In this document: positions 1 to 64,000 of the stretch, one piece after another
Layout: the number at the start of each line of letters is the position of its first letter
Numbering within the stretch: the stretch's first letter is position 1
NCBI RefSeq assembly: GCF_963576675.1
Contig: NC_088916.1
Coordinates: 18,204,501 to 18,268,500 of the forward strand
From: Euphorbia lathyris
Lineage: Eukaryota > Streptophyta > Magnoliopsida > Malpighiales > Euphorbiaceae
Length of the DNA stretch: 64,000 bases
Direction: 5' to 3'
Made by a program: the position numbers and the translations under genes
Notes under the pieces: model-generated
What the model saw: the letters and a program-made list of their open reading frames with translations, nothing else
What the model was told of the DNA's origin: nothing
Database searches by the model: none

Positions 1-59
1 CCACGGTTAAAGCATAGGAAAGCAGCATCATTTCTAGGTGGTTGTTGCTGTGGCCTATT
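1..59 (-). pseudogene. Outer copia element: gag fragment entering the CCHC zinc knuckle
   Basis: Read on the minus strand, this stretch continues in frame the copia gag at 9557-10318 once the nested element and one copy of its target duplication are ignored. It encodes a Gln/Pro-rich linker and then the start of a CCHC zinc knuckle (Cys-Phe-Asn-x-Gly). The expected second Cys codon is CGT (Arg, bases 3-5), a one-base change from TGT, so the knuckle is probably dead. The rest of the outer element lies left of the window. Confidence 0.7.
55..59. repeat. Target-site duplication CTATT, left copy
   Basis: CTATT directly precedes the terminal TG of the left LTR and is repeated at 9552-9556 directly after the right LTR. 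A 5-bp duplication is what copia integrases produce. Confidence 0.9.
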
Positions 60-1922
60 TGAAGGAAATTAAGGCTAAGATATAGCAGCGGAAATATAAA
101 ATTTTTAGCCTACTTCCTTTTAACCATAGGATCCGTTAATCGTTATTTCATATAAAGAGGGATAAGAAGGAATACCTTTCGATGAACAATCTACCGTTGT
201 TAAAGAAGCGCCCACTAATCTTCTCCGAGATTCCAACCACAAAGTATAACACGGTGAGGTTAAGATGGAATCAACCCTTATGAGATGCAACCAAATTAGA
301 TTGCCTCTAATTAACCAACACAAGATCAAAGAGAAAAGGAGATGGATGAGATTAATCAATTGACGGAAGCCGTATGAATTCTTATCCACGAACTAGGGGA
401 TGCGAATTCACTCTCTCTTACTTAATGTAGGTTTCGAAAATCACAATAAGGGGAGAGGATTAGCTTGGTCGAAATTCTCATAGGGAAGGGGTATATATAG
501 TCGCTTGTATCTAAACCCTAGTTAGATAGGAATAGGTTACTTAATAGGAATTCCATTCGGAATAGGATTCCAAATTATTATCTTATAATATATCAAATAC
601 ATTTAGGATAATAATAAATAACCTAATTGGATAATAATAGGAGTATATTAATCTAATTAAAACTCCTAAGTTAATTATCTCTTAATTAATTTAATTCACA
701 AACCTAATCAAATTAGGATTAATGGAATTAAAATAATTCCTTATTTACTATATATAAATTTCGGCCCCCTCTATATAAATGGGCCTTACTGGGCTCAATT
801 GGGCTTCCATCTATTAATCATATCCATCTCTCTTTTGGTTCCAAGTCTTATGTGTGATCCATTAGGTTCTTACTACTTCTGGCCGTATGCAACTATTAAA
901 TTAATTTCTTCAAGAATTATATTTAATCCTTGCATAACGGAATGATGTACTGAGTATGTTATAGGCAAGTCTGTAATCATTCTCCCAGAGTCCGTTAAGA
1001 AGACAGGTTGATTCTGTCATTAACCCTTCCGTATTAGTTACAGTATAATTCGATCATTTATCAACTATATCCTTGAACTGAATCTTATGACTATGGGTGA
1101 TGTCAAGTCACATATAGCGAGACGTTCGTTTTACTTGTACATGCCGAGTCAACTCAAATAGATAGGTTAAGTGAAATCTGTATTTCTACTCTTAAGCTAT
1201 CACCTTGCAAGGATTTAGAGTCGAGTCTTCCACAAGCGATCCTTGGATATATCTCCCATTAATCGGGAGTGATAAATGCTCAATCCAATGTATAACTACC
1301 CTGACATTACCTCCTGTGACACCCAACCTTTGCAGTTCACACCCCAGAGTCATCTCTGTTAAGGATCGTGGGACCACAGGATCAAAGTCTCACATTCAGT
1401 AATTCAGGATGACCAATTAACATTCCTTTGAGTCTGAGGATTACTTATACCTATTAATACCAATGAGATGAACAGGTGACAAGGATGAATCTACCCATCC
1501 TGTTATCTCAAATCGGATCCCCAATCCTAATGAACGACGTTTCATCGGATCTATGTAACTGTCCAGATATCTATATATATGAAGCTTGTGAGATCAGCTT
1601 TCTGTCGGACAGAAGACATTGTTACATACAAGTCTCAACAGTGATATATCAATCCTAAACATATCACTTGACTTGGGGTGGTTTTAAGTTTATTAGTTTA
1701 TTATAAAGTTTTGTCTCACTTGATGCTTGTATGAACACTTTATAATCACTTTAAACAAACTTACGGATTTCCTTTTATTAGACTTTATATAGTGCTTAAA
1801 AGGGATTGCCTTTATATAGTTATAAAACATATATCTCATTAAAACAAATGATATAAAGAACAATTCATTTACATTAAGTTTGTATCCTACAACAATTGAC
1901 TATAGGACACCAAACCCCAACA
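60..1922 (-). repeat. Copia 3' LTR (left copy)
   Basis: Begins TGAAGGAAAT and ends CCCCAACA on the plus strand, and is nearly identical to 7691-9551. Short ORFs inside it (for example 1205-1402) recur in the other LTR and are not genes. On the element strand it lies after RNase H, so it is the 3' LTR. Confidence 0.95.
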
Positions 1923-1935
1923 TACTCCCACTTGG
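1923..1935 (-). other. Polypurine tract of the nested copia element
   Basis: On the minus strand a purine-rich run (AAGTGGGAG) ends immediately before the 3' LTR. This is the plus-strand priming site used in reverse transcription, and its position fixes the element orientation. Confidence 0.75.
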
Positions 1936-1936
1936 A

Positions 1937-4900
1937 CTAAAGCCAATTGTTTCTCAAACTTATCCCAGTAGAAGTTAAATGACGATCATGTACTTTCTGG
2001 GTTAAAGGCTTTGTCAACGGATCTGCAACGTTGTCCTCTGTAGGTACTCTTTCTATTCTCACATCTCCTCTAGCCACAATCTCTCTTATGATGTGGTATC
2101 GCTTTAGGTAGTGATTGGATGCATTATGAGACCGTGGTTCCTTTGCTTGCGCAATGGCTCCATTGTTATCACAGTACAGAGTAATGGGATTGACAATGTC
2201 AGGCACCACTCCTAGTTCTGTAATGAACTTTCTAATCCAAACTGCTTCCTTTGCTGCTTCCGCGTCAGCGATGTACTCTGACTCAGTCGTAGAGAAAGCT
2301 ACGCTTCCCTTCTTGGAACTTTTCCAACTGACCGCGCCCCCATTCAAGATAAACAGGTATCCTGATTGGGATTTAAAATCATTCTCATCTGTGAGATGAC
2401 TATCGTCTGAAAATCCTTCAATTTTCAGATCTCCTTCTCTGTACACTAAGAACATATCTTTAGTCCTTCTCAAGTACTTAAGAATGTTCTTGACGGCAAT
2501 CTAATGCTCGTCTCCCGGATTCCCTTGGTAACGACTCGTTACAGATAACGTGAACGCTACATCAGGTCTAGTGCATAGCATAGCATACATAATCGAACCG
2601 ATCGCGCTGGCGTACGGGACTACAGCCATGCGTCGTTTGTCATCATCAGTTTTAGGACATTGATGATTGTTTAACTTTACTCCATGTACCATGGGTAAGT
2701 TACCTCGTTTCGATTCAAGCATGCTAAACCGATTTAGCACCTTTTCAATGTATGTAGCCTATGAAAGACCAAGCAGTCTACGCGATCTATCCCTGTAGAT
2801 CTTTATACCAAGTATATAGGCTGCTTCACCAAGGTCTTTCATTGAGAAGTTATCGGATAACCATACTTTCACCGATTGTAATAGAGTAATGACATTTCCC
2901 GTTAATAGTATATCGTCCACATATAGTATGAGAAATGCTATAGAGCTCCCACTTGCTTTCTTGTAAATGCAAGCTTCTTCGCAATTTTGTTCGAAACCAA
3001 ATTGTTTTATGGTTTCGTCAAAACGCTTGTTCCAGCTTCTAGATGCTTGCTTGAGTCCATAAATGGATCTCTGAAGTTTGCAAACTTTATTTGCACCCTT
3101 TTGATATGAAACCTTCAGGCTGCATCATGTATACATCCTCAAGCAGATTTCCATTTAGGAAAGCTGTATTCACATCCATTTGTCAAATCTCATAATCAAA
3201 ATGAGCGGCAATTGCAAGCATGATTCTGATTGATTTGGACATAGCAACAGGAGAGAAGGTTTCGTCATAATCAACACCTTGTTTCTGACGATATCCTTTC
3301 GCTACCAACCTAGCCTTGTAGGTGCTAACCTTTCCATCCATGTCAGTCTTCTTTTTGAAGATCCACCTGCACCCAATGGGAATTATCCCTTCGGGTGGAT
3401 CAACCAAAGTCCACACTTGGTTAGTATACATGGAATCCATTTCAGAATCCATGGCCTCAAGCCATGCTTTAGCATCTGGACTAGTAAGAGCCTCTTCGTA
3501 GTTTTCGGGTTCGTTGTCTAATACGGGAACCTCGTTATCATCTCCCACTAGAAAACCATATCTAACTGGGAGTTCACAAACTCTTCGTGATCTACGAATA
3601 GGTGCCACTGGAGTCTCATCTAATGGGACTTCTTCGGGTACCTCAACCGCCTCTATTGTTTCAGTCGGTGTTTCTTCCTCTTGAACTTCATCGAGTTCAA
3701 TCATGCTTCCCTTTTGTGTTTCTTCGAGAAACTCTTTCTCTAAGAAGGTTGCGTGCTTGGATACTATCACTTTCTGATCATCTGGATGATAGAAGTAATA
3801 CCCTATGGTTTCCCTGGGATATCCAATGAAGAAACATTTATCAGATTTAGAATCTAGTTTGTCGGACGCAATGTGTTTGACATACGCTGAACAACCCCAT
3901 ACTCGCATAAACGAGAACACGGGTTTCCTACCAACGAACAATTCATATGGTGAGGAACTAGCGGATTTAGTTGGTACTCAATTCAGGGTGAAGAGGGCAG
4001 TTTCTAAGGCATAGCCCCAGAACGTCTTTGGAAGTAAGGCCATGCTCATTATGGATCGTACCATATCTAATAGGGTACGGTTTCTCCTCTCAGATACACC
4101 ATTGTGTTGTGGTGTATAAGGAGGTGTCCATTGTGAGCATATCCCACATTCAGTTAGATAATTCAGAAAATCATCATAAAGATATTCGCCACCTCGATCA
4201 GATCGAAGCGTCTTTATTTTCTTTCCTAATTGATTTTCCACTTCATTCTTGAAGCATTTGAACTTGTCAAAGGCTTCTGATTTGTGCCTCATCAAGTAGA
4301 TATAGCCATATCGAGTATGGTCATCTATGAAGCTAATGAAGTATCTGAATCCTCCTCTTGCTTGGACTGACATAGGACCACATACATATGAATGAATGAG
4401 TCCTAGAGTGTCTGATACACGCTCACCTTTATTGCTAAAGGGTGTCTTTGTCATTTTACCTTTTAAACATGATTCGCATGTTTCCAATGATTCGGAATCG
4501 ATTGGATCTATAAGCCCATCTGAATGTAGCTTTAGCATGCATCTCTTGTTTATATGGCCTAAACGACAATGCCACAAGTAAGTTGAATTATCTATCTTAT
4601 GTCTTTTGGTATCAATTGCAAAAATAGTAGTTTTATCATCTAACACATAAATCCCATTTTGTGATATTCCTGAGAAATAAAAGATCGAATCTTTATAAAA
4701 ATTGCAACTATTGTTCTTTATTGAAATATGAAAACCGTCGTCAACAAGACGGCTAATAGAAATAATGTTACGAGACATCTCAGGAATGTATAAACAATTC
4801 CTTAATTCTATTACAAGCCCAGAGGGCAAAGGTAAAGCATAATCTCCAATTGCGAGAGCGGCAACTCTTGCTCCATTTCCAACTCGCAAGTTTATGCTTC

Positions 4901-5177
4901 CTTTCTTTAGTTCCTTAGTCTGTTTTAGCTCCTGCATATTTGTACAAATATGAGATCCACATCCGGTATCAAGTACCCAAGATTCAGACAATGAAACTGT
5001 ATTTATTTCAATATAAAACATACCAGATGCTGAAGCACCGTTATATTCCTTCTCGTGGAAGGTTAGGTACTCCATGCAATCCCTCTTCCAATGCCCTAAG
5101 TCACCACAATAGAGCACTTTCCTTTGGGCTTCTTTTGTTCCTTTCCCTTTGTTTCGGTGAGCACATCCCCCTTGCAT
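1937..5177 (-). pseudogene. Copia pol: protease, integrase, reverse transcriptase, RNase H (broken)
   Basis: Domains run in copia order on the minus strand. They are the end of a CCHC knuckle (GHWKRDC), an aspartic protease (DTGCGSH), the GAG-pre-integrase HHCC region (LWHCRLGH...CESC), the integrase core, the RT (YVDD near 2913-2930) and RNase H ending at 1937. Lesions: a TGA at 3975-3977 at the end of the integrase core, a TGA replacing the Trp of the conserved xxWQMDV motif near 3180, and frame losses between about 3120 and 2480. In the integrase the first catalytic Asp of the H-T-D-V-C-G-P motif is Tyr (TAT, 4386-4388). The second Asp (RSDRGGEY) and the Glu (SERRNRTL) remain. The encoded integrase would be inactive even if the frame were open. 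Confidence 0.9.
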
Positions 5178-5854
5178 TTATCAAGATGGTTTGGATCGGG
5201 AGTGACCCCTTTCCTTTTTCTCGATCCTTCAATAGCAAGGGCCAACATTTCCTTGTTTTCTTTTATAATGGGCTCGACTGACTCGAGCATATGTGCAAGC
5301 TCTATGAGAGAGGTTTGCAAGCCACTCATCTGATAGTTCATGACAAACTGTGAGTAGCTCTCAGGGAGGGACTGTAGAAGTAAGTTTTCACTTAGTTCAT
5401 GGTCCATCGCATCTCCAATACTAGAAAACTTGGTTATGAGGCTGATCATCTTGGCACAATGTACCATCACAGATGTGCCCTCCTGCATCTTGCTTTTATA
5501 TAACTCTTTCGTTATTTCGAAGCGCTCGCACCGAGTTTCTATCATAAATAGCTATTTAAGGTGCTTGACCATGGAAGAGGCATCCATATCTGAATGTAGT
5601 TGCCTTTTAACCTCCGGTGTCAATGATGCAAGTATGATGTCCCCTACTTGATCGTCATCAGCTTTATGCTTCAAGTAAGCATAAACCTCTTGGTAGGGAG
5701 CATCATCCATTGGGTAAGGGGGTATCGGTGTATCAAGTACATACCCTTTCCTTTCGAACTTCAAAACAATTTTGAGGTTACGAAACCAGTTGGTGAAGTT
5801 TGAACCATTCAATTTGTTATCGGTAAGGATGTAACGCATATCGGTGTTAGTCAT
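5096..5854 (-). pseudogene. Copia gag (capsid/nucleocapsid) of the nested element
   Basis: The start at 5854 gives a typical copia gag N-terminus with LNGSNFTNWFRNLKIVL. The capsid-type helical region continues to the basic segment before the zinc knuckle. A TAG at 5549-5551 replaces the expected Glu codon after VKHLK. A one-base deletion near 5111, inside the CxxC of the knuckle, shifts the frame into pol. This is a single gag-pol frame damaged twice in gag, not two genes. Confidence 0.85.
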
Positions 5855-7109
5855 GATTTTAAGAGTGTGTGTTTAAACAAAACCTGAGAGTGAGAAAGAG
5901 TAAACATATGTCATTCATTTTCTTTAAAGTATAACAATCTAAAATTATAGGCCTTTTAATTTATTTCAGATTGCTCCCACTATTTTGCCAAATTAATAGC
6001 CCTCCATATTAATTCGAAGAATTTCACAAATCCTTTAGTGAGCTAAGATCCTAACTCCTGAGATTTCGCCTTGAGTTTGCTCAACAAGCTAGTCTCATTT
6101 GTTAGGTAGATTCATGTAATCAATCACATCTCGAATGTGACTCCTAGGTTATTGGGTTACTAACCACATTAGTAACTAACATGTTATTCACATTAATCCC
6201 AACCATATTGCCCATTAGTTTATGACAACATGAGTTTGCTCATCCAATTATCATAATCTAATTTAAGTATTACCCCATATTCATGAAAAATAACTTTCGA
6301 TAATTCAGGTGTTACCATAAGACCCCGAGCTTGAGTTTGCTCAACCACCCAAAGGCCCCCAGTACTGCCGGCTGAATTATAATATTAGGGAGGGGCAACT
6401 GATTTTAATAACTTGCTTATTTACTTAACTTTTTAACGAGGGATTTTATTTAAGTCTCATAATCTAACTTAGTCTTGATTTGCTTTAGCATACATCAGAC
6501 ATACATACATTCACATACATTGGCGTTATGGACATATCATCTAAATTATTCCGTCGAGCCAGAGACGGAATAAAAGGCCAAACCTAAGGAAATACCAACT
6601 ATTACATATTTCTCTTTAGGTCCTCCGTCTTCTCCATGGCGCCTTGAAATTACATATTAATTTCTATACTACTATAAGAAAACTTCAATTGAATTGAAGG
6701 GAATCAGATGAGAGGAGAAATTACAATAGATAGTAGAAAGGCAGGACGCGCAGACCCTATTTCAAAAATACCAAAAGACTAAAAGAGGGTCCAAATATGT
6801 CCATAACTCCAAACATGCATAGACTCAATTAAATAAATTTAATTGGTTGATTACATAACCGACTTATGTAATATTTAGGTTAATCACATTAACTCGTCAA
6901 ATTAACTTTCATCCAATTTTACTTCTAATCGTTTTGTATCTTTATATTAATCCTTAGATTAATATAACCATATAAAACGTCGATTATGCATGTCCCAATT
7001 ATTTTGATTTCAATTCATTTAACACTTTGATTTACAACTTGGTAAAAACAAACTTTTAAACGAATTTTTCATTCGATAATCAAAACATAAAACTATTAAT
7101 TTCCGAAAC

Positions 7110-7136
7110 ATATATATATATATATATATATATATA
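7110..7136. repeat. (TA)n microsatellite
   Basis: Uninterrupted alternating TA of about 26 bases in the copia leader. Confidence 0.95.
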
Positions 7137-7200
7137 AATTATATTCAAGCCGATTTTATCAACTAAAATCAAGTGGGATTCGGACCGGGGCCCGAAACTG

Positions 7201-7224
7201 GGCTGCTGCCGTTTGGCAGCAGCC
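7201..7224. repeat. Perfect GC-rich hairpin in copia leader
   Basis: GGCTGCTGCC, a 4-base loop GTTT, then GGCAGCAGCC: a perfect 10-bp stem. It is the first of two adjacent hairpins in an otherwise AT-rich leader. Confidence 0.9.
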
Positions 7225-7227
7225 GCG

Positions 7228-7273
7228 CGACAGCGGCTGGTCGCGCCGTGAGGCGCGACCCGAGCCGCTGTCG
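7228..7273. repeat. Two-tier GC-rich hairpin in copia leader
   Basis: Outer arms CGACAGCGGCT (7228-7238) and AGCCGCTGTCG (7263-7273) are perfectly complementary. Inner arms GGTCGCGCC (7239-7247) and GGCGCGACC (7252-7260) are also perfect, around a GTGA loop. Only a 2-base bulge (7261-7262) separates the tiers, giving a 20-bp stem. In leader RNA this would be extremely stable. Confidence 0.9.
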
Positions 7274-7297
7274 TATTTATTTTTTATTTTATTTTTT

Positions 7298-7301
<4 letters not shown>

Positions 7302-7362
<61 letters not shown>
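7302..7362. repeat. (TA)n microsatellite
   Basis: About 60 bases of alternating TA, just upstream in the element leader. It produces meaningless Tyr/Ile runs in translation. Confidence 0.95.
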
Positions 7363-7366
<4 letters not shown>

Positions 7367-7674
7367 TTTTAAAACGGTTTTAAAAACGATTTTCAGAAAT
7401 AGGAAAAACTACAATAGATTTCCTTTTTATCATTTAAATTAATAAAACTAATTTTATTAACCTAACTATAAAACTAATAGATTTTGTTATAATGATTATC
7501 AACCGAAATAATTAGGAACATACGTATAATTAATTTTAATTAACAATTAACTAAAATTTATTTATCTTTAGAATTAATTAATCAAACAATTTGTTAATTA
7601 ATCCTAACCATAAATATTTATTCAATCCTATTGAAAACTTCTAAATTTTCATATATGAAATAACGGATTTAACG

Positions 7675-7689
7675 ATGGCTCTGATACCA
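7675..7689 (-). other. Primer-binding site (initiator Met tRNA type)
   Basis: On the minus strand it reads TGGTATCAGAGCCAT, one base after the 5' LTR. This matches the 3' end of plant initiator methionine tRNA, the usual copia primer, and confirms that the right-hand LTR is the 5' LTR. Confidence 0.9.
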
Positions 7690-7690
7690 C

Positions 7691-9551
7691 TGAAGGAAAT
7701 TAAGGCTAAGATATAGCAGCGGAAATATAAAATTTTTAGCCTACTTCCTTTTAACCATAGGATCCGTTAATCGTTATTTCATATAAAGAGGGATAAGAAG
7801 GAATACCTTTCGATGAACAATCTACCGTTGTTAAAGAAGCGTCCACTAATCTTCTCCGAGATTCTAACCACAAAGTATAATACGGTGAGGTTAAGATGGA
7901 ATCAACCCTTATGAGATGCAACCAAATTAGATTGTCTCTAATTAACCAACACAAGATCAAAGAGAAAAGGAGATGAATGAGATTAATCAATTGACGGAAG
8001 CCGTATGAATTCTTGTCCACGAACTAGGGGATGCGAATTCACGCTCTCTTACTTAATGTAGGTTTCGAAAATCACAATAAGGGGATGGGATTAGCTTGGT
8101 CCAAATTCTCATAGGGAGGGGGTATATATAGTCGCTTGTATCTAAACCCTAGTTAGATAGGAATAGGTTACTTAATAGGAATTCCATTCGGAATAGGATT
8201 CCTAATTATTATCTTATAATATATCAAATACATTTAGGATAATAATAAATAACCTATTTGGATAATAATAGGAGTATATTAATCTAATTAAAACTCATAA
8301 GTTAATTATCTCTTAATTAATTTAATTCACAAACCTAATCAAATTAGGATTAATGGAATTAAAATAATTCCTTATTTACTATATATAAATTTCGGCCCCC
8401 TCTATATAAATGGGCCTTACTGGGCTCAATTGGGCTTCCATCTATTAATCATATCCATCTCTCTTTTGGTTCCAAGTCTTATGTGTGATCCATTAGGTTC
8501 TTACTACTTCTGGCCGTATGCAACTATTAAATTAATTTCTTCAAGAATTATATTTAATCCTTGCATAACGGAATGATGTACTGAGTATGTTATAGGCAAG
8601 TCTGTAATCATTCCCCCAGAGTCCGTTAAGAAGACAGGTTGATTCTGTCGTTAACCCTTCCGTATTAGTTACAGTATAATTCGATCCTTTATCAACTATA
8701 TCCTTGAACTGAATCTTATGACTATGGGTGATGTCAAGTCACATATAGCGAGACGTTCGTTTTACTTGTACATGCCGAGTCAACTCAAATAGATAGGTTA
8801 AGTGAAATCTGTATTTCTACTCTTAAGCTATCACCTTGCAAGGATTTAGAGTCGAGTCTTCCACAAGCGATCCTTGGATATATCTCCCATTAATCGGGAG
8901 TGATAAATGCTCAATCCAATGTATAACTACCCTGACATTACCTCCTGTGATATCCAACCTTTGCAGTTCACACCCCAGAGTCATCTCTGTTACGGATCGT
9001 GGGACCACAGGATCAAAGTCTCACATTCAGTAATTCAGGATGACCAATTAACATTCCTTTGAGTCTGAGGATTACTTATACCTATTAATACCAATGAGAT
9101 GAACAGGTGACAAGGATGAATCCACCCATCCTGTTATCTAAAATCGGATCCCCAATCCTAATGAACGACGTTTCATCAGATCTATGTAACTGTCCAGATA
9201 TCTATATATATGAAGCTTGTGAGATCAGCTTTCTGTCGGACAGAAGACATTGTTATATACAAGTCTCAACAGTGATATATCAATCCTAAATATCACTTGA
9301 CTTGGGGTGGTTTTAAGTTTATTAGTTTATTATAAAGTTTTGTCTCACTTGATGCTTGTATGAACACTTTATAATCACTTTAAACAAACTTACGGATTTC
9401 CTTTTATTAGACTTTATATAGTGCTTAAAAGGGATTGCCTTTATATAGTTATAAAACATATATCTCATTAAAACAAATGATATAAAGAACAATTCATTTA
9501 TATTAAGTTTGTATCCTGCAACAATTGACTATAGGACACCAAACCCCAACA
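7691..9551 (-). repeat. Copia 5' LTR (right copy)
   Basis: TG...CA bounded, about 98.6% identical by eye to 60-1922, followed by the second CTATT. It should hold the element promoter. AT-rich candidates exist, but I could not pick one with confidence. Confidence 0.95.
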
Positions 9552-9556
9552 CTATT
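9552..9556. repeat. Target-site duplication CTATT, right copy
   Basis: Second copy of the 5-bp duplication at 55-59. These bases also belong to the gag reading frame of the outer element. Confidence 0.9.
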
Positions 9557-10318
9557 TTGGTTCCTTTGAAGGTTCCAATTCAAATTAACTCGAGTGTTGC
9601 GGTTTTGGATTGGTTTGCGGTTCTGATTCTTAAAATTCTTTTGAGTGGGTTTCAGAACCGCAGTGGACCTTTTAGTGCTATTAGAAACAATAAGCACTTC
9701 CTCTTTTAAATCTTGTTTTCGAGCTTCCTCCTCAATTCGGAGGCGAGTAATCAAACTTTCCATCGAAAATTCTTTTGTTTTATGCCTCAAAATATTTTTA
9801 AAATCTTTCCACGAAGGAGGCAATTTCTCAATTAGGACAACAACTTGAAATTGATCGTTTAAAGGCATACCTTCTGAAATAATTTCATGTGCTATCTTTT
9901 GTAATTCATGAGATTGAATTTCCACTGACTTGTCATCAGTCATCTGGAATTTGAGGTAGCGGCTTACAACGTGTTTTTTCGATCCGGCCTCCTCAGTGTC
10001 ATACTTCCTCTGCAGAACTTCCCAAATTTCTTTTGCTGTTTTTTCTTCAGCAGTATAGTAATCATACAGATCGTCAGTCAGTCCATTGAGTATATAATTT
10101 TTACACAGAAAATCATTTTCTGTCCATCTCTCAGCAGCACGAACATCTGCATCGTCACCATCTTCAGGAACAATTGGTTTTTTAGAAGTCAGAACAGAAG
10201 CTACCTTCTTTGTTGTGAGGTAGAACATCATCTTCTATCTCCATCTTCGGAAATGAGCTCCTTCAAACTGGAATGGTTTGTTGATCTCAGCAATCCCATT
10301 TGATTGTTCGGTAGCCAT
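9557..10318 (-). pseudogene. Outer copia element: gag capsid (UBN2-type), truncated by nested insertion
   Basis: ATG at 10318 opens a copia gag of the UBN2/retrotran_gag family. The N-terminal segment ends with FEGAHFRRWR, followed by the helical capsid region (for example DLYDYYTAEEKTAKEIWEVL and LPPSWKDFKNILRHK) and a basic Asn/Gln-rich tail. One in-frame TAG follows WR where Gln is expected (about 10235). The frame runs straight into the LTR of the nested element, and its true continuation is at 1-54. The protein would form the virus-like particle of the older element. Expression is implausible because of the stop and the 9.5-kb insertion. Confidence 0.85.
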
Positions 10319-10345
10319 CAGCAGTAATAGAAATCGTCTTAAAAT

Positions 10346-10857
10346 TGTTGAAGCTCGAACTCAAAAAATAGGAACAGACCGAACAAAATTAAATGGGCAG
10401 TTTCGAAAAAATACAGAATGAATGAAAATGAAATTGTATTTCAAAGGCAGTCTCACATCACCTATTTATACAAGAAAAAAGAGCTGTTTGAGCTCTGATT
10501 TCATGGAGAAAGGGGAGAAAAATCAGGAAGGTGGAGGAGACTGAAGACACGAGTATAAATAATTAAATAAAAATTGATTTCTGAATTAATAAAAAATAAT
10601 AATAAAAAATAGCCCGGCCCGGTTCGGTCGGACGGCGCGCGTGTGTGGTGGTCAACCATGAAGATATGTTCTCACCCTTTCACAAAAGTGGGTACCCCTT
10701 GGGGCACACCCCAAGCATGTGAGAACCTTCTTTATATACATCTCCACTAAGTGCTTTGAAAGCAATGTGGGATGTTTTTCCACTTGAAAAACTCAAAGAC
10801 ACAAGAAGACACATGTGTGGGCTTATTTCACAAATTATATTTGGGCAAAGCCCAACA
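10346..10857 (-). repeat. Outer copia element: 5' LTR
   Basis: On the minus strand the segment starts TGTTGGGCTTTG at 10857 and ends TTCAACA at 10346, giving TGTTG...CAACA ends, just upstream of the gag ATG. It contains two TATA-like sites. I do not see the usual TGGTATCAGAGC primer site after it, so the 3' boundary is less certain than the 5' one. Its partner LTR is outside the window. Confidence 0.65.
10461..10470 (-). promoter_or_regulatory. TATA box of outer copia LTR
   Basis: Minus-strand TATAAATAGG about 145 bases upstream of the gag ATG, in the expected position inside the LTR. A second candidate (TATATAAAG on the minus strand, near 10730) is further upstream. Confidence 0.5.
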
Positions 10858-10889
10858 GTTTTAAAATCAATCTAATTACAAAGTTTATT

Positions 10890-11110
10890 TTTAGGGATAA
10901 GATAACAAAATAGGCATAAGGTTTTTGGGGAAGTGCCAATTTAGGCTCAACGTTCAAAATAACACCAATATAGACTTACCGTTTACAACATAATATCAAT
11001 TAGACTTAACGTTTACAATATAGCATTAACTTAGGCATCACGTACAAAATAACACTAACATAGACTTAACTTTTACGACATAATATCAATTGAGGCTTAA
11101 CGTTTACAAT
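10890..11110. repeat. ~30-bp minisatellite, left part
   Basis: Degenerate tandem units of 29-31 bp with the pattern AGRCTTAACGTTTACAAYATA-AYATYAAYT. About six units are here and about three more lie at 16114-16215. The array is cut by the CACTA element. Confidence 0.8.
11108..11110. repeat. 3-bp target duplication AAT of CACTA element
   Basis: AAT precedes CACTACAAG and is repeated at 16114-16116 after CTTGTAGTG. A 3-bp duplication is diagnostic of the CACTA superfamily. Confidence 0.85.
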
Positions 11111-11123
11111 CACTACAAGAAAA

Positions 11124-11400
11124 TCACGAATTACCAGCGGATATATCCGTCGGTAATGTATAAAAATCCGTCGGAAACTCGAATTTCCAACGGATTACCA
11201 GCGGACTCATTCCGCCGGTAAAAGGGCCGCTGCTCCCGCATACCGACCATATTTTGTATCCGTCGGAAATTTATTCCGACCCATATGGGGACGGAGAATT
11301 TCGCCAGTGAATTTACACACCGACCGATTATTTCCAGCGGAATTTCGCTGGTGAATATAATTTCCAACGAATATTCACCAGCGCATTCCGTCGGAAATTT
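11124..11400. repeat. CACTA left subterminal repeats
   Basis: Dense, both-orientation copies of short words such as CCAGCGGA, TCCGTCGGAAAT and TTTCCAACGGA. Clustering within 300 bp of the terminus is typical of CACTA transposase-binding regions. Confidence 0.75.
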
Positions 11401-11739
11401 TATATTTTTGTATTTTATCAAAATTATATTACAGATTATATATCGGCCGGAGATGATATTTTATAAACTAAGATAGCTTAAATTCTAGATTAATATTATT
11501 TATTTGGATGAAATAGTTAAACAAAAAGATATATATTATTATTAAATAATATTTAGTAATAATTAGTACAATATCGTATCCGATACAAGATAAAGTATAT
11601 ATACCAACTATCCTATCTATATAAACCATATAATATCCTATAAGATCCAAGATAAAGTGTATATAAAACTATATATTCTATCGGACCTAGATAAAACTAT
11701 AGGATAGCTATTGATCTAGATAAACCATATATCCTATGA

Positions 11740-11930
11740 TACATCATTCTCATCTTCATCTACGGACTCAACCTGGTTGGACGATGAAGGTTGTGCACGA
11801 GGTGTGATGCCCTCAGAGTTTTCCTTTTCGGTATACATGGGTTGAACAATCCTCTCCACCTCCTGCATCCGTTGCTCAAACTTCAGTAACTGCTTCTACA
11901 ATTTCCCTTTACATACCCTGCCATGTAGAG
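11740..11930 (-). pseudogene. Possible remnant of the CACTA element's own coding region
   Basis: The minus strand can be read as a Lys/Glu-rich amphipathic stretch (FEQRMQEVERI) followed by a Ser/Glu/Asp-rich tail with VESVDEDEND. The composition resembles C-termini of plant En/Spm transposase_24-type proteins, but no diagnostic motif is visible. 11401-11740 is AT-rich, and I see nothing coding in it. Confidence 0.3.
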
Positions 11931-12070
11931 GAGACACAAAATAGAAAAGGTGTTTGGTTATAAAAGATAGAAAATAATATAGGGAAATAAAATTCACTGC
12001 ATGCATAAAATCAAATGTTAGAAAACCACAATGAAAAATATATAAATTAAGAATGTTATTATAAACTTAC

Positions 12071-12762
12071 TCAAAGCTTGAGTGACTCTTCTTTTATCTG
12101 GTGAAATAAATCTGGTTGGCCTCACAATCTTTGTTGGGCCACAAGTGTATCCAGACTTCGGTGCTTTCAACCTGAACTTCTTTGGAAATTTAACCGTCTT
12201 GTTCGAGTTTCCAGCAATACCCATTGTAACTTTGGAAGGCGCTCACAGCATTAGCAGGGTCCTCTTCCCATGCACTCATCACTCCCCCTTTGCAGCAATT
12301 CGCTATCTGCTGGTTGTATGCAGTACCTGGATGGACCAATTAAGCGAGCCAAACTAGAGATCTCGAGTTCGAATCGGATAAACTATCAAAAAGAAAAGAA
12401 ACTAGTACCTACCTGGCAATAAATCCACAACAATTGGATCCTTCTTGCAAGAATGTGGGATATTTCCTTTAAATTTAGAGCAATCTCCTTGCTCAGTGGT
12501 TTATGCACCAACCATGCTCCAGATGACTTCTTTTTTTGCCCATGTCCGACCTGGTTTTTCTATTTTGCGATGTTTCTGGTAATTATACATCATAACAATT
12601 GCCTGTCAAAACATAACAACATATTATATTATGCAAACCAAATTGAGTTTCAAAACCAAATGCAATTCTAAAATTGATTTAATTTGCATACTACATAGCC
12701 GTCTGGAGTCCAACTTATTACATCCCACTTGATAGTGATATTTCCATTTGCAGCACATGCCT
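12071..12762 (-). pseudogene. COBRA-like protein gene fragment captured in CACTA element
   Basis: Three exons with correct GT-AG junctions on the minus strand: 12762-12692, 12602-12413, 12326-12071. They read as the N-terminal half of the COBRA domain. Exon 1 has NGNITIKWDVISWTPDGYV, exon 2 has WAKKEVIWSMVGA and TTEQGDCSKFKGNIPH, exon 3 has NQQIANCCKGGV and GYTCGPTKIVRPTRF. COBRA proteins are GPI-anchored wall proteins that orient cellulose deposition. Lesions: TAA replaces Gln after SMVGA in exon 2, and there is a one- or two-base frameshift after AVSAFQ in exon 3. The signal peptide, the CCVS cysteine region and the GPI signal are all absent. The retained introns mean capture was at DNA level, not by retroposition. 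Confidence 0.88.
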
Positions 12763-13929
12763 CTGCAATTTCATCAACCCAAAATAGAAGTCAAGCATCT
12801 AAAAGTGGGGAAATAAAAAAGTTAAAAGCAGAGATAAGTAAAGAAGTCAAACATCTAAAAGCGGGGAAATAAAATTCAAGTCATGTTCTTACAACATAAA
12901 CCAGAAGCATGGGCCATAAAAAATATGTTAAATCAATTATCTTGTGCATAAGCTTCTGTTTTGTGCTAACTGGCCGTTTTATGGAATGAATTAGAAAAAT
13001 GAATCATGTTAAAGAGCATTAAGAAGCCTTGTGTCTATTAAGTGAATCTGCTCGTCTCTCATCAGAAAGTTCACATCAATTATAAACTTGTTTCACACTA
13101 CATTTCACTATAATTTCAACAAGAATTTCTATCTGTCGGATAATTGAAAACCAAGTTCCTGAACGCCCAAACAACAACATAGTTGCAGAAAGAAAGAAGA
13201 AAAACACTAGCAAAGGGAAAAAACATGAAAATAGAAGATGAAAGGATTGCTAATTTCACTAGATCAGAAACTAGAATTCACTCAACTTTATGCCTGTGAA
13301 ATTTATTTCCTAATCAAATTAATCTAATTGGGAATATAATATGGTTTGGTATGTAATTAGTTCAAAACTGTAAATATGCATATTATTATTGTCATTATTG
13401 TTTTTTTACATCAGACACCACTCGCTGCATTATAGACAAAACAAGCACTACATTTCTTTATTCTTGTTACATATAGAGAGAAAGAATTGATCAATTAAAA
13501 TTTGAAATTGATTAGGTGCGGATCAAAATCAATACTTATTCAAAAAGCAAAAGCAACACAAATTCAGTAAGCCCTAAATACTCTAAACTGCGCACTTCTA
13601 CACCCTAGATCACAAATAAGAGGGAAAATCTCCAAATCCATTCAAAATCAAAGCTTACCCATTCAAAATTAAACAAACCCATTCAAAATTGAGAAGTTAA
13701 GTCACCTTAAATCATGTGTTTGATGACGGAGAGAGTTCAAACGCAGCTGTTGGAATCCAAATACAAACTGTTCGTGTAACTGGTTGGGAGAGAAAGAGAG
13801 AGAGAGGTGAAGGCATGGTACAGACCGAGAGAGAAGGATGAAGGTCACAAGTAGGCAAGAAGCAAGCAGGTATCGAATGAGATTCTAACAATGCGGACAC
13901 GTGCCCAAGACGGCATTTTTAAGCCTATT
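12763..13929. other. CACTA interior without recognisable genes
   Basis: AT-rich sequence. No ORF longer than about 60 codons looks protein-like, and the ORF at 13712-13900 (minus) has no family resemblance. Part could be introns or flank of the captured COBRA gene, but I cannot support that. Confidence 0.5.
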
Positions 13930-15416
13930 CGAAAATTAAACCTTCATGTTTCCACCACCATCTCTCCTCTTCCTTCTAACCCTTCTGTTGCATTGCGTGA
14001 CGGAATGCCATGACCGAGGAATTTGATGCTCTTATTAAAAATAATACGTGGGTCCTTGTACCCCGTCCTCCTAATCCTAATATTTTGCGAAGTTGGTGGA
14101 TTTTCAGGCATAAGATCAATGGTGATGGCTCTTTTGAGCGATATAAGGCCGGCTTGGTTGGCGATGGAGCAAATCAATTGGTGGGGATTGATTGCGGGGA
14201 AACTTTCAGTCCAGTTGTGAAGCCAGCCACTATTCGAGCAGTTCTAAGCATTGCTCTTTCCAAAAATTGGGGTATTCACCAACTCGACGTCAAAAATGCC
14301 TTTCTACATGGTGACCTTCATGAGACTATATACATGCATCAGCCTTTGGGGTTTCGAGATCCTGCTAGACCTGATTATGTATGTTTGCTCCAAAAATCTT
14401 TATATGGTCTCAAACAGGCCCCTCGGGCTTGGTATCAACGGTTTGCAACCTTTCTCTCTACTTTGGGTTTTGCTCATAGTATGTCTGATCACTCACTTTT
14501 TGTGTTTCGCCAATGCACGGAGATTGCTTATTTGCTTCTTTATGTTGATGATATTGTTCTAACGGCCTCATCTGATAAATTGCGTTCCTCCAACATCACT
14601 AAATTGGGTAATGAATTTGCCATGAAAGATTTAGGGCCGTTGAACTACTTCCTAGGGATCTCTGTCACTCGCTCACCTGGCTCTCTCTTCCTTTCTCAAA
14701 AGAAATATGCTTCAGAAATTATAGAGAAAGCTGGTCTCAGCTCTTCGAATCCTTGTGCCACTCCGGTCTCAGCTCGTCCCGATATATCCTATGCGGTTCA
14801 GCAAGTGTGTTTATTCATGCATGATCCAAAAACACAGCATATGGCAGCCATAAAGCGCATTCTTCGGTATATCAAAGGTACATTGAATCTCGGTCTTACT
14901 CTCACTCCATCATCTCTTGGTTCATTGGTCTCTTACACTGACGTCGATTGGGGAGGTTGTCCGGATACCCGACGTTCCACCTCTGGTTATTGTGTTTTTC
15001 TTGGGGACAATCTCATCTCCTGGTCCGCCAAGAGGCAACCAACCCTCTCTCGCTCGAGTGACGAAGCCGAGTATAGGGGCGTCGCAAATGTTGTCTCCGA
15101 AACTTGTTGGATTCGAAATCTCCTACTCGAACTTCACTGTCCCATTCGGAAGTCCACTTTGGTTTATTGTGATAATGTCAGTGCCGTTTATTTGTCCGAG
15201 AATCCTGTTCAGCACCAGCGGACCAAACATGTCCAGATGGATATACATTTTGTACGGGAAAAAGTCGCCAAAGGCGAGGTTCGAGTTCTTCATGTTCCTT
15301 CTCGACATCAACTTGCGGACATCTTCACCAAAGGCCTTCCTTCTGTATTGTTTGATGATTTTCGGGCTAGTCTCAACGTGCGTCCTCCTCCTGTTTCGAC
15401 TACGGGGGTGTGTTAG
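13930..15416 (+). pseudogene. Copia RT-RNase H fragment inside the CACTA element
   Basis: The frame at 14010-15416 encodes the C-terminal half of a copia pol. It has the RT start (EEFDALIKNNTWVLVPRP), QLDVKNAFLHGDL, LLYVDDIVLTAS (the YVDD active site) and KDLGPLNYFLGI, then RNase H with SYTDVDWGGCPDTRRSTSGY and CDNVSAVYLSENP, ending before the LTR. The frame upstream of 14010 is shifted (VALRDG precedes the break). About 40-50 residues are missing in frame between CATPVSA and RPDISYA, where a conserved linker is expected. Gag, protease and integrase are absent. Confidence 0.88.
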
Positions 15417-15604
15417 ATATTGTTATATATGTTAATATTCTCTCTTTATTGTATTTCCTATTATAAAGCATAATTATAGGAATTATACCATAATTGTATT
15501 GTATTTCCTATTATAATTACCTCTAGCATAATTATAGGAATCATACTATTGTATAAATACCCCTTTCATGATTAATAGAAAATCAAAGGATTCACAATCC
15601 AACA
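15411..15604 (+). repeat. Short 3' LTR of the copia fragment
   Basis: Starts TGTTAGATATTG directly after a GGGGGTG purine tract and the pol stop codon, and ends CAATCCAACA. It is 194 bp, with a TATAAATACC box near 15551 and two internal copies of a CATAATTATAGGAATYATAC motif. No matching 5' LTR is present in the CACTA element. Confidence 0.8.
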
Positions 15605-15929
15605 TCTTTTTCATATAAAAAAAGAAGACCTGCAAAGTTGAGAGTTATTTTAGTTAAAGAGGATTGGATGGAGGGGTGAAAGGTTAGGAAAAAGATTGGG
15701 TGCGTAAAAGAAAGGGGTGAGGGACAGAGATGGACATAGCTGAGATCCAGAATGAAAGAAATTAGAGGGACAAAGATCAGAGAGAAATAGGGTATATCAA
15801 AACAATATAAGAAAAAGGGGGGAAGAATTAAAAACTTTCCCGCTTCTATTTCGTTTCCCAGTTCAAAAAACCTTTTGCTTATTATTTGACTTTCTATTTA
15901 CAATTTAGTTTTTTTTAATTATTTTTTTA

Positions 15930-16100
15930 TCTCCAGCGAAATTTCACTGGTATATTATAATTTTCGTCCCTAATCAGTAGCGGAATAAATATGGCTGCTA
16001 TTTCACTGTAGATCACCAGCGGAAACTGCTTCCGCTGCTGTTCCGCCGGTGATCAGCAGCGAAAATAATTCCGCTGCTGATTTCCGCTGCTGATCAGCTG
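15930..16100. repeat. CACTA right subterminal repeats
   Basis: Copies of CCGCTGCTG, CCAGCGGAAA and TTTCCGCTG in both orientations, next to the right terminus. They are related to the words at the left end. Confidence 0.75.
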
Positions 16101-16113
16101 TTTTCTTGTAGTG

Positions 16114-16215
16114 AATATAGCATAAACTTAGGCCTCATGTATAAAATAGCACCAAGATAGACTTCACATTTACAAAATAATACGAATTTAAGCTTAATGT
16201 TTTACAAAATTTTAA
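16114..16215. repeat. ~30-bp minisatellite, right part
   Basis: Continuation of the array at 10890-11110, starting with the second AAT duplication. Units are AGGCCTCATGTATAAAATAG-like. Confidence 0.75.
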
Positions 16216-17620
16216 ATAAATTTATATGATTTTTTTTATTATTGAAGGTCAGCTTTGCCATGAATATTTGTGGAAATTTTAAGTCTCCCTCCCATTCCTG
16301 TTTCCCAAATTTTACTAGCGTTTGATTTAAAATTATTGGTTTTGCGCCTAATTTTGAAGTTAAATTCATCTCGTTTTGCTTCAAATTTTAGTGTATTGCC
16401 TTGCCTTGCTGTGCTATATTCAGTCTGTTCTTTATTTTCAGATTGAATTTTTTTGTTAATAATTTTCAGATATTGGGCTGAAACAGTCCAAAAGTTTAAC
16501 TAATTGATTTTGTCTGTTCTGTGATAATGAAGATGTAATCAAAAGGTCATGTAAAATAGGAACTATTTCATTCTGTTTCTTATGTTATTATTTGATTAAG
16601 GTCAGGTAAGATGCTAAGTTGCTAACTGATCTCTGAATTAATTGTTCTGTGAAATAACATTTGAGATCTTTTGTTGGTTTAACCTATTAGCTAGTCCTAA
16701 GTGACATCATTTTCTCATCATTTGTATGTAAACGAGCCTCTTGTTGTTTTCCTTGCAACATACAATTTGGAAATTAAGAGTGATAAAGAGTAACAATGAA
16801 GTATGTTTAAGAAACTTCTAAATTCATTAACTCAAGACTTCATTATGTTATGTAGTACCATTTTTGTTAAGTTGAAATAACAAAATGACCTTTATCCTTG
16901 AATATTAGCTTTGGAAACTCAAAAAGGTTTCATTGAGCATGCCCATTAGTTATTGGTGCTTTTACTTTCTAAGCTTTGAAATTTATTTTCTTATTGACAA
17001 TTGAATTAAGGTAAAATGGTAATATACGAATGTGTTAGAAGTTGACATGTCTATTTTTGGATGTTATTTTGGTTTAGAAAATGAGGTGCCACATATTTCT
17101 TGTAATGGATGAAGATGTTAGTTGTTCACAAATGGTTTTGTTTGCAGATATACACTCATGGGCAACAACTGGTTCTCCATTCTTAGGAATTAATTAATGT
17201 TTCATTTTTTAGAATCATCCTTTGATGTGATCAGCAACCCTGCGGTTCATTCCTTTTAGTTTTCTTCCAACACCTCTCTGGAAAATGTGTTATCTAGTAG
17301 CTGACAATGTAAAAGAGGGACTTGAATTTTACTCTAAAGCTTCCTTATATGGTTGCAATTTGCAAAGTATTCCACTGAAGAAAGAGAGTAATAGATTTTT
17401 AGCATATGGCGAAGTACCATGATACAACTGCTATGTTATTATTTGTACATTCTGAATAATGTAGTGATTCTAAGGGTATTGTCTCCAAGTAAGGATTGAT
17501 TCACAACTGCTTTTAGCTCCAGATTGTAATATATCTGATCTAGTTTCTACTAATTCTACTTTCTGAATCTCAGTAGATCATTGCTCTCACAAACTCTTAT
17601 TTTTTCATATTCTACATGGT
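16216..17620. other. AT-rich intergenic or intronic sequence
   Basis: No coding stretch is recognised on either strand. The texture (T-rich tracts, occasional TTTGCAG acceptor-like sites) resembles plant intron sequence. Confidence 0.5.
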
Positions 17621-17626
17621 AAGATA

Positions 17627-17871
17627 CTAAGATTGTTCTCTTCTCCTATAACAATTCTCCATATATGAGCCCTTGTGCTTCATCTTTTGAGATGAAAATT
17701 TAATTTTAAGCTTAATCAGTCTTCCAAAATTATCCATGTATTTTGGAAGAGATGTTATGAATTTGTGATTTGGGTCTTGTTTATTTTCCAGAGCATGTTT
17801 AAGACCTTCTAGGCGTGCTAAGAAAGCTTCTCGCTTGATCTTGTCCTCTGTAATATCACCACAGTTGGTAA
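17627..17871 (-). other. Unrecognised possible exon
   Basis: The minus strand is open for about 80 codons with a protein-like charged composition (DITEDKIKREAFLARLEGL), ending in TAG at 17627-17629. I do not recognise the family. The plus strand over 17796-17870 also has an AG/GT pair that could bound a small exon, so the strand is uncertain. It lies among fragments of unrelated genes. Confidence 0.2.
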
Positions 17872-18466
17872 TTTTACTTACTCTTCACCTGATTTAGGAA
17901 ATCAATTTTGCACTCTTTAGTTGCTTGTATTTCGCAATGGCGATTTGTAGAAAACTGCTTTGTGATTTCCTTTGATTTGACGAGGTTCAAGAAGATTATT
18001 TGTGAATTAAATGCTTCTCTTTTGTCCTTGTTTCAAAAGCTAGTGTAATAGATAACAATTTGGTAATCTGTCAACAAGTTAGTAAATTCAATTTTCTGTT
18101 GTACTCATGAGGTGTGCTGTTCTTCAGTTTTGCTACATAAGGCATTTTTGCACATAGTGGCCCAACCAATGCTTGTACAACAGTCAAAATGTACCAGTGA
18201 TATCAGTTAATTTCATTCTGTATAGTGATTTTTTTTATACTTCGAATCAAAAGAGGGGATCATGGATCTAATTTCTATCCTTCAATGCTTGTGTTATTTG
18301 CTACTTATTGGAAGTTTTTTATTCTCCATGCCTTCATCTGATTTTCCCATGCTTATATTTCCTTGGAATTCACCAGAAATCAGCTATACATAGACAATTT
18401 CCTGAGGATAAAAAGTATTTAATCACCGACAAACAAATAGAAACAGAACCTACTAATATTTAACAT

Positions 18467-18690
18467 GTCTACCCGTCCACCTATGTCTGTTGAAAACATA
18501 ATAAGATGCAAGATTTAAAATCAAATTAAAGTGGGTTTAGTTCAAATTTCAAACCTGGTAACGCCTCTATACTGTGAAGTTCTTTGGCCAAATGTGTCAA
18601 TAGACTTCCTATGAACAGGTTGCTTTTGGCCTACTTTTGCAGAGCCTCTCTTATTGGTTTCTACAGCCAAAGATTCAGAAGAAGCAGGTG
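18467..18690 (-). pseudogene. AINTEGUMENTA-like AP2 transcription-factor exon fragments
   Basis: Exon 18690-18555 (minus) encodes a basic linker and the start of the first AP2 domain with [20 protein letters not shown], and ends at a GT donor after RGVTR. After an intron, 18486-18467 gives HRWTGR in the correct phase and then loses homology. That split is the family's conserved exon boundary. AINTEGUMENTA/PLETHORA-type proteins are nuclear regulators of organ growth with two AP2 domains. Only about 50 residues survive, so this is a gene fragment. The left limit of the first exon is approximate. Confidence 0.85.
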
Positions 18691-19358
18691 ACAATATATT
18701 ATTAGTTTCTATAATATATGATTGGCACTTGGCAGTGCCAGTCTTAGGCTATACTGTGATATGAGATAACATCTATGGAGACAATAGAGAATGTATGCTT
18801 TTATAGATGTTTTCTTCTGTAATCTTATGGATAACAGAATAATTTTCTCCTGAACTTGTATTGAGTTCGACTAAACAATTTGCCCAATTTGAATACATGT
18901 CATTGTCCATTGGTTGAATGTGCATACATGCCATTCTTGTAGTTTGTCAAGCAATACAAAATTTCATGTCAAAATTGACCAGAAAAGTCATTTTGGAGTT
19001 AAGAATATAATTTCAGGGGCATAATGTACTAATTTCTGTGATCTTACTACATAGTTTGAAGTTGTTTGGAAACCCTCAGAATTCAGAAATCTATTTTATC
19101 GCACAATATCTTTTTGTCCAAGTCTTGCAAATACAAAACGGGTTGCATTCTTACAAGTTTGATATGTTTGATTGGTTCTCTACACAACAAAGGCTGGTGA
19201 GCAATGTAGAATCAGGGGTGAGAAGTGGGATGAGGAGGCTGAACAGGACATATTAGTTTTATCTTTAATTTTCTTGCAAATCAAATCCAGAACAGGACAG
19301 ATTTGATTTGATTTTACTTTAGCTATTATTTTCGGATAAAAGATCCTCTTCCTTGCAG

Positions 19359-19400
19359 GGATGAAACCTTAGCTGATCGTCTTCAGAGGATCAAATCTAG
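19359..19400 (+). pseudogene. CFIm25-like (NUDT21/CPSF5) exon fragment, 5' of MULE
   Basis: A TTGCAG acceptor and a GT donor bound a 42-base exon encoding DETLADRLQRIKS. This matches the segment just before the Nudix domain in the plant 25-kDa subunit of pre-mRNA cleavage factor I, which selects polyadenylation sites by binding UGUA. The phase fits the exon at 25511. The following intron received the 6.0-kb MULE. Earlier exons were not found. Confidence 0.7.
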
Positions 19401-19415
19401 GTACTTTCTTCTCCT

Positions 19416-19424
19416 TTTTTTTAA
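19416..19424. repeat. 9-bp target duplication TTTTTTTAA of MULE
   Basis: Repeated at 25434-25442 directly after the right terminal repeat. A 9-bp duplication is characteristic of Mutator elements. Low complexity lowers its specificity slightly. Confidence 0.8.
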
Positions 19425-19811
19425 GGGATAAGTACAAAAAAAAATGCCTGTGGTATACCGGATTTGCGAACTGGGACCTGTGTTTTTTTTTTACAAACGG
19501 AGGTCTGTGATAAACGCCGTTAGCAAAGAACGGATTTTTTCACTCACTCCGTCATTTATGCTTACGTGGCACTTTGACCCAAATGTTGACCAGGGGCAAA
19601 ACAGGGATTAAATGAAATATTTTATATATAAACCCAAAAAACACAAATCCCCAATATCGCACCCCTTCTTCTTCTCCCCTTTCCCTAATTCGATTTCCCT
19701 CTCCCAAATTGCAAACCCTAATTCCTTAATTGGATACCCAACACACCCGTTCTGGCACGAATTGTAACTCTACGTCCACCCTATTGTAATCCCGAACGCG
19801 TTTCAAGTAGG

Positions 19812-20284
19812 ATGAGTCGAACATCCTTAAATTCGTGGGTGCAGGGAAGTCAAGAAGAATGGGCAGGACCTGTGAGATGCAATTGCGGATTCATTTCACC
19901 ACTACGAACAGCTAAGACGCCGGGGAACATGGGCAGGCGGTTTTTTGGTTGTGGGTGTTTTAAGGAGGTGAATGGCTGTAATTTCTTTGAATGAATTGAT
20001 GAATTGCCATGCAGGAGGGGAAAGATGGTGTTATTAGCATTGAAGGATGAGAGAAAGGTATTGCAATTGCTCAGAAAAGGATTGAAGAGTTGGAGGTGGA
20101 GTTGAGTTTGGCTAAAAAGATGGTGGCAGAAAAAGAAATCGTTGGGCAGAGTGAGAGGCAGGGAAGAAGATGGACATGGAACTGCTGTATAGGAAATGTA
20201 GTTTGCTTGGTTATTGTCATAATAGGGTTAGAGATGTATTGGTTGGATTTAGGGAACAATTATAGGAATTCTTTGGCACCTTGA
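19812..20284 (+). pseudogene. GRF-type zinc-finger membrane protein gene (broken), MULE accessory gene
   Basis: The 60-codon start encodes MSRTSLNSW and a GRF-type zinc finger (CNCG...TAKTPGNMGRRFFGCG...GCNFFE). The fold is that of nucleic-acid-binding GRF fingers in NEIL3 and topoisomerase III. A TGA follows NFFE where family members have Trp-Ile-Asp. A shifted frame from about 20090 continues with a Glu/Lys-rich coiled-coil segment and a hydrophobic helix (CCIGNVVCLVIVIIGLEMYW). The order finger, coiled coil, C-terminal membrane anchor is that of the small plant GRF proteins. A role in the element is inferred only from its position between the terminal repeats. Confidence 0.75.
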
Positions 20285-21000
20285 ATTGTTCTTGAATTGT
20301 TCTTGGATTTTTTGGTATGTATTTGGTATTCTGTGATACCAATTGGGCATGAAATTAGATTTTGTATGAAATGTTACTTAGTGTTATGAATTAGTATTGG
20401 AATTCTATGATATGAATTGCTTAAGTTTCATGTTTTTCTTGTTGACACAAAATGGGAATTGGTTAGAATTATGTAAAGGTATTGGGTAAACTGGAGTAGG
20501 TTATTTAGGTATGGATTAAGGTTGATATTGGCGACATTAGCAAGCATATTCATTATGTATTTGCAATGAAGCCTGTAATTGACAAAAAAATGGACACTTA
20601 CTTGACACACAACTGTATTGTAGAGACCTGTAATTGAAAAGAAATGGACACTTAATTGTAAGCTCTTGAAACTGTAATTGACACATAATTGTAAGCATTG
20701 TATAGACCTGTAATTTAATCCCAAAACATCGAAGATGCATTACAAAAGCAGTTAAGTCAACATCGTTCAATCGTCTTAACTAAACCTGTAATAACATACA
20801 CAAAAAACAGGGTACTTCATACCCGCTAGACACAGAAATTTTACTACAAAGCATCTAAAAACAGGGTACTTCAGACCCGATAGCCACATAAACAGAGTAC
20901 TGCTCTGGGTACTTCAGACCCACAAAAAAACATCTAACATGCTATAAGCATCCAAAAAAACATCTAATATGCTGTAAGCATCCAAAAAAAACATCTAATC
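20285..21000. repeat. Degenerate short repeats between the two MULE genes
   Basis: Repeated words include ACAGGGTACTTCAGACCC (near 20808, 20867, 20905), GACCTGTAATTG (near 20570-20710) and ATGCTGTAAGCATCCAAAAA (20940-20995). No coding content. It is probably the shared 3' untranslated/spacer region of the convergent genes. Confidence 0.6.
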
Positions 21001-21006
21001 CCAAGC

Positions 21007-24000
21007 TCATTTTTTCAGCCTCCGTAAGATATCTTCGAGTGTCGTCTTGCTTGCACTTGGAGGCTGTGAACTCGCCATAGTTTGGCGCTGTGAACTCGTC
21101 ATTGGTTGGGGCTGCGAACTTCAAACTGCAGGTATTCTTGCAGAGAGTGGAGTTGATGCTGGTTGTGGCTGTGATAATGGTGTTCTTACACGCCTACTTG
21201 GCAATGCAGATGATGAAGGCCGAGATGATGGTGCAGATGATGGTGCAGATGTACGAGCGTTCTTCTTTGGTCTTCCAGCCCGTCTAGGGGGTGAGGACTA
21301 TAAAAAAACATGAAAACTAAATCATTATGCACAAAAAATTAGATAATGTAAACAAATGACCATTTCTCATTAGATATAACCTTACCTGGACATTCAATTC
21401 TTTGTTTTTGGCTCTCCTCATCCTCCTTTGCCAGCCGGTTTCGCCTGTAACAGACGCGGTACAACCTCTAACATTATGCCCTTCTTTCTTGCAATTACCA
21501 CATACGAGAATTCCTCCTGCTCTTGTTACCTTGTATGGATTTCTCGGTTCATCGGACCGCCTAGTTCTTTTCTTCTTAGGCCTTCCTGCAGGTTTTTTCA
21601 CAACCCATGGGTGGATGTCTGGAAGATCTGTTTTCTCCCATTCCTCCTTGCTTGGTATTGGTGCCATTATATGACTGTATACACTTAAGTAAACAACTTT
21701 GGAGAAGTACTCATGCACATATGCCTCAGGCAGCTCCCTATTCTTGAAAATAGCGGATATTGCATGTTTGCAAGGGATACCACTTATATCCCACATCCTA
21801 CAGTTACATGTCCTATCTTGCAAATTAACAACGTTGGTGTAATCCCCACAATCAACAGAATAAAGCTTTTGCCCAGCGGGAGTCGCGATACAACCTCTAG
21901 CACTCAATTTGAGCTTCTCCAGCTTCTCTTGATAGTAAGGACAAATATCACCCCTATATTTCTTCATACCTTCAGTATTCACATGAATTCTCTTCATCAT
22001 TTTCTTCCTAATCCACTCAAAGCAACTAACCACAGGTTTATCCCTACTCTTCTTAATATAAGCATTGAAGCACTCACTCATATTGTTTTGCACAGCATCG
22101 GATTTTGTTTCAATAGAGAAATAGCACCTAGCTCATGTCTTGGGATCTTTCTCCATCACCCATGTCCATGCTGCTCCATCAAATGCCTTAAGCTTGTCCA
22201 TATAGTGTTCCCGCAGCCTAACAGTCCCAGCCTTAGCAGCATCCCACAACACCTTCTTGTACTCTAGTCCTTTGAATATGAGCTTCATGTTGTCATACAT
22301 GTGCTTCACACAGAACCTATGCTCTACCCCAGGAATCAACTTCTCCATAGCTTCAACCAAACCCTGTGCAAATACATAAACAATTATAAAAATCTATCCA
22401 ATTCCATAATAATTAGATCAAATTTAATAAGGAACAAAAGTATTGTTACCTTTTGCTTATCAGACATAAAAATCCACTTTGTTGCCCTGGGATTCCCAAA
22501 ATCATTGAATAGATTCTCCAAGAACCACTCCCATGATGCTTTGCATTCACTGTCTACCATTGCCATAGCCAATGGATACATTTGCTCGTTTCCATCTCTT
22601 GCCACGGCAGACAAAATCTGGCCACCTAATGGTGTTTTTAGAAAGCACCCATCAAGCCCTATTATTGGTCTCAAGCCAGACTGAAAACCTTCTAACTGTG
22701 CATTGAACCTCACATACATATATTGGAAAGTAACTATCTCTTTGGGTAGCCTTGTAAGCTCTCCTTCTCTAGGCACCTCAACCCTTTCCAACTCAAGCTC
22801 AGTTTTAAATCTGACTCTGCTACCGGGCATCTGTTTCTCTATTGTTGCACCATAATCAAACAATCTCCTGTATTGCTCCTTTGCAGCTCCATCAACCAAC
22901 TTCTTTGCAAGATTTCTTGCTCTGTAACACTTTGCTGCAGACACCTCAGATCCCAATTCCCTTTGGACCTTATTACCTAGCGCATCAACATCATAACTGG
23001 GATTGTCCCTCAAATCCTCTAGATATTTCTCTGCAATGTAAGAAGAACCTATAAGCCTGTTTCTGTTATCCCTAGGACACTGATGGACTGGCTGAAATGT
23101 CTTCACTTGAAATGTGTCATACTGACGTAGCTTAGAAGCATGCACTTTGAATCCACATTTATGCTTGCACCTAACTGTCACCTTCTGTTGATTGTTATTC
23201 ACGAAGATGTAGTCATAGCCATTATGAATAGACCAATCCTTCAGAGCCTTCCTAAACACACGCACATTAGTAAACCTCATACCTACACATAGTTCGGGAA
23301 TGGAAGAACCACTATTCTCATTGAAGTCCGTATAGTGTGGACCTTCATCATCAGAGCCCTTAAAACTACGCAACTCATCACTATCATATCCTCTCTCATT
23401 AAATTCGTCCATATCATTATCCTCCAAATCATTGCCACTTGCATATGTCCTTGGGATATCTCCAATCGGCTCTACTTCTTCCTCTAGTGATTCTGACTCA
23501 CTATCCTCCTCATTGCTACCACCATTTGGAACATAAGTACTGTCTTCAGAATCAGACCCCATGTCATCATTGTTAGGAGTGTGAACATCCTCATCCTCCG
23601 TATCACTGACATCACTGTCATCAGAATCAGGCCCTCCTTCATTAGTGTCATCACTGTCGTCATAAGCAGACCCTCCCTCATTAGTGTCAACATTGATACC
23701 AGTATCATCATTGGCACCCATTTCCTCCAAATTATCCATATTGGCACCCATATCCTCCAAATTATCCACATTGGCACCCATATCCTCCAAATTATCCACA
23801 TTGGCACCCATATCCTCCAAATTATCCTCATTGGCACCCATATCCTCCAAATTATCCACATTGGCACCCATATCCTCCAAATTATCCTCATTGGCACCCA
23901 TATCCTCCAAATTATCCTCATTGGCACCAATCTCAAAACTCCAAGCATTGGCACCAACCTCCACACTCCCCTCATTGGCACCAACCCCATCATTGGCACC

Positions 24001-24459
24001 AACCGCAACACTCTCATTACTGGCATCAACCTCAACATTCTCATCATTCGCACCAATATCAAAACTCCAATCATTCTCACCATTAGAGGAAGGGTAAACA
24101 TTTGTGCTTGGGATATCGTTTATGTCACACCTATTGTCATCAATCACTTGTAATGGCTTTATCTCCATGTAGTAAATGTCTATATGCGGATACCCTGCAT
24201 TAAAGTCAATGAAGTCTCGAACACTCTTATCGTTAACAATCTCCTCAATTCCTTCTGATCCAGATAACCCAGCGATCTTGTACCACATTTGTACTGAGTG
24301 TTTGTACCCTACATCCTTCCCAATATCCGCTAGCTCAAAGTAGCTCATGTAGTCAATATCCATTTTCACCATCCTCGTTTTACCTCCAACGTATAGTTGT
24401 TTGTCCATGTCTACCCATTTACCACCGTAATGAATAATCAACGTATGCATTGTAGCCAT
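21007..24459 (-). pseudogene. MuDR-type MULE transposase (broken by two stops)
   Basis: Three exons with good splice sites: 24459-22450, 22363-21386, 21297-21007. The N-terminus resembles a PB1-like domain, followed by an acidic repeat region (10-residue units) and a MuDR DNA-binding region (FRKALKDWSIHNGYDY). The DDE core follows, with first Asp in GLDGCFLK, second Asp in MSDKQKG (across the intron) and Glu in NNMSECFNAY. Then come a SWIM finger (CNCRMWDISGIPCKH), a basic AT-hook-like AGRPKKKR, a CCHC knuckle (CGNCKKEGHNVRGC) and a Ser/Pro-rich tail ending LEDILRRLKK. Lesions: TGA at 22133-22135, where the conserved Trp of KTWAR is expected, and TGA at 21121-21123 in the tail. Otherwise it looks intact, so inactivation was recent. 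Confidence 0.92.
23711..23920 (-). repeat. Seven 30-bp tandem repeats encoding an acidic decapeptide
   Basis: Seven exact-length 30-bp units (TTGGCACCCATATCCTCCAA plus a variable tail), with a degenerate eighth at 23921. On the minus strand each unit encodes NLEDMGANxD, in frame within the transposase. Variation is almost confined to one codon (Val/Glu/Met), which suggests recent expansion. Further degenerate ANxxSVEVGAN units lie upstream in the protein. Confidence 0.9.
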
Positions 24460-25190
24460 GATTGCTGTACATCAAACAAGTAATAGCATATCAACAATTT
24501 TCATTCACACTATTCATTCAACAATATTCATTCACATGACATCGAACTAATGACAGAACAAATCAACATGACATTGAACTAAAGTACAACTCTAAACTCA
24601 TATGCCATCGAAATAAAGACAGTCCAAATCAATAATATTCATTCACACCAACAACGTCTAAGTATAAACATTCATTTGTCCCATTATCATTGTACATCAT
24701 ATAAGAAATAGCATCAACTTAAAGACAACTCTGATCTCACGATCATTACAAAAACAACTCTGAACTAACAAGACATCAAATTAAAGGCAACCCAAATCAA
24801 CAAACGTCATTAACACTAACATGCAACCTTAACAACAACGACCACAAATTCGCAACATCGTACAAGAAAAATCGTATATACGAAATCCTATCGCAAAAAC
24901 CCTAACTAAAAGAAACAGAACGTAACGAAATCGAGATTAGAGGGCTGTGCGAACAGTGTGTGTACCTTGATTTCCAAGCTTTTACACCCTCAAATAGTGG
25001 TCTTCACCCTTACTTCTGCTCCTTCATACTTTCTTATGATTTTCCGTTTTCTTGGAAAATAGGTTGGAAACGAACCGTATGATGCAAGAGATGATGAATT
25101 TCAACTTTTCCCCTCCAAATTCCGACTTAAAGGTGAGGTTTTTCAGTGGTTTGTGGTGCCTGGTACTGTTGAAGTTCGAAGGTTGGAATA
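24460..25190 (-). promoter_or_regulatory. Transposase 5' region of the MULE
   Basis: An AT-rich 0.7 kb between the transposase ATG and the right terminal repeat. It should contain the promoter and 5' UTR, and the terminal repeat itself may contribute, as in MuDR. Repeated words such as TTCATTCACA and AACTCTGA are present. No clear TATA box could be assigned. Confidence 0.4.
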
Positions 25191-25510
25191 TGAAGAGGTG
25201 CGATATTGGGGTCTGTGTTTTTTGGGTTTATATATACAATATTTCATTTAATCCTTGTTTTTCCCCTGGTTAACATTTGGGTCAAAGTGCCACGTAAGCA
25301 TAAATGACGGAGTGAGTGAAAAAATCCGTTCTTTGCTAACGGCGTTTATCACAGACCTCCGTTTGTAAAAAAAAAACCACAGGTGCCAGTTCGCAAATCC
25401 GGTATACCACATGCATTTTTTTTTACTTATCCCTTTTTTTAATTGGATTAATTGCCCAATCGATCTATATATTCTAAGTTAATGTTAATTATTATTCTGG
25501 AATTAATTAG

Positions 25511-25745
25511 TTATCAAGCTCATGGGTTGAGAGCTTATGTGGAGGTTGTTCTCCTGGCCTGTTTCCTGCTTTTATCATCATACTTTTTTAATTAATTATT
25601 ATTATGTTCTTCAGATATCAGATTGAAAGATAATAATTAATTAAAAAACAGGTAGAGTTGTTCAAACACCCTCATCTGTTGCTTTTGCAATCCAAAAATT
25701 CCATCTTTAAGCTTCCTGGTGGCCGCATAACACCTGCCGAATCAG
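25511..25745 (+). pseudogene. CFIm25-like (NUDT21/CPSF5) exon fragments, 3' of MULE
   Basis: Exon 25511-25556 encodes YQAHGLRAYVEVVLL and joins in phase with the exon at 19359-19400. Exon 25652-25745 encodes VELFKHPHLLLLQ and SIFKLPGGRITPAES, the start of the plant CFIm25 Nudix fold with its GG turn. The donor of the first exon reads G|GC instead of GT, a weak GC-AG site or a decayed one. After 25745 a GT donor is present, but the next exon-like stretch (26184-26226, [14 protein letters not shown] then stop) does not match the family. The gene is therefore a truncated fragment. Confidence 0.8.
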
Positions 25746-26580
25746 GTATTTACTCTACCTACTATGCTACTTTCTTAATATTAATTAAGTAAATTATATA
25801 TATATTTATATATATATAATTTGTAATTAGAGTTAAAAGCTTATACAGTCACTCAGCTTTGTCTAATATTTTAATGGGCACTAAAACTTTGTACCAATAA
25901 AATAACTGAAGTTTTATTTTGTTTCAATGAAGTCACTTTAGGGATTTTTTTCCGCTATTTCAATTCCTGGGTGCTGACTAGGATGGTTTACGACAAAAAT
26001 GTAATGCCATGTTGGCATAATATTTCTGATAAATGGCATTGACATGGCGCTGTGTTTGTAGTGTGAACTATCTGACTTACCAGGTAATCACTTGAGTTTC
26101 TTTTCCAATTTATCTATGACTGACATTTGTTGCTTTTTTTCACCTATATATAATATATTTTGCTTCTGCATTTGATTTGTAGGAAAGTTTAAGCGACTTG
26201 GTATACCTGATGAAATGAGCGTATAATACTCATGTTAGCTGTGGATATGGTTTGCAGTGCTAGGAGTAAATACCTTGCTCAAGTATTCAACAATGAGAAC
26301 TACAAATTGAACCATCGAGTCTCTTTCTCCAAATACATGTTGATGAATGAAGAATGTTTTATTTATGTTTGTGATGCTTAGATACTTTTGAATTATAATG
26401 TTCGGTACTTTTGACGGACAATTTTTTTTTTGTACTTCATTCATCTTAGAATACGTTACGCCTAAAGTAATTTATGTGGCAACGTATTTACTTTTTTCCT
26501 CTTTACATAAACAAATGTTATGTTGCTTTGTATTTAAACGGTTGCCTTTTCGATTATTAAGTGTTGTTTTACAGATTTGA
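25746..26580. other. AT-rich sequence after the CFIm25-like fragment
   Basis: Contains a short TA run near 25798-25822 and intron-like texture. The exon-like 26184-26226 described with the neighbouring gene is the only coding-looking piece. Confidence 0.45.
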
Positions 26581-26998
26581 AATCGTTCCTTTGAAATCAA
26601 ACAATATTGTTTTTATGTTACAAAATATTGCATTTGTTAGTAGATAAGTGTTGCTACTAATAAAAAATGTTGCCTTTACAGTAAAATATCGTTGCTTTTG
26701 TAAAAGATAACGCTTTAGTAAAAAAAATGTTACATTTGCTAAAATCATTGCATTTGTAAAAAATAGAGTGTTGCTATAGGTCACTAAATGTTGCCTTTAC
26801 TGAAAGCAAACGTTGCTAAGGTATAAAAGTATTGTGTTGCTTATTGCTTAGAAAGTGTTGCATTTACTTTAAAAGTGTGTTGCATTTGTTTGAATATAAG
26901 TGTTGCATTCAACTACAAAATGTTGTCATTAGTTAACAAAAGCAACATATTGTTAGTATTAAACGTGTTGCTTTGTTGATGAAAAAATGTTACCTTTT
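26580..26998. repeat. Degenerate GTTGC-rich repeat tract
   Basis: The word GTTGC or its variants recurs every 20-35 bases, in contexts like TGTTGCATTTGTTWRWAWA. Units are too diverged for a sharp period. The tract abuts the truncated end of the copia fragment at 26990, so the truncation probably coincides with insertion or recombination here. Confidence 0.65.
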
Positions 26999-28402
26999 AT
27001 TGTAAGCAATTTTATTTATGGATAAAGTTTTTCTAACAGTTGGAAAGTTAGCATGTCCAAGACGAGCATGCCACAATGGTAAAGAAATATTAAATGCTTG
27101 TGCATGATGCAGAGCTCTTGGTGGAAGGGACAAAGTGTAACGGCTATTGCTAATTGTGCCTCGATGAATTTCCTTCTGTGTCTTCAAATCCTTCAAAATA
27201 AAATAGTTAGCAAAAAACTCAACAGATATAGGATTTGAACGAGTTAAAGAAGAAACAGATAAGAGATTGTGCACTGTATTCGAAACACAAAGGACATCTT
27301 GAAATTTGAGAGGAGAATTAGAAACAGTGAACTTAGAAGTACCAACATGAGATATGGGGATTGTGTAACCATTAGCTACAGTAACTTCCTCTGGTCTGTC
27401 ATATTCACTGTGAACATGGAGATTTTCAAGATCAGCAGTTAGATGGTGAGTAGCTCCTGAATCAACAAGCCAGTCCGTTTTGGTTGGGGTTGATGTTGCA
27501 GCAAGATTGCAAGAAGGCTTAAGATTGTTGCGAGTGTTCCGGTTAAATTTAGGAGAGGGACATTGTCGAGATATATGACCTGCTCCCCTACAATTGTGAC
27601 AAGTCACGGTAGCTATATCCAAGGGTGCAGATACTGTCTGAGGTGACCGAGCGGATGTGCCAGAATAATTGCCTCACCCACGTCCATGACCACGCATAGA
27701 ACCTCTAGCAGAGTAGTTTACAGTAGGTGAAAAAGAGAGAGGAACATTTTCACGAGCCAATTGTCGCTCTTCGTTGAGTAGTAATCCAACAAGGTCATCA
27801 TAATAAATAGTTTCCAAACATGCTTCTAATGCACGAACAAAAGGTCTATACGCAGGCCCTAGGCCATTGAGCACAGCTTTAACCAAGTGTTCATCAGAGA
27901 TCGGGTGACAGAGAGCAGCAAGTTCATCGCTGATATGCTTAGCATTCTGGAGATAAGAAGAGATACTGTCATTCTCTCTTCTAAGATTATGAAGCTGGTA
28001 TTTCAGATCTCGTATTTGAGACCGGGAGCCAACCGAGTAGGCTTTGACAAGTTTTTGATAGGCATCACAAGCAGTTTTAGCACCAACTAATTGAGGTAAT
28101 ACACCCACAAATACAGATGAGATTATCGAGCTGAGAACCAACTGATCTTTTTGATACCAATCTTTGTAATCGGGATTATGGGCACCGCCAACAAGTGTTG
28201 CAGATGGTGAAGGAATGGTGGAATCGATATGATCAGTGAGATTGTGGCCATGGAGAATAGGCATAATTTGAGTTTTCCATAGCACAAAATTTGTTGGAAT
28301 CAATTTTAGGGATAGCTGATGAGATAAATTGACGGAAGGAGCAGCAGAAATAATGGTGGAGGCGAAGCTTGAGTTGGCAGCAGTGGTACCGTTGGTTGCC
28401 AT
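26990..28402 (-). pseudogene. Truncated copia element: gag, zinc knuckle, protease
   Basis: ATG at 28402 (MATNGTTAANSS) opens a gag with the common copia signature LIPTNFVLWKTQIMPILHGH, a helical capsid and a Gly/Arg tail. A stop separates it from the next frame at 27622, which has a CCHC knuckle (CHNCRGAGHISRQC), an aspartic protease (DSGATHHLT) and the start of the pre-integrase region (LWHARLGHANF). The sequence ends abruptly at about 26990, so integrase core, RT and RNase H are missing. Confidence 0.88.
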
Positions 28403-28488
28403 GAAAGCTGATTAAGAGTCAAATATAGAGAAAAGGAGAAAAAAAGGGGAAAGAACGATGAGAGAGAAACAGAGTTGTAAAACCACTT

Positions 28489-28502
28489 AGGCTCTGATAC
28501 CA
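28489..28502 (-). other. Primer-binding site of the truncated copia element
   Basis: Minus-strand TGGTATCAGAGCC about 90 bases upstream of the gag ATG matches plant initiator Met tRNA. A 5' LTR should lie immediately to the right. The stretch 28504-28680 (TGAAGATGATAAGATATTATTAG start on the minus strand) is a candidate, but its 3' end lacks the usual CA, so I do not annotate it separately. Confidence 0.8.
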
Positions 28503-28719
28503 CGAAAAGTATTTGACTCTTAATGATATTCTCATTAGATGGATCGTGTATATATAGTTACAAAGAGATAAGAAGTTGCAGTTGTAGGTATTTTGAAATA
28601 CAAAATATCTGAGACTAATTCAAAACAATAACTAAAAAATATGTACAACTAATAATATCTTATCATCTTCAAGGGGAAAGCTAGAGTTTTTACAAGAATG
28701 AAAGGATGTCTAATTTACG

Positions 28720-28900
28720 AGATAAAAGTTCTATTTATAGTTGTAGTTCGGACCCCGTATCTGACCTAATTCGTTTCCTTTTGCAGGTGGGAAGCATGAG
28801 ACTTGATCGTGGCATCGTGGGGCCGGGAATCAGTTTTTTGACTGATTCCCGCAGGTCAGCTCGCCGAGCTGGGTGAGCCCGCTCGCCCGAGCTGTCCTTC
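28720..28900. repeat. GC-rich hairpin cluster
   Basis: In AT-rich surroundings, CGGGAATCAGT (28824-28834) pairs perfectly with ACTGATTCCCG (28841-28851) around a 6-base loop. It is followed by AGCTCG-C-CGAGCT and by GGGTGAG/CTCGCCC separated by 4 bases. A CTATTTATAG site near 28732 would be a TATA box on the minus strand. No gene is recognised. Confidence 0.7.
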
Positions 28901-29350
28901 AAATATAAAATTCTATTGCATTCATTGGCACCACAATATACACATTATTCTTTCTTTTTCAATGGACAATAATATACATTATTCTTAATATAGCAATTTC
29001 AAAGCCAACAGTCACAACCAAGACAATTCATTTGTTTTTTTTTATTATTATACAAACCCTCGATTTCTAAGCCCGGTTTTATTAATAGGCAATGAAAAAA
29101 ATCAAAACAGTTAAGAATACAACGTCAAAAGATGCTAAAAAAATCAAAATTACTCTAAATCACTCGGGATCTCTTTCTATATTGACTTTCTTCATTTTCT
29201 AAATCAGATTCTCTTATTTCTTTTTTCCACTTCCAGACAAATGTATTTTAGAGGGCATATCATAATTTATAAATAACAATAATAACTACAAATAAAAGTT
29301 AATAATCACTCAATCAATCAAAATATCAAAGGAATTATAGCACTTGGATT
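28901..29350. other. AT-rich sequence, nothing recognised
   Basis: No coding potential, terminal repeats or tandem repeats stand out. Confidence 0.5.
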
Positions 29351-29839
29351 ATGCCAACTTTAGTCAGTTTTCAATTATATTATAACCTTTAATTGTAAAT
29401 GAAGAGTAAAATTAATAATCTATAAAGATTTGAATTAAATTGAAATACTTGAGGAAATATTAAAAACTTAGAACCTGCTAACACTAATATAAAATACTAT
29501 AAATATTTGAATTGAAATACTTGAGGAAATATAAAAAATTTGAAAGCAGCTAACAGTATAATATGAAAAACTTAATAAAATAAATTTTATTAATTACCCA
29601 AATCAGTAATTGCTATGAACCTGTTAATATAAATTATAATTCCTATTAAAAAACCTGTTAATATAAATTATGATTCCTATTAAAAAAACCTCAAATAAGT
29701 TATTTGCTAAAAAAAACCCTAAATTAGTAATTGCTATATGTTAAAATATTTCTTACCAAATAGCAATAAAAAAACCCAAATCACAGCAGTAGAAGAATAC
29801 AAGATTTCAAATATTTAACATTGAAAATAAAAATTAGGT

Positions 29840-29856
29840 TCAGAGATTTCTTACCA
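29840..29856. repeat. Target duplication of SINE, left copy
   Basis: AGAGATTTCTTACCAAA occurs on both sides of the SINE (again from about 30002). The paralogous copy near 55859 has a single uninterrupted AGAGATTTCTTACCAAATCG, the empty site. Confidence 0.9.
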
Positions 29857-30001
29857 AAGGGGCAGCCCGGTCGCACTACGCGTCCCCGCTGAGCGAGGGT
29901 CCGAGGAGGGGTCCCACCACAAGGGTGTACTAGGGGCAGGCCTTCTCCTGCCAATTTATTTGGCAAGAGGCTGCTCCTAAAACTCGAACCCATGACCTTT
30001 T
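29857..30001 (-). mobile_element. Au-like SINE, 5'-truncated
   Basis: On the minus strand it starts within the tRNA-related head at GGTCATGGGTTCGAG (box B of the pol III promoter). It continues with AGCAGCCTCTTG-type and CCCTTGTGGTGGGACCCC-type body sequence and ends GACCGGGCTGCCCCTTT, the conserved end of plant Au SINEs. It is bounded by a 17-bp target duplication. The box A half is missing, so the copy cannot be transcribed from its own promoter. Confidence 0.85.
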
Positions 30002-30850
30002 AAGAGATTTCTTACCAAATCGAAAAAAAAAACAAATCACAGCAGGACAAGAAAAACCAAATCACAGTAATAAAACCCTCCTGCTGTGATTTTATTTATA
30101 TATATACTATGTAAAAAATATTTTTTTGGTTTCTTAATTTCTTGGACATTAGACAGATGCTCACGAAACAATGTCCAGGACCGGCCCTACCACAAACCAT
30201 CTTAATACGATGAGGAACCATTATTAATTTTTTGATAAAATTATGATTCTGTTTTGTTAATAGGTAAAACTATTGATATATTAATATATTTTTTTTAAGA
30301 ACTATACTAATATATTTTAAATTAATTAATAAATAAATATATAAGTACAATTTCAAAATTAATAAAGAAATCTAATAATTAATATAATTATTGTTAAAAC
30401 AAGAAGCCTAATTTTCACAATAGCACAAAAATTATTGAAATTGATTGTTTCTTGATAAAATAATCACTTGAATCTTTCATAAAAATTTGAACATCGAGTC
30501 AATATAGTCCACCTCGCAAAATTGACTAAAGAATCAGTGGAAATTATTATGATTATTCGAAAGAAAAACGATATTGTAGATTTTTAGGATTGACCCAAAA
30601 TCATTGGGCCGAATTGAGAAGTACATTGCAGTACTTTCCACTATTAATCGATTAGTATGATTTTAAGGCACTGTTTGGCAATTAATTATTAGTTAACTGA
30701 TTTGATTAACTGCTTATTTGTTTAGTAAAACTTAGCTGATTACTAATAATTTTCTTTATATAATGACACATATAAAATTTTGATTTGGAGTTAAAGTGTA
30801 GTAGTTAGAGGTAAAAATATTATTCAAAAGACATGCAATAATAAACTAAT

Positions 30851-31270
30851 TGAAAGAACTCTTAAGCTTTTTTAAAATTAGTTTTTTTGAATCTAATAAA
30901 CTCTTTCAACAATTTTCTCGATAAACATCACTATTAAAATTTTGACTAGTTAAAATCTCTAAAATAGTTCAAACCTTTAATTAAAAAAAAAACTATTTGC
31001 CAAACATGATTGGTTGTGTTCTAATTTTAGAAAAGAATATGAACATGAACGAAGTGAATTTTAGATATGAATAAAACATGTACTAATTCTTTTAGTATAA
31101 TCTCACTACAAAAAAGAACCCTTATATCAACGCTTTTTTAAATACACTTTTAAAAAGTGTCACTACAAAAAATCAAAATATTTATTGTTATCGAAAATTT
31201 AACTCTTAATTTTGTTTTTACCCTTACAAACACAATTCTTTACCTGTTTGCCAAACATTAATTTGTTTTT
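30851..31270. other. AT-rich sequence with MITE-like ends
   Basis: TGTTTGGCAA near 30669 and TTTGCCAAACA near 31003, with CCTGTTTGCCAAACATT near 31236, suggest one or two small degenerate inverted-repeat elements. Two CACTACAAAAAA words (31105, 31161) resemble CACTA-type termini without a matching partner. Boundaries cannot be fixed. Confidence 0.35.
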
Positions 31271-31279
31271 TATTTATTT

Positions 31280-31570
31280 TTAATTTACTGACCCTACCTT
31301 GCCTCTTCTCTCTTTCTCGTGAACGCCTCCGCCGATCTCCTCTGTTTTGCTAATCTGGTGTGAGGAAACCCTAAATTAACTTCTTCCTAGTCGCTCCCTA
31401 ATTGTCCTTTCGTTCTCTCTCTGTGACGGCAACAAAGGCCATTGCTATGTGAGGCGGAAGAAGATCACCCCAAGTTCTCTCTCTCTCTCTCTGATATTCC
31501 ATCGGTGTCCATCAACTGATTTCGTCCTCTGGAATCTAATCTAAGCTCTGTTGTCTTCAAATCATTAAGG
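31280..31570 (+). promoter_or_regulatory. 5' UTR-like, CT-rich leader of a captured gene
   Basis: Pyrimidine-rich sequence with TCTCTCTCTCTCTCTG near 31480, CCGCCGATCTCC and a TTAAG|GTATTT donor-like site at about 31570. This composition is typical of plant 5' UTRs with a leader intron. It lies upstream of the synaptotagmin-like exons in the same direction, so it may be that gene's leader. Confidence 0.35.
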
Positions 31571-31649
31571 TATTTCTTTAAATCTCTGTTGTCTGGTCTA
31601 ATCTCATATGCTTACTTAAGAACTTTTATGTGAGTGCTTATGTGATTGG

Positions 31650-32575
31650 CGTCGAAACCTACAAAGATAAATATAACTTCACAGCCCTTAGGTTGTCAAA
31701 TCTGAATCTATTCTTTCAAATACAAAACTAACTTAATTTATATTATCGATTGCTACTATGATTGGTTCGTTTAGGTAAAACTCTAACTTTACCAATTGAG
31801 CCGTATGACAATCCAATTCAAAGAACGACCTGCAGTTATCATTCGAAGAATGAATAATCAATTGAGAATAAATCCCTAAAATGCAATGAACAAATAAGCG
31901 GTAAGATAAGAATTAAAGCACAACAGTCTCACAATAATGAAGAAAACCTTCTTTGAATTAACCCTTAATTGAACAAGTTTAGCTATGAATAGCCATGGAG
32001 AAAAACCTTTCTCTCTTGTGAAAGAGAGAACAAAATAAAAATAAAAGCTAAACCTAAAAACTAAAAACGGAATGAAAATTGAATTAAAATTGAATTTTGA
32101 TTATAAAACGGAATTTTTTTATTAGAGATAGATCCTCTCCTATTTATAGGAGTTCTCCAACCCTAATTAGGAGATAAATCCTAACTAATTATAAAAAAAT
32201 AAATATTCTAACTTCCTAATACTACTTGGCTTCTTCCTTCCTGATTTATAGGCTTAAAACTCTTGAATAGACATCTGAAAACGCGATGGAATTGAACAGA
32301 TTCGCACTTGATTTATCTGGATTTCTGCCCGTCTGCTTCTTAGTCTTGCGCAAGACTAACTTCCAGTTTCGACTTCAGATCTTTAAAACAGCTCCAGATT
32401 TTATCTTTAACCAAATTAGCTCCAAATAATCCCAATCCAGCTCCTTTCTTCATAATAAGTCCCTGTAGGAGCATAATACACAAAACAAGTAATAAACCCG
32501 TGATAACAATCAAACCGGCTAACAAATAGCATAACAAGTGGATATTTTATCGCTGAAATAGAGACTTATCATTAT
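31650..32575. other. Unresolved insertion-like block
   Basis: 0.9 kb separating the 5' UTR-like stretch from the SMP exons. The minus strand has a Met-starting ORF of 65 codons (32340-32537) that resembles nothing. The texture resembles an LTR or leader of a retrotransposon, but no terminal repeats or duplication could be matched. Confidence 0.3.
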
Positions 32576-32642
32576 GTCTCCTCTGTTTTGATAAGGTTTG
32601 GAATAGAGCAAAGATACACCTTACTCATTGAGGTAAGAATTG

Positions 32643-32975
32643 GCTCAATCAACATCTTACAAAGATCTGGCCCTATTTCAATGAGGTAAGAACTGTTTTG
32701 GATCCCATTTTTCGGTCTTTTAATTGGATGTATGCAGCTCTAGGTATAGGAAATTAAATGATTTCTAAGTTTGGTATTTTGAAGTTACTGTTTGTGTTAT
32801 TATTTCGATAGGACTATATGTGTGTCTCGAAATTTTGATGTTTGTAAGCAGTGTCTGAGTTGATAAAGGCTTCAGTAGAACCTGTTCTTGAGCAATATAG
32901 ACCGATCGTACTGTCATCTCTTAAATTTTCCAGAGATGAAGCAAAGCTATCCATAGGATCCGACCGTTTTGGTAA
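32643..32975 (+). pseudogene. Plant synaptotagmin/SMP-domain gene fragment
   Basis: Exon 32643-32686 encodes WLNQHLTKIWPYFNE and ends in a GTAAG donor. After an intron, the exon from 32849 encodes SELIKASVEPVLEQYRPIVL and SSLKFS. This is the start of the SMP lipid-transfer domain of plant synaptotagmin/NTMC2 proteins at ER-plasma membrane contact sites. Past LKFS the reading (RDEAKLSIGSDRFG, to the next GT at about 32969) no longer matches, so homology ends there. No membrane anchor or C2 domains are present. A 4CL-like exon follows 0.1 kb downstream. Confidence 0.8.
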
Positions 32976-33074
32976 ATTAATATAGACAATTTCCATAACT
33001 TTGTCATCAAGGTATCTGTATTCTAATAAACAACAAGAGGTGGATATATATTAATTTGCATTATATGGTTGCAG

Positions 33075-33180
33075 GTACGCCCTGATGATGAAGCAGGACA
33101 AATTCCCATGGCGTATGTAGTGAGGAAAGTAAGAAGCAACCTTACAGAGGCTCAAGTTATGCATTTCATTGCAAAACGGG
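33075..33180 (+). pseudogene. 4-coumarate:CoA ligase-like exon fragment
   Basis: A TTGCAG acceptor and a GTATG donor bound one exon encoding [17 protein letters not shown] and [13 protein letters not shown]. This is a conserved C-terminal exon of plant 4CL and 4CL-like acyl-CoA synthetases, next to the catalytic-Lys domain. The exon boundary at IAK(Q/R) is the family's. No other 4CL exon is present. It is in the same orientation as the SMP exons just upstream, forming an artificial chimera. Confidence 0.85.
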
Positions 33181-33299
33181 TATGCTTATGAATTGTCTCG
33201 TCGCAAACAGTTGGTTGTGTATACAGAGATCTCTAACATTGTTGTCATTCATACTTTTTTCTTTTTAATTAGACCAGATTTTTTTTTTTTTAAAAAAAA

Positions 33300-33428
33300 A
33301 AATTTGCGCGCAATGCGCTTACATTAAAGAATAAAGAAAAATCCCCACCAGACCCGGATGTGATTCGAACCCATGACCTCCCAAGGCATAGGTAAACTCT
33401 CAACCACTAGGCTAAGAGCTTCACCACA
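33300..33428 (-). mobile_element. tRNA-derived SINE-like sequence
   Basis: The minus strand reads GCTCTTAGCCTAGTGGTTGAGAG-type box A and then GGTTCGAATC box B, about 35 bases apart, followed by a short body and a T-rich end. The head would not fold as a functional tRNA, and no CCA-end or acceptor pairing is visible. It is therefore a SINE head and not a tRNA gene. Target duplications were not found. Confidence 0.55.
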
Positions 33429-33529
33429 CTAGCTTATTTTTAAATTTTGAGATTTTAAATGATTTTACAGATTTTATTTGGATTCAATGCATAAAATATG
33501 GATATTGCTATTTATAAAAAAGACCTTAT

Positions 33530-33673
33530 AAAAACTCAATATGTAAAAACATCAAATTGGTTTAAACCCTGGAATAGTAAATAACACTCGGAGAGATTCG
33601 GAATTCATTTTCGAGAACTGTATGGATAAATTCTAAAATACTCTCGGAATAATACAATTTATAATGATAAAAT
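33530..33673 (-). repeat. Serpin inverted repeat, left arm, outer part
   Basis: Complementary to the far end of the right arm (about 39370-39510): blocks such as AAACATCAAATTGGTTTAAACC are shared. It is cut from the rest of the arm by a hAT element inserted at 33674. Confidence 0.85.
33666..33673. repeat. 8-bp target duplication GATAAAAT of hAT element
   Basis: Exactly repeated at 38507-38514. 8 bp is the hAT signature. Confidence 0.9.
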
Positions 33674-34004
33674 TAGGGCTGTCAATATGGATTACAACAC
33701 GATAACACGATTCACGTAACACGGAAATTAAACGAATTAGGGTTGAGATAAATGGGTTTGTGTCATAAATGGGTCGACATGCCTAACCCGTAAAATAAGC
33801 GGGTCGGTTCGCGGGTTGACTCGCGAATTCGTTGTAACCTGTATAATTTAGACGAGTCTATGGGTCGTGTCAATCTAACCAGCGAACCCATATAACCCGA
33901 CTCATATAACCCATCTAACCCATATATCATGTAAATATAAATTTTTTTATGGATATTAAAGTAATTTTAATTTTTAACCTTTATATATATATATATATAT
34001 ATAT

Positions 34005-37000
34005 GGGTGAGATCCAGTGTGACAAGGAGTTAGGATTGTGACAATGAGCTTATTGTGTGACATAACAAAACTACGTAGTTTTCATGATAATTGAAAAAGG
34101 CAATGTGGCAAATTTGTAAATAAAAGGAAAGTGAGGATAGAGAAAATTGTTTTATTTCTTTTCTTTAAAATACATTTTCCCGACATTTCTAACCTCGTTT
34201 TTCGAAAAGTTTTATACTATTAGACTCGTCTAAATTAGACGGTCATTTTAAGATCCATGAAGCTCAACTAAAAAAAATTCCGGTGAACGGAATCCGGGTG
34301 GGCGTTTTCTTGCGAAAAAAAAGTGTCCAGAAAATTTGCAAACAGTTGCAGAAAATGTAAAACATTATTCTGAGAAACTTTAATTCTTGGAACGATGCGA
34401 GATTTCTTACGGTTTAGTCCCAATAAAACTTGTTCCTTAATTTTATCCATTTTACATGCTTCAACAATTTGTAGAGTCAAAACCGTAAGGAATCTCATTT
34501 TGCGCCAAGAATTAAAGTTTCTTAAAATCATGTTTTACATGTTTTGAAATTTTTTGATAATTTTCTGGGCACATTTTTTTGTTATACTTACGTTGTTCCG
34601 ACAGCGTACGAAATTGTTCCAAATCAGTGTATCATTTGTTCCAACATAATACTTATATTGTTCCAACAAAATAAATCAGCGTACCATTTTTTCTAACAAA
34701 ATAGTTCTATTATTCCAGCATAATACATATATTGTTCCAACATAATATAAATCACTTTAACAATTGTTCCAAATCAATTTTATTATCTATATCTTCGATT
34801 TCATTTTTGTTTCTTAGTATTTAATATAATATCTTCAAATTTATATTAGTTATATTATTTAGAAAATAATTCTAATTTTTATATTCTTCCAACAGAATAA
34901 TTATATTATTCCAACAGAATAGTCATATTGTTTCAACAGAATACTTATATTGTTCCAACAAAATATTGCAACACATAGTGCTGAAAGGTAAGACCAAAAA
35001 GTGCCCAGAAAATTATCAAAAAATTCTGAAATATGTAAAACATCATTTTAAGAAACTTTAATTCTTGGCTCAAAATGAGATTTCTTACGGTTTTGATCCA
35101 ATAAATTGTTGAAACATGTAAAATGGATAAAATTAAGGAAATTGTTTTATTGGGACTAAGCCGTAAGAAATCCTACTTCGACCCAAGAATTAAAGTTTCT
35201 TAAAATAATATTTTACATTTTTTAGAATTTGTTGAGAATTTACTGGGAACTTTGTGTTTTGTCGCCGGAAAACGCTCACCTGATCGCCGTAAGGAATCTC
35301 ACTTTGAGTGAAGAATTAAAGTTTCTCAAAAAAATGTTTTACATTTTTTGGAATTTTTTGAAAATTTTCTGGGCATTTTTTTCTCATAGAAAAACAAATC
35401 GCCAGATTCTATTCACCAGAATTTTTTTACTTGAGCTTCTGGGATCTTAAAATGACCGGCTAATTAAGACGTGTCCAACGGTATAAAAGTTTTTGAAAAA
35501 CGAGGTTGGAAAAGTCGGGAAAATTAATTTTAAAGAAAAGAAATAAAACAATTTTCTCTTTCATTTTATTTACAAATTTGCTACATTCTCCTAGTTAATT
35601 ACAAAATTGGTCCTTGTCACACAATAAGGCTCGTCACACCATAAGAGATGTGTCACACATGATCTCTCCTATATATATATATATATATATATATAGGAGA
35701 GATCATGTGTGACACATTTCTTATAGTGTGACGAGCCTTATTGTGTGACAAGGACCAATTTTATAATTAACCAAAAGAAGGTAGCAAATTTGTAAATAAA
35801 AGAAAAGAGAAAATTGTTTTATTTTTTTTCTTTAAAATGCATTTTCCCGACTTTTCCAACCTCCTTTTTCAAAAAAATTTATACTGTTGGACTCGTCTTA
35901 ACTAAACGGTCATTTTAAGATCCATGAAGCTGAAGTAAAAAAAATTCCGGTGAACGAAATCCGGGTGGGCGTTTTCCGGCAAACAAAAAAGTGTCCAGAA
36001 AATTCTCAAAAAATTCCAGAAAATGTAAAACATTATTCTAAGAAACTTTAATTCTTGGGTCGAAGCAATATTTCTTACGGTTTAGTCCCAATAAAACTTT
36101 TTCCTTAATTTTATCCATTTTACATGCTTCAAAAATTTATTGGGTAAAAACTGTAAGTAATCTCGCTTTAAGACAAGAATTAAAGTTTCTTAAAATAATG
36201 TTTTACATGTTTTGGAATTTTTTGATAATTTTCTGAACACGTTTTTTGTCCTACTTACGTTGTTCCAAATCAATGTACCATTTGTTCCAACATAATAATT
36301 ATATTGTTCCAACAGAAAATTGTTTTATTTCTTTTATTTAAAATACATTTTTCTGACATTTATAACCTCGTTTTTTGAAAAATTTGATACTATTAGACTC
36401 GTCTAAATTAGACAGTCATTTTAAGATCCCTGAAGCTCAAGTAAAAAAAATTCCGGTGAACGAAATCCGAGTTGGCGTTTTCTGGCAAGGAAAAAAGTGC
36501 CCTGAAAATTCTAAAAAAATTCCAAAAAACGTAAAACATTATTCTAAGAAACTTTAATACTTGGGTCGAAGCGGGATTTCTTACGGTTTAGTCCCAATAA
36601 AATTTGTTCCTTAATTTTATCCATTTTACACGCTTCAACAATTTATTGGGTCAAAACTGTAAGGAATTTCGGTTTGAGCCAAGAATTAAAGTTTCTTAAA
36701 ATGATAGTTTACATATTTTCGAATTTTTTGATAATTTTTTGGGTACGTTTTTTTTCCTACTTACATTGTTCCAAATCAGTGTACCATTTGTTCCAAATCA
36801 GTGTACCATTTGTTCCAACATAATACTTGTATTGTTCCAACAGAAAAATGTTTTATTTCTTTTCTTTAAAATATATTTTTCTGACATTTCTAACTTTGTT
36901 TTTCGAAAAATTTTATACTATTAGACGTCTAAATTAGACGGTCATTTTAAGATCCCTGAAGTTCAAGTAAAAAAAATTCCGGTGAACGGAATCCGGGTGG

Positions 37001-37587
37001 GCGTTTTTTGGCGAGAAATAAAGTGCTCAGAAAATTCTCAAAAAATTTCAGAAAATGTAAAACATTATTCTAAGAAACTTTAATTCTTGGGTCGAAGCGG
37101 GATTTCTTACGGTATAGTCCCAACAAATTGTTGAAGCATGTAAAATGGATAAAATTAAGGAAAAAGTTTTATTGGGACTAAACCGTAATAAATCCTGTTT
37201 CGACCCAAGAATTAAAGTTTCTTAGAATAATGTTTTACATTTTCTGGAATGTTTTTAGAATTTTCTGGGTACTTTTTTTCTCGCCGGAAAACGCCCACTG
37301 GGATTCCATTCACCGGAAATTTTTTTAATTGAGCTTCAGGGATCTTAAAATAATCGTCTAATTTAGACGAGTCTAATAGTATAAAAATTTTTGAAAAACG
37401 ATGTTAGAGATGTCGGAAAAATGTATTTTAAAGAAAATAAATAAAACAATTTTCTCTACCATCTCTTTCATTTTATTTACCAATTTGTCACCTTCCCCTT
37501 TTTAATTATCATCAAAACTACATAGTTTTGTTATGTCACACAATAAGTTCATTGTCACAACTTAAACCCTGGTCACGCTGGATCTCA

Positions 37588-37590
<3 letters not shown>
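34005..37590. mobile_element. Fold-back MITE pair (inverted dimer) in (TA)n
   Basis: Two related elements lie head to head: 34005-35669 and 35696-37590, joined by a (TA)n core. Outer ends read GGTGAGATCCAGTGTGAC and the complement of GTCACGCTGGATCTCAC. Inner ends read GGAGAGATCATGTGTGAC in mirror image. Arms are complementary over long blocks, for example AAATTGGTCCTTGTCACACAA. Within each arm a unit containing TTCCGGTGAACGGAATCCGG recurs near 34277, 35945, 36450 and 36977 in direct orientation and near 35255 and 37295 inverted, so each arm is itself fold-back. No coding sequence. Confidence 0.8.
35670..35695. repeat. (TA)n at the centre of the fold-back pair
   Basis: Uninterrupted TA run at the symmetry axis of the inverted dimer. 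Confidence 0.95.

Positions 37591-37651
<61 letters not shown>
37591..37651. repeat. (TA)n microsatellite at right end of fold-back pair
   Basis: About 60 bases of alternating TA. A shorter TA run (33981-34004) lies at the left end, consistent with insertion into TA targets. Confidence 0.95.
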
Positions 37652-37656
<5 letters not shown>

Positions 37657-38506
37657 TAGTAGATTACAGAACACACGTTAGGTTTCCAACTTTCTTTCCC
37701 TAACAATTTGTGATGCCTGCCTCTCTTCACTGACATCCGGTGAATGCTTCAGTCTCCAGCCACAAGTCTTTTGTTGATTTAATTTTCCACTTAAATTGTC
37801 CTTTTGCCTCTTTTTCCTGTCCATGAGATTCAGCTTCAGTCGGTTACACTCATTTATCCGAAACTGCGAGCCTAAGAAATTCTAGGAAATTAGGTATTGA
37901 TTTTGAGAGACCATGAGATTCGACGGCTTTTGTACTCTGGTAGACTGTTAGTAGTTCTTTTTTCTAGGATAGTGATGCTTTCCTTTAATCTAGAACTCAT
38001 GTAGTTGCTTTTAATATGCTTTATTCCTTTGGTATATAAAATAATAAATAATAGGCTATCAATCTAAACCAGGTTAATTATGGTCTTTAAATTATTTTAA
38101 ATCAAAGACTAATGAACAAGATACTAATTCTATTGTTGTTTAAGTTGAATTGAATGTTTTAATTTATTTGTTATTTGGAATTGAATTTTTTTATTTTGTT
38201 TGTAAGTTTTGGATTTTAGACTTTTGATGTTATCTTGTTGAATTTGTTTTGTTAGTTTGTATTGGATTTTATTTTTTCATATGCAGTTATGCATGTTTTT
38301 ATTTTCTTTTTCATTTTGTTTAGTTGAATATTTTTTTAGTATGAAGTTGCAAAATTAATTGGGTTAGCTAGGTTGACATGTTCAACCCGCTTTTTAAACG
38401 AATCGTGCCGAGTCGACCCATTTATTAAATGGTTTGAGATAAATGGGGCACCTGAGTAAGTCGACACGACAGGTTTACAACCCGCAAACCCATATTGACA
38501 ACCCTA

Positions 38507-38904
38507 GATAAAATTGAGAGAAATCTCTTTAAAATTGTACTCAATCTCAACAACAGTAAAAAATCCTAAAATTCAGAAAAAATTTATAATCTTAAAATTC
38601 AGTGATTCTATAAACGAGGATTTAGAGCAACTTCAATAAAAAGAACAGTGCTGGAAGCCTCTTCTCTGATCATAAACATAAACGGATGATTTGCTATAAA
38701 ACTTCGTTGAGACGGCTCCGTAAAAGGCACTGTGTCTCCATAACTCATTTCAAATACATTGACGGCAATTGCAATTGTGCCTTCCTCGTTTACTTCGATA
38801 GAACATTTCTGAAATCCGTTCGACACATAAAGTACTCCTAAAGTTTCAATCATCTTTCTCGCTATCAAAAGGCAAATCCAATCCGAGTTTCATGATGCTC
38901 GCAC
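38507..38904 (-). pseudogene. Serpin exon, left arm of inverted repeat
   Basis: The minus strand encodes the C-terminal exon of a plant serpin: MMKLGLDLPF-type start (frame damaged), VSNGFQKCSIEVNEEGTIA (hinge before the reactive-centre loop), FIANHPFMFMIREE and VLFIEVALNPRL then stop. Serpins trap proteases by loop insertion. A 14-base deletion after GATAGCGAGAAAG breaks the frame relative to the other arm. The first exon(s) are absent. Confidence 0.88.
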
Positions 38905-38948
38905 AAGCATATTTTATGTGAGACATCAGCATATTGGAGACAAGCATC
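38905..38948. other. Spacer (loop) of serpin inverted repeat
   Basis: 44 bases separating the arms. A transcript would form a hairpin with this loop. Confidence 0.85.
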
Positions 38949-39560
38949 GTGCGAGCATGATGAAACTCGGATTGGATTTGCCTTTTGATAGCGAGAAAGC
39001 TGAGATTGATGAGATGATTGAAACTTTAGGAGTACTTTATGTGTCGAACGGATTTCAGAAATGTTCTATCGAACGGATTTCAGAAATGTTCTATCGAAGT
39101 AAACGAGGAAAGCACAATTGCAACTGCCGTCAATGTATTTGAAATGAGTTATGGAGACACAGTGCCTTTTACGGAGCCGTCTCAATGAAGTTTTATTGCA
39201 AATCATCCGTTTTTGTTTATGATCAGAGAAGAGGGTTCTGGCACTGTTCTTTTTATTGGAGCTGCTCTAAATCCTCGTTTATAGAATCACTGAATTTTAA
39301 GATTATAAATTTTTTCTGAATTTTAGGATTTTTTACTGTTGTTGAGATTGAGTACAATTTTAAAGAGATTTCTCTCTATTTTATCATTGTATTGTTCCGA
39401 GAGTATTTTAGAATTTATCGATAGAGTTCTCAAAAATGAATTCCAAATCTCTCCGAGTATTATTTACTATTCCAAGGTTTAAACCAATTTGATGTTTTTA
39501 TTCTTTTATTATGATACATTAAGCCTTTTGACCACTTATATAGATTTACATATTGAGAGG
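38949..39560 (+). pseudogene. Serpin exon, right arm of inverted repeat
   Basis: Same serpin exon in the opposite direction. MKLGLDLPFDSEKAEIDEMI and LGVLYVSNGFQKCSIE are intact, then a 25-bp tandem duplication (CGGATTTCAGAAATGTTCTA...) shifts the frame. The original frame resumes with [14 protein letters not shown] and [12 protein letters not shown], with one TGA where the Arg of SQRSF is expected. Beyond the stop, about 200 bp of 3' flank is also complementary to the left arm. The arms differ by scattered substitutions and small indels, giving an almost perfect hairpin of about 530 bp. Confidence 0.88.
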
Positions 39561-41260
39561 AAAAAGGGTTTATTGCATAAAAATTGAGGACTCGATGTAC
39601 AAATAAAAGAATCATCATTAAGGACTAAATGTGTGAAACAAAAGAAAAAGAGTTTTCTTTCACCTCCCGGTGTTCTAGGGAACTTCATTTGCTTGTATCT
39701 GTGAGCTTACTGATATCTCTTCAAGTAGACCTTGCAATTTCGTATTCCCGGCCGTTGTGTTTGTGTTGTGTCATTTCGGGTTTATGTTAAAAAGAGTAAA
39801 CCCAAATCCAATCCAAAAACTTTTATGTTACATTCGTGTTAATCTGTTCGGGTTACATGTGATTTTGTTATGCATATATATTAATGATAACTTTTAAAAA
39901 TATAAGAATATATGATAATATTTCATTTTTAAATTAGTATGTTATATGTTAAAAATAACCATAGAAAAATCCACTAATATTATATTAGAGAGTAATGTCT
40001 TGTGTTTATAACAATTTAAGAGGTTCGAATCATGTTTGCAAGTAATAATTACAATTTTATTATATTTATTAATAAAGTAATATATAAAAACACGAGAGAA
40101 TATAACAATAATTTTAGAAATTCGTGTCATTTCGTATCGTTTTTTGGTTAGCATATCAACCTTAACCCAATCCAAAAATTTGCGTGTCAGTTTCGTTCAA
40201 CAAAAAATGACACATTACTAACTAAGCTAAAATCAAACACAAGTTGCTTGTCGATTTAATGTCACGTGTAATTTTACCACCTCTAGTTTCAAGGAATGAT
40301 TGTACAAACCATTGTCAAACTAGACGAGACATGTCGAGAGTTAAAACATGCGGCTTCTATTATGGGTTATTTATTCTACATTCTACAACAAAATGGAAAA
40401 CGTGATATAGTTTTTGCAGCTAGCTTGTACATTACGGTAATATAGTGTTCAATGAGTCCATTCCTAAAGCAACATAGTAGATAATCCCATGTCTAAGGGT
40501 TACAAGTTGTTTTACGCATTTCGAAGGCCCGAGAAAGGTTCTTTACGCCTCCCTTCTTCTCTTCTATGATATTTATCAATGATGAATAAGGATGGTGAAT
40601 TTATAAATATATAATTAACGAAAGAGAAACGAAAATATTTAATTGGAAGAAGTTTTTAGAAGAGGAAAAGAATTTGTAAATACAAAATTACGTTTCTTAT
40701 AAGCTAGGAAAACTACTTCTAAGAAAAGTTACAATTTGTATTAGCGAGTGAAATTACTTGAATTTGTATCCGTCTCAGGAATATTCATGTAATTACTATT
40801 ACTTAAATTTGTTGACCAGTACTATTGTGGGAATTTGACTAAGGAATATATTATTCAATAAGAAGTCTTTTGGTAAGGAAAGAAAGATGGAGGACCTAGT
40901 TAATTAAATAATTAAAATTAATTAATTAAATTAATTATTGAATTAAATAAAAAAATTCTAAAAAAATATTTATGCTCAAACCAATTTGGGCCGGATAGAT
41001 TGGTCGTGTGTGTGCATATGGTGGCCAAAAGTCAAACAAACATCATATATGTCCTTATGCTTCCACAAGAATGTATACCTCTTGGAGTACATTCTAATAG
41101 TATGAAATACCACCATTCCTTTAAGTGACAAAATTCATATATGAGATTACTTTCACATATTTAACATATTTACTCAACCTAGTACATATCTAGACTGATT
41201 TTGTGTGACCTTCCCAAAATACCTTTAATATATATAACACTTATAAATTTTTTAGGCTTT
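39561..41260. other. AT-rich sequence without recognised genes
   Basis: I see no coding homology. Small low-complexity tracts occur, and the ORFs at 39942-40175 and 41179-41403 are not protein-like. Confidence 0.5.
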
Positions 41261-41279
41261 CGTCTTTCTCCCTCTCGTC

Positions 41280-41580
41280 CGACTTCGCAGATTTCGCAAT
41301 ATGCGATGTCTACGAAGATAATGTTTGATTTACTAGATGATTTTAATTCGCAGATTTCGCAATATGCGAAGTCTGCGAAGATAAAAGATGTGTTTTTAAG
41401 CATTTTTATCTTCGCATATTACAAAATATGCGAAGTGCTAAATAACAAAAAAAAAGGCATAACAACAAGAGATTCTAACATTAAAATCGTAACATTATCA
41501 AAATTTACAACAATGCCACAATAACAACATTAAAATCATAACATTATCAAAATTTACAGCAAGATTGCCACAATAAACTC
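41280..41580. repeat. Short tandem duplications with TTCGCAGA/TCTGCGAA palindromes
   Basis: CGCAGATTTCGCAATATGCGA occurs at 41286 and 41350. A 50-55-bp unit with AACATTATCAAAATTTACA occurs twice at 41470-41570. Related words (GCGAAGTCTGCGAA) recur at 41775, 41838 and 41896, up to the gypsy fragment, so this may be that element's spacer. Confidence 0.6.
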
Positions 41581-41913
41581 CTAACAAATCATTTCAAAGT
41601 AAATGTGACGAATTTTGATGGGAATTTCTCCCTGTATCAGAAGGAAAGTTATCTCCTCTACATCTTAGTACACCGCTTTCCTGAAAGGGATGTTATGTAT
41701 TCAACCACCTTCAGAAAAATTTAATCGTGTTAGGAAAATAAAAGACGTTTTGGCTTCGCGAAAAGATGATTTTGCGAAGTCTGCGAATAGAAATGTGCAA
41801 GGAAGATGATGATTTTGCTTCGCGAAAAGAGGATTTCGCGAAGTCTGCAAGGAGTAATGTGACGATTTTACTTCGCAAAAACGAATTACAAGAAGTCTGC
41901 GAAGGGAAAAATC

Positions 41914-43180
41914 ATGGAGTATCTGTTGAACCCAGGAAGACAAGTACCTTATTCCTTCAAGGTTAGAGCATTGAACTTCTTATTGATGGAAGGTGACTTG
42001 TACCGCAAAAATGTAGATGGACTTTTGCTGAAATGCTTAGGATTTCCAGACAACATGGAAGTTATGAAACAAGTCCATAAAGGAGTATGTGGAGCTCATC
42101 AGGCAGGCATCAAGATGAAGTGGCTCATAAGGAGACATGGATACTTCTGGCCATTTATGTTGAAGGATTGTATGTCTTATGCAAAAGGATGCCGCCAATA
42201 TCAAAGATATGGGTAGATTCAAAGAGTCCATGCAGATGAGATGCACGCAGTCGTCAAGCCATGACCCTTCAGAGGATGGGCAATTGATTTGATAGGGAAA
42301 ATTTATCCCGCATCATCAAAAGGGCACAGCTTTATGATCGTGACAATAGACTACTTCACAAAATGGGTGGAGGCCTTACCAATGAAGAAAGTGGACCAGA
42401 TAGATGTTGTGAAGTTCATCAAGGAGAACATCATTCACATGTATGGGATCCTCAGTCAATTACTACAGACCAAGGAACCATGTTCACTAGAGAAGAGATG
42501 AAGGACTTCATGGAAGATTATGGAATCAAGTTGTTGCACTCTACCCCTCATTATCCACAAGCTAATGGTCAAGCCAAGGCTTCCAACAAAGTTCTCATCA
42601 ACATCCTTGAAAAGATGATCGAAGATAATCCCAGGGAATGGCATGTCTTACTTTCAGTAACTTTATGGGCACACAGAACATAAAAAATGAGTGCCACAGG
42701 CGTCAGTCCTTTCTCGTTAACATATGGACATGATGTCATGCTTCCTTTGGAGGTAGTAGTGCCGTCCTTCAGAGTAGCCAGACAAAATGAACTCACTCTA
42801 GTAGAATACACAGAAGCTATATGATGATGGAACTTGAAGAGTCTGATGAAACCAGAATGCAAGCACTTGATCGAATGATCTCCCAGAAAAAGAAAGTAAC
42901 TAGAGCATACAATAAGAGAGTGAAGAAAAAGACCTTTGTAGAAGGGGACATGGTTTGGAAACTCATCTTACCAGTTGGGAGTAAAGATAGAGCATATGGA
43001 AAATGGTCTCCAAATTGGGAAGGACCATTCAAAGTCTTCCAAGTTCTAAAAGGAAACTCTTATTGGTTAGCCAACTTGCAAGGGGAGCCATATAAGAGGG
43101 TTCCTCAATGGAAAGTACCTCAAGAAATTCTATCCCATCCTTTGGGAACTGAGGGAGCATCAGCCGTAGGATATAAGCAA
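41914..43180 (+). pseudogene. Ty3/gypsy integrase fragment
   Basis: The fragment is spread over three frames. 41914-42213 gives the end of RNase H/linker and the HHCC zinc-binding region (VHKGVCGAHQAG...CMSYAKGCRQYQ). From 42280 the DDE core has AIDLIGK and SFMIVTIDYFTKWVEALP. In a shifted frame follow TDQGTMF (second Asp) and HYPQANGQAKASNKV. 42821-43180 gives the C-terminal domain with KWSPNWEGPFKV. The catalytic Glu expected in NGQAEASNK is Lys (AAG, 42576-42578). Stops occur at 42213, near 42681 and near 42820. RT and protease are absent. Confidence 0.88.
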
Positions 43181-43329
43181 TATGTATTTGATGTAACACA
43201 AAGCAATTTTAATTTGAAAATTATAAAGCTGGCTTATAGCCGCTATTCTGTTTGCAATAAAATAATAGAAGGCCACAAGGCCGCAATTTATTCATCAAGC
43301 AATGTCTATCAAGTCTATCTAACAAATAA

Positions 43330-43900
43330 AACTCTTTGAGGAGAATTTACCTTCCCATTGTTGGAATCATGTTGATTTTCTCCATTGAATTGATTGATTC
43401 GGCTTCTGCTCCTTGGCACCGGAAAACCCATTGTTAGAATAAGGATTGGTAGTGCACCGATGTCCACAACAACTTTATTGACAACTTGAATTAGTGATGC
43501 ACTCAAAAGCAACTTGTGGGCACCTTGATTAAAGGAAACCGATCAATGATTGATCTGACCTTTAATCCTTCCCATCGGGAAACCTTTTGTCAGAATAGGT
43601 AATGGTTGTGTACTTATGTTCAGAGGCCTCTACTTATTGGCACCGACAAACCCTTCGTGAGAACAGGGACTGGTTATGGACTTATGTTCAAGAGCTCTAA
43701 TACAACGTATAAGCAAGCCGAATGATGGAAACTTGGTTAACAGGAGTTGGTGATGCATGTACAACTTGTTAGCACCGTGATTAAAGGAACCCGATCAATG
43801 ATTGATCCGTCCTCTAATTTCGGATACTAGCAAGCTTTTCCGTCATAATAGGGACTGTATGTAATAATATATACAACAGCCCCAAGGACGACTTCATCAA
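43330..43900 (+). repeat. Gypsy 3' untranslated repeats
   Basis: Downstream of the integrase end, two ~265-bp units each contain GGCACCG-ACCCTTNGTGAGAA-like and GATTAAAGGAAMCCGATCAA words (the latter near 43530 and 43780). Tandem repeats between pol and the 3' LTR are common in gypsy elements. No LTR could be delimited. Confidence 0.55.
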
Positions 43901-43971
43901 AAATCAGCAGTCTGCAATTGAGAGGGAACAACCTGCAATTTGTAAAAAAAAACAATATTGTTGATGATTGA

Positions 43972-44310
43972 AATTTCAGCCGTTTGTGTGGATGATTCTT
44001 CGGGACAAGCTTCCTGAAATGCTCAAGCCTTTTCTCTCTCATCAAAGTGTAAATAATTCCTTGAAATACATAAGACCTAAAATTCCTTAGCTCCTCCTTC
44101 ATCAATTCTTCACAAACCTTCAAAGCATCGAAATATTTCTCCTCCATCAGACTCCTTCTCTTCCTTACATTTATCCATTGCTGATTCTATTCTTTTCATC
44201 ACATCATTCAATGCATATCCTAATTCAGAACCCGTCATTCCATATGATAGCCTTCAACACCAAAAGGATATTTCTGGAAAAAAGCATCACTCAAAAATCT
44301 TTCTAGCAGG
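43972..44310 (-). pseudogene. Chloroplast-lumen TPR family gene fragment, 3' part
   Basis: In shifted frames on the minus strand: LERFLSDAFFQKYPFGVEGY, then GYALNDVMKRIESAMDKCKE, then KYFDALKVCEELMKEE and FRSYVFQGIIYTLMREK, ending FRKLVPKNHP. The order and wording match the C-terminal TPR repeats of the plant 'chloroplast lumen common family' TPR proteins. At least two frameshifts and one small deletion (LEHF for LEE-HF) break it. The 5' neighbouring part of the gene is at 49910-50041, beyond the LINE. Confidence 0.75.
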
Positions 44311-44473
44311 TTTTTTTATTAAAGATTGGTTAGCGAGGAAGGGTAAGCGGCGGACATCCCAGCTATGCTGGCACCCCCACCATAGACCCAAAAAAGCCCC
44401 GAACCAAATTTATTAAAAGAGTAAATATATGTCATAATACAAAAAGAAAAAAGAATAAAATGAAGCAAAAGAA

Positions 44474-47400
44474 TTAGGAAAAGCGATAAACGCAACGTCC
44501 TACACGATCATGAAAAAAGACCGATCCATAAAAATCTGGGACAACATCCCACCAAGTCGAAGCTGTTGCCGTCCGTCCATAATTTGCAAGCGAATCCGCA
44601 ACATGATTTCCTTCACGAAAAATATGAGACACCACAAAAGCCAAAGAATCGACCTGATTTAAACAATTGAACCATTTTTGTCTAAGCAACCAAGGGACCG
44701 AACAAGATTTAGATTTGAACATCTGCACAACATACATTGAGTCGCTTTCAAGCCAAATTTTCCGCCAACCTTTGCTGATAGCCATGTCAATGGCGTAAAT
44801 AGCAGCAGATAGTTCAGCAAGATAAGCAAAGGAACTTTCAATCGGAAAGGCAAAAGCACCAAGGCACATGCCAGTATGCGAGCGATAAATACCTCCGCAA
44901 CCCGCAGGACCAGGAGCACCCATGACAGACGCATCAGTATTGATCTTAATCCAATCCCTCGGAGGTGGTTGCCAAAAAATCGGAGTAATATGCGGATCCT
45001 TAGTAAGACGCTTTTCAATCCCGACCTCACCTAAGATTTGAAGTTCAACTTTCGAATTCCAAACGGAGCCCCGTCCAGTGTGAGCAGATTCACGAACAGC
45101 TCCCCAAATCCGTGTCAGCGTGATGGAAGTATCAACCCTCTCATCCTCAAAAATGGACCTATTACGAGCAAGCCATAGAGCCCAAATTGTATTAACAATT
45201 GCAGTCGCCCATAAATCAGCGATTTGAGTACTGAAACGTTGAATAACAGCATGATCAACTAGATTCTTAAGAGTCGAGTCTGTGTTAATTCGTCTTCCAA
45301 ACAATGAGCTAACACCATGCCAAATAAATTTGGAAAACCGACAGGAGACAAAAAGGTGGTCCAACATTTCAGAATCTAACAAGCACAAACTGCAATGAGA
45401 AACAACTTGACAGCCGCGCAACTGAAGCAGATCATGTGTTGGCAAATACCCAAGATAAGCCCGCCATCCAATAAGCGAGTGTGCAGGAGGAACACTCTGG
45501 CACCTTAAAAAACGACTCCAAGGCTGTTGAGTAGGAGGAGATCTAAGCCAAGCGTATAAGAGCTTAACAGTTAAAACCCCACTCGTAGTAGGCTTCCAAA
45601 CACAAATATCAACATCGTCCCTACCCCGCCTAATATTCCGCAATCTATTCTCCACATCCGCAGGTAACACGGGCAGATTGTGCCAATTATTACCATCCAA
45701 ATAATCCTCCACCAAATCAAAACAACAACGCTGTTGACTAGCAGATAAGCCAACCTGTGCAGCCAATGAAGGACGCATCCAGGCCCCATTCCAAAAATTA
45801 AGTTCAGAGTGCTGACCAATCCACTAAAAACAGTGATGCTCAACTTCAGAATAAATGGATTTTATCAAGCCCCAAATAGAAGAATTCATGATATAATGTC
45901 GTGATTGTCCCGCTTTATTGAGAAAATGAGTACTAAGTAAGTTAAAGCAGAGAGACTTTTCTTGAAGAAGACCCCAAGCCATCTTTCCATTCAACGCTTT
46001 GTTTAGAATAGATAGATTCTTGATTCCAAGACCTCAATCCTTGAAGTTTTGACAACAAATTTTCCAAGGGATAGTGACAAGCTTCTTGCAATTAATGGAC
46101 CCAGACCAAATAAAATTCCTCATATGCCTAGTCATACGTGTAAGCAGCGCAGAGGGCCACTTATAAATGCTAAAAGAGTGAATAAAGCTACCAGTAATTA
46201 CAGAATTTACCAGAGTCACTCTCCCAGCCATAGACAAACAATGCCCTTTCCATTTAGCAAAGTGAGTAAGCACCCTATCCATCAAACTAGTCAGATGTCG
46301 TGTCTTTGGTAAACCAAAAAACAAAGGGACTCCAAGATAGCGAAATGGAACAGACCCTTGACGAATACCAATAATATCAGCAAGACGATTACCACGTCCA
46401 GAAGAAACAAAGGAGCCCAGAAATAATTCAGATTTGTTCCAACTAACACACTGACCCGAGATAGATCCATACAACTCAAATACACCTTTAATAACAGCTA
46501 GATTACCCGAAGAGGCCCTGCAGAAGAGAAGAATGTCATCAGCATAAAATAAATAAGTCGGAAACACCTTTGCAGAAGTATATTGCATTGGAGCAAGTCG
46601 CCCAGTATCCACGAGGTGAAGCAACCAACGACTAAGAAAGTCCTCGGCAATACCAAACAATATAGGAGACAGTGGATCGCCTTGTCGAACCCCTCTTGAA
46701 CATCTGAAATATCCACTAATGGCTCCATTGTTCAAAATTGAAATCTGAGATGCAGATAAAACATTCAGAATCCAGTCTCTGAATTGAATAGAGAAACCAA
46801 AAGCGTCCATCACGGCAAGTAAAAAATTCCAAATTAAAGTGTCAAGAGCTTCCCTGATGTCAACCTTCAAGGCTAAGTTCCCTCCAAAAAACTTTTTACG
46901 AAGCATATTAGTGCCTTCAGAAGCAAGCGAAATGCATTGGTGAATACTTCGTCCAGGAATAAATCCAAATTGATTCTGAGAAACAATGCGAGATGCAATA
47001 GAAGCGAGTCTATCAGCCAAAATTTTTGCAATTATTTTATAACTAAAGTTGCTCATTGCAATAGGCCTATACTGATCAAGAGATATCGCACCCTCCACCT
47101 TCGGGATAAGGACCATAATACTGGAGCACAGGCCAGGATGTATCATGCCACTCATAAAGAAGCTTTTGACAACAGCAAACACATCAGCACCAACAATATC
47201 CTAAAAAGACTGAAAAAAGACCCTAGAAAACCCATCAGGTCCAGGAGAACTACTGCTATCCATTGCAAAGACTGCCATACGAACTTCATTCATATCCGGA
47301 CAATGAGTAAGCAAATCATTATCCAAGTCAGAGACAAGATGTGGAACAACCTCATAAACTAGATCATAATTCTGCGGTAAGACCTCGTCATTTTTAAAAA

Positions 47401-48601
47401 GATTTGAATAAAATTCAGCAATATGTGTCCCAATTTGATTCAGATTAAAGACCAGCTCATCCTCAATTTGAAGAACCGAAATCCCAGAGGCAGCAGCTCG
47501 AATAGATGCCATACGATGGAAGAAGCTGGTATTTCGATCTCCCTCCTTAAGCAATCTAACTCTGCTCTTGTCACGCAAAAAAAACCTCCTTTCTATGCAA
47601 AATATTATCCAAGTGTGCATGAGCATTCATCTCCTCATGATGTAGTTCAAGAGTAAACCCATTCTCAGAGATTTCTGCCTGCACACGGGCCAGATCCGTC
47701 TCAGCATCAGTGAGACACATATCAATGTTACCAAAAACCACTTTATTCCAGTGACGGAGCACCGGCCGAAGTCGCCTGAGTTTATCACATAAAGCTTGCA
47801 TATGAGGTAAGCTAGGATGCAGCCCATTCCAAAAATCAGCAATCACCTCCCTAATCCCCGGATGCAGAATCCACATAGACTGAAATCTGAATCTAGAGAT
47901 AGGGCGATTCCCTTTGGAGCAGCTAAACATCAAAGGGCAATGGTCAGAGTGATGTCGCGGCAAAGCCAAACTGCAAATTGATTCCCAGAAGTCCGAGAAT
48001 AAAGCAGATAATAAAACTCTATCCAGCCGACATTCAACCCGCGCAGAGCCAGACCTACCATTAGACCAAGTAAGAAGGCCCCATGAGTAGGACCATCAAC
48101 AAAAGAACCAGAATCAATAAAATCACGAAACTCCCTACAAGGACGCAAAGCAGGAGCCTGTCCCGATTTCTCATGAGATCCAAGGACATAATTAAAATCT
48201 CCAAGAAGCACCCAATGCCCATTCAACCTATTTTGATGAGCCAAAATATCATCAAACATAGTGACACGTCTATTTGCCCAAATGCTCCCGTAAACAAAGC
48301 AGACAAAAGTATTTAAATTAGACAAACTCAGAATAACAAATTGTTCATGTCTGAAACAAATATTAGTAACCATGGAAGAATTAATATTTGCAAAAACCCA
48401 TAGAGTTGGAAGCTCCTTATTGTTTAGAGCAATTAAAGACAAACCAAGCCTTCTCCAGAAGGCCTCATTAACAGAACAGAATTCCACCATAGGCTCAGCT
48501 AAACAAAGAAAATCTGGTTTATGAAGAGAACACAAATGATGCAAGTAACCCTGAGTATCCCTATTTAGAATACCCCTACAATTCCAGTAAAGAAAGATCA
48601 T
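44474..48601 (-). pseudogene. LINE ORF2: APE endonuclease, reverse transcriptase, RNase H
   Basis: Starts at 48601 with MIFLYWNCRG (endonuclease motif I), followed by the catalytic GDFN region. The RT has PLSPILFGIAED and YADDILLF (near 46527-46545). A zf-RVT region follows (WRAYLGYLPTHD...CSLCLLDSEMLDHLF). A C-terminal RNase H has KINTDASV, AELSAAIYAI, WLESDS and EGNHVADSLA, ending at 44474. RNase H is a feature of plant L1 lineages. Breaks: frame changes near 47950 and 47600, TAG near 47200 before DIVGADVF, and further breaks at about 46034 and 45780. Confidence 0.9.
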
Positions 48602-48619
48602 TTAAAACGGACCGGAGGT

Positions 48620-49900
48620 TTACTGGCTCGTTTGTTTCGAGCTGGAAAATTCTCCATTGTTGTCATAATTTTTTTCCCTCCGCCTTACTTTCTTAGTGCT
48701 AACTGTGTTCCAGCTATTGTCATCCTCCTCTGCCATATTAGCCCAAGATTTAGTACGGGATGATGATTCAGATGCTGAATCAGCTCCCTCATATCTAGTG
48801 AGAATATTGTCCATTCCAGGTGAATCCGGCCTATCAGTTTTATCACAACTAAATTCATCCTCCTTCCTAAGTTGCGGGCTGCCAGGTAGAACAACCTCCA
48901 CCACACAACCAGTATCAGTTGGAGGCCTAAGCTCAGAAATAATCCATGAAGTGGCATGTTGAACAGGCACCTCGGTCTGAATTGCATTAGGCTTTTTCAC
49001 AAACTTCCTCTCCTGTGAAACCATTGTACGTTTTTTTTCAATAACCGGAGCCTCTAGAACCTTTTCCAATGGTTTTTTATTTTTCCTGTAGTCATAAGCC
49101 ATGTGGCCAATGTTTGAACAAACTTTACAGAAGCTTGGTAATCTCTCATACACCACATCAATCCAAATTTGTTTTCCTTCTCTCTCAATACCCATTTTAA
49201 TAGGAAGCTCATTCATCAAATCCACATCAATTAACATTCTATCATAATGACCAAACTCACCTTCAAGAGTGGTATTATCAAATCGTATAAGCCCTCCAAT
49301 ACCCTTTGAAATATCTGAAAGAATTTGAGGATCCCAATACTCCCATGGAAGAGAATATAATCTAACCCAAACCTGAGCATTTGTAGACTTCTCAGCATAG
49401 GGGTCAAAGTCCGGAACCCATGGTTGCAAATAGAAAGTACCTGGCTTAGTATTGATAATGCCCCGCGCTAGCAATTGATTCTTGATCTCCTGGGATCCCA
49501 AAACCACATGAAAAAAGCCTCTCCCGATAGATATCAGTCGCCAAGAATCCTTCAAACCCCAAACCTTTGTTAAAGTTTCCTTAAGAGAAAGAACCTTCCA
49601 TGGGGCATCTTCTTTGTTTAAGATTAACCTGCCCATCAGAGATGAGGAGCAAAGGGCCGCACGCCTATCATAGGCAGATTGAGAAATTCTAACCGACCGA
49701 AGACCGCCAATATCAGAAATCACAGCAGACGAGCAAGGAGTCGGATCCAGATTCCCAGCAAGGACCTTCGCAAATGACCTGCCCTGCACCGCCAAATTAG
49801 GCTTTCTCAAAGGATCCTGTGAAATCGAAGCAATCTGTGGTTGCGGGATACGCGATTGCGAATTATGAAAAGGGGCCTTTGGATTAAAGAGAACCTCTAT
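48620..49900 (-). CDS. LINE ORF1 (DUF4283 and CCHC knuckle, RNA-binding)
   Basis: One uninterrupted frame ending at 48620, just upstream of ORF2. It contains RSFAKVLAGNL, a DUF4283 region (RLISIGRGFFHVVLGSQEI and FYLQPWVPDFDPY), and WVRLYSLPWEYWDP typical of plant L1 ORF1. A CCHC-type knuckle follows (CKVCSNIGHMAYDYR), in which the last Cys is Tyr. The C-terminus is charged and low-complexity. The reading frame is open upstream into the TPR gene, so the native LINE start codon is not fixed. The first ATG of the open frame (50041) belongs to the host gene remnant. Confidence 0.8.
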   Translation of the reverse strand: MEVLFNPKAPFHNSQSRIPQPQIASISQDPLRKPNLAVQGRSFAKVLAGNLDPTPCSSAVISDIGGLRSVRISQSAYDRRAALCSSSLMGRLILNKEDAPWKVLSLKETLTKVWGLKDSWRLISIGRGFFHVVLGSQEIKNQLLARGIINTKPGTFYLQPWVPDFDPYAEKSTNAQVWVRLYSLPWEYWDPQILSDISKGIGGLIRFDNTTLEGEFGHYDRMLIDVDLMNELPIKMGIEREGKQIWIDVVYERLPSFCKVCSNIGHMAYDYRKNKKPLEKVLEAPVIEKKRTMVSQERKFVKKPNAIQTEVPVQHATSWIISELRPPTDTGCVVEVVLPGSPQLRKEDEFSCDKTDRPDSPGMDNILTRYEGADSASESSSRTKSWANMAEEDDNSWNTVSTKKVRRREKNYDNNGEFSSSKQTSQ

Positions 49901-49909
49901 ACCGAGGTA

Positions 49910-50041
49910 GTTATAACTGAACATTTGAGGTTTTAAATAATGGCCATCATCCTCATTCGGCTCTAGTTCGATCAAATGGTCTGCAACTTCAGTTGCTTCG
50001 ATAAGCTTCTGGGATCTGATCCAGATAAACAGATGATACAA
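49910..50041 (-). pseudogene. Chloroplast-lumen TPR family gene fragment, 5' part
   Basis: The minus strand encodes EATEVADHLIELEPNEDDG and HYLKPQMFSYN, a TPR repeat of the same family as 43972-44310. It is fused in frame to LINE ORF1 at about 49909. The upstream boundary near 50041 resembles an intron acceptor side. Only this repeat is left on the right flank. Confidence 0.7.
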
Positions 50042-50622
50042 AGGTTAGAATATTTTATATGTTAGTTTTTGTTTTTATCTGATTAACCAGTTGTTTGTTT
50101 AGTTTTGAATTCATCCTATTTATATTTATTTATTTAGTTAGTTATTTTCAACTCCTATTCACAATTGAAACTCTTATTTACTAAATAATTTTTGGGTCCT
50201 GGTATTATCTTTTTGTTGTTTAATAAAAATGAAAGACTAGCTCTTATTATTTCTAATCAAATTAAATTTTTTAAAATTGTAATTAGGATTAGCTTTTCTT
50301 TTACGGTTTCTAATTCATGTGTAAGATTAAATACTTAGTCTTTTATTTCAATTAAATATTTTAATTTTGTCTTATTTTATTTTATTTTTAACTTTATGCA
50401 TTTCCAATTTTACGGAGTCTAAAAAATTTGTTAGCAACCAAGCATAAATTTTCGTTTGTCAAATCCATGCTTGCGGGGCTAATTGTTTGCACCATAAATA
50501 ATTTTTTGGCTTTTAATTATTTTTAATATATTAATTGGCTACGTCTAAGTATATTTTTCTAAAGTGGACATCAGGGGAGACTTGAAGTAAACTTAGGGGA
50601 ACCAAGAGCCAGTTAATATTTT
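50042..50622. other. AT-rich flank between TPR fragment and copia element
   Basis: T-rich, intron-like sequence with no coding homology. The last bases ATTTT (50618-50622) are the copia target duplication. Confidence 0.6.
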
Positions 50623-51088
50623 TGTTGGAAAATTTATATATAAATGAAATTATTATAAATTCCAATAGTCATCCTTTTTCATGAACAATTGTGTTCGTTC
50701 ATGATTAGTCGTGTCAGTTCATGAACAGTCTTGTTCGTTCATGAATAGTCGTGTTCATTAGAGAACAGACATGTCTATTCAAGTTCTATATATACATGAT
50801 GGAACTGTCAGATTGATATACTTTGAAATATTATTCTCTGAAACATTTCTACTATCTGTACCTGTTGTTTTGTTTTACTCCGGTGATAGCTATTATACAC
50901 TCGGTAAGAGTTCGCTTGCGTAATCTGTTGTATCCTGGGAGACGATTGTTAATAGAGACAACATCTGTCTTAAGGAAACTGCTAATACATGCCTCCGATT
51001 TGTCTAAACTTTTTCCTTTTTAATTTATTATTTACTGTTCATGTTTCTTTCTGTGTTTATTTGTTTTTGGTTTAATCATTTTCTAACA
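50623..51088 (+). repeat. Copia 5' LTR
   Basis: TGTTGGAAAA to TTTCTAACA. It contains four or five imperfect ~24-bp direct repeats of the type GTTCATGAACAGTCNTGTTC (50683-50775), a likely enhancer. TATATATACATG near 50792 is a possible TATA box. No initiator Met primer site follows it. Confidence 0.92.
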
Positions 51089-51655
51089 TTCTTAAGACAG
51101 AAGTTTAAATGTTTCTGATTTTTCCAAAAGACAATATAATGTTTAAAGAACAATAAGATGTATGCTTCTGTTTTTCTGTAGGTTCTTTCATTTCAAAGTT
51201 TGATGGTTTTGTTTTTTTAATTAAGTTCAATAAACCAAAAACAAAACTTTTAAAAAAAAACTTGATATAACTTTGACGAATCCCAAAAGTGCTCCGACGG
51301 TCCCTGAATAGTCCAGAAATGCTCCACGGGCTTGGCTCTGGTTCGGAAATGCTCAAATAGGCCTAAAAACACCTGAAAACACGGAAAATGCCAAAAATAA
51401 CAGAAATTACTAATTCTAACTAAAAGATAACAAAACGATTATAAAATTAAAAGGAAATAAAACAAAAATGAGCTAAAATGATCCTAAAAACCCTATACAA
51501 ATGGGAGCTATCAGACCCAAACGGGCTTTAGAAACTGTTGATGATAACAGTTAGGACCCTCAACAAGAAACTGATGTTGAAATTGAAGAAGAGGCTGAGC
51601 CTAGAAGGAGTAAGAGAGCTAGGGTAGAAAAATCATTTGGTCCAGATTTTCTAAC
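51089..51655 (+). other. Copia leader/deletion scar
   Basis: Non-coding sequence between the 5' LTR and the pol remnant. From about 51505 it reads as the acidic, Arg-rich linker before RT (EEEAEPRRSKRARVEKSFGP), with one stop. The missing gag-protease-integrase block must have been removed within this interval. Confidence 0.6.
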
Positions 51656-51659
51656 CTAT

Positions 51660-53250
51660 ATGGTAGAGGCGGAGCCTCAGACCTACAAGGCAGCTATAAG
51701 CTCAACGGAAAGCCCTTCATGGAAAGAGGCTATAAGGAGTGAATTTGACTCCATCTTGCAAAACCATACATGGGAATTAGTAGACCTCCCTTCGGGAACG
51801 AAACCATTAAGCTCTAGATGGATTTTCAAACGGAAAATGAAAGCAGATGGAATAATTGATAAGTATAAGGCCAGATTGGTTATAAAAGGTTATAGACAAA
51901 AAGAAGGTTTTGACTACTTTGACACGTACTCTCCCATGTCTAGGATAACGTCTATTAGGATGATACTTTCAATCGCCTCTTTGCGGAACCTTGAAATACA
52001 TCAGATGGATGTTAAGACAGCTTTCTTGAATGGATATCTTGATGAAGAGATCTACATGGAACAACCTGAAGGTTGTGTAGCTCCAGGTCAAGAAAGAAAA
52101 GTCTGTAAATTGGTGAAGTCTTTATATGGATTAAAGCAAGCACCAAAACAATGGCATGCATAAGATGTTTGATGATGTCATGATGACAAACAGCTATCAA
52201 ATAAACGAGTGTGACAAATGTATTTATGTCAAAACTATAAATGAAGGATATATCATTTTGTGTTTGTATGTTGATGACATACTTATTGTTAGAAGTAATG
52301 ACAAGATGGTGAAGAGTACCAAGGACATGTTAAACTCACGGTTTGATATGAAAGATATGGGGCTCACAGATGTGATTTTGGGCATCCAAATCAAATGTTC
52401 ACCTAACAGTATCATCTTGACTCAGTCACACTATGGGGATAAGATTCTTAGCAAGTTTAGTAAGAATGATTCTGGTATCGCCATAACTCCAATCGACACT
52501 AGCCAACATTTATGCAAAAATAAAGGTGAAAGCATTGACCAAGTAGAATACGCAAGAGTTATAGGCAATCTAATGTATCTTATGAGTTGTACAAGGCCTG
52601 ATATTGCTTTTACTGTCAGCAGTTTAAGTAGATACACGAGTAATCCAGGAGAAATCCACTGGAAAGCCATTGTAAGAATACTTCGGTATTTAAGATATAC
52701 TCGTGATTATGGATTGCACTATACGAGAGAACCTGTTGTGTTAGAAGGATTCTCTGATGCAAGTTGGATATCTGATATAAAAGATTCCAAAGGCACGAGT
52801 GGATATGTGTTTACTCTAGCAGGAGGAGCAGTATCCTGGAAATCCTCAAGGTAAACAATTATAACAAGATCCACTATGGAGTCTGAGTTTGTAGCTTTAG
52901 ATAAAGCAGGAGAAGAAGCCGAGTGGCTATGAAACTTCTTGGAGGATGTTCCTATGTGGCCCAAACATGTGCCCACAATTTGTATACATTGTGATAATCA
53001 AGCAACGATTAAGAGAGCATAAAATGGGATATATAACGATAAACCTCGACACATGCATCGTCGATATAAGTCCGTTAGACAACTGATCTCAACAAGTGTT
53101 ATTTCCTGTTGATTTTATTGGATCAAAGGATAACACAGCGGATCCGCTAATCAAAGGGTTAAATAGAGATCAAGTTGAAAAATCATTGAAAGGAATGGGA
53201 CTAAAGCCCATGGAGAAGAGGCATTATGTGAAGGAAACCCTATCTAGTTG
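51660..53250 (+). pseudogene. Copia RT-RNase H remnant
   Basis: The first frame (51660-52163) has NHTWELVDLPSGTKPLSSRW, QMDVKTAFLNGYLDEEIYME and [15 protein letters not shown] frameshift occurs at about 52160. The second frame (to 52854) has [32 protein letters not shown] and RNase [11 protein letters not shown] with [17 protein letters not shown]. Further stops near 52852, 52930 and 53023 interrupt the RNase H C-terminus, which ends near 53250. The YVDD active site is intact. Confidence 0.9.
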
Positions 53251-53756
53251 ACTGGAGATCCCAAGATCTAGGTTCAAAGGGACAACCTAATTGCATAAAC
53301 CTTGCGCGTTCACTGTAGGGGGTTAAACCCTAGTCCATTCCTAAATGTAAATAGTGACACCAACGGAAAAAGGTTAAGCTATATGCTTTTAATGATACAT
53401 TGTGCGTCAGAAATTCTGAGCAAATAAAATCACCTATGTTAAAGTGAAGTAGGGTCGCTTCGATGGAGACTAGTGGGGCCTAGTTATCTTAAACTCTCGC
53501 AGAACCAGGCGATGTTCATGACCATAACAAACATAACCATGAGAACCTATACCGGGTTATGTTGGTATCTGTGTGGGGTATATCATCGTTTACACAAACG
53601 GCAGAATAGTTCAAAGAATCGCGTCTACTAGTCAGCCAGTAAAATAAATATACTTTCACAAGGGAAGGTTCAAGGCACATTAGCTACCTATCCTATGCAG
53701 ATATCAGCTGTAGAAAGTTATCACCACATCCTAATCGTCTCGTTTCCAATTTCATT
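53251..53756 (+). other. Copia 3' untranslated region
   Basis: Non-coding sequence between the end of RNase H and the polypurine tract. No second ORF is recognised. Confidence 0.7.
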
Positions 53757-53768
53757 TATGTGGGGGAT
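53757..53768 (+). other. Polypurine tract of the deleted copia element
   Basis: ATGTGGGGGAT directly precedes the TG of the 3' LTR. Confidence 0.85.
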
Positions 53769-54234
53769 TGTTGGAAAATTTATATATAAATGAAATTAGT
53801 ATAAATTCCAATAGTCATCCTTGTTCATGAACAGTTGTGTTCATTCATGATTAGTCGTGTCAGTTCATGAACAGTCTTGTTCGTTCATGAATAGTCGTGT
53901 TCATTAGAGAACAGACATGTCCATTCAAGTTCTATATATACATGATGGAACTGTCAGATTGATATACTTTGAAATATTATTCTCTGAAAAAATTTTGCTA
54001 TCTGTACCTGTTGTTTTGTTCTACTCCGGTGATAGCTATTATACACTCGGTAAGAGTTCGCTTGCGTAATCTGTTGTATCCTAGGAGACGATTGTCAATA
54101 GCGACAACATCTATCTTAAGGAAACTACTAATACAGTCCTCAGATTTGTCTAAACTTTTTCCTTTTTAATTTATTATTTACTCTTCATGTTTCTTTTTGT
54201 GTTTATTTGTTTTTGGTTTAATCATTTTCTAACA
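53769..54234 (+). repeat. Copia 3' LTR
   Basis: 466 bp, the same length as the 5' LTR and about 96% identical. It shares the GTTCATGAACAGT repeats (53826-53921). Confidence 0.92.
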
Positions 54235-54239
54235 ATTTT

Positions 54240-54741
54240 AACGTGTTTTTTTATGAGCCAATTGAAAAACATGAAAAATAGAAAGCGTGAAAATCAATCC
54301 ATCGTGGAAGTTAAAATGGAGCGGTTACTCCATGTGGTGGAGAACGTGGATTAGTGGAAAGAAGCTTTAAGTTACCTCCAATGTCTATAAAAGGAAGAAA
54401 TCACGATGACAACAACCCGACTCAACAATCCAAGACACCCAAGCAAAACTCTAGCAAATTATCTCTAGACTTCAGCATTTAATTTTCTTAGTCATTCCCT
54501 TAGTTTCAATTTTCAAATCCAAAGTTCATTTATCTTTTCCAGCACAATTTTATTTTAATTGTTGTTTCATCATTTTCTGTAAGGTCGGTATCGTATTGAT
54601 AATCGAATCTTTTATGAATTTTCGGTCTTTTTAATTCTTACAATCATTTGTTACGTAGAAGTTAGAAAGCGCGCTCAATTTCACTCCATAGTTCGAGAAT
54701 ACTATAATTCTCTGGCACGCCAGTAATTTCCCACGAAAGAG
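54240..54741. other. Promoter-like or LTR-like flank
   Basis: Contains TCTATAAAAGGAAG near 54387, a good plus-strand TATA box, then about 60-90 bases later a CAACAATCCAAGACACCC leader-like stretch. This could be a gypsy-type LTR fragment or a plant promoter. No downstream gene or matching LTR was found. Confidence 0.35.
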
Positions 54742-56731
54742 TCAAACACAACTTTAGTCAGTTTTCAATTATATTATAACATGTAATTGTAAATGAAGAG
54801 TAAAACTAATAATTTATAAAGATTTGAATTAAATTGAAATACTTGAGGAAATATGACTTAGGATGAAATAAAATACTATAAATATTTGAATTGAAATACT
54901 TAGCAATATATAATAGACTTAATACACAAATAACCTCCTGAACTTGTCCAAATGTTGCAACTGCCCCTCCAACTTTCAATTGTAATAACTTACCCCTTAA
55001 ACTTGTCCAATTGTAAAACACGACCCTAAATTTGGAATTTTTTTACCCGTACTTGAAGCAACCGTAAAAACGTTTTTCCGGATTCGTATCACGCCAAAGA
55101 TCTGATTATCATACTCCACGAGTGTTGCAGCTTTTGTATTTCACATGTTGCTTCAATTGCAGTCCATGTCAGCAATTTGGGGTTATGTTTTACAATTGGA
55201 CAAGTTTGAGGGGTTATGTTTTACAATTGGATAAGTTTGAAGGGTAAGTTATTACAATTGAAAGTTCGGGGAGGCAGTTACAATATTTGGACAAGTCCAA
55301 GGAGTTATTTATGTATTAGACCTATATAATATGAAAAACTTAATGAAATAAATTTTATTAATTACCCCAAATCAGTAATTGCTATGAACCTGTTAATATA
55401 AATTATGATTCCTATTAAAAAAACCTCAAATTAGTTATTGCTAAAAAAACCCTAAATTAGTAATTGCTATATTTAAAAGATTTCTCACCAAATAGCAATA
55501 AAAAAAACAAAATCACAGCAGCACAAGAACACAATAATTCTAATAGAGTAATTCCGTTATTTAACATTCAAAATAAATAAATGAGAAAATTACATGATAA
55601 TTCAAGTTTGAATATTATTTTACAGTTATGTAAAGTGTTTTTGGTTTTTTGTCAATAAACACAAGAAATTCATACTCTTATCAAATAATCAACTTTTTAT
55701 TTTGCTTTTGTTAAAAAAAAACAGTTGAGATTAAAATACAGGAAATGTATACTTTTGAGAGATCTGACAAACTAAAAATTAGTTTTACAAATTGTTGAAA
55801 CTTGTATTTATTTATTAAAAAGTGATTATTGTGTAACTATCCATAAATAAATAGGTTAAGAGATTTCTTACCAAATCGAAGAAAAACCCAAATCACACCA
55901 GCAGGACAAAAGAACACAAACAAGCAGAGAAGGAGGAAGAAAAACGGAGAGAAAAGCTAGAGAAAACAACTCGGAGTCGGAGAAGGAGGAATAAAATAGA
56001 GAGAGTGAGAAAATTGCACAGCCCGTAAAAGTAAAAGAAGCCTAAAAGAATGGTAAATTTGTAAGAGCATCTTTAGTGGTAGATTATAAAGTTTGTAACA
56101 AATTATGTGTCATGTAGGATTAGTAAGAAACTAATATGACATACCATTAGGATGAGTTGTTACTTTAAAATTTAGTGGGGTTAAAGAAATAATATTAATA
56201 AAACCTGCTGCTGTGATTTTATTTGGTATTTCTTAAATTCTTGGACACTGGGGAGACACCCCACAAAACAGTGTCCAGGGCAAGCCCTGCCACAGACTAT
56301 CTTAATACGATGACGAACAACTATTAATTTTTTTTGGACAAAATTATGATTAGCTGTTTTGTTAATATGTAAAATTATTAACATAACATACTTTAAATTA
56401 ATTAAAAAATAAATATGTAAGTATAATTTCAAAATTAATAAAGAAATCTAATAATTGTTAAAACAAGAAGCCTATAATTTGCACAATAGCACAAAAATTA
56501 TTGAAATTGATTGTTTCTTGATAAAATAATCACTTGAATCTTTCATAAAAATTTGAACATTGAGTCAATATAGTCGAACTCGAAAATTGACTAAAGAATC
56601 AGTCGAAACTTGTTTGCTAAAACTTAGCTGATTGTTAATAGCTGTTTAGGTAAATGACAAATAAGGATATAATAAATCATTTATTTGGGGTTAAAGAGTA
56701 ATAATTAAGGGTAAAAATGTCCTTAAAAAAG
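54742..56731. repeat. Dispersed repeat, copy 2 (paralogue of 29352-30850)
   Basis: Collinear with copy 1 from CAACTTTAGTCAGTTTTCAA to the GGGTAAAAATGTCCTTAAAAAAG before the MULE end at 56732. It is interrupted by a MITE (54915-55322) absent from copy 1. It has an uninterrupted GATTTCTTACCAAATCG where copy 1 carries its SINE. A 55920-56000 stretch rich in GGAGAGAAAAGC-type purines resembles a 5' UTR, but no gene follows. Confidence 0.8.
54915..55322. mobile_element. MITE with ~115-bp terminal inverted repeats
   Basis: Left arm AATACACAAATAACCTCCTGA... pairs with right arm ...GGAGTTATTTATGTATT, with shared inner blocks AACTTGTCCAATTGTAAAAC and AACTTTCAATTGTAATAACTT. A TATAAT-type duplication flanks it, and the paralogous copy near 29565 has a single TATAAT and no element. 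Its long inverted repeats and size fit a MULE-derived MITE. Confidence 0.85.
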
Positions 56732-56876
56732 TGGGCGACTATATACCGCCCTTAAATTCTGGTTCACCGCCCTGTATTGACCCTTTTGCCCTTCTCATTA
56801 TTTCAAACATAAGTTTTGAAAATTCCAAATCCTCTCAACTTATTTTCCATTCTCAAAAAAACCGACCTAAAACGAG

Positions 56877-59510
56877 ATGGCACGAAGAGGAGGCATCGGC
56901 AAAGGATACATGGGTATTACGGTAAGTATTTCCATAAAAAAATGTAACGAATTCGTGAGAAATCGGGCTGAAAATCGGGATTAAAATCCCAGAATTTCAG
57001 CTAGGCGGGCGACCCGCACCATCTCCACCTACGGTGGAACGCATGAACTATGCGTTCCACCGTAGGTGGAGATGGTGCGGGACGAGCGATCCACCATATG
57101 GTGGATCGCACGGCGCACGCGCTCCACCGTAAGGTGGAACGCGCGGCGCATGCGCTCCACCATGCGGTGGATCGCTCGTCGTACGCGTTCCACCTAAGGT
57201 GGAACGCGTACAAGACGTGCGCTCCACCTTATGGTGGAGCGCATGCGCCACCCGTTTGGCCTAAGGGCCAAACGTTTGCGGCGCACTGGTCGGCCCTAAG
57301 GCCGACTGGTGCGCCGCACCCGTTTGGACCATAGGGCAAGTGGTGTAAGCCACCCGCCCAGGCCAAAAAGGGGCAAATTTTGATTTTTTTTTTTAAAAAT
57401 TGTACGGACCGGGCGTAGGTAGACCCGAACATATATAAAAAAAATTATGTTAAATTGAATATACTAAATAAATAATATTACAGGATCAGGAGGGATCTGA
57501 CCCTAGACGCACGTCTTCACGTCCTGTTACTGCATCTGCTCGGCGGGACCGGGCGGAGCAGCAGCGGTTCATGGCGGACGTCCGGAGGGCACATGCTGCA
57601 CAGGCGGAGCGTGCTGAGGGACAGGATGAGGCGGCTGATATAGACATGGACGGGGATGCTTCTATGCATCGTCCTAGTGCTAATACTATCCCCATAGATC
57701 GTGACGAGGGGTCGAGACGGACGATTTTCTTCTACCGCAACATCTTCTTCTGGTAAGAGAAATTTAAAAATGTGTTTATTTGTATTTGTGTTAATCGTGA
57801 TTATTGAAAAATATACCAAAAATATAATGTGAACCGTTTGCTGTAATTTCAGGTAGCAGCAAGCGATCGAGGGGTGTAGAGGATGACTGGGTTGTGAAGG
57901 ACCCCGTCCCCGGGGGTCCATTTGATGGTGCTGTGATCCCGAGCTTTTTGGGACATATTGCATGTGCTATCTGGGCCGGTCAGGATAGGGGCGTCCTTAG
58001 GTGTCATACCAGATCAGTGTATTGCTCGAAGCTGAGATTGTGGTACAGTGGTTCTTCAAGGACGATTCAGTCGCGTATCGAGTCATCTGGCATGTTCCAT
58101 TTACCTGGTATTATGCACAGTCACATAGATGCTGCTCTGATCACGGCATTTGTAGAGCGGTGGCAGCCAGACACGTCATCATTTCACATGCCATTTGGCG
58201 AGATGACCATTTTGATGCATGATGTGTGGGAGATATTGCGCATCCCCGTAGATGGTGCCATGGTGACTGCTGATGCGACTGTTGATGAGCTTAAGGAGTG
58301 CGTGATGGATTTGTTTGGGATGACTCGGGTTCAGTTAGATGCTCGTCATTATGCTTCTGGTGGTATACGAGCCGCTTCCGTCATGGAGCACTATGGAGGT
58401 GATCGGATTCCTGAGACCCAGGCTATAGCTTGGACGTGGCTGATGCTCGGTTCCACCTTGTTCGTAGACAAGAGTGGTGACCGCATCCGACCTTCTTGTC
58501 TGTTAGAGGTGCAGGACTCGGCGGCTGGAGCCGTTGGACTTTCTTGGGGATCAGCTGCACTAGCATATCTATACCGTCATCTTGGTATTGCTACCAGAGG
58601 AGATTGCGGGCAGATGATGGGTTGTATGAAATTGCTCCAGTCTTGGATTTACGAGTATTTTCCTTGCTTCAGGCCACATCGAGAGGCAGTTACAGTTGAC
58701 CCGGATCTTCCTAGGGCTTCATTGTGGCCATCTATATCGATGGAGAAGAGCGATGAGCGGCTGAGAGCATTTCGTGCCCGGCTTGATGTGTTGACAGCAG
58801 ATGAGGTATACTTGCTATATAATTATAAATACTTGTATGTGTTAATGTAATTTTATACATCTGTAGGTCATGTGGATGCCGTATGGCCCTGATGCCATTA
58901 CTGAGACCCCGAGGACTCTATATTCTGGATGGATACGTTATCGGGATATGATCGAGCCGTACATGCCGGGGTGATGCCTTCGAGAGCTTGGACATGTGCA
59001 GACCATTCCTAGACCGATATTGCAGCCTTCTAAGGTTGTTCGCCCGTGGACCAGTTTGAAGTATCGTGTAGAGGTGCCAGCTGTGATGGTGCAGGGTATT
59101 TGGGACTCTTTTCCCCAGTCGTCCGTCCTTATACTGTCTGTATTCACTCCAACACATACTCCATCAGATTGTGAGGATCAGTACATGCATTGGTACACCC
59201 GTCACTCACACCCTCGTCTACTTCCGGAGATTGTTGCACCCGGACCGACTGTTTATACTCGCTCGAACAGTGAGATTGTAAGTTATTTTTTGTTTTTCTT
59301 TACTGGTCTAGTAATGTGAAATGATATTTACTGAAATGTGAAGTGATATTAACCTTGTTTTTTGTTCCTTACTTTTTACAGTGGGTTAGTCGATTATCTG
59401 GCTGGGGTGAAACTGTGTTGGATCACATGAGTCAGCTGGACGAGGATGCTGCGATTGTATATAGGCAGTCGTTAGAGCAGATTATGGGTGCTTGGCATTT
59501 GGCCAAGTGA
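56877..59510 (+). pseudogene. Plant mobile domain (PMD/MAIN-like) gene, one premature stop
   Basis: Five exons with consistent phase: 56877-56921, 57484-57752, 57857-58805, 58867-59277, 59382-59510. Exon 1 encodes MARRGGIGKGYMGIT and exon 2 a charged Ala/Arg-rich linker. Exons 3-4 encode the PMD fold, with FHLPGIMHSHIDAALITAFVE, RWQPDTSSFHMPFGEMTIL and WTWLMLGSTLFVDKSGDRI. Exon 5 ends HLAK then TGA. PMD proteins include host MAIN/MAIL factors in silencing and meristem maintenance, and many transposon-borne copies. One lesion: TGA at 58972-58974, where CGA (Arg) is expected after YMPG. The exon 3 acceptor was chosen at 57856 to keep the frame. Intron 1 holds the palindrome array. Confidence 0.88.
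57001..57362 (+). repeat. Palindrome array A in PMD intron 1
   Basis: Consecutive inverted repeats. 57013-57044/57050-57081: 32-bp perfect stem, 5-base loop. 57086-57109: 24-base perfect palindrome. 57118-57142 and 57153-57176: stems of 10-11 bp, each with one mismatch. 57181-57211: 14-bp perfect stem. 57218-57243: 11-bp perfect stem. 57253-57274: 9-bp perfect stem. 57278-57117-type outer arms at 57278-57295/57300-57317: 18-bp stem with two mismatches. Most share the core TCCACC...GGTGGA. The GC content is far above the surroundings. Hypothetical ORFs across it are by-products of the repeats. Confidence 0.92.
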
Positions 59511-59737
59511 GTTATGACTGTATTTTGAAGTATTTTAGTACTGTTTTGACTGAATTTGGTGGATTGATATTTTAGTACTATTATGACAGAATTTGGTTTT
59601 TTTTGTGGTACGTTTTGTTATTATTGCAAATTTAAGAATACATTAGAACGACATAAACGGCATAAACTGAAAAAATACATTACAACGACATAAACTGAAA
59701 AAATACATTACAACGACATAAACAGAAAAAAAAGACA
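59511..59737. other. Convergent 3' spacer
   Basis: Short spacer between the PMD stop and the end of the unknown ORF on the other strand. It contains a direct repeat of AAAAATACATTACAACGACATAAAC (near 59672 and 59698). Confidence 0.7.
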
Positions 59738-60487
59738 TTAGTCACTATCTTCTTCGTACTCGTCAATGTTTGGTGAAGATGTCGCTGGTACACCTGACTG
59801 TATTGCAAGGTATATCTCTTTCTCCTCTGCAATATTCGTCTCATATTCCACAGGAAAAATGTTCCATGGAGCATTTCCTCTATTTCTTGGCCAAGCTCGT
59901 CCTGGCAGGTAATCGTTCTTTGAAGCGCTGATACTCTGTAGTACTCGAACCTCTAATTTATAGCGATCCCAATTTTTCACGATCGAGTAAGGATAAGTTC
60001 GATGAAGCTCATGAGAAATTTCAGACTCTGTCCATCTTAAAAAGATGATGGAGTTGAATTTTTTTTTAGGGATAATTCCCCTCTGATTATCACGCAGTAG
60101 TCTGGCGAACATAGCTTTCCAGTCATCAATAGGCATAAACCACTTCAGAAATGTTTGAATATGACTAGGAATATTTCCTTCATTCAAAGTGTTCAACCAT
60201 TCCTCTAGAGCAAATTCAAAAGGCATGTAATACATATAACATAAGAACCATAGCATGTGTAGTGAGTATATTGGAAACTCACCAGCAGACGGAAGCTTGA
60301 AGCAAAACATAAATGGAGTTTCAGGATGGAACATTGTTGGACTCACAAATGTCTCTCCATATACACGGATTGCGTAGTATTGGTAATCAAGCATCTTCGT
60401 CGTGCAATCAGACTTATTCAAAGTTGATACTATGCTTTTCTCGGGAGGAAAATTAGGGAACTCATTGGTAAAATCAGATGAAGCCAT
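59738..60487 (-). CDS. Unrecognised 249-residue protein encoded by the MULE
   Basis: Uninterrupted ORF from ATG at 60487, no introns evident. It is rich in aromatic residues and Pro (for example FPIYSLHMLWFLCYMYYMPF), has a WDRYKLEVRVLQS segment, a basic patch (LPGRAWPRNRG) and an acidic tail ending DEYEEDSD. I see no catalytic triad, zinc finger or signal peptide. The hydrophobic stretch could be buried rather than membrane-spanning. It is the only gene in this element without a lesion. Its place between the PMD and transposase genes suggests a transposon accessory protein, which is inference only. Confidence 0.6.
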   Translation of the reverse strand: MASSDFTNEFPNFPPEKSIVSTLNKSDCTTKMLDYQYYAIRVYGETFVSPTMFHPETPFMFCFKLPSAGEFPIYSLHMLWFLCYMYYMPFEFALEEWLNTLNEGNIPSHIQTFLKWFMPIDDWKAMFARLLRDNQRGIIPKKKFNSIIFLRWTESEISHELHRTYPYSIVKNWDRYKLEVRVLQSISASKNDYLPGRAWPRNRGNAPWNIFPVEYETNIAEEKEIYLAIQSGVPATSSPNIDEYEEDSD

Positions 60488-60644
60488 TTATGTTTGAGAG
60501 TTTTCGTTGAAATGAATTTAAAGAGTAAATGTGGATAACTGAAGTAGAAAGATTGTTTAATTTTATAGATGGAGAATATAGCCGTTGGAATATAGCTGTT
60601 GGAATACCACATGTTCGAATATATTAATCAAAATTGATCAGAAT

Positions 60645-60960
60645 TGATCAGAATTCACCTGTAACATTACAGAACCATACAGAATTCACCTGTAACATTA
60701 TAGAACCATACAGAATTCATCAGAATTCACCTGTAACATTACAGAACCATACAGAATTCACCTGTAACATTACAGAACCATACAGAATTCATCAGAATTC
60801 ACCTGTAACATTACAGAACCATACAGAATTCACCTGTAACATTATAGAACCATACAGAATTCATCAGAATTCACCTGTAACATTACAGAACCATACATAA
60901 TTCATCAGAATTCACCTGTAACATTACAGAACCACACATAATTAATCAGAATTCAACCTA
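60645..60960. repeat. Minisatellite with 72-bp higher-order unit
   Basis: CAGAATTCACCTGTAACATT is repeated about nine times, in alternating 31-bp and 41-bp spacings that make a 72-bp unit. Because 72 is a multiple of three, a spurious 88-codon ORF runs through it on the plus strand. It lies 5' of the unknown ORF and 3' of the OTU domain. Confidence 0.9.
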
Positions 60961-60992
60961 TAACATTACAGAACCACACACAATATCAAATA

Positions 60993-63773
60993 CTAATATC
61001 CCCTAAGTTGGGCCAATCTGGTCCACTGTGTCACCCTATCCTGATAGAAGCGCTCCCATCCTACAACGCTTTGGCCTCGGTGCACAAACCACCAGTGTAC
61101 TATAGGGGGCACCGGAAAGTTAGGCGATAAATTTAAACGTATGTAGTGCTGGCAGTGATTCCCTAAATGAGCTATACAAATCTCACGTGATGGTCTTGTA
61201 GAAGTGGATGCGGCATACAATGGTAAGATAGTACCACACAATGCTAATGTGTCCCCACCTGAGAAGCCAAATAACATGATAGCAGAATTGTACATTGTAG
61301 CAACCGGCCACAAGTCATCCCAAACGATCATCCAATAATCTGGCGTACAACCTGCACCGTCCCAACTTACTCTACGAAGAGCTGCATCAACAGTATCAAC
61401 AAACACTCTTTGATACAGACAACGGTTAGCAATTACTTCATTTCGAATGTGATGCCTAACTGTCTGCCATGCTTCTTCGTCACCAAAAATGTAAGTTGCT
61501 ACCGTACGAAAACCACAATTTCCATCACCTACAACGTCGTAGTATGATTCGACGTATGGTTTAATTATGGCAACTATTTTATCGGAATGTACGAATTCAG
61601 AACCATAATACGTTTTTCCATCTGCATTCATGTATATTGGTGTAAAACAACTCTATATTGCAAAACAGTTATAAAAAAAAGTTAGGTTTATCAGATAAAC
61701 ATTACCTGATGAGGCAGCATTATGTACCGAGGATGACGAGCTAATTCTGCCACTTCTACCACGACTCCTAGATGAACTAGTAGAACGAGCCCATCCACGA
61801 CGAGTTTCATTGTATTCCCAAGAACTCGGCATACGTTTTGTGGATTTGCTCACCTTAGGTCATCCCCGCACGTTAATTTTGACATCGGGTTCGGTGTACT
61901 GAGCTTGATCAGGGTGTAGTTGATCATGGATAAACATTGAAATATTACGCATTACGGATGGGTTGGCTTTAGAGACTTGGTCCACTAAGGACTTAAAATA
62001 TCGCTGCTCCTCGTTCAAATCATTACGCCCGTCATTTTCATCAGTGTCACCATGATTGATTAAAAGTGTTCTCCAAAACACGTGAACACTCTCAGAACTG
62101 ATCATTTGTTCCAGATCACAAGCTCGTTTCAGCTCACATGCACATGGTATCTGATGCGATGTTCTCAATACACAACCGCAACGCACGTACACTTCATGGC
62201 TCAACCCTCTCATACGCTCTAACTCTTGATTCAACAACTGCAGACAATAATGAGAGACTTTGAATACAAGTTGGCTTAATGGGCGTCCGGCGAAAGTGAC
62301 TGCTTGACGAAGCCGGGACTGTTCAAGCATGTACCTGATACGAAGACAAAATTATTATTACTTAGTGAAATGATACAACCATAAATGCAAATTCCAAAAT
62401 CGCAGTAGAAGAAATTGGAAATACCTTATATTGGTTGCTTGTGATTCAATCTGCTTGTGAACCTTCTGCCATACCGTGTCAAGGGACCCAGTTGCCGTAT
62501 TGAGCCATTGCTTTAGACTAGCATGTTCGCTCTCCACTCGACAAGTAGTTGTGTTGCCAAAATGTAGGAACTCCTTTTTCCAAGCAACAACAAACTTCTC
62601 CTTATGCACCAACCACGTCTCCTCAACATATGAGATAACTCCTTTGAACCTGCTCATCTTTTCCTTCATCATCATAAGATTGGTCTCGTACTCCTCAATG
62701 GTTAATGATTCTAATATTGTTCTCCATTTGCCATTCTTGAATTTAGAGGCAAGGCCTTTATCTCCAATGATTCTATACACACGATCTTCCACATCCTTAT
62801 TTATATGCCAAGTGCATAGCAAGTGCGCTGCTTGTGGAAAAACTTCTTGTATCGGCTTAAATAACCCAAGCTCCCTGTCACTAACAACAACGGTCGGGTT
62901 CAGATCATCCCCAAGCAAAATCTTCAGCCTTTGCAAAATCCAACGGTAGCTCCCTTCAGTCTCGTCTTTAACAATAGCATACGCTATCTTGAAGTTATTA
63001 TTGCATGGTGTCATCCCAATAATCTCAACAAACGAAATTTTGTACTTGTTTGTTTTGTACGTTGAATCAATGCCGATGTACCAGTGGTAAGTCCTGAACA
63101 TATCAACTGACTCTGGATGTGCCATGAACACATGCGTTATCACACCTGAATCAGCCTGTGTGTAATTGACATATTTGTTCTCCACAGCAATATGGTAGAA
63201 TTGACTAGCCAGGTCTCTACCTTCAAACGCGTCCCTCCTCATTTTGTCCCTGTAATTATATATGTGTTTAATTACTGAGTTGTCCTCTGGGTGTTTTTCT
63301 TTAACTGATGCTAAAATAGCACAAGGCTTTGCTTGAGCTGAAGTCATATCACGCACAATTTGTTTAGATGCGATACTGAGTCCGCTCATTTGCCGACTTC
63401 CCTCTGGATACATACGCATTGTATGGTTATGCATTCCAGTTAACCCAGCCTTAGCCTTTATCCCCCATCCCGAAAGGTCTGCATGTTGATAGGCTTTAAT
63501 CTGAAATTTGCAGCGGCACGCTTTAGTTTTACTTTTCCTAATTGCAGGATCTTCATCATTTTTCACAACACCTCTATATCGTTCACCCCGTGAACAGCGC
63601 AACAACTTCTGTTTTTCCCCATTTTTATGCGAAGATATTACAATCTCAAACCCATTCTGAATAGCTATCTTTTTTGCCCAATCAATAGCATCCTGACCGG
63701 AGGGGAAAACGGTATCCGTTATGAAACGCGAACTATAATCAATGTTATCGGGGTTCCAATCTTCTATCGGTAC
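60993..63773 (-). pseudogene. MULE transposase fused to OTU cysteine protease
   Basis: Exons 63773-62425, 62334-61706 and 61621-60993 join in phase, and a further 5' exon is outside the window. Exon 1 here has a FAR1/MULE N-terminal DNA-binding region (FPSGQDAIDWAKKIAIQNGF and Cys/His ligands ending in HNH). The DDE core has GIDSTYKTNKYK, VVVSDRELGL and RVESEHASLK, with CTWHINKDVEDR between them. Exon 2 has a SWIM-like CGCVLRTSHQIPCACEL and a Ser/Arg-rich basic linker. Exon 3 is an OTU domain with Cys box VGDGNCGFRTVA and His region near CQHYIRLNL. OTU proteases cleave ubiquitin or related linkages. One lesion: TGA between NVRG and PKVSKSTKR (about 61857), where Arg is expected. Confidence 0.9.
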
Positions 63774-64000
63774 CTGAATATACGAAAAATTGACATTAAA
63801 ATTACAAAAAAATACTTCGGGGCTATTTCTCCCGTTCGAAATTAATTCGGGGCAATTTCTGCCCATTTTGGCCTGAACGGGCAGCGCGTACTGCCCGTTC
63901 CAATGGAACGGGTAGTTCATCCGTTCGGCCTAAGGAACGGGTGGTAATCGCAACCCGCCCAGGTCAAAACCAAAATAATAATAAAAAAAAAACCTAAATA
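63774..64000 (-). other. Transposase 5' intron (partial)
   Basis: Non-coding sequence upstream of the transposase exon, ending in a TTCAG acceptor at 63774-63778. It includes palindrome array B. The donor and preceding exon are beyond the window edge. Confidence 0.65.
63864..63970 (-). repeat. Palindrome array B in transposase intron
   Basis: GAACGGGCAG (63875-63884) pairs perfectly with CTGCCCGTTC (63891-63900). The same CCCGTTCC segment (63894-63901) also pairs perfectly with GGAACGGG (63905-63912), so the two hairpins are mutually exclusive. CCGTTC/GAACGG and GGGT/ACCC pairs follow to 63959. The whole is enclosed by TTTTGGCCTGAACGGGCAGC and its imperfect complement at 63946-63970. On the gene strand it aligns with array A. 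Confidence 0.88.

Follow-up and report, generated by a model that had tools for sequence, protein, structure and literature searches.

The window (the whole stretch of 64,000 nucleotides of Euphorbia lathyris DNA that was analysed) ends inside a Mutator-like element (MULE), the features of which are collected in Table 1. Nineteen other fetched copies begin at window positions 56725-56734, except for one piece of locus L010 that begins at 56710, and the 16 aligned right ends stop at 64193-64215. The length of about 7.5 kb was assigned because the aligned copies share these start and stop positions. The terminal inverted repeat was recognised by eye: GTGGGCGACTATATACCGCCCTTAAATTC... on the left was compared with the right end in reverse complement, GGGTATTGCTAAATACCGCCCTTAAATTC.... 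Exact 9-bp target duplications are present in copies L016 (TTATAAATA) and L026 (AAAGTGGTT), and near-matching ones of 8-9 bp occur in several other copies, though not in every row. The PF10551 transposase domain, the inverted repeat of about 70 bp and the target duplication of about 9 bp are those of a MULE. The element is not of the CACTA kind, as its termini read GTGGGC... and GGGTATT... and its transposase is of the MULE type.

The plant mobile domain (PMD, PF10536) is encoded on the plus strand and the transposase on the minus strand, which is the arrangement of MuDR-type elements with a PMD gene. In the PMD gene the predicted exon 1 (56877-56921) continues in frame, across GT...AG, into exon 2, which starts at 57484. 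The transposase gene appears to follow the same plan, with exon 1 MDQSIPEDNEFEHE, an intron at 63774-64025 and then VPIEDWNPDN. Pfam gave no match for a third open frame (59738-60487), and no relatives of the transposase were confirmed in viral contigs. The left hairpin array lies in the predicted first intron of the PMD gene; the initial annotation had put it in a transposon intron, and the continuous frame, the MULE identity and similar first exons in other element families agree with this.

Table 1. Features of the element and of its two hairpin arrays, in window positions
Feature	Position	Strand	Remarks
Mutator-like element (MULE), ~7.5 kb	56731..64000	.	right end ~200 bp past the window, near 64206
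Left terminal inverted repeat, ~70 bp	56731..56800	+	by eye; partner beyond the window
PMD gene exon 1, MARRGGIGKGYMGIT	56877..56921	+	frame and 5' splice site; counterparts in other families
PMD gene intron 1	56922..57483	+	GTAAGT...CAG, phase 0; predicted from sequence
Left hairpin array	57001..57362	.	nine units in 362 bases, GC 0.64
Unit 1	57013..57081	+	32-bp arms, loop GAACT at 57045-57049
Unit 2	57086..57109	.	GCGATCCACCATATGGTGGATCGC
Unit 3	57113..57149	.	centred on TCCACC-GTAA-GGTGGA
Unit 4	57152..57175	.	centred on TCCACC-ATGC-GGTGGA
Unit 5	57181..57211	.	arms 15 bp
Unit 6	57216..57247	.	centred on TCCACC-TTAT-GGTGGA; one pair is A-U, G-U or G-C across copies
Unit 7	57253..57274	.	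CGTTTGGCC...GGCCAAACG
Unit 8	57278..57317	.	GCGGCGCACTGGTCGGCC and its complement
Unit 9	57322..57345	.	degenerate in the window copy
PMD (PF10536) open stretch	57828..58850	+	E 3.7e-41
MULE transposase exon (PF10551)	62358..63773	-	E 1.9e-23; VPIEDWNPDN follows the 3' splice site
Transposase gene intron 1	63774..64025	-	runs past the window edge at 64000; predicted from sequence
Right hairpin array	63860..63975	-	deletion-shortened in the window copy; GAACT retained, its 3' arm gone; z -5.4
Transposase gene exon 1, MDQSIPEDNEFEHE	64026-64067	-	outside the window

The left array is present where the initial annotation had placed it, and its first hairpin has the 32-bp stem and 5-base loop claimed for it: the arms are complementary at 32 of 32 positions around the loop GAACT. 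That annotation had counted about eight palindromes. The array is indeed made of hairpins, but there are nine, the last of them degenerate. The common TCCACC/GGTGGA core that had been attributed to all stems occurs 7 + 7 times in the consensus, twice as a palindrome inside unit 1, and is confined to the first six hairpins, the last three having cores of the GGCC type instead. The predicted folding energy of 57001-57372 is -298.7 kcal/mol on the plus strand (z -23.7) and -301.5 kcal/mol on the minus strand (z -24.6), and neither value was matched by any of 100 dinucleotide shuffles. The array holds all five of the lowest-energy segments among 1065 segments of 120 nt spanning the whole 64 kb. 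Of the 13 occurrences of the motif CGNTCCACC in the window, 12 fall within the left array; the mean in shuffles is 0.49.

Three other explanations of the block were rejected. A known RNA family was set aside, as an Rfam search of the window returned no match at the gathering threshold. An inserted foldback element or MITE was ruled out, as the array sits between exons that are in frame and occupies the homologous place in the aligned clade-A copies. An assembly artefact confined to one contig, which the initial annotation had named as a possible refutation, is excluded by 39 other places on ten contigs with 94-99% identity.

A second array, absent from the initial annotation, is found in the first intron of the transposase gene. 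This stretch measures 184 nt in the window copy; the range among the 16 other right ends that were read is 259-338 nt, and copies differ in how many 34-bp units they have. Its outermost hairpin, complete in 16 of the 17 right ends, carries a GAACT loop in the sense direction of the transposase gene. The left and right GAACT hairpins form a facing inverted pair, because each reads sense in its own convergent gene. An earlier direct-repeat reading of the two arrays, based on CCTGGGCGGGT in each on the minus strand, was superseded by the inverted one, which was adopted because in both arrays the GAACT hairpin proved to lie towards the terminus. Each array is about 230-270 bp inward of an element terminus. 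To judge from the predicted gene structures, the two arrays are placed one in each first intron of the convergent PMD and transposase genes of a MuDR-like MULE.

The search for copies covered a single genome (1.02 Gb, 33 contigs). The query 56640-57400 gave 1719 first-look candidates, 40 of which were scored; these are the window itself and at least 39 other places. A protein query, a relative 62% identical to the PMD stretch of the window, gave 5286 first-look candidates, of which 74 were scored. Outside the genus, PMD proteins of Mercurialis, Orobanche, Spinacia and Chenopodium rank among the best matches. In each of two families the scored places number at least 40. Among ten loci from the protein search, an array precedes the PMD stretch in five (L033-L037, of which L034 belongs to clade A), and the other five (L029-L032 and L038) have none above threshold upstream of their own. 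In L031 an array that belongs to a neighbouring element is found on the 3' side, and L038 has one at its right end (L044). Ten further places from the same search yielded an array in nine (L050 is truncated), the tenth, L053, having none upstream of its own PMD stretch.

The arrays of L033, L035, L036 and L037 differ in sequence from that of the window but occupy the same place, and the PMD regions of these loci are 65-75% identical to it in nucleotides. The stems of L035 and L037 are of the GGCAAAATCC type, those of L033 are long fold-backs, and the neighbour of L031 has stems of the CCTCACG type. The predicted folds have z-scores of -23.2 (L036), -22.2 (L033), -10.4 (L031), -8.0 (L035) and, for the right end L044, -13.0. 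The first exons that precede the arrays read MPPKPGVGKGFMKSP in clade B (L049), MPPKPGAGKGFMNAP in clade C (L051), MAGRGGRGKGLFSPS in L035 and MDRGRGGKGKALM in the element adjoining L031, and the L044 counterpart of transposase exon 1 is MDPSILEDHDFVHE. The search of L033 gave no clear first exon or splice site. No transposase was found in L040-L043, the predicted right ends of L033, L035, L037 and L036, and only L044, sought as the right end of L038, yielded a right array. Arrays of this kind, with differing sequences, therefore recur in other element families at the same place.

The pairing of the stems was analysed in an alignment of 31 clade-A left arrays (A1), the tested structure being derived from the same rows. 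L001 (the same place as L009), L045 (an extra unit), L047 (tip lost), L039 (a short array) and the longer reading of L010 were excluded. Standard pairs are formed in 99.0% of 4429 cells, compared to 98.1% (sd 0.1) after shuffling, which leaves 1.0% and 1.9% unpaired, respectively; partners slid out of register pair in 28-43% of cells. Both sides have changed in 8 of 143 pairs (2.5 in shuffles, sd 1.2) and in 29 cells (2.9 in shuffles), and the covariation score is 0.043 (0.028 in shuffles). In 500 shuffles these values were never reached, although the relatedness of the rows inflates covariation counts. The number of further pair types was reached by 2 of 500 shuffles. In clade B (a set of ten arrays, with L050, L051, L052 and L054 excluded), 12 pairs show at least two Watson-Crick types. 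Paired columns vary less than unpaired ones in both clades (0.039 vs 0.079 in A, 0.086 vs 0.254 in B). The stems thus stay complementary between lineages through paired changes, which bears out the proposal that pairing is kept while sequence varies.

Single copies do decay in their stem pairing. Among 27 copies, counted without L001 and L010:7641-8004, the 56 private changes at paired columns comprise 26 that break the pair, 22 that turn it into G-T and 8 that keep it Watson-Crick, and the 18 shared changes comprise 8, 5 and 5, respectively. C-to-T and G-to-A substitutions make up many of these changes. The initial annotation had set compensatory change, as a sign of selection on structure, against random decay; the comparison of copies shows such decay only in part: paired cells are in excess over shuffles, yet nearly half of the private changes break pairs. 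Six of the 31 copies have a broken pair 98/167. In L046 and L048 the outermost seven pairs of unit 1 include three that are unpaired, so that the paired changes which these two copies show in the outer stem may be due to chance.

Several comparisons concern how strongly parts of the arrays are constrained. The core hexamers have 16 variable columns out of 79 and the other stem columns 40 out of 145, a count that omits L010:7641-8004 and gives no clear support to a core more constrained than the rest of the stems. Pairs changed on a single side are G-T rather than A-C in 35 vs 24 cases in clade A and 25 vs 22 in clade B, in structures that were chosen so as to favour G-T. In eight clade-A comparisons the array is 0.917-0.981 identical to the window copy and the 5' intron flank 0.846-0.923, the array being higher in all eight. 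In the same comparisons the 3' intron flank has about the same identity as the array, and exon 2 has a higher one in seven of eight. These last two relations and the core hexamers, which are not clearly special, are points against retention of the arrays. The G-T excess to be expected of a selected sense RNA is absent or slight.

Under selection, with only one arm changing in each step, most paired changes should be transitions that pass through G-U. Pair 219/246, which is A-U in 12 copies, G-U in 11 and G-C in 8, fits such a path. The clear paired changes of unit 1, however, involve a transversion in each arm: C-G to G-C in L016, L017 and L019, and C-G to A-U together with A-U to U-A in L027 and L034. 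In L010:7641-8004 the tip has been swapped for the stretch from the outer 3' arm of unit 1 to the start of unit 2. L047 and L054 have lost the tip and the hairpin is still matched, and L045 carries a duplication of unit 5. Judging from this pattern of changes, the arms are probably re-matched by fold-back templating: the template would switch from arm to arm or from one repeated core to another, a one-sided change would thereby become a paired one, and units would also be swapped, deleted or duplicated. The palindrome-generating events put forward in the initial annotation find partial agreement here, as the double transversions and the core-to-core changes of the tip fit template switching. 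Covariation does not prove selection because templating alone can hold the arms matched.

The arrays might also be maintained neutrally: palindromes would have arisen in introns near the element ends and would have been matched, multiplied and moved by template switching only, with no benefit to the element and tolerated because they are intronic. The double transversions, the exchanged, lost and duplicated parts listed above, the changing copy number of the 34-bp right unit and the pair-breaking private changes of single copies are all as expected from such a process. It does not readily account for arrays with other stem sequences in the same intron in both genes and several families, for a variation that is two to three times lower in paired than in unpaired columns, or for the other MULE-like stretch of the window (20000-27000), which contains none of the 12 lowest-energy segments and no such array. 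We regard neutral maintenance as somewhat unlikely, and as the main rival, next after the reading that the arrays serve the element in cis.

The GAACT loop also bears on this choice. The loci that were read contain 60 GAACT-loop hairpins in 59 places (L001 and L009 being one place); a 61st match, in L038, is an AT-rich chance match. They stand on the terminal side of the array; left ends have them in clades A, B and C, right ends in clades A and C. This recurrence, like the second array, goes beyond the initial annotation. Their stems fall into four clearly different groups, as judged from seven representatives of 29 distinct hairpins, one of the 29 being the AT-rich match in L038. Each representative forms 26-30 of 30 pairs with itself, but only 15-22 when left and right groups are crossed, and 20-26 when the left hairpin of clade A is crossed with those of B or C. 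The 5' arms of left and right hairpins have 13-18 of 30 letters in common, so that the retained loop is difficult to reconcile with neutral maintenance. Those of the B and C left hairpins are identical at 26-29 of 30 positions, and the groups number four rather than five because these two are closely related.

The loop is closed by a U-A or a C-G pair, and its sense-strand sequence is GAACU in the PMD gene as well as in the transposase gene. In clade B nine of ten arrays have GAACT, and L058 has GAACA. In L035 and L037, which represent a fourth family, GAACT lies in the loop of a local sense-strand hairpin with which the whole-array fold agrees for L037 only, and a given pentamer is expected by chance about once per four stretches of this kind. 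GAACT is absent from the arrays of L031 and L039, and in L033 it sits in a stem and not in a loop. In the left arrays of clades B and C a different hairpin sits closer to the element end than the GAACT hairpin does. GAACT was not the commonest pentamer in a scan of loops, where GCGCC (86) and CTGAT (76) were found.

The reading that is tentatively preferred, at somewhat below an even chance, is that the arrays persist as a cis-acting hairpin platform near the starts of both genes. Retention is favoured because both genes and several families carry arrays in this position, because the loop recurs and because paired columns vary less. Selection on structure, the other possibility raised in the initial annotation, is in this respect compatible with the recurrence and with the loop, though covariation by itself is no proof of it. 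Hairpins so placed would benefit the element in cis; most likely they would serve as a platform for an element-encoded protein, which would read them as DNA or as nascent RNA and would act on gene expression or silencing, or on the handling of the two ends. A more specific form of this proposal is unlikely as it stands: a module defined by structure, in which a matched pair of intronic arrays with a GAACT-loop hairpin would be read by the element protein through shape and loop. If this were true, freely changing stems would let the element evade homology-based silencing while the recognised structure is kept.

A protein might instead bind the palindromes as ordinary duplex DNA, each palindrome being a two-fold site for a dimeric element-encoded protein, by analogy with VANC targets or TNPA sites. 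The core is dense and repeated, with a variable centre of 3-4 nt, in introns near both gene starts; it differs between families and is common to the units (in clades A-C the palindromes are often CGTTCCRCC/GGYGGAACG), and similar arrays have been published for introns of another MULE group (PMC5735166). Such sites, however, would need neither 30-bp stems nor a hairpin loop, and the paired changes of unit 1 fall outside the core, which, as noted, is not clearly more constrained. In the part of the same source considered here, VANC21 motifs stand in one orientation, whereas the units of the window are inverted (PMC5735166). Duplex binding of this kind is thus quite improbable.

A role in RNA appears very unlikely. 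The intronic hairpins of the pre-mRNA would give rise to small RNAs, block RNA-dependent polymerases or control the splicing of intron 1. The arrays lie in introns that are presumably transcribed, and GAACU with its U-A or C-G closing pair is in the sense strand of both genes. The G-T and A-C counts given above, however, show no clear wobble bias of the sense strand, and the window lacks any Rfam match.

Plant DNA transposons are known to carry element-specific repeat arrays close to their ends, but these consist of linear motifs. In the arrays described here the hairpin shape is kept while its sequence is replaced, and this holds for both main genes of one element and for several families within a single genome. 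They provide many natural replicates for two questions: how the arms of chromosomal palindromes remain complementary, and whether a structure that is recognised can be preserved by a transposon as it alters the sequence targeted by homology-based silencing. With so many places scored in each of the two families, both questions are therefore amenable to computation and to reporter assays.

The ends of IS200/IS605 elements and the attC sites of integrons are folded DNA hairpins with variable stems that are recognised by shape. Their enzymes are different and their chemistry is single-stranded, so that they are analogies only. MuDR-clade MULEs are the closer comparison: transposase and PMD are on opposite strands, PMD being mostly in antisense, and there are terminal inverted repeats and 9-bp duplications; in the part of that source considered here, hairpins are mentioned only as the fold-back of terminal-repeat transcripts, with no intronic arrays (PMC6446971). 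A literature search of titles and abstract openings, which covered few subscription journals, found no intronic hairpin arrays in MULEs. The host PMD proteins MAIN and MAIL1 have been linked to the promoter motif DOWN (PMC7156037), and a DNA-linked role of the PMD protein is conceivable.

In CACTA elements (En/Spm, Tgm) several hundred bases of subterminal repeats, both direct and inverted, lie inside both ends, diverge between families and are described as bound by the element protein TNPA (PMC2613891, PMC8978399). The window element resembles them in the extent and divergence of its repeats, but it has a MULE transposase and terminal repeat, and its arrays are long hairpins in introns of both genes. 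In VANDAL elements, which belong to the MULE superfamily, the VANC21 target motif YAGTATTAY is reported as fast-diverging tandem repeats of one orientation in introns and upstream regions (PMC5735166, PMC10398659); the string 'palindrom' does not occur in the main texts of these two papers. Unlike these same-orientation motifs, the units of the window element are GC-rich inverted repeats that form hairpins and show paired changes. As in VANDAL elements, however, they are dense, family-specific arrays of short motifs, common to the units and changing together, in introns and other noncoding parts.

Eight copies of the element (L001 to L008, the first being the copy in the window) are near-identical and lie on one contig, C7, of the same genome (G000), at 17.97-18.77 Mb and 23.52 Mb. 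The DNA flanking them is common to all eight, beginning at window position 56000 or earlier, and because of this they look like segmental duplicates rather than independent insertions.

At another locus of this genome (L010:546-10000), the left end of one copy is present in duplicate. The second copy adjoins the right end of the first and starts inside intron 1, and it is to this second copy that the swapped hairpin tip belongs.

Hairpins also recur in the other element families. In clades B and C the GAACT hairpin is preceded by another hairpin that recurs, CTCCGAATCGGAG, whose arms are longer and vary; it is carried by the loci L049, L051 and L052 and the PMD relative L036, and by relatives of these. 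Similar tips are found in L033, another PMD relative, and in the short array L039. Two hairpin arrays that resemble each other (L031:3165-3640) occur in an element 3' of a PMD relative, and appear to be situated in intron 1 of this neighboring element.

Features of the window, with positions in the window and strand
Feature	Position	Strand	Remarks
GC-rich hairpins, short, GGCTGCTGCCGTTTGGCAGCAGCC and GGTCGCGCCGTGAGGCGCGACC	7141-7260		near a (TA)n tract
Transposase-like stretch	21317-24471	-	distinct from the transposase of the main MULE
30-bp tandem repeat	23709-23928		coding; within the transposase-like stretch
AT-rich inverted repeat	35594-35771		89-nt arms, (TA)n center
Third open frame of the MULE	59738-60487	-	249 aa
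Tandem repeat, 72-bp unit	60639-60984		between the convergent genes
Stretch weakly resembling OTU-type cysteine proteases	60993-61652	-	PDB and Pfam comparison

A pair of hairpins similar to the short GC-rich pair, flanked by (TA)n, is present on a different contig (L043:1620-1740, the predicted place of a right end). The AT-rich inverted repeat is MITE-like. Within the 64-kb window, no strong hairpin array was found around the second transposase-like stretch.

The 72-bp tandem repeat of the MULE is far longer in certain copies, such as L015 and L026. The third open frame has no Pfam match, and its product is a candidate partner for the hairpin arrays. The OTU-like stretch gave weak matches throughout, suggesting a weak likeness to OTU-type cysteine proteases: E 0.0068 for its best PDB chain, which comes from an entry for a viral RNA polymerase, E 0.013 for OTU domain protein 5 and E 0.26 for Pfam Otubain.
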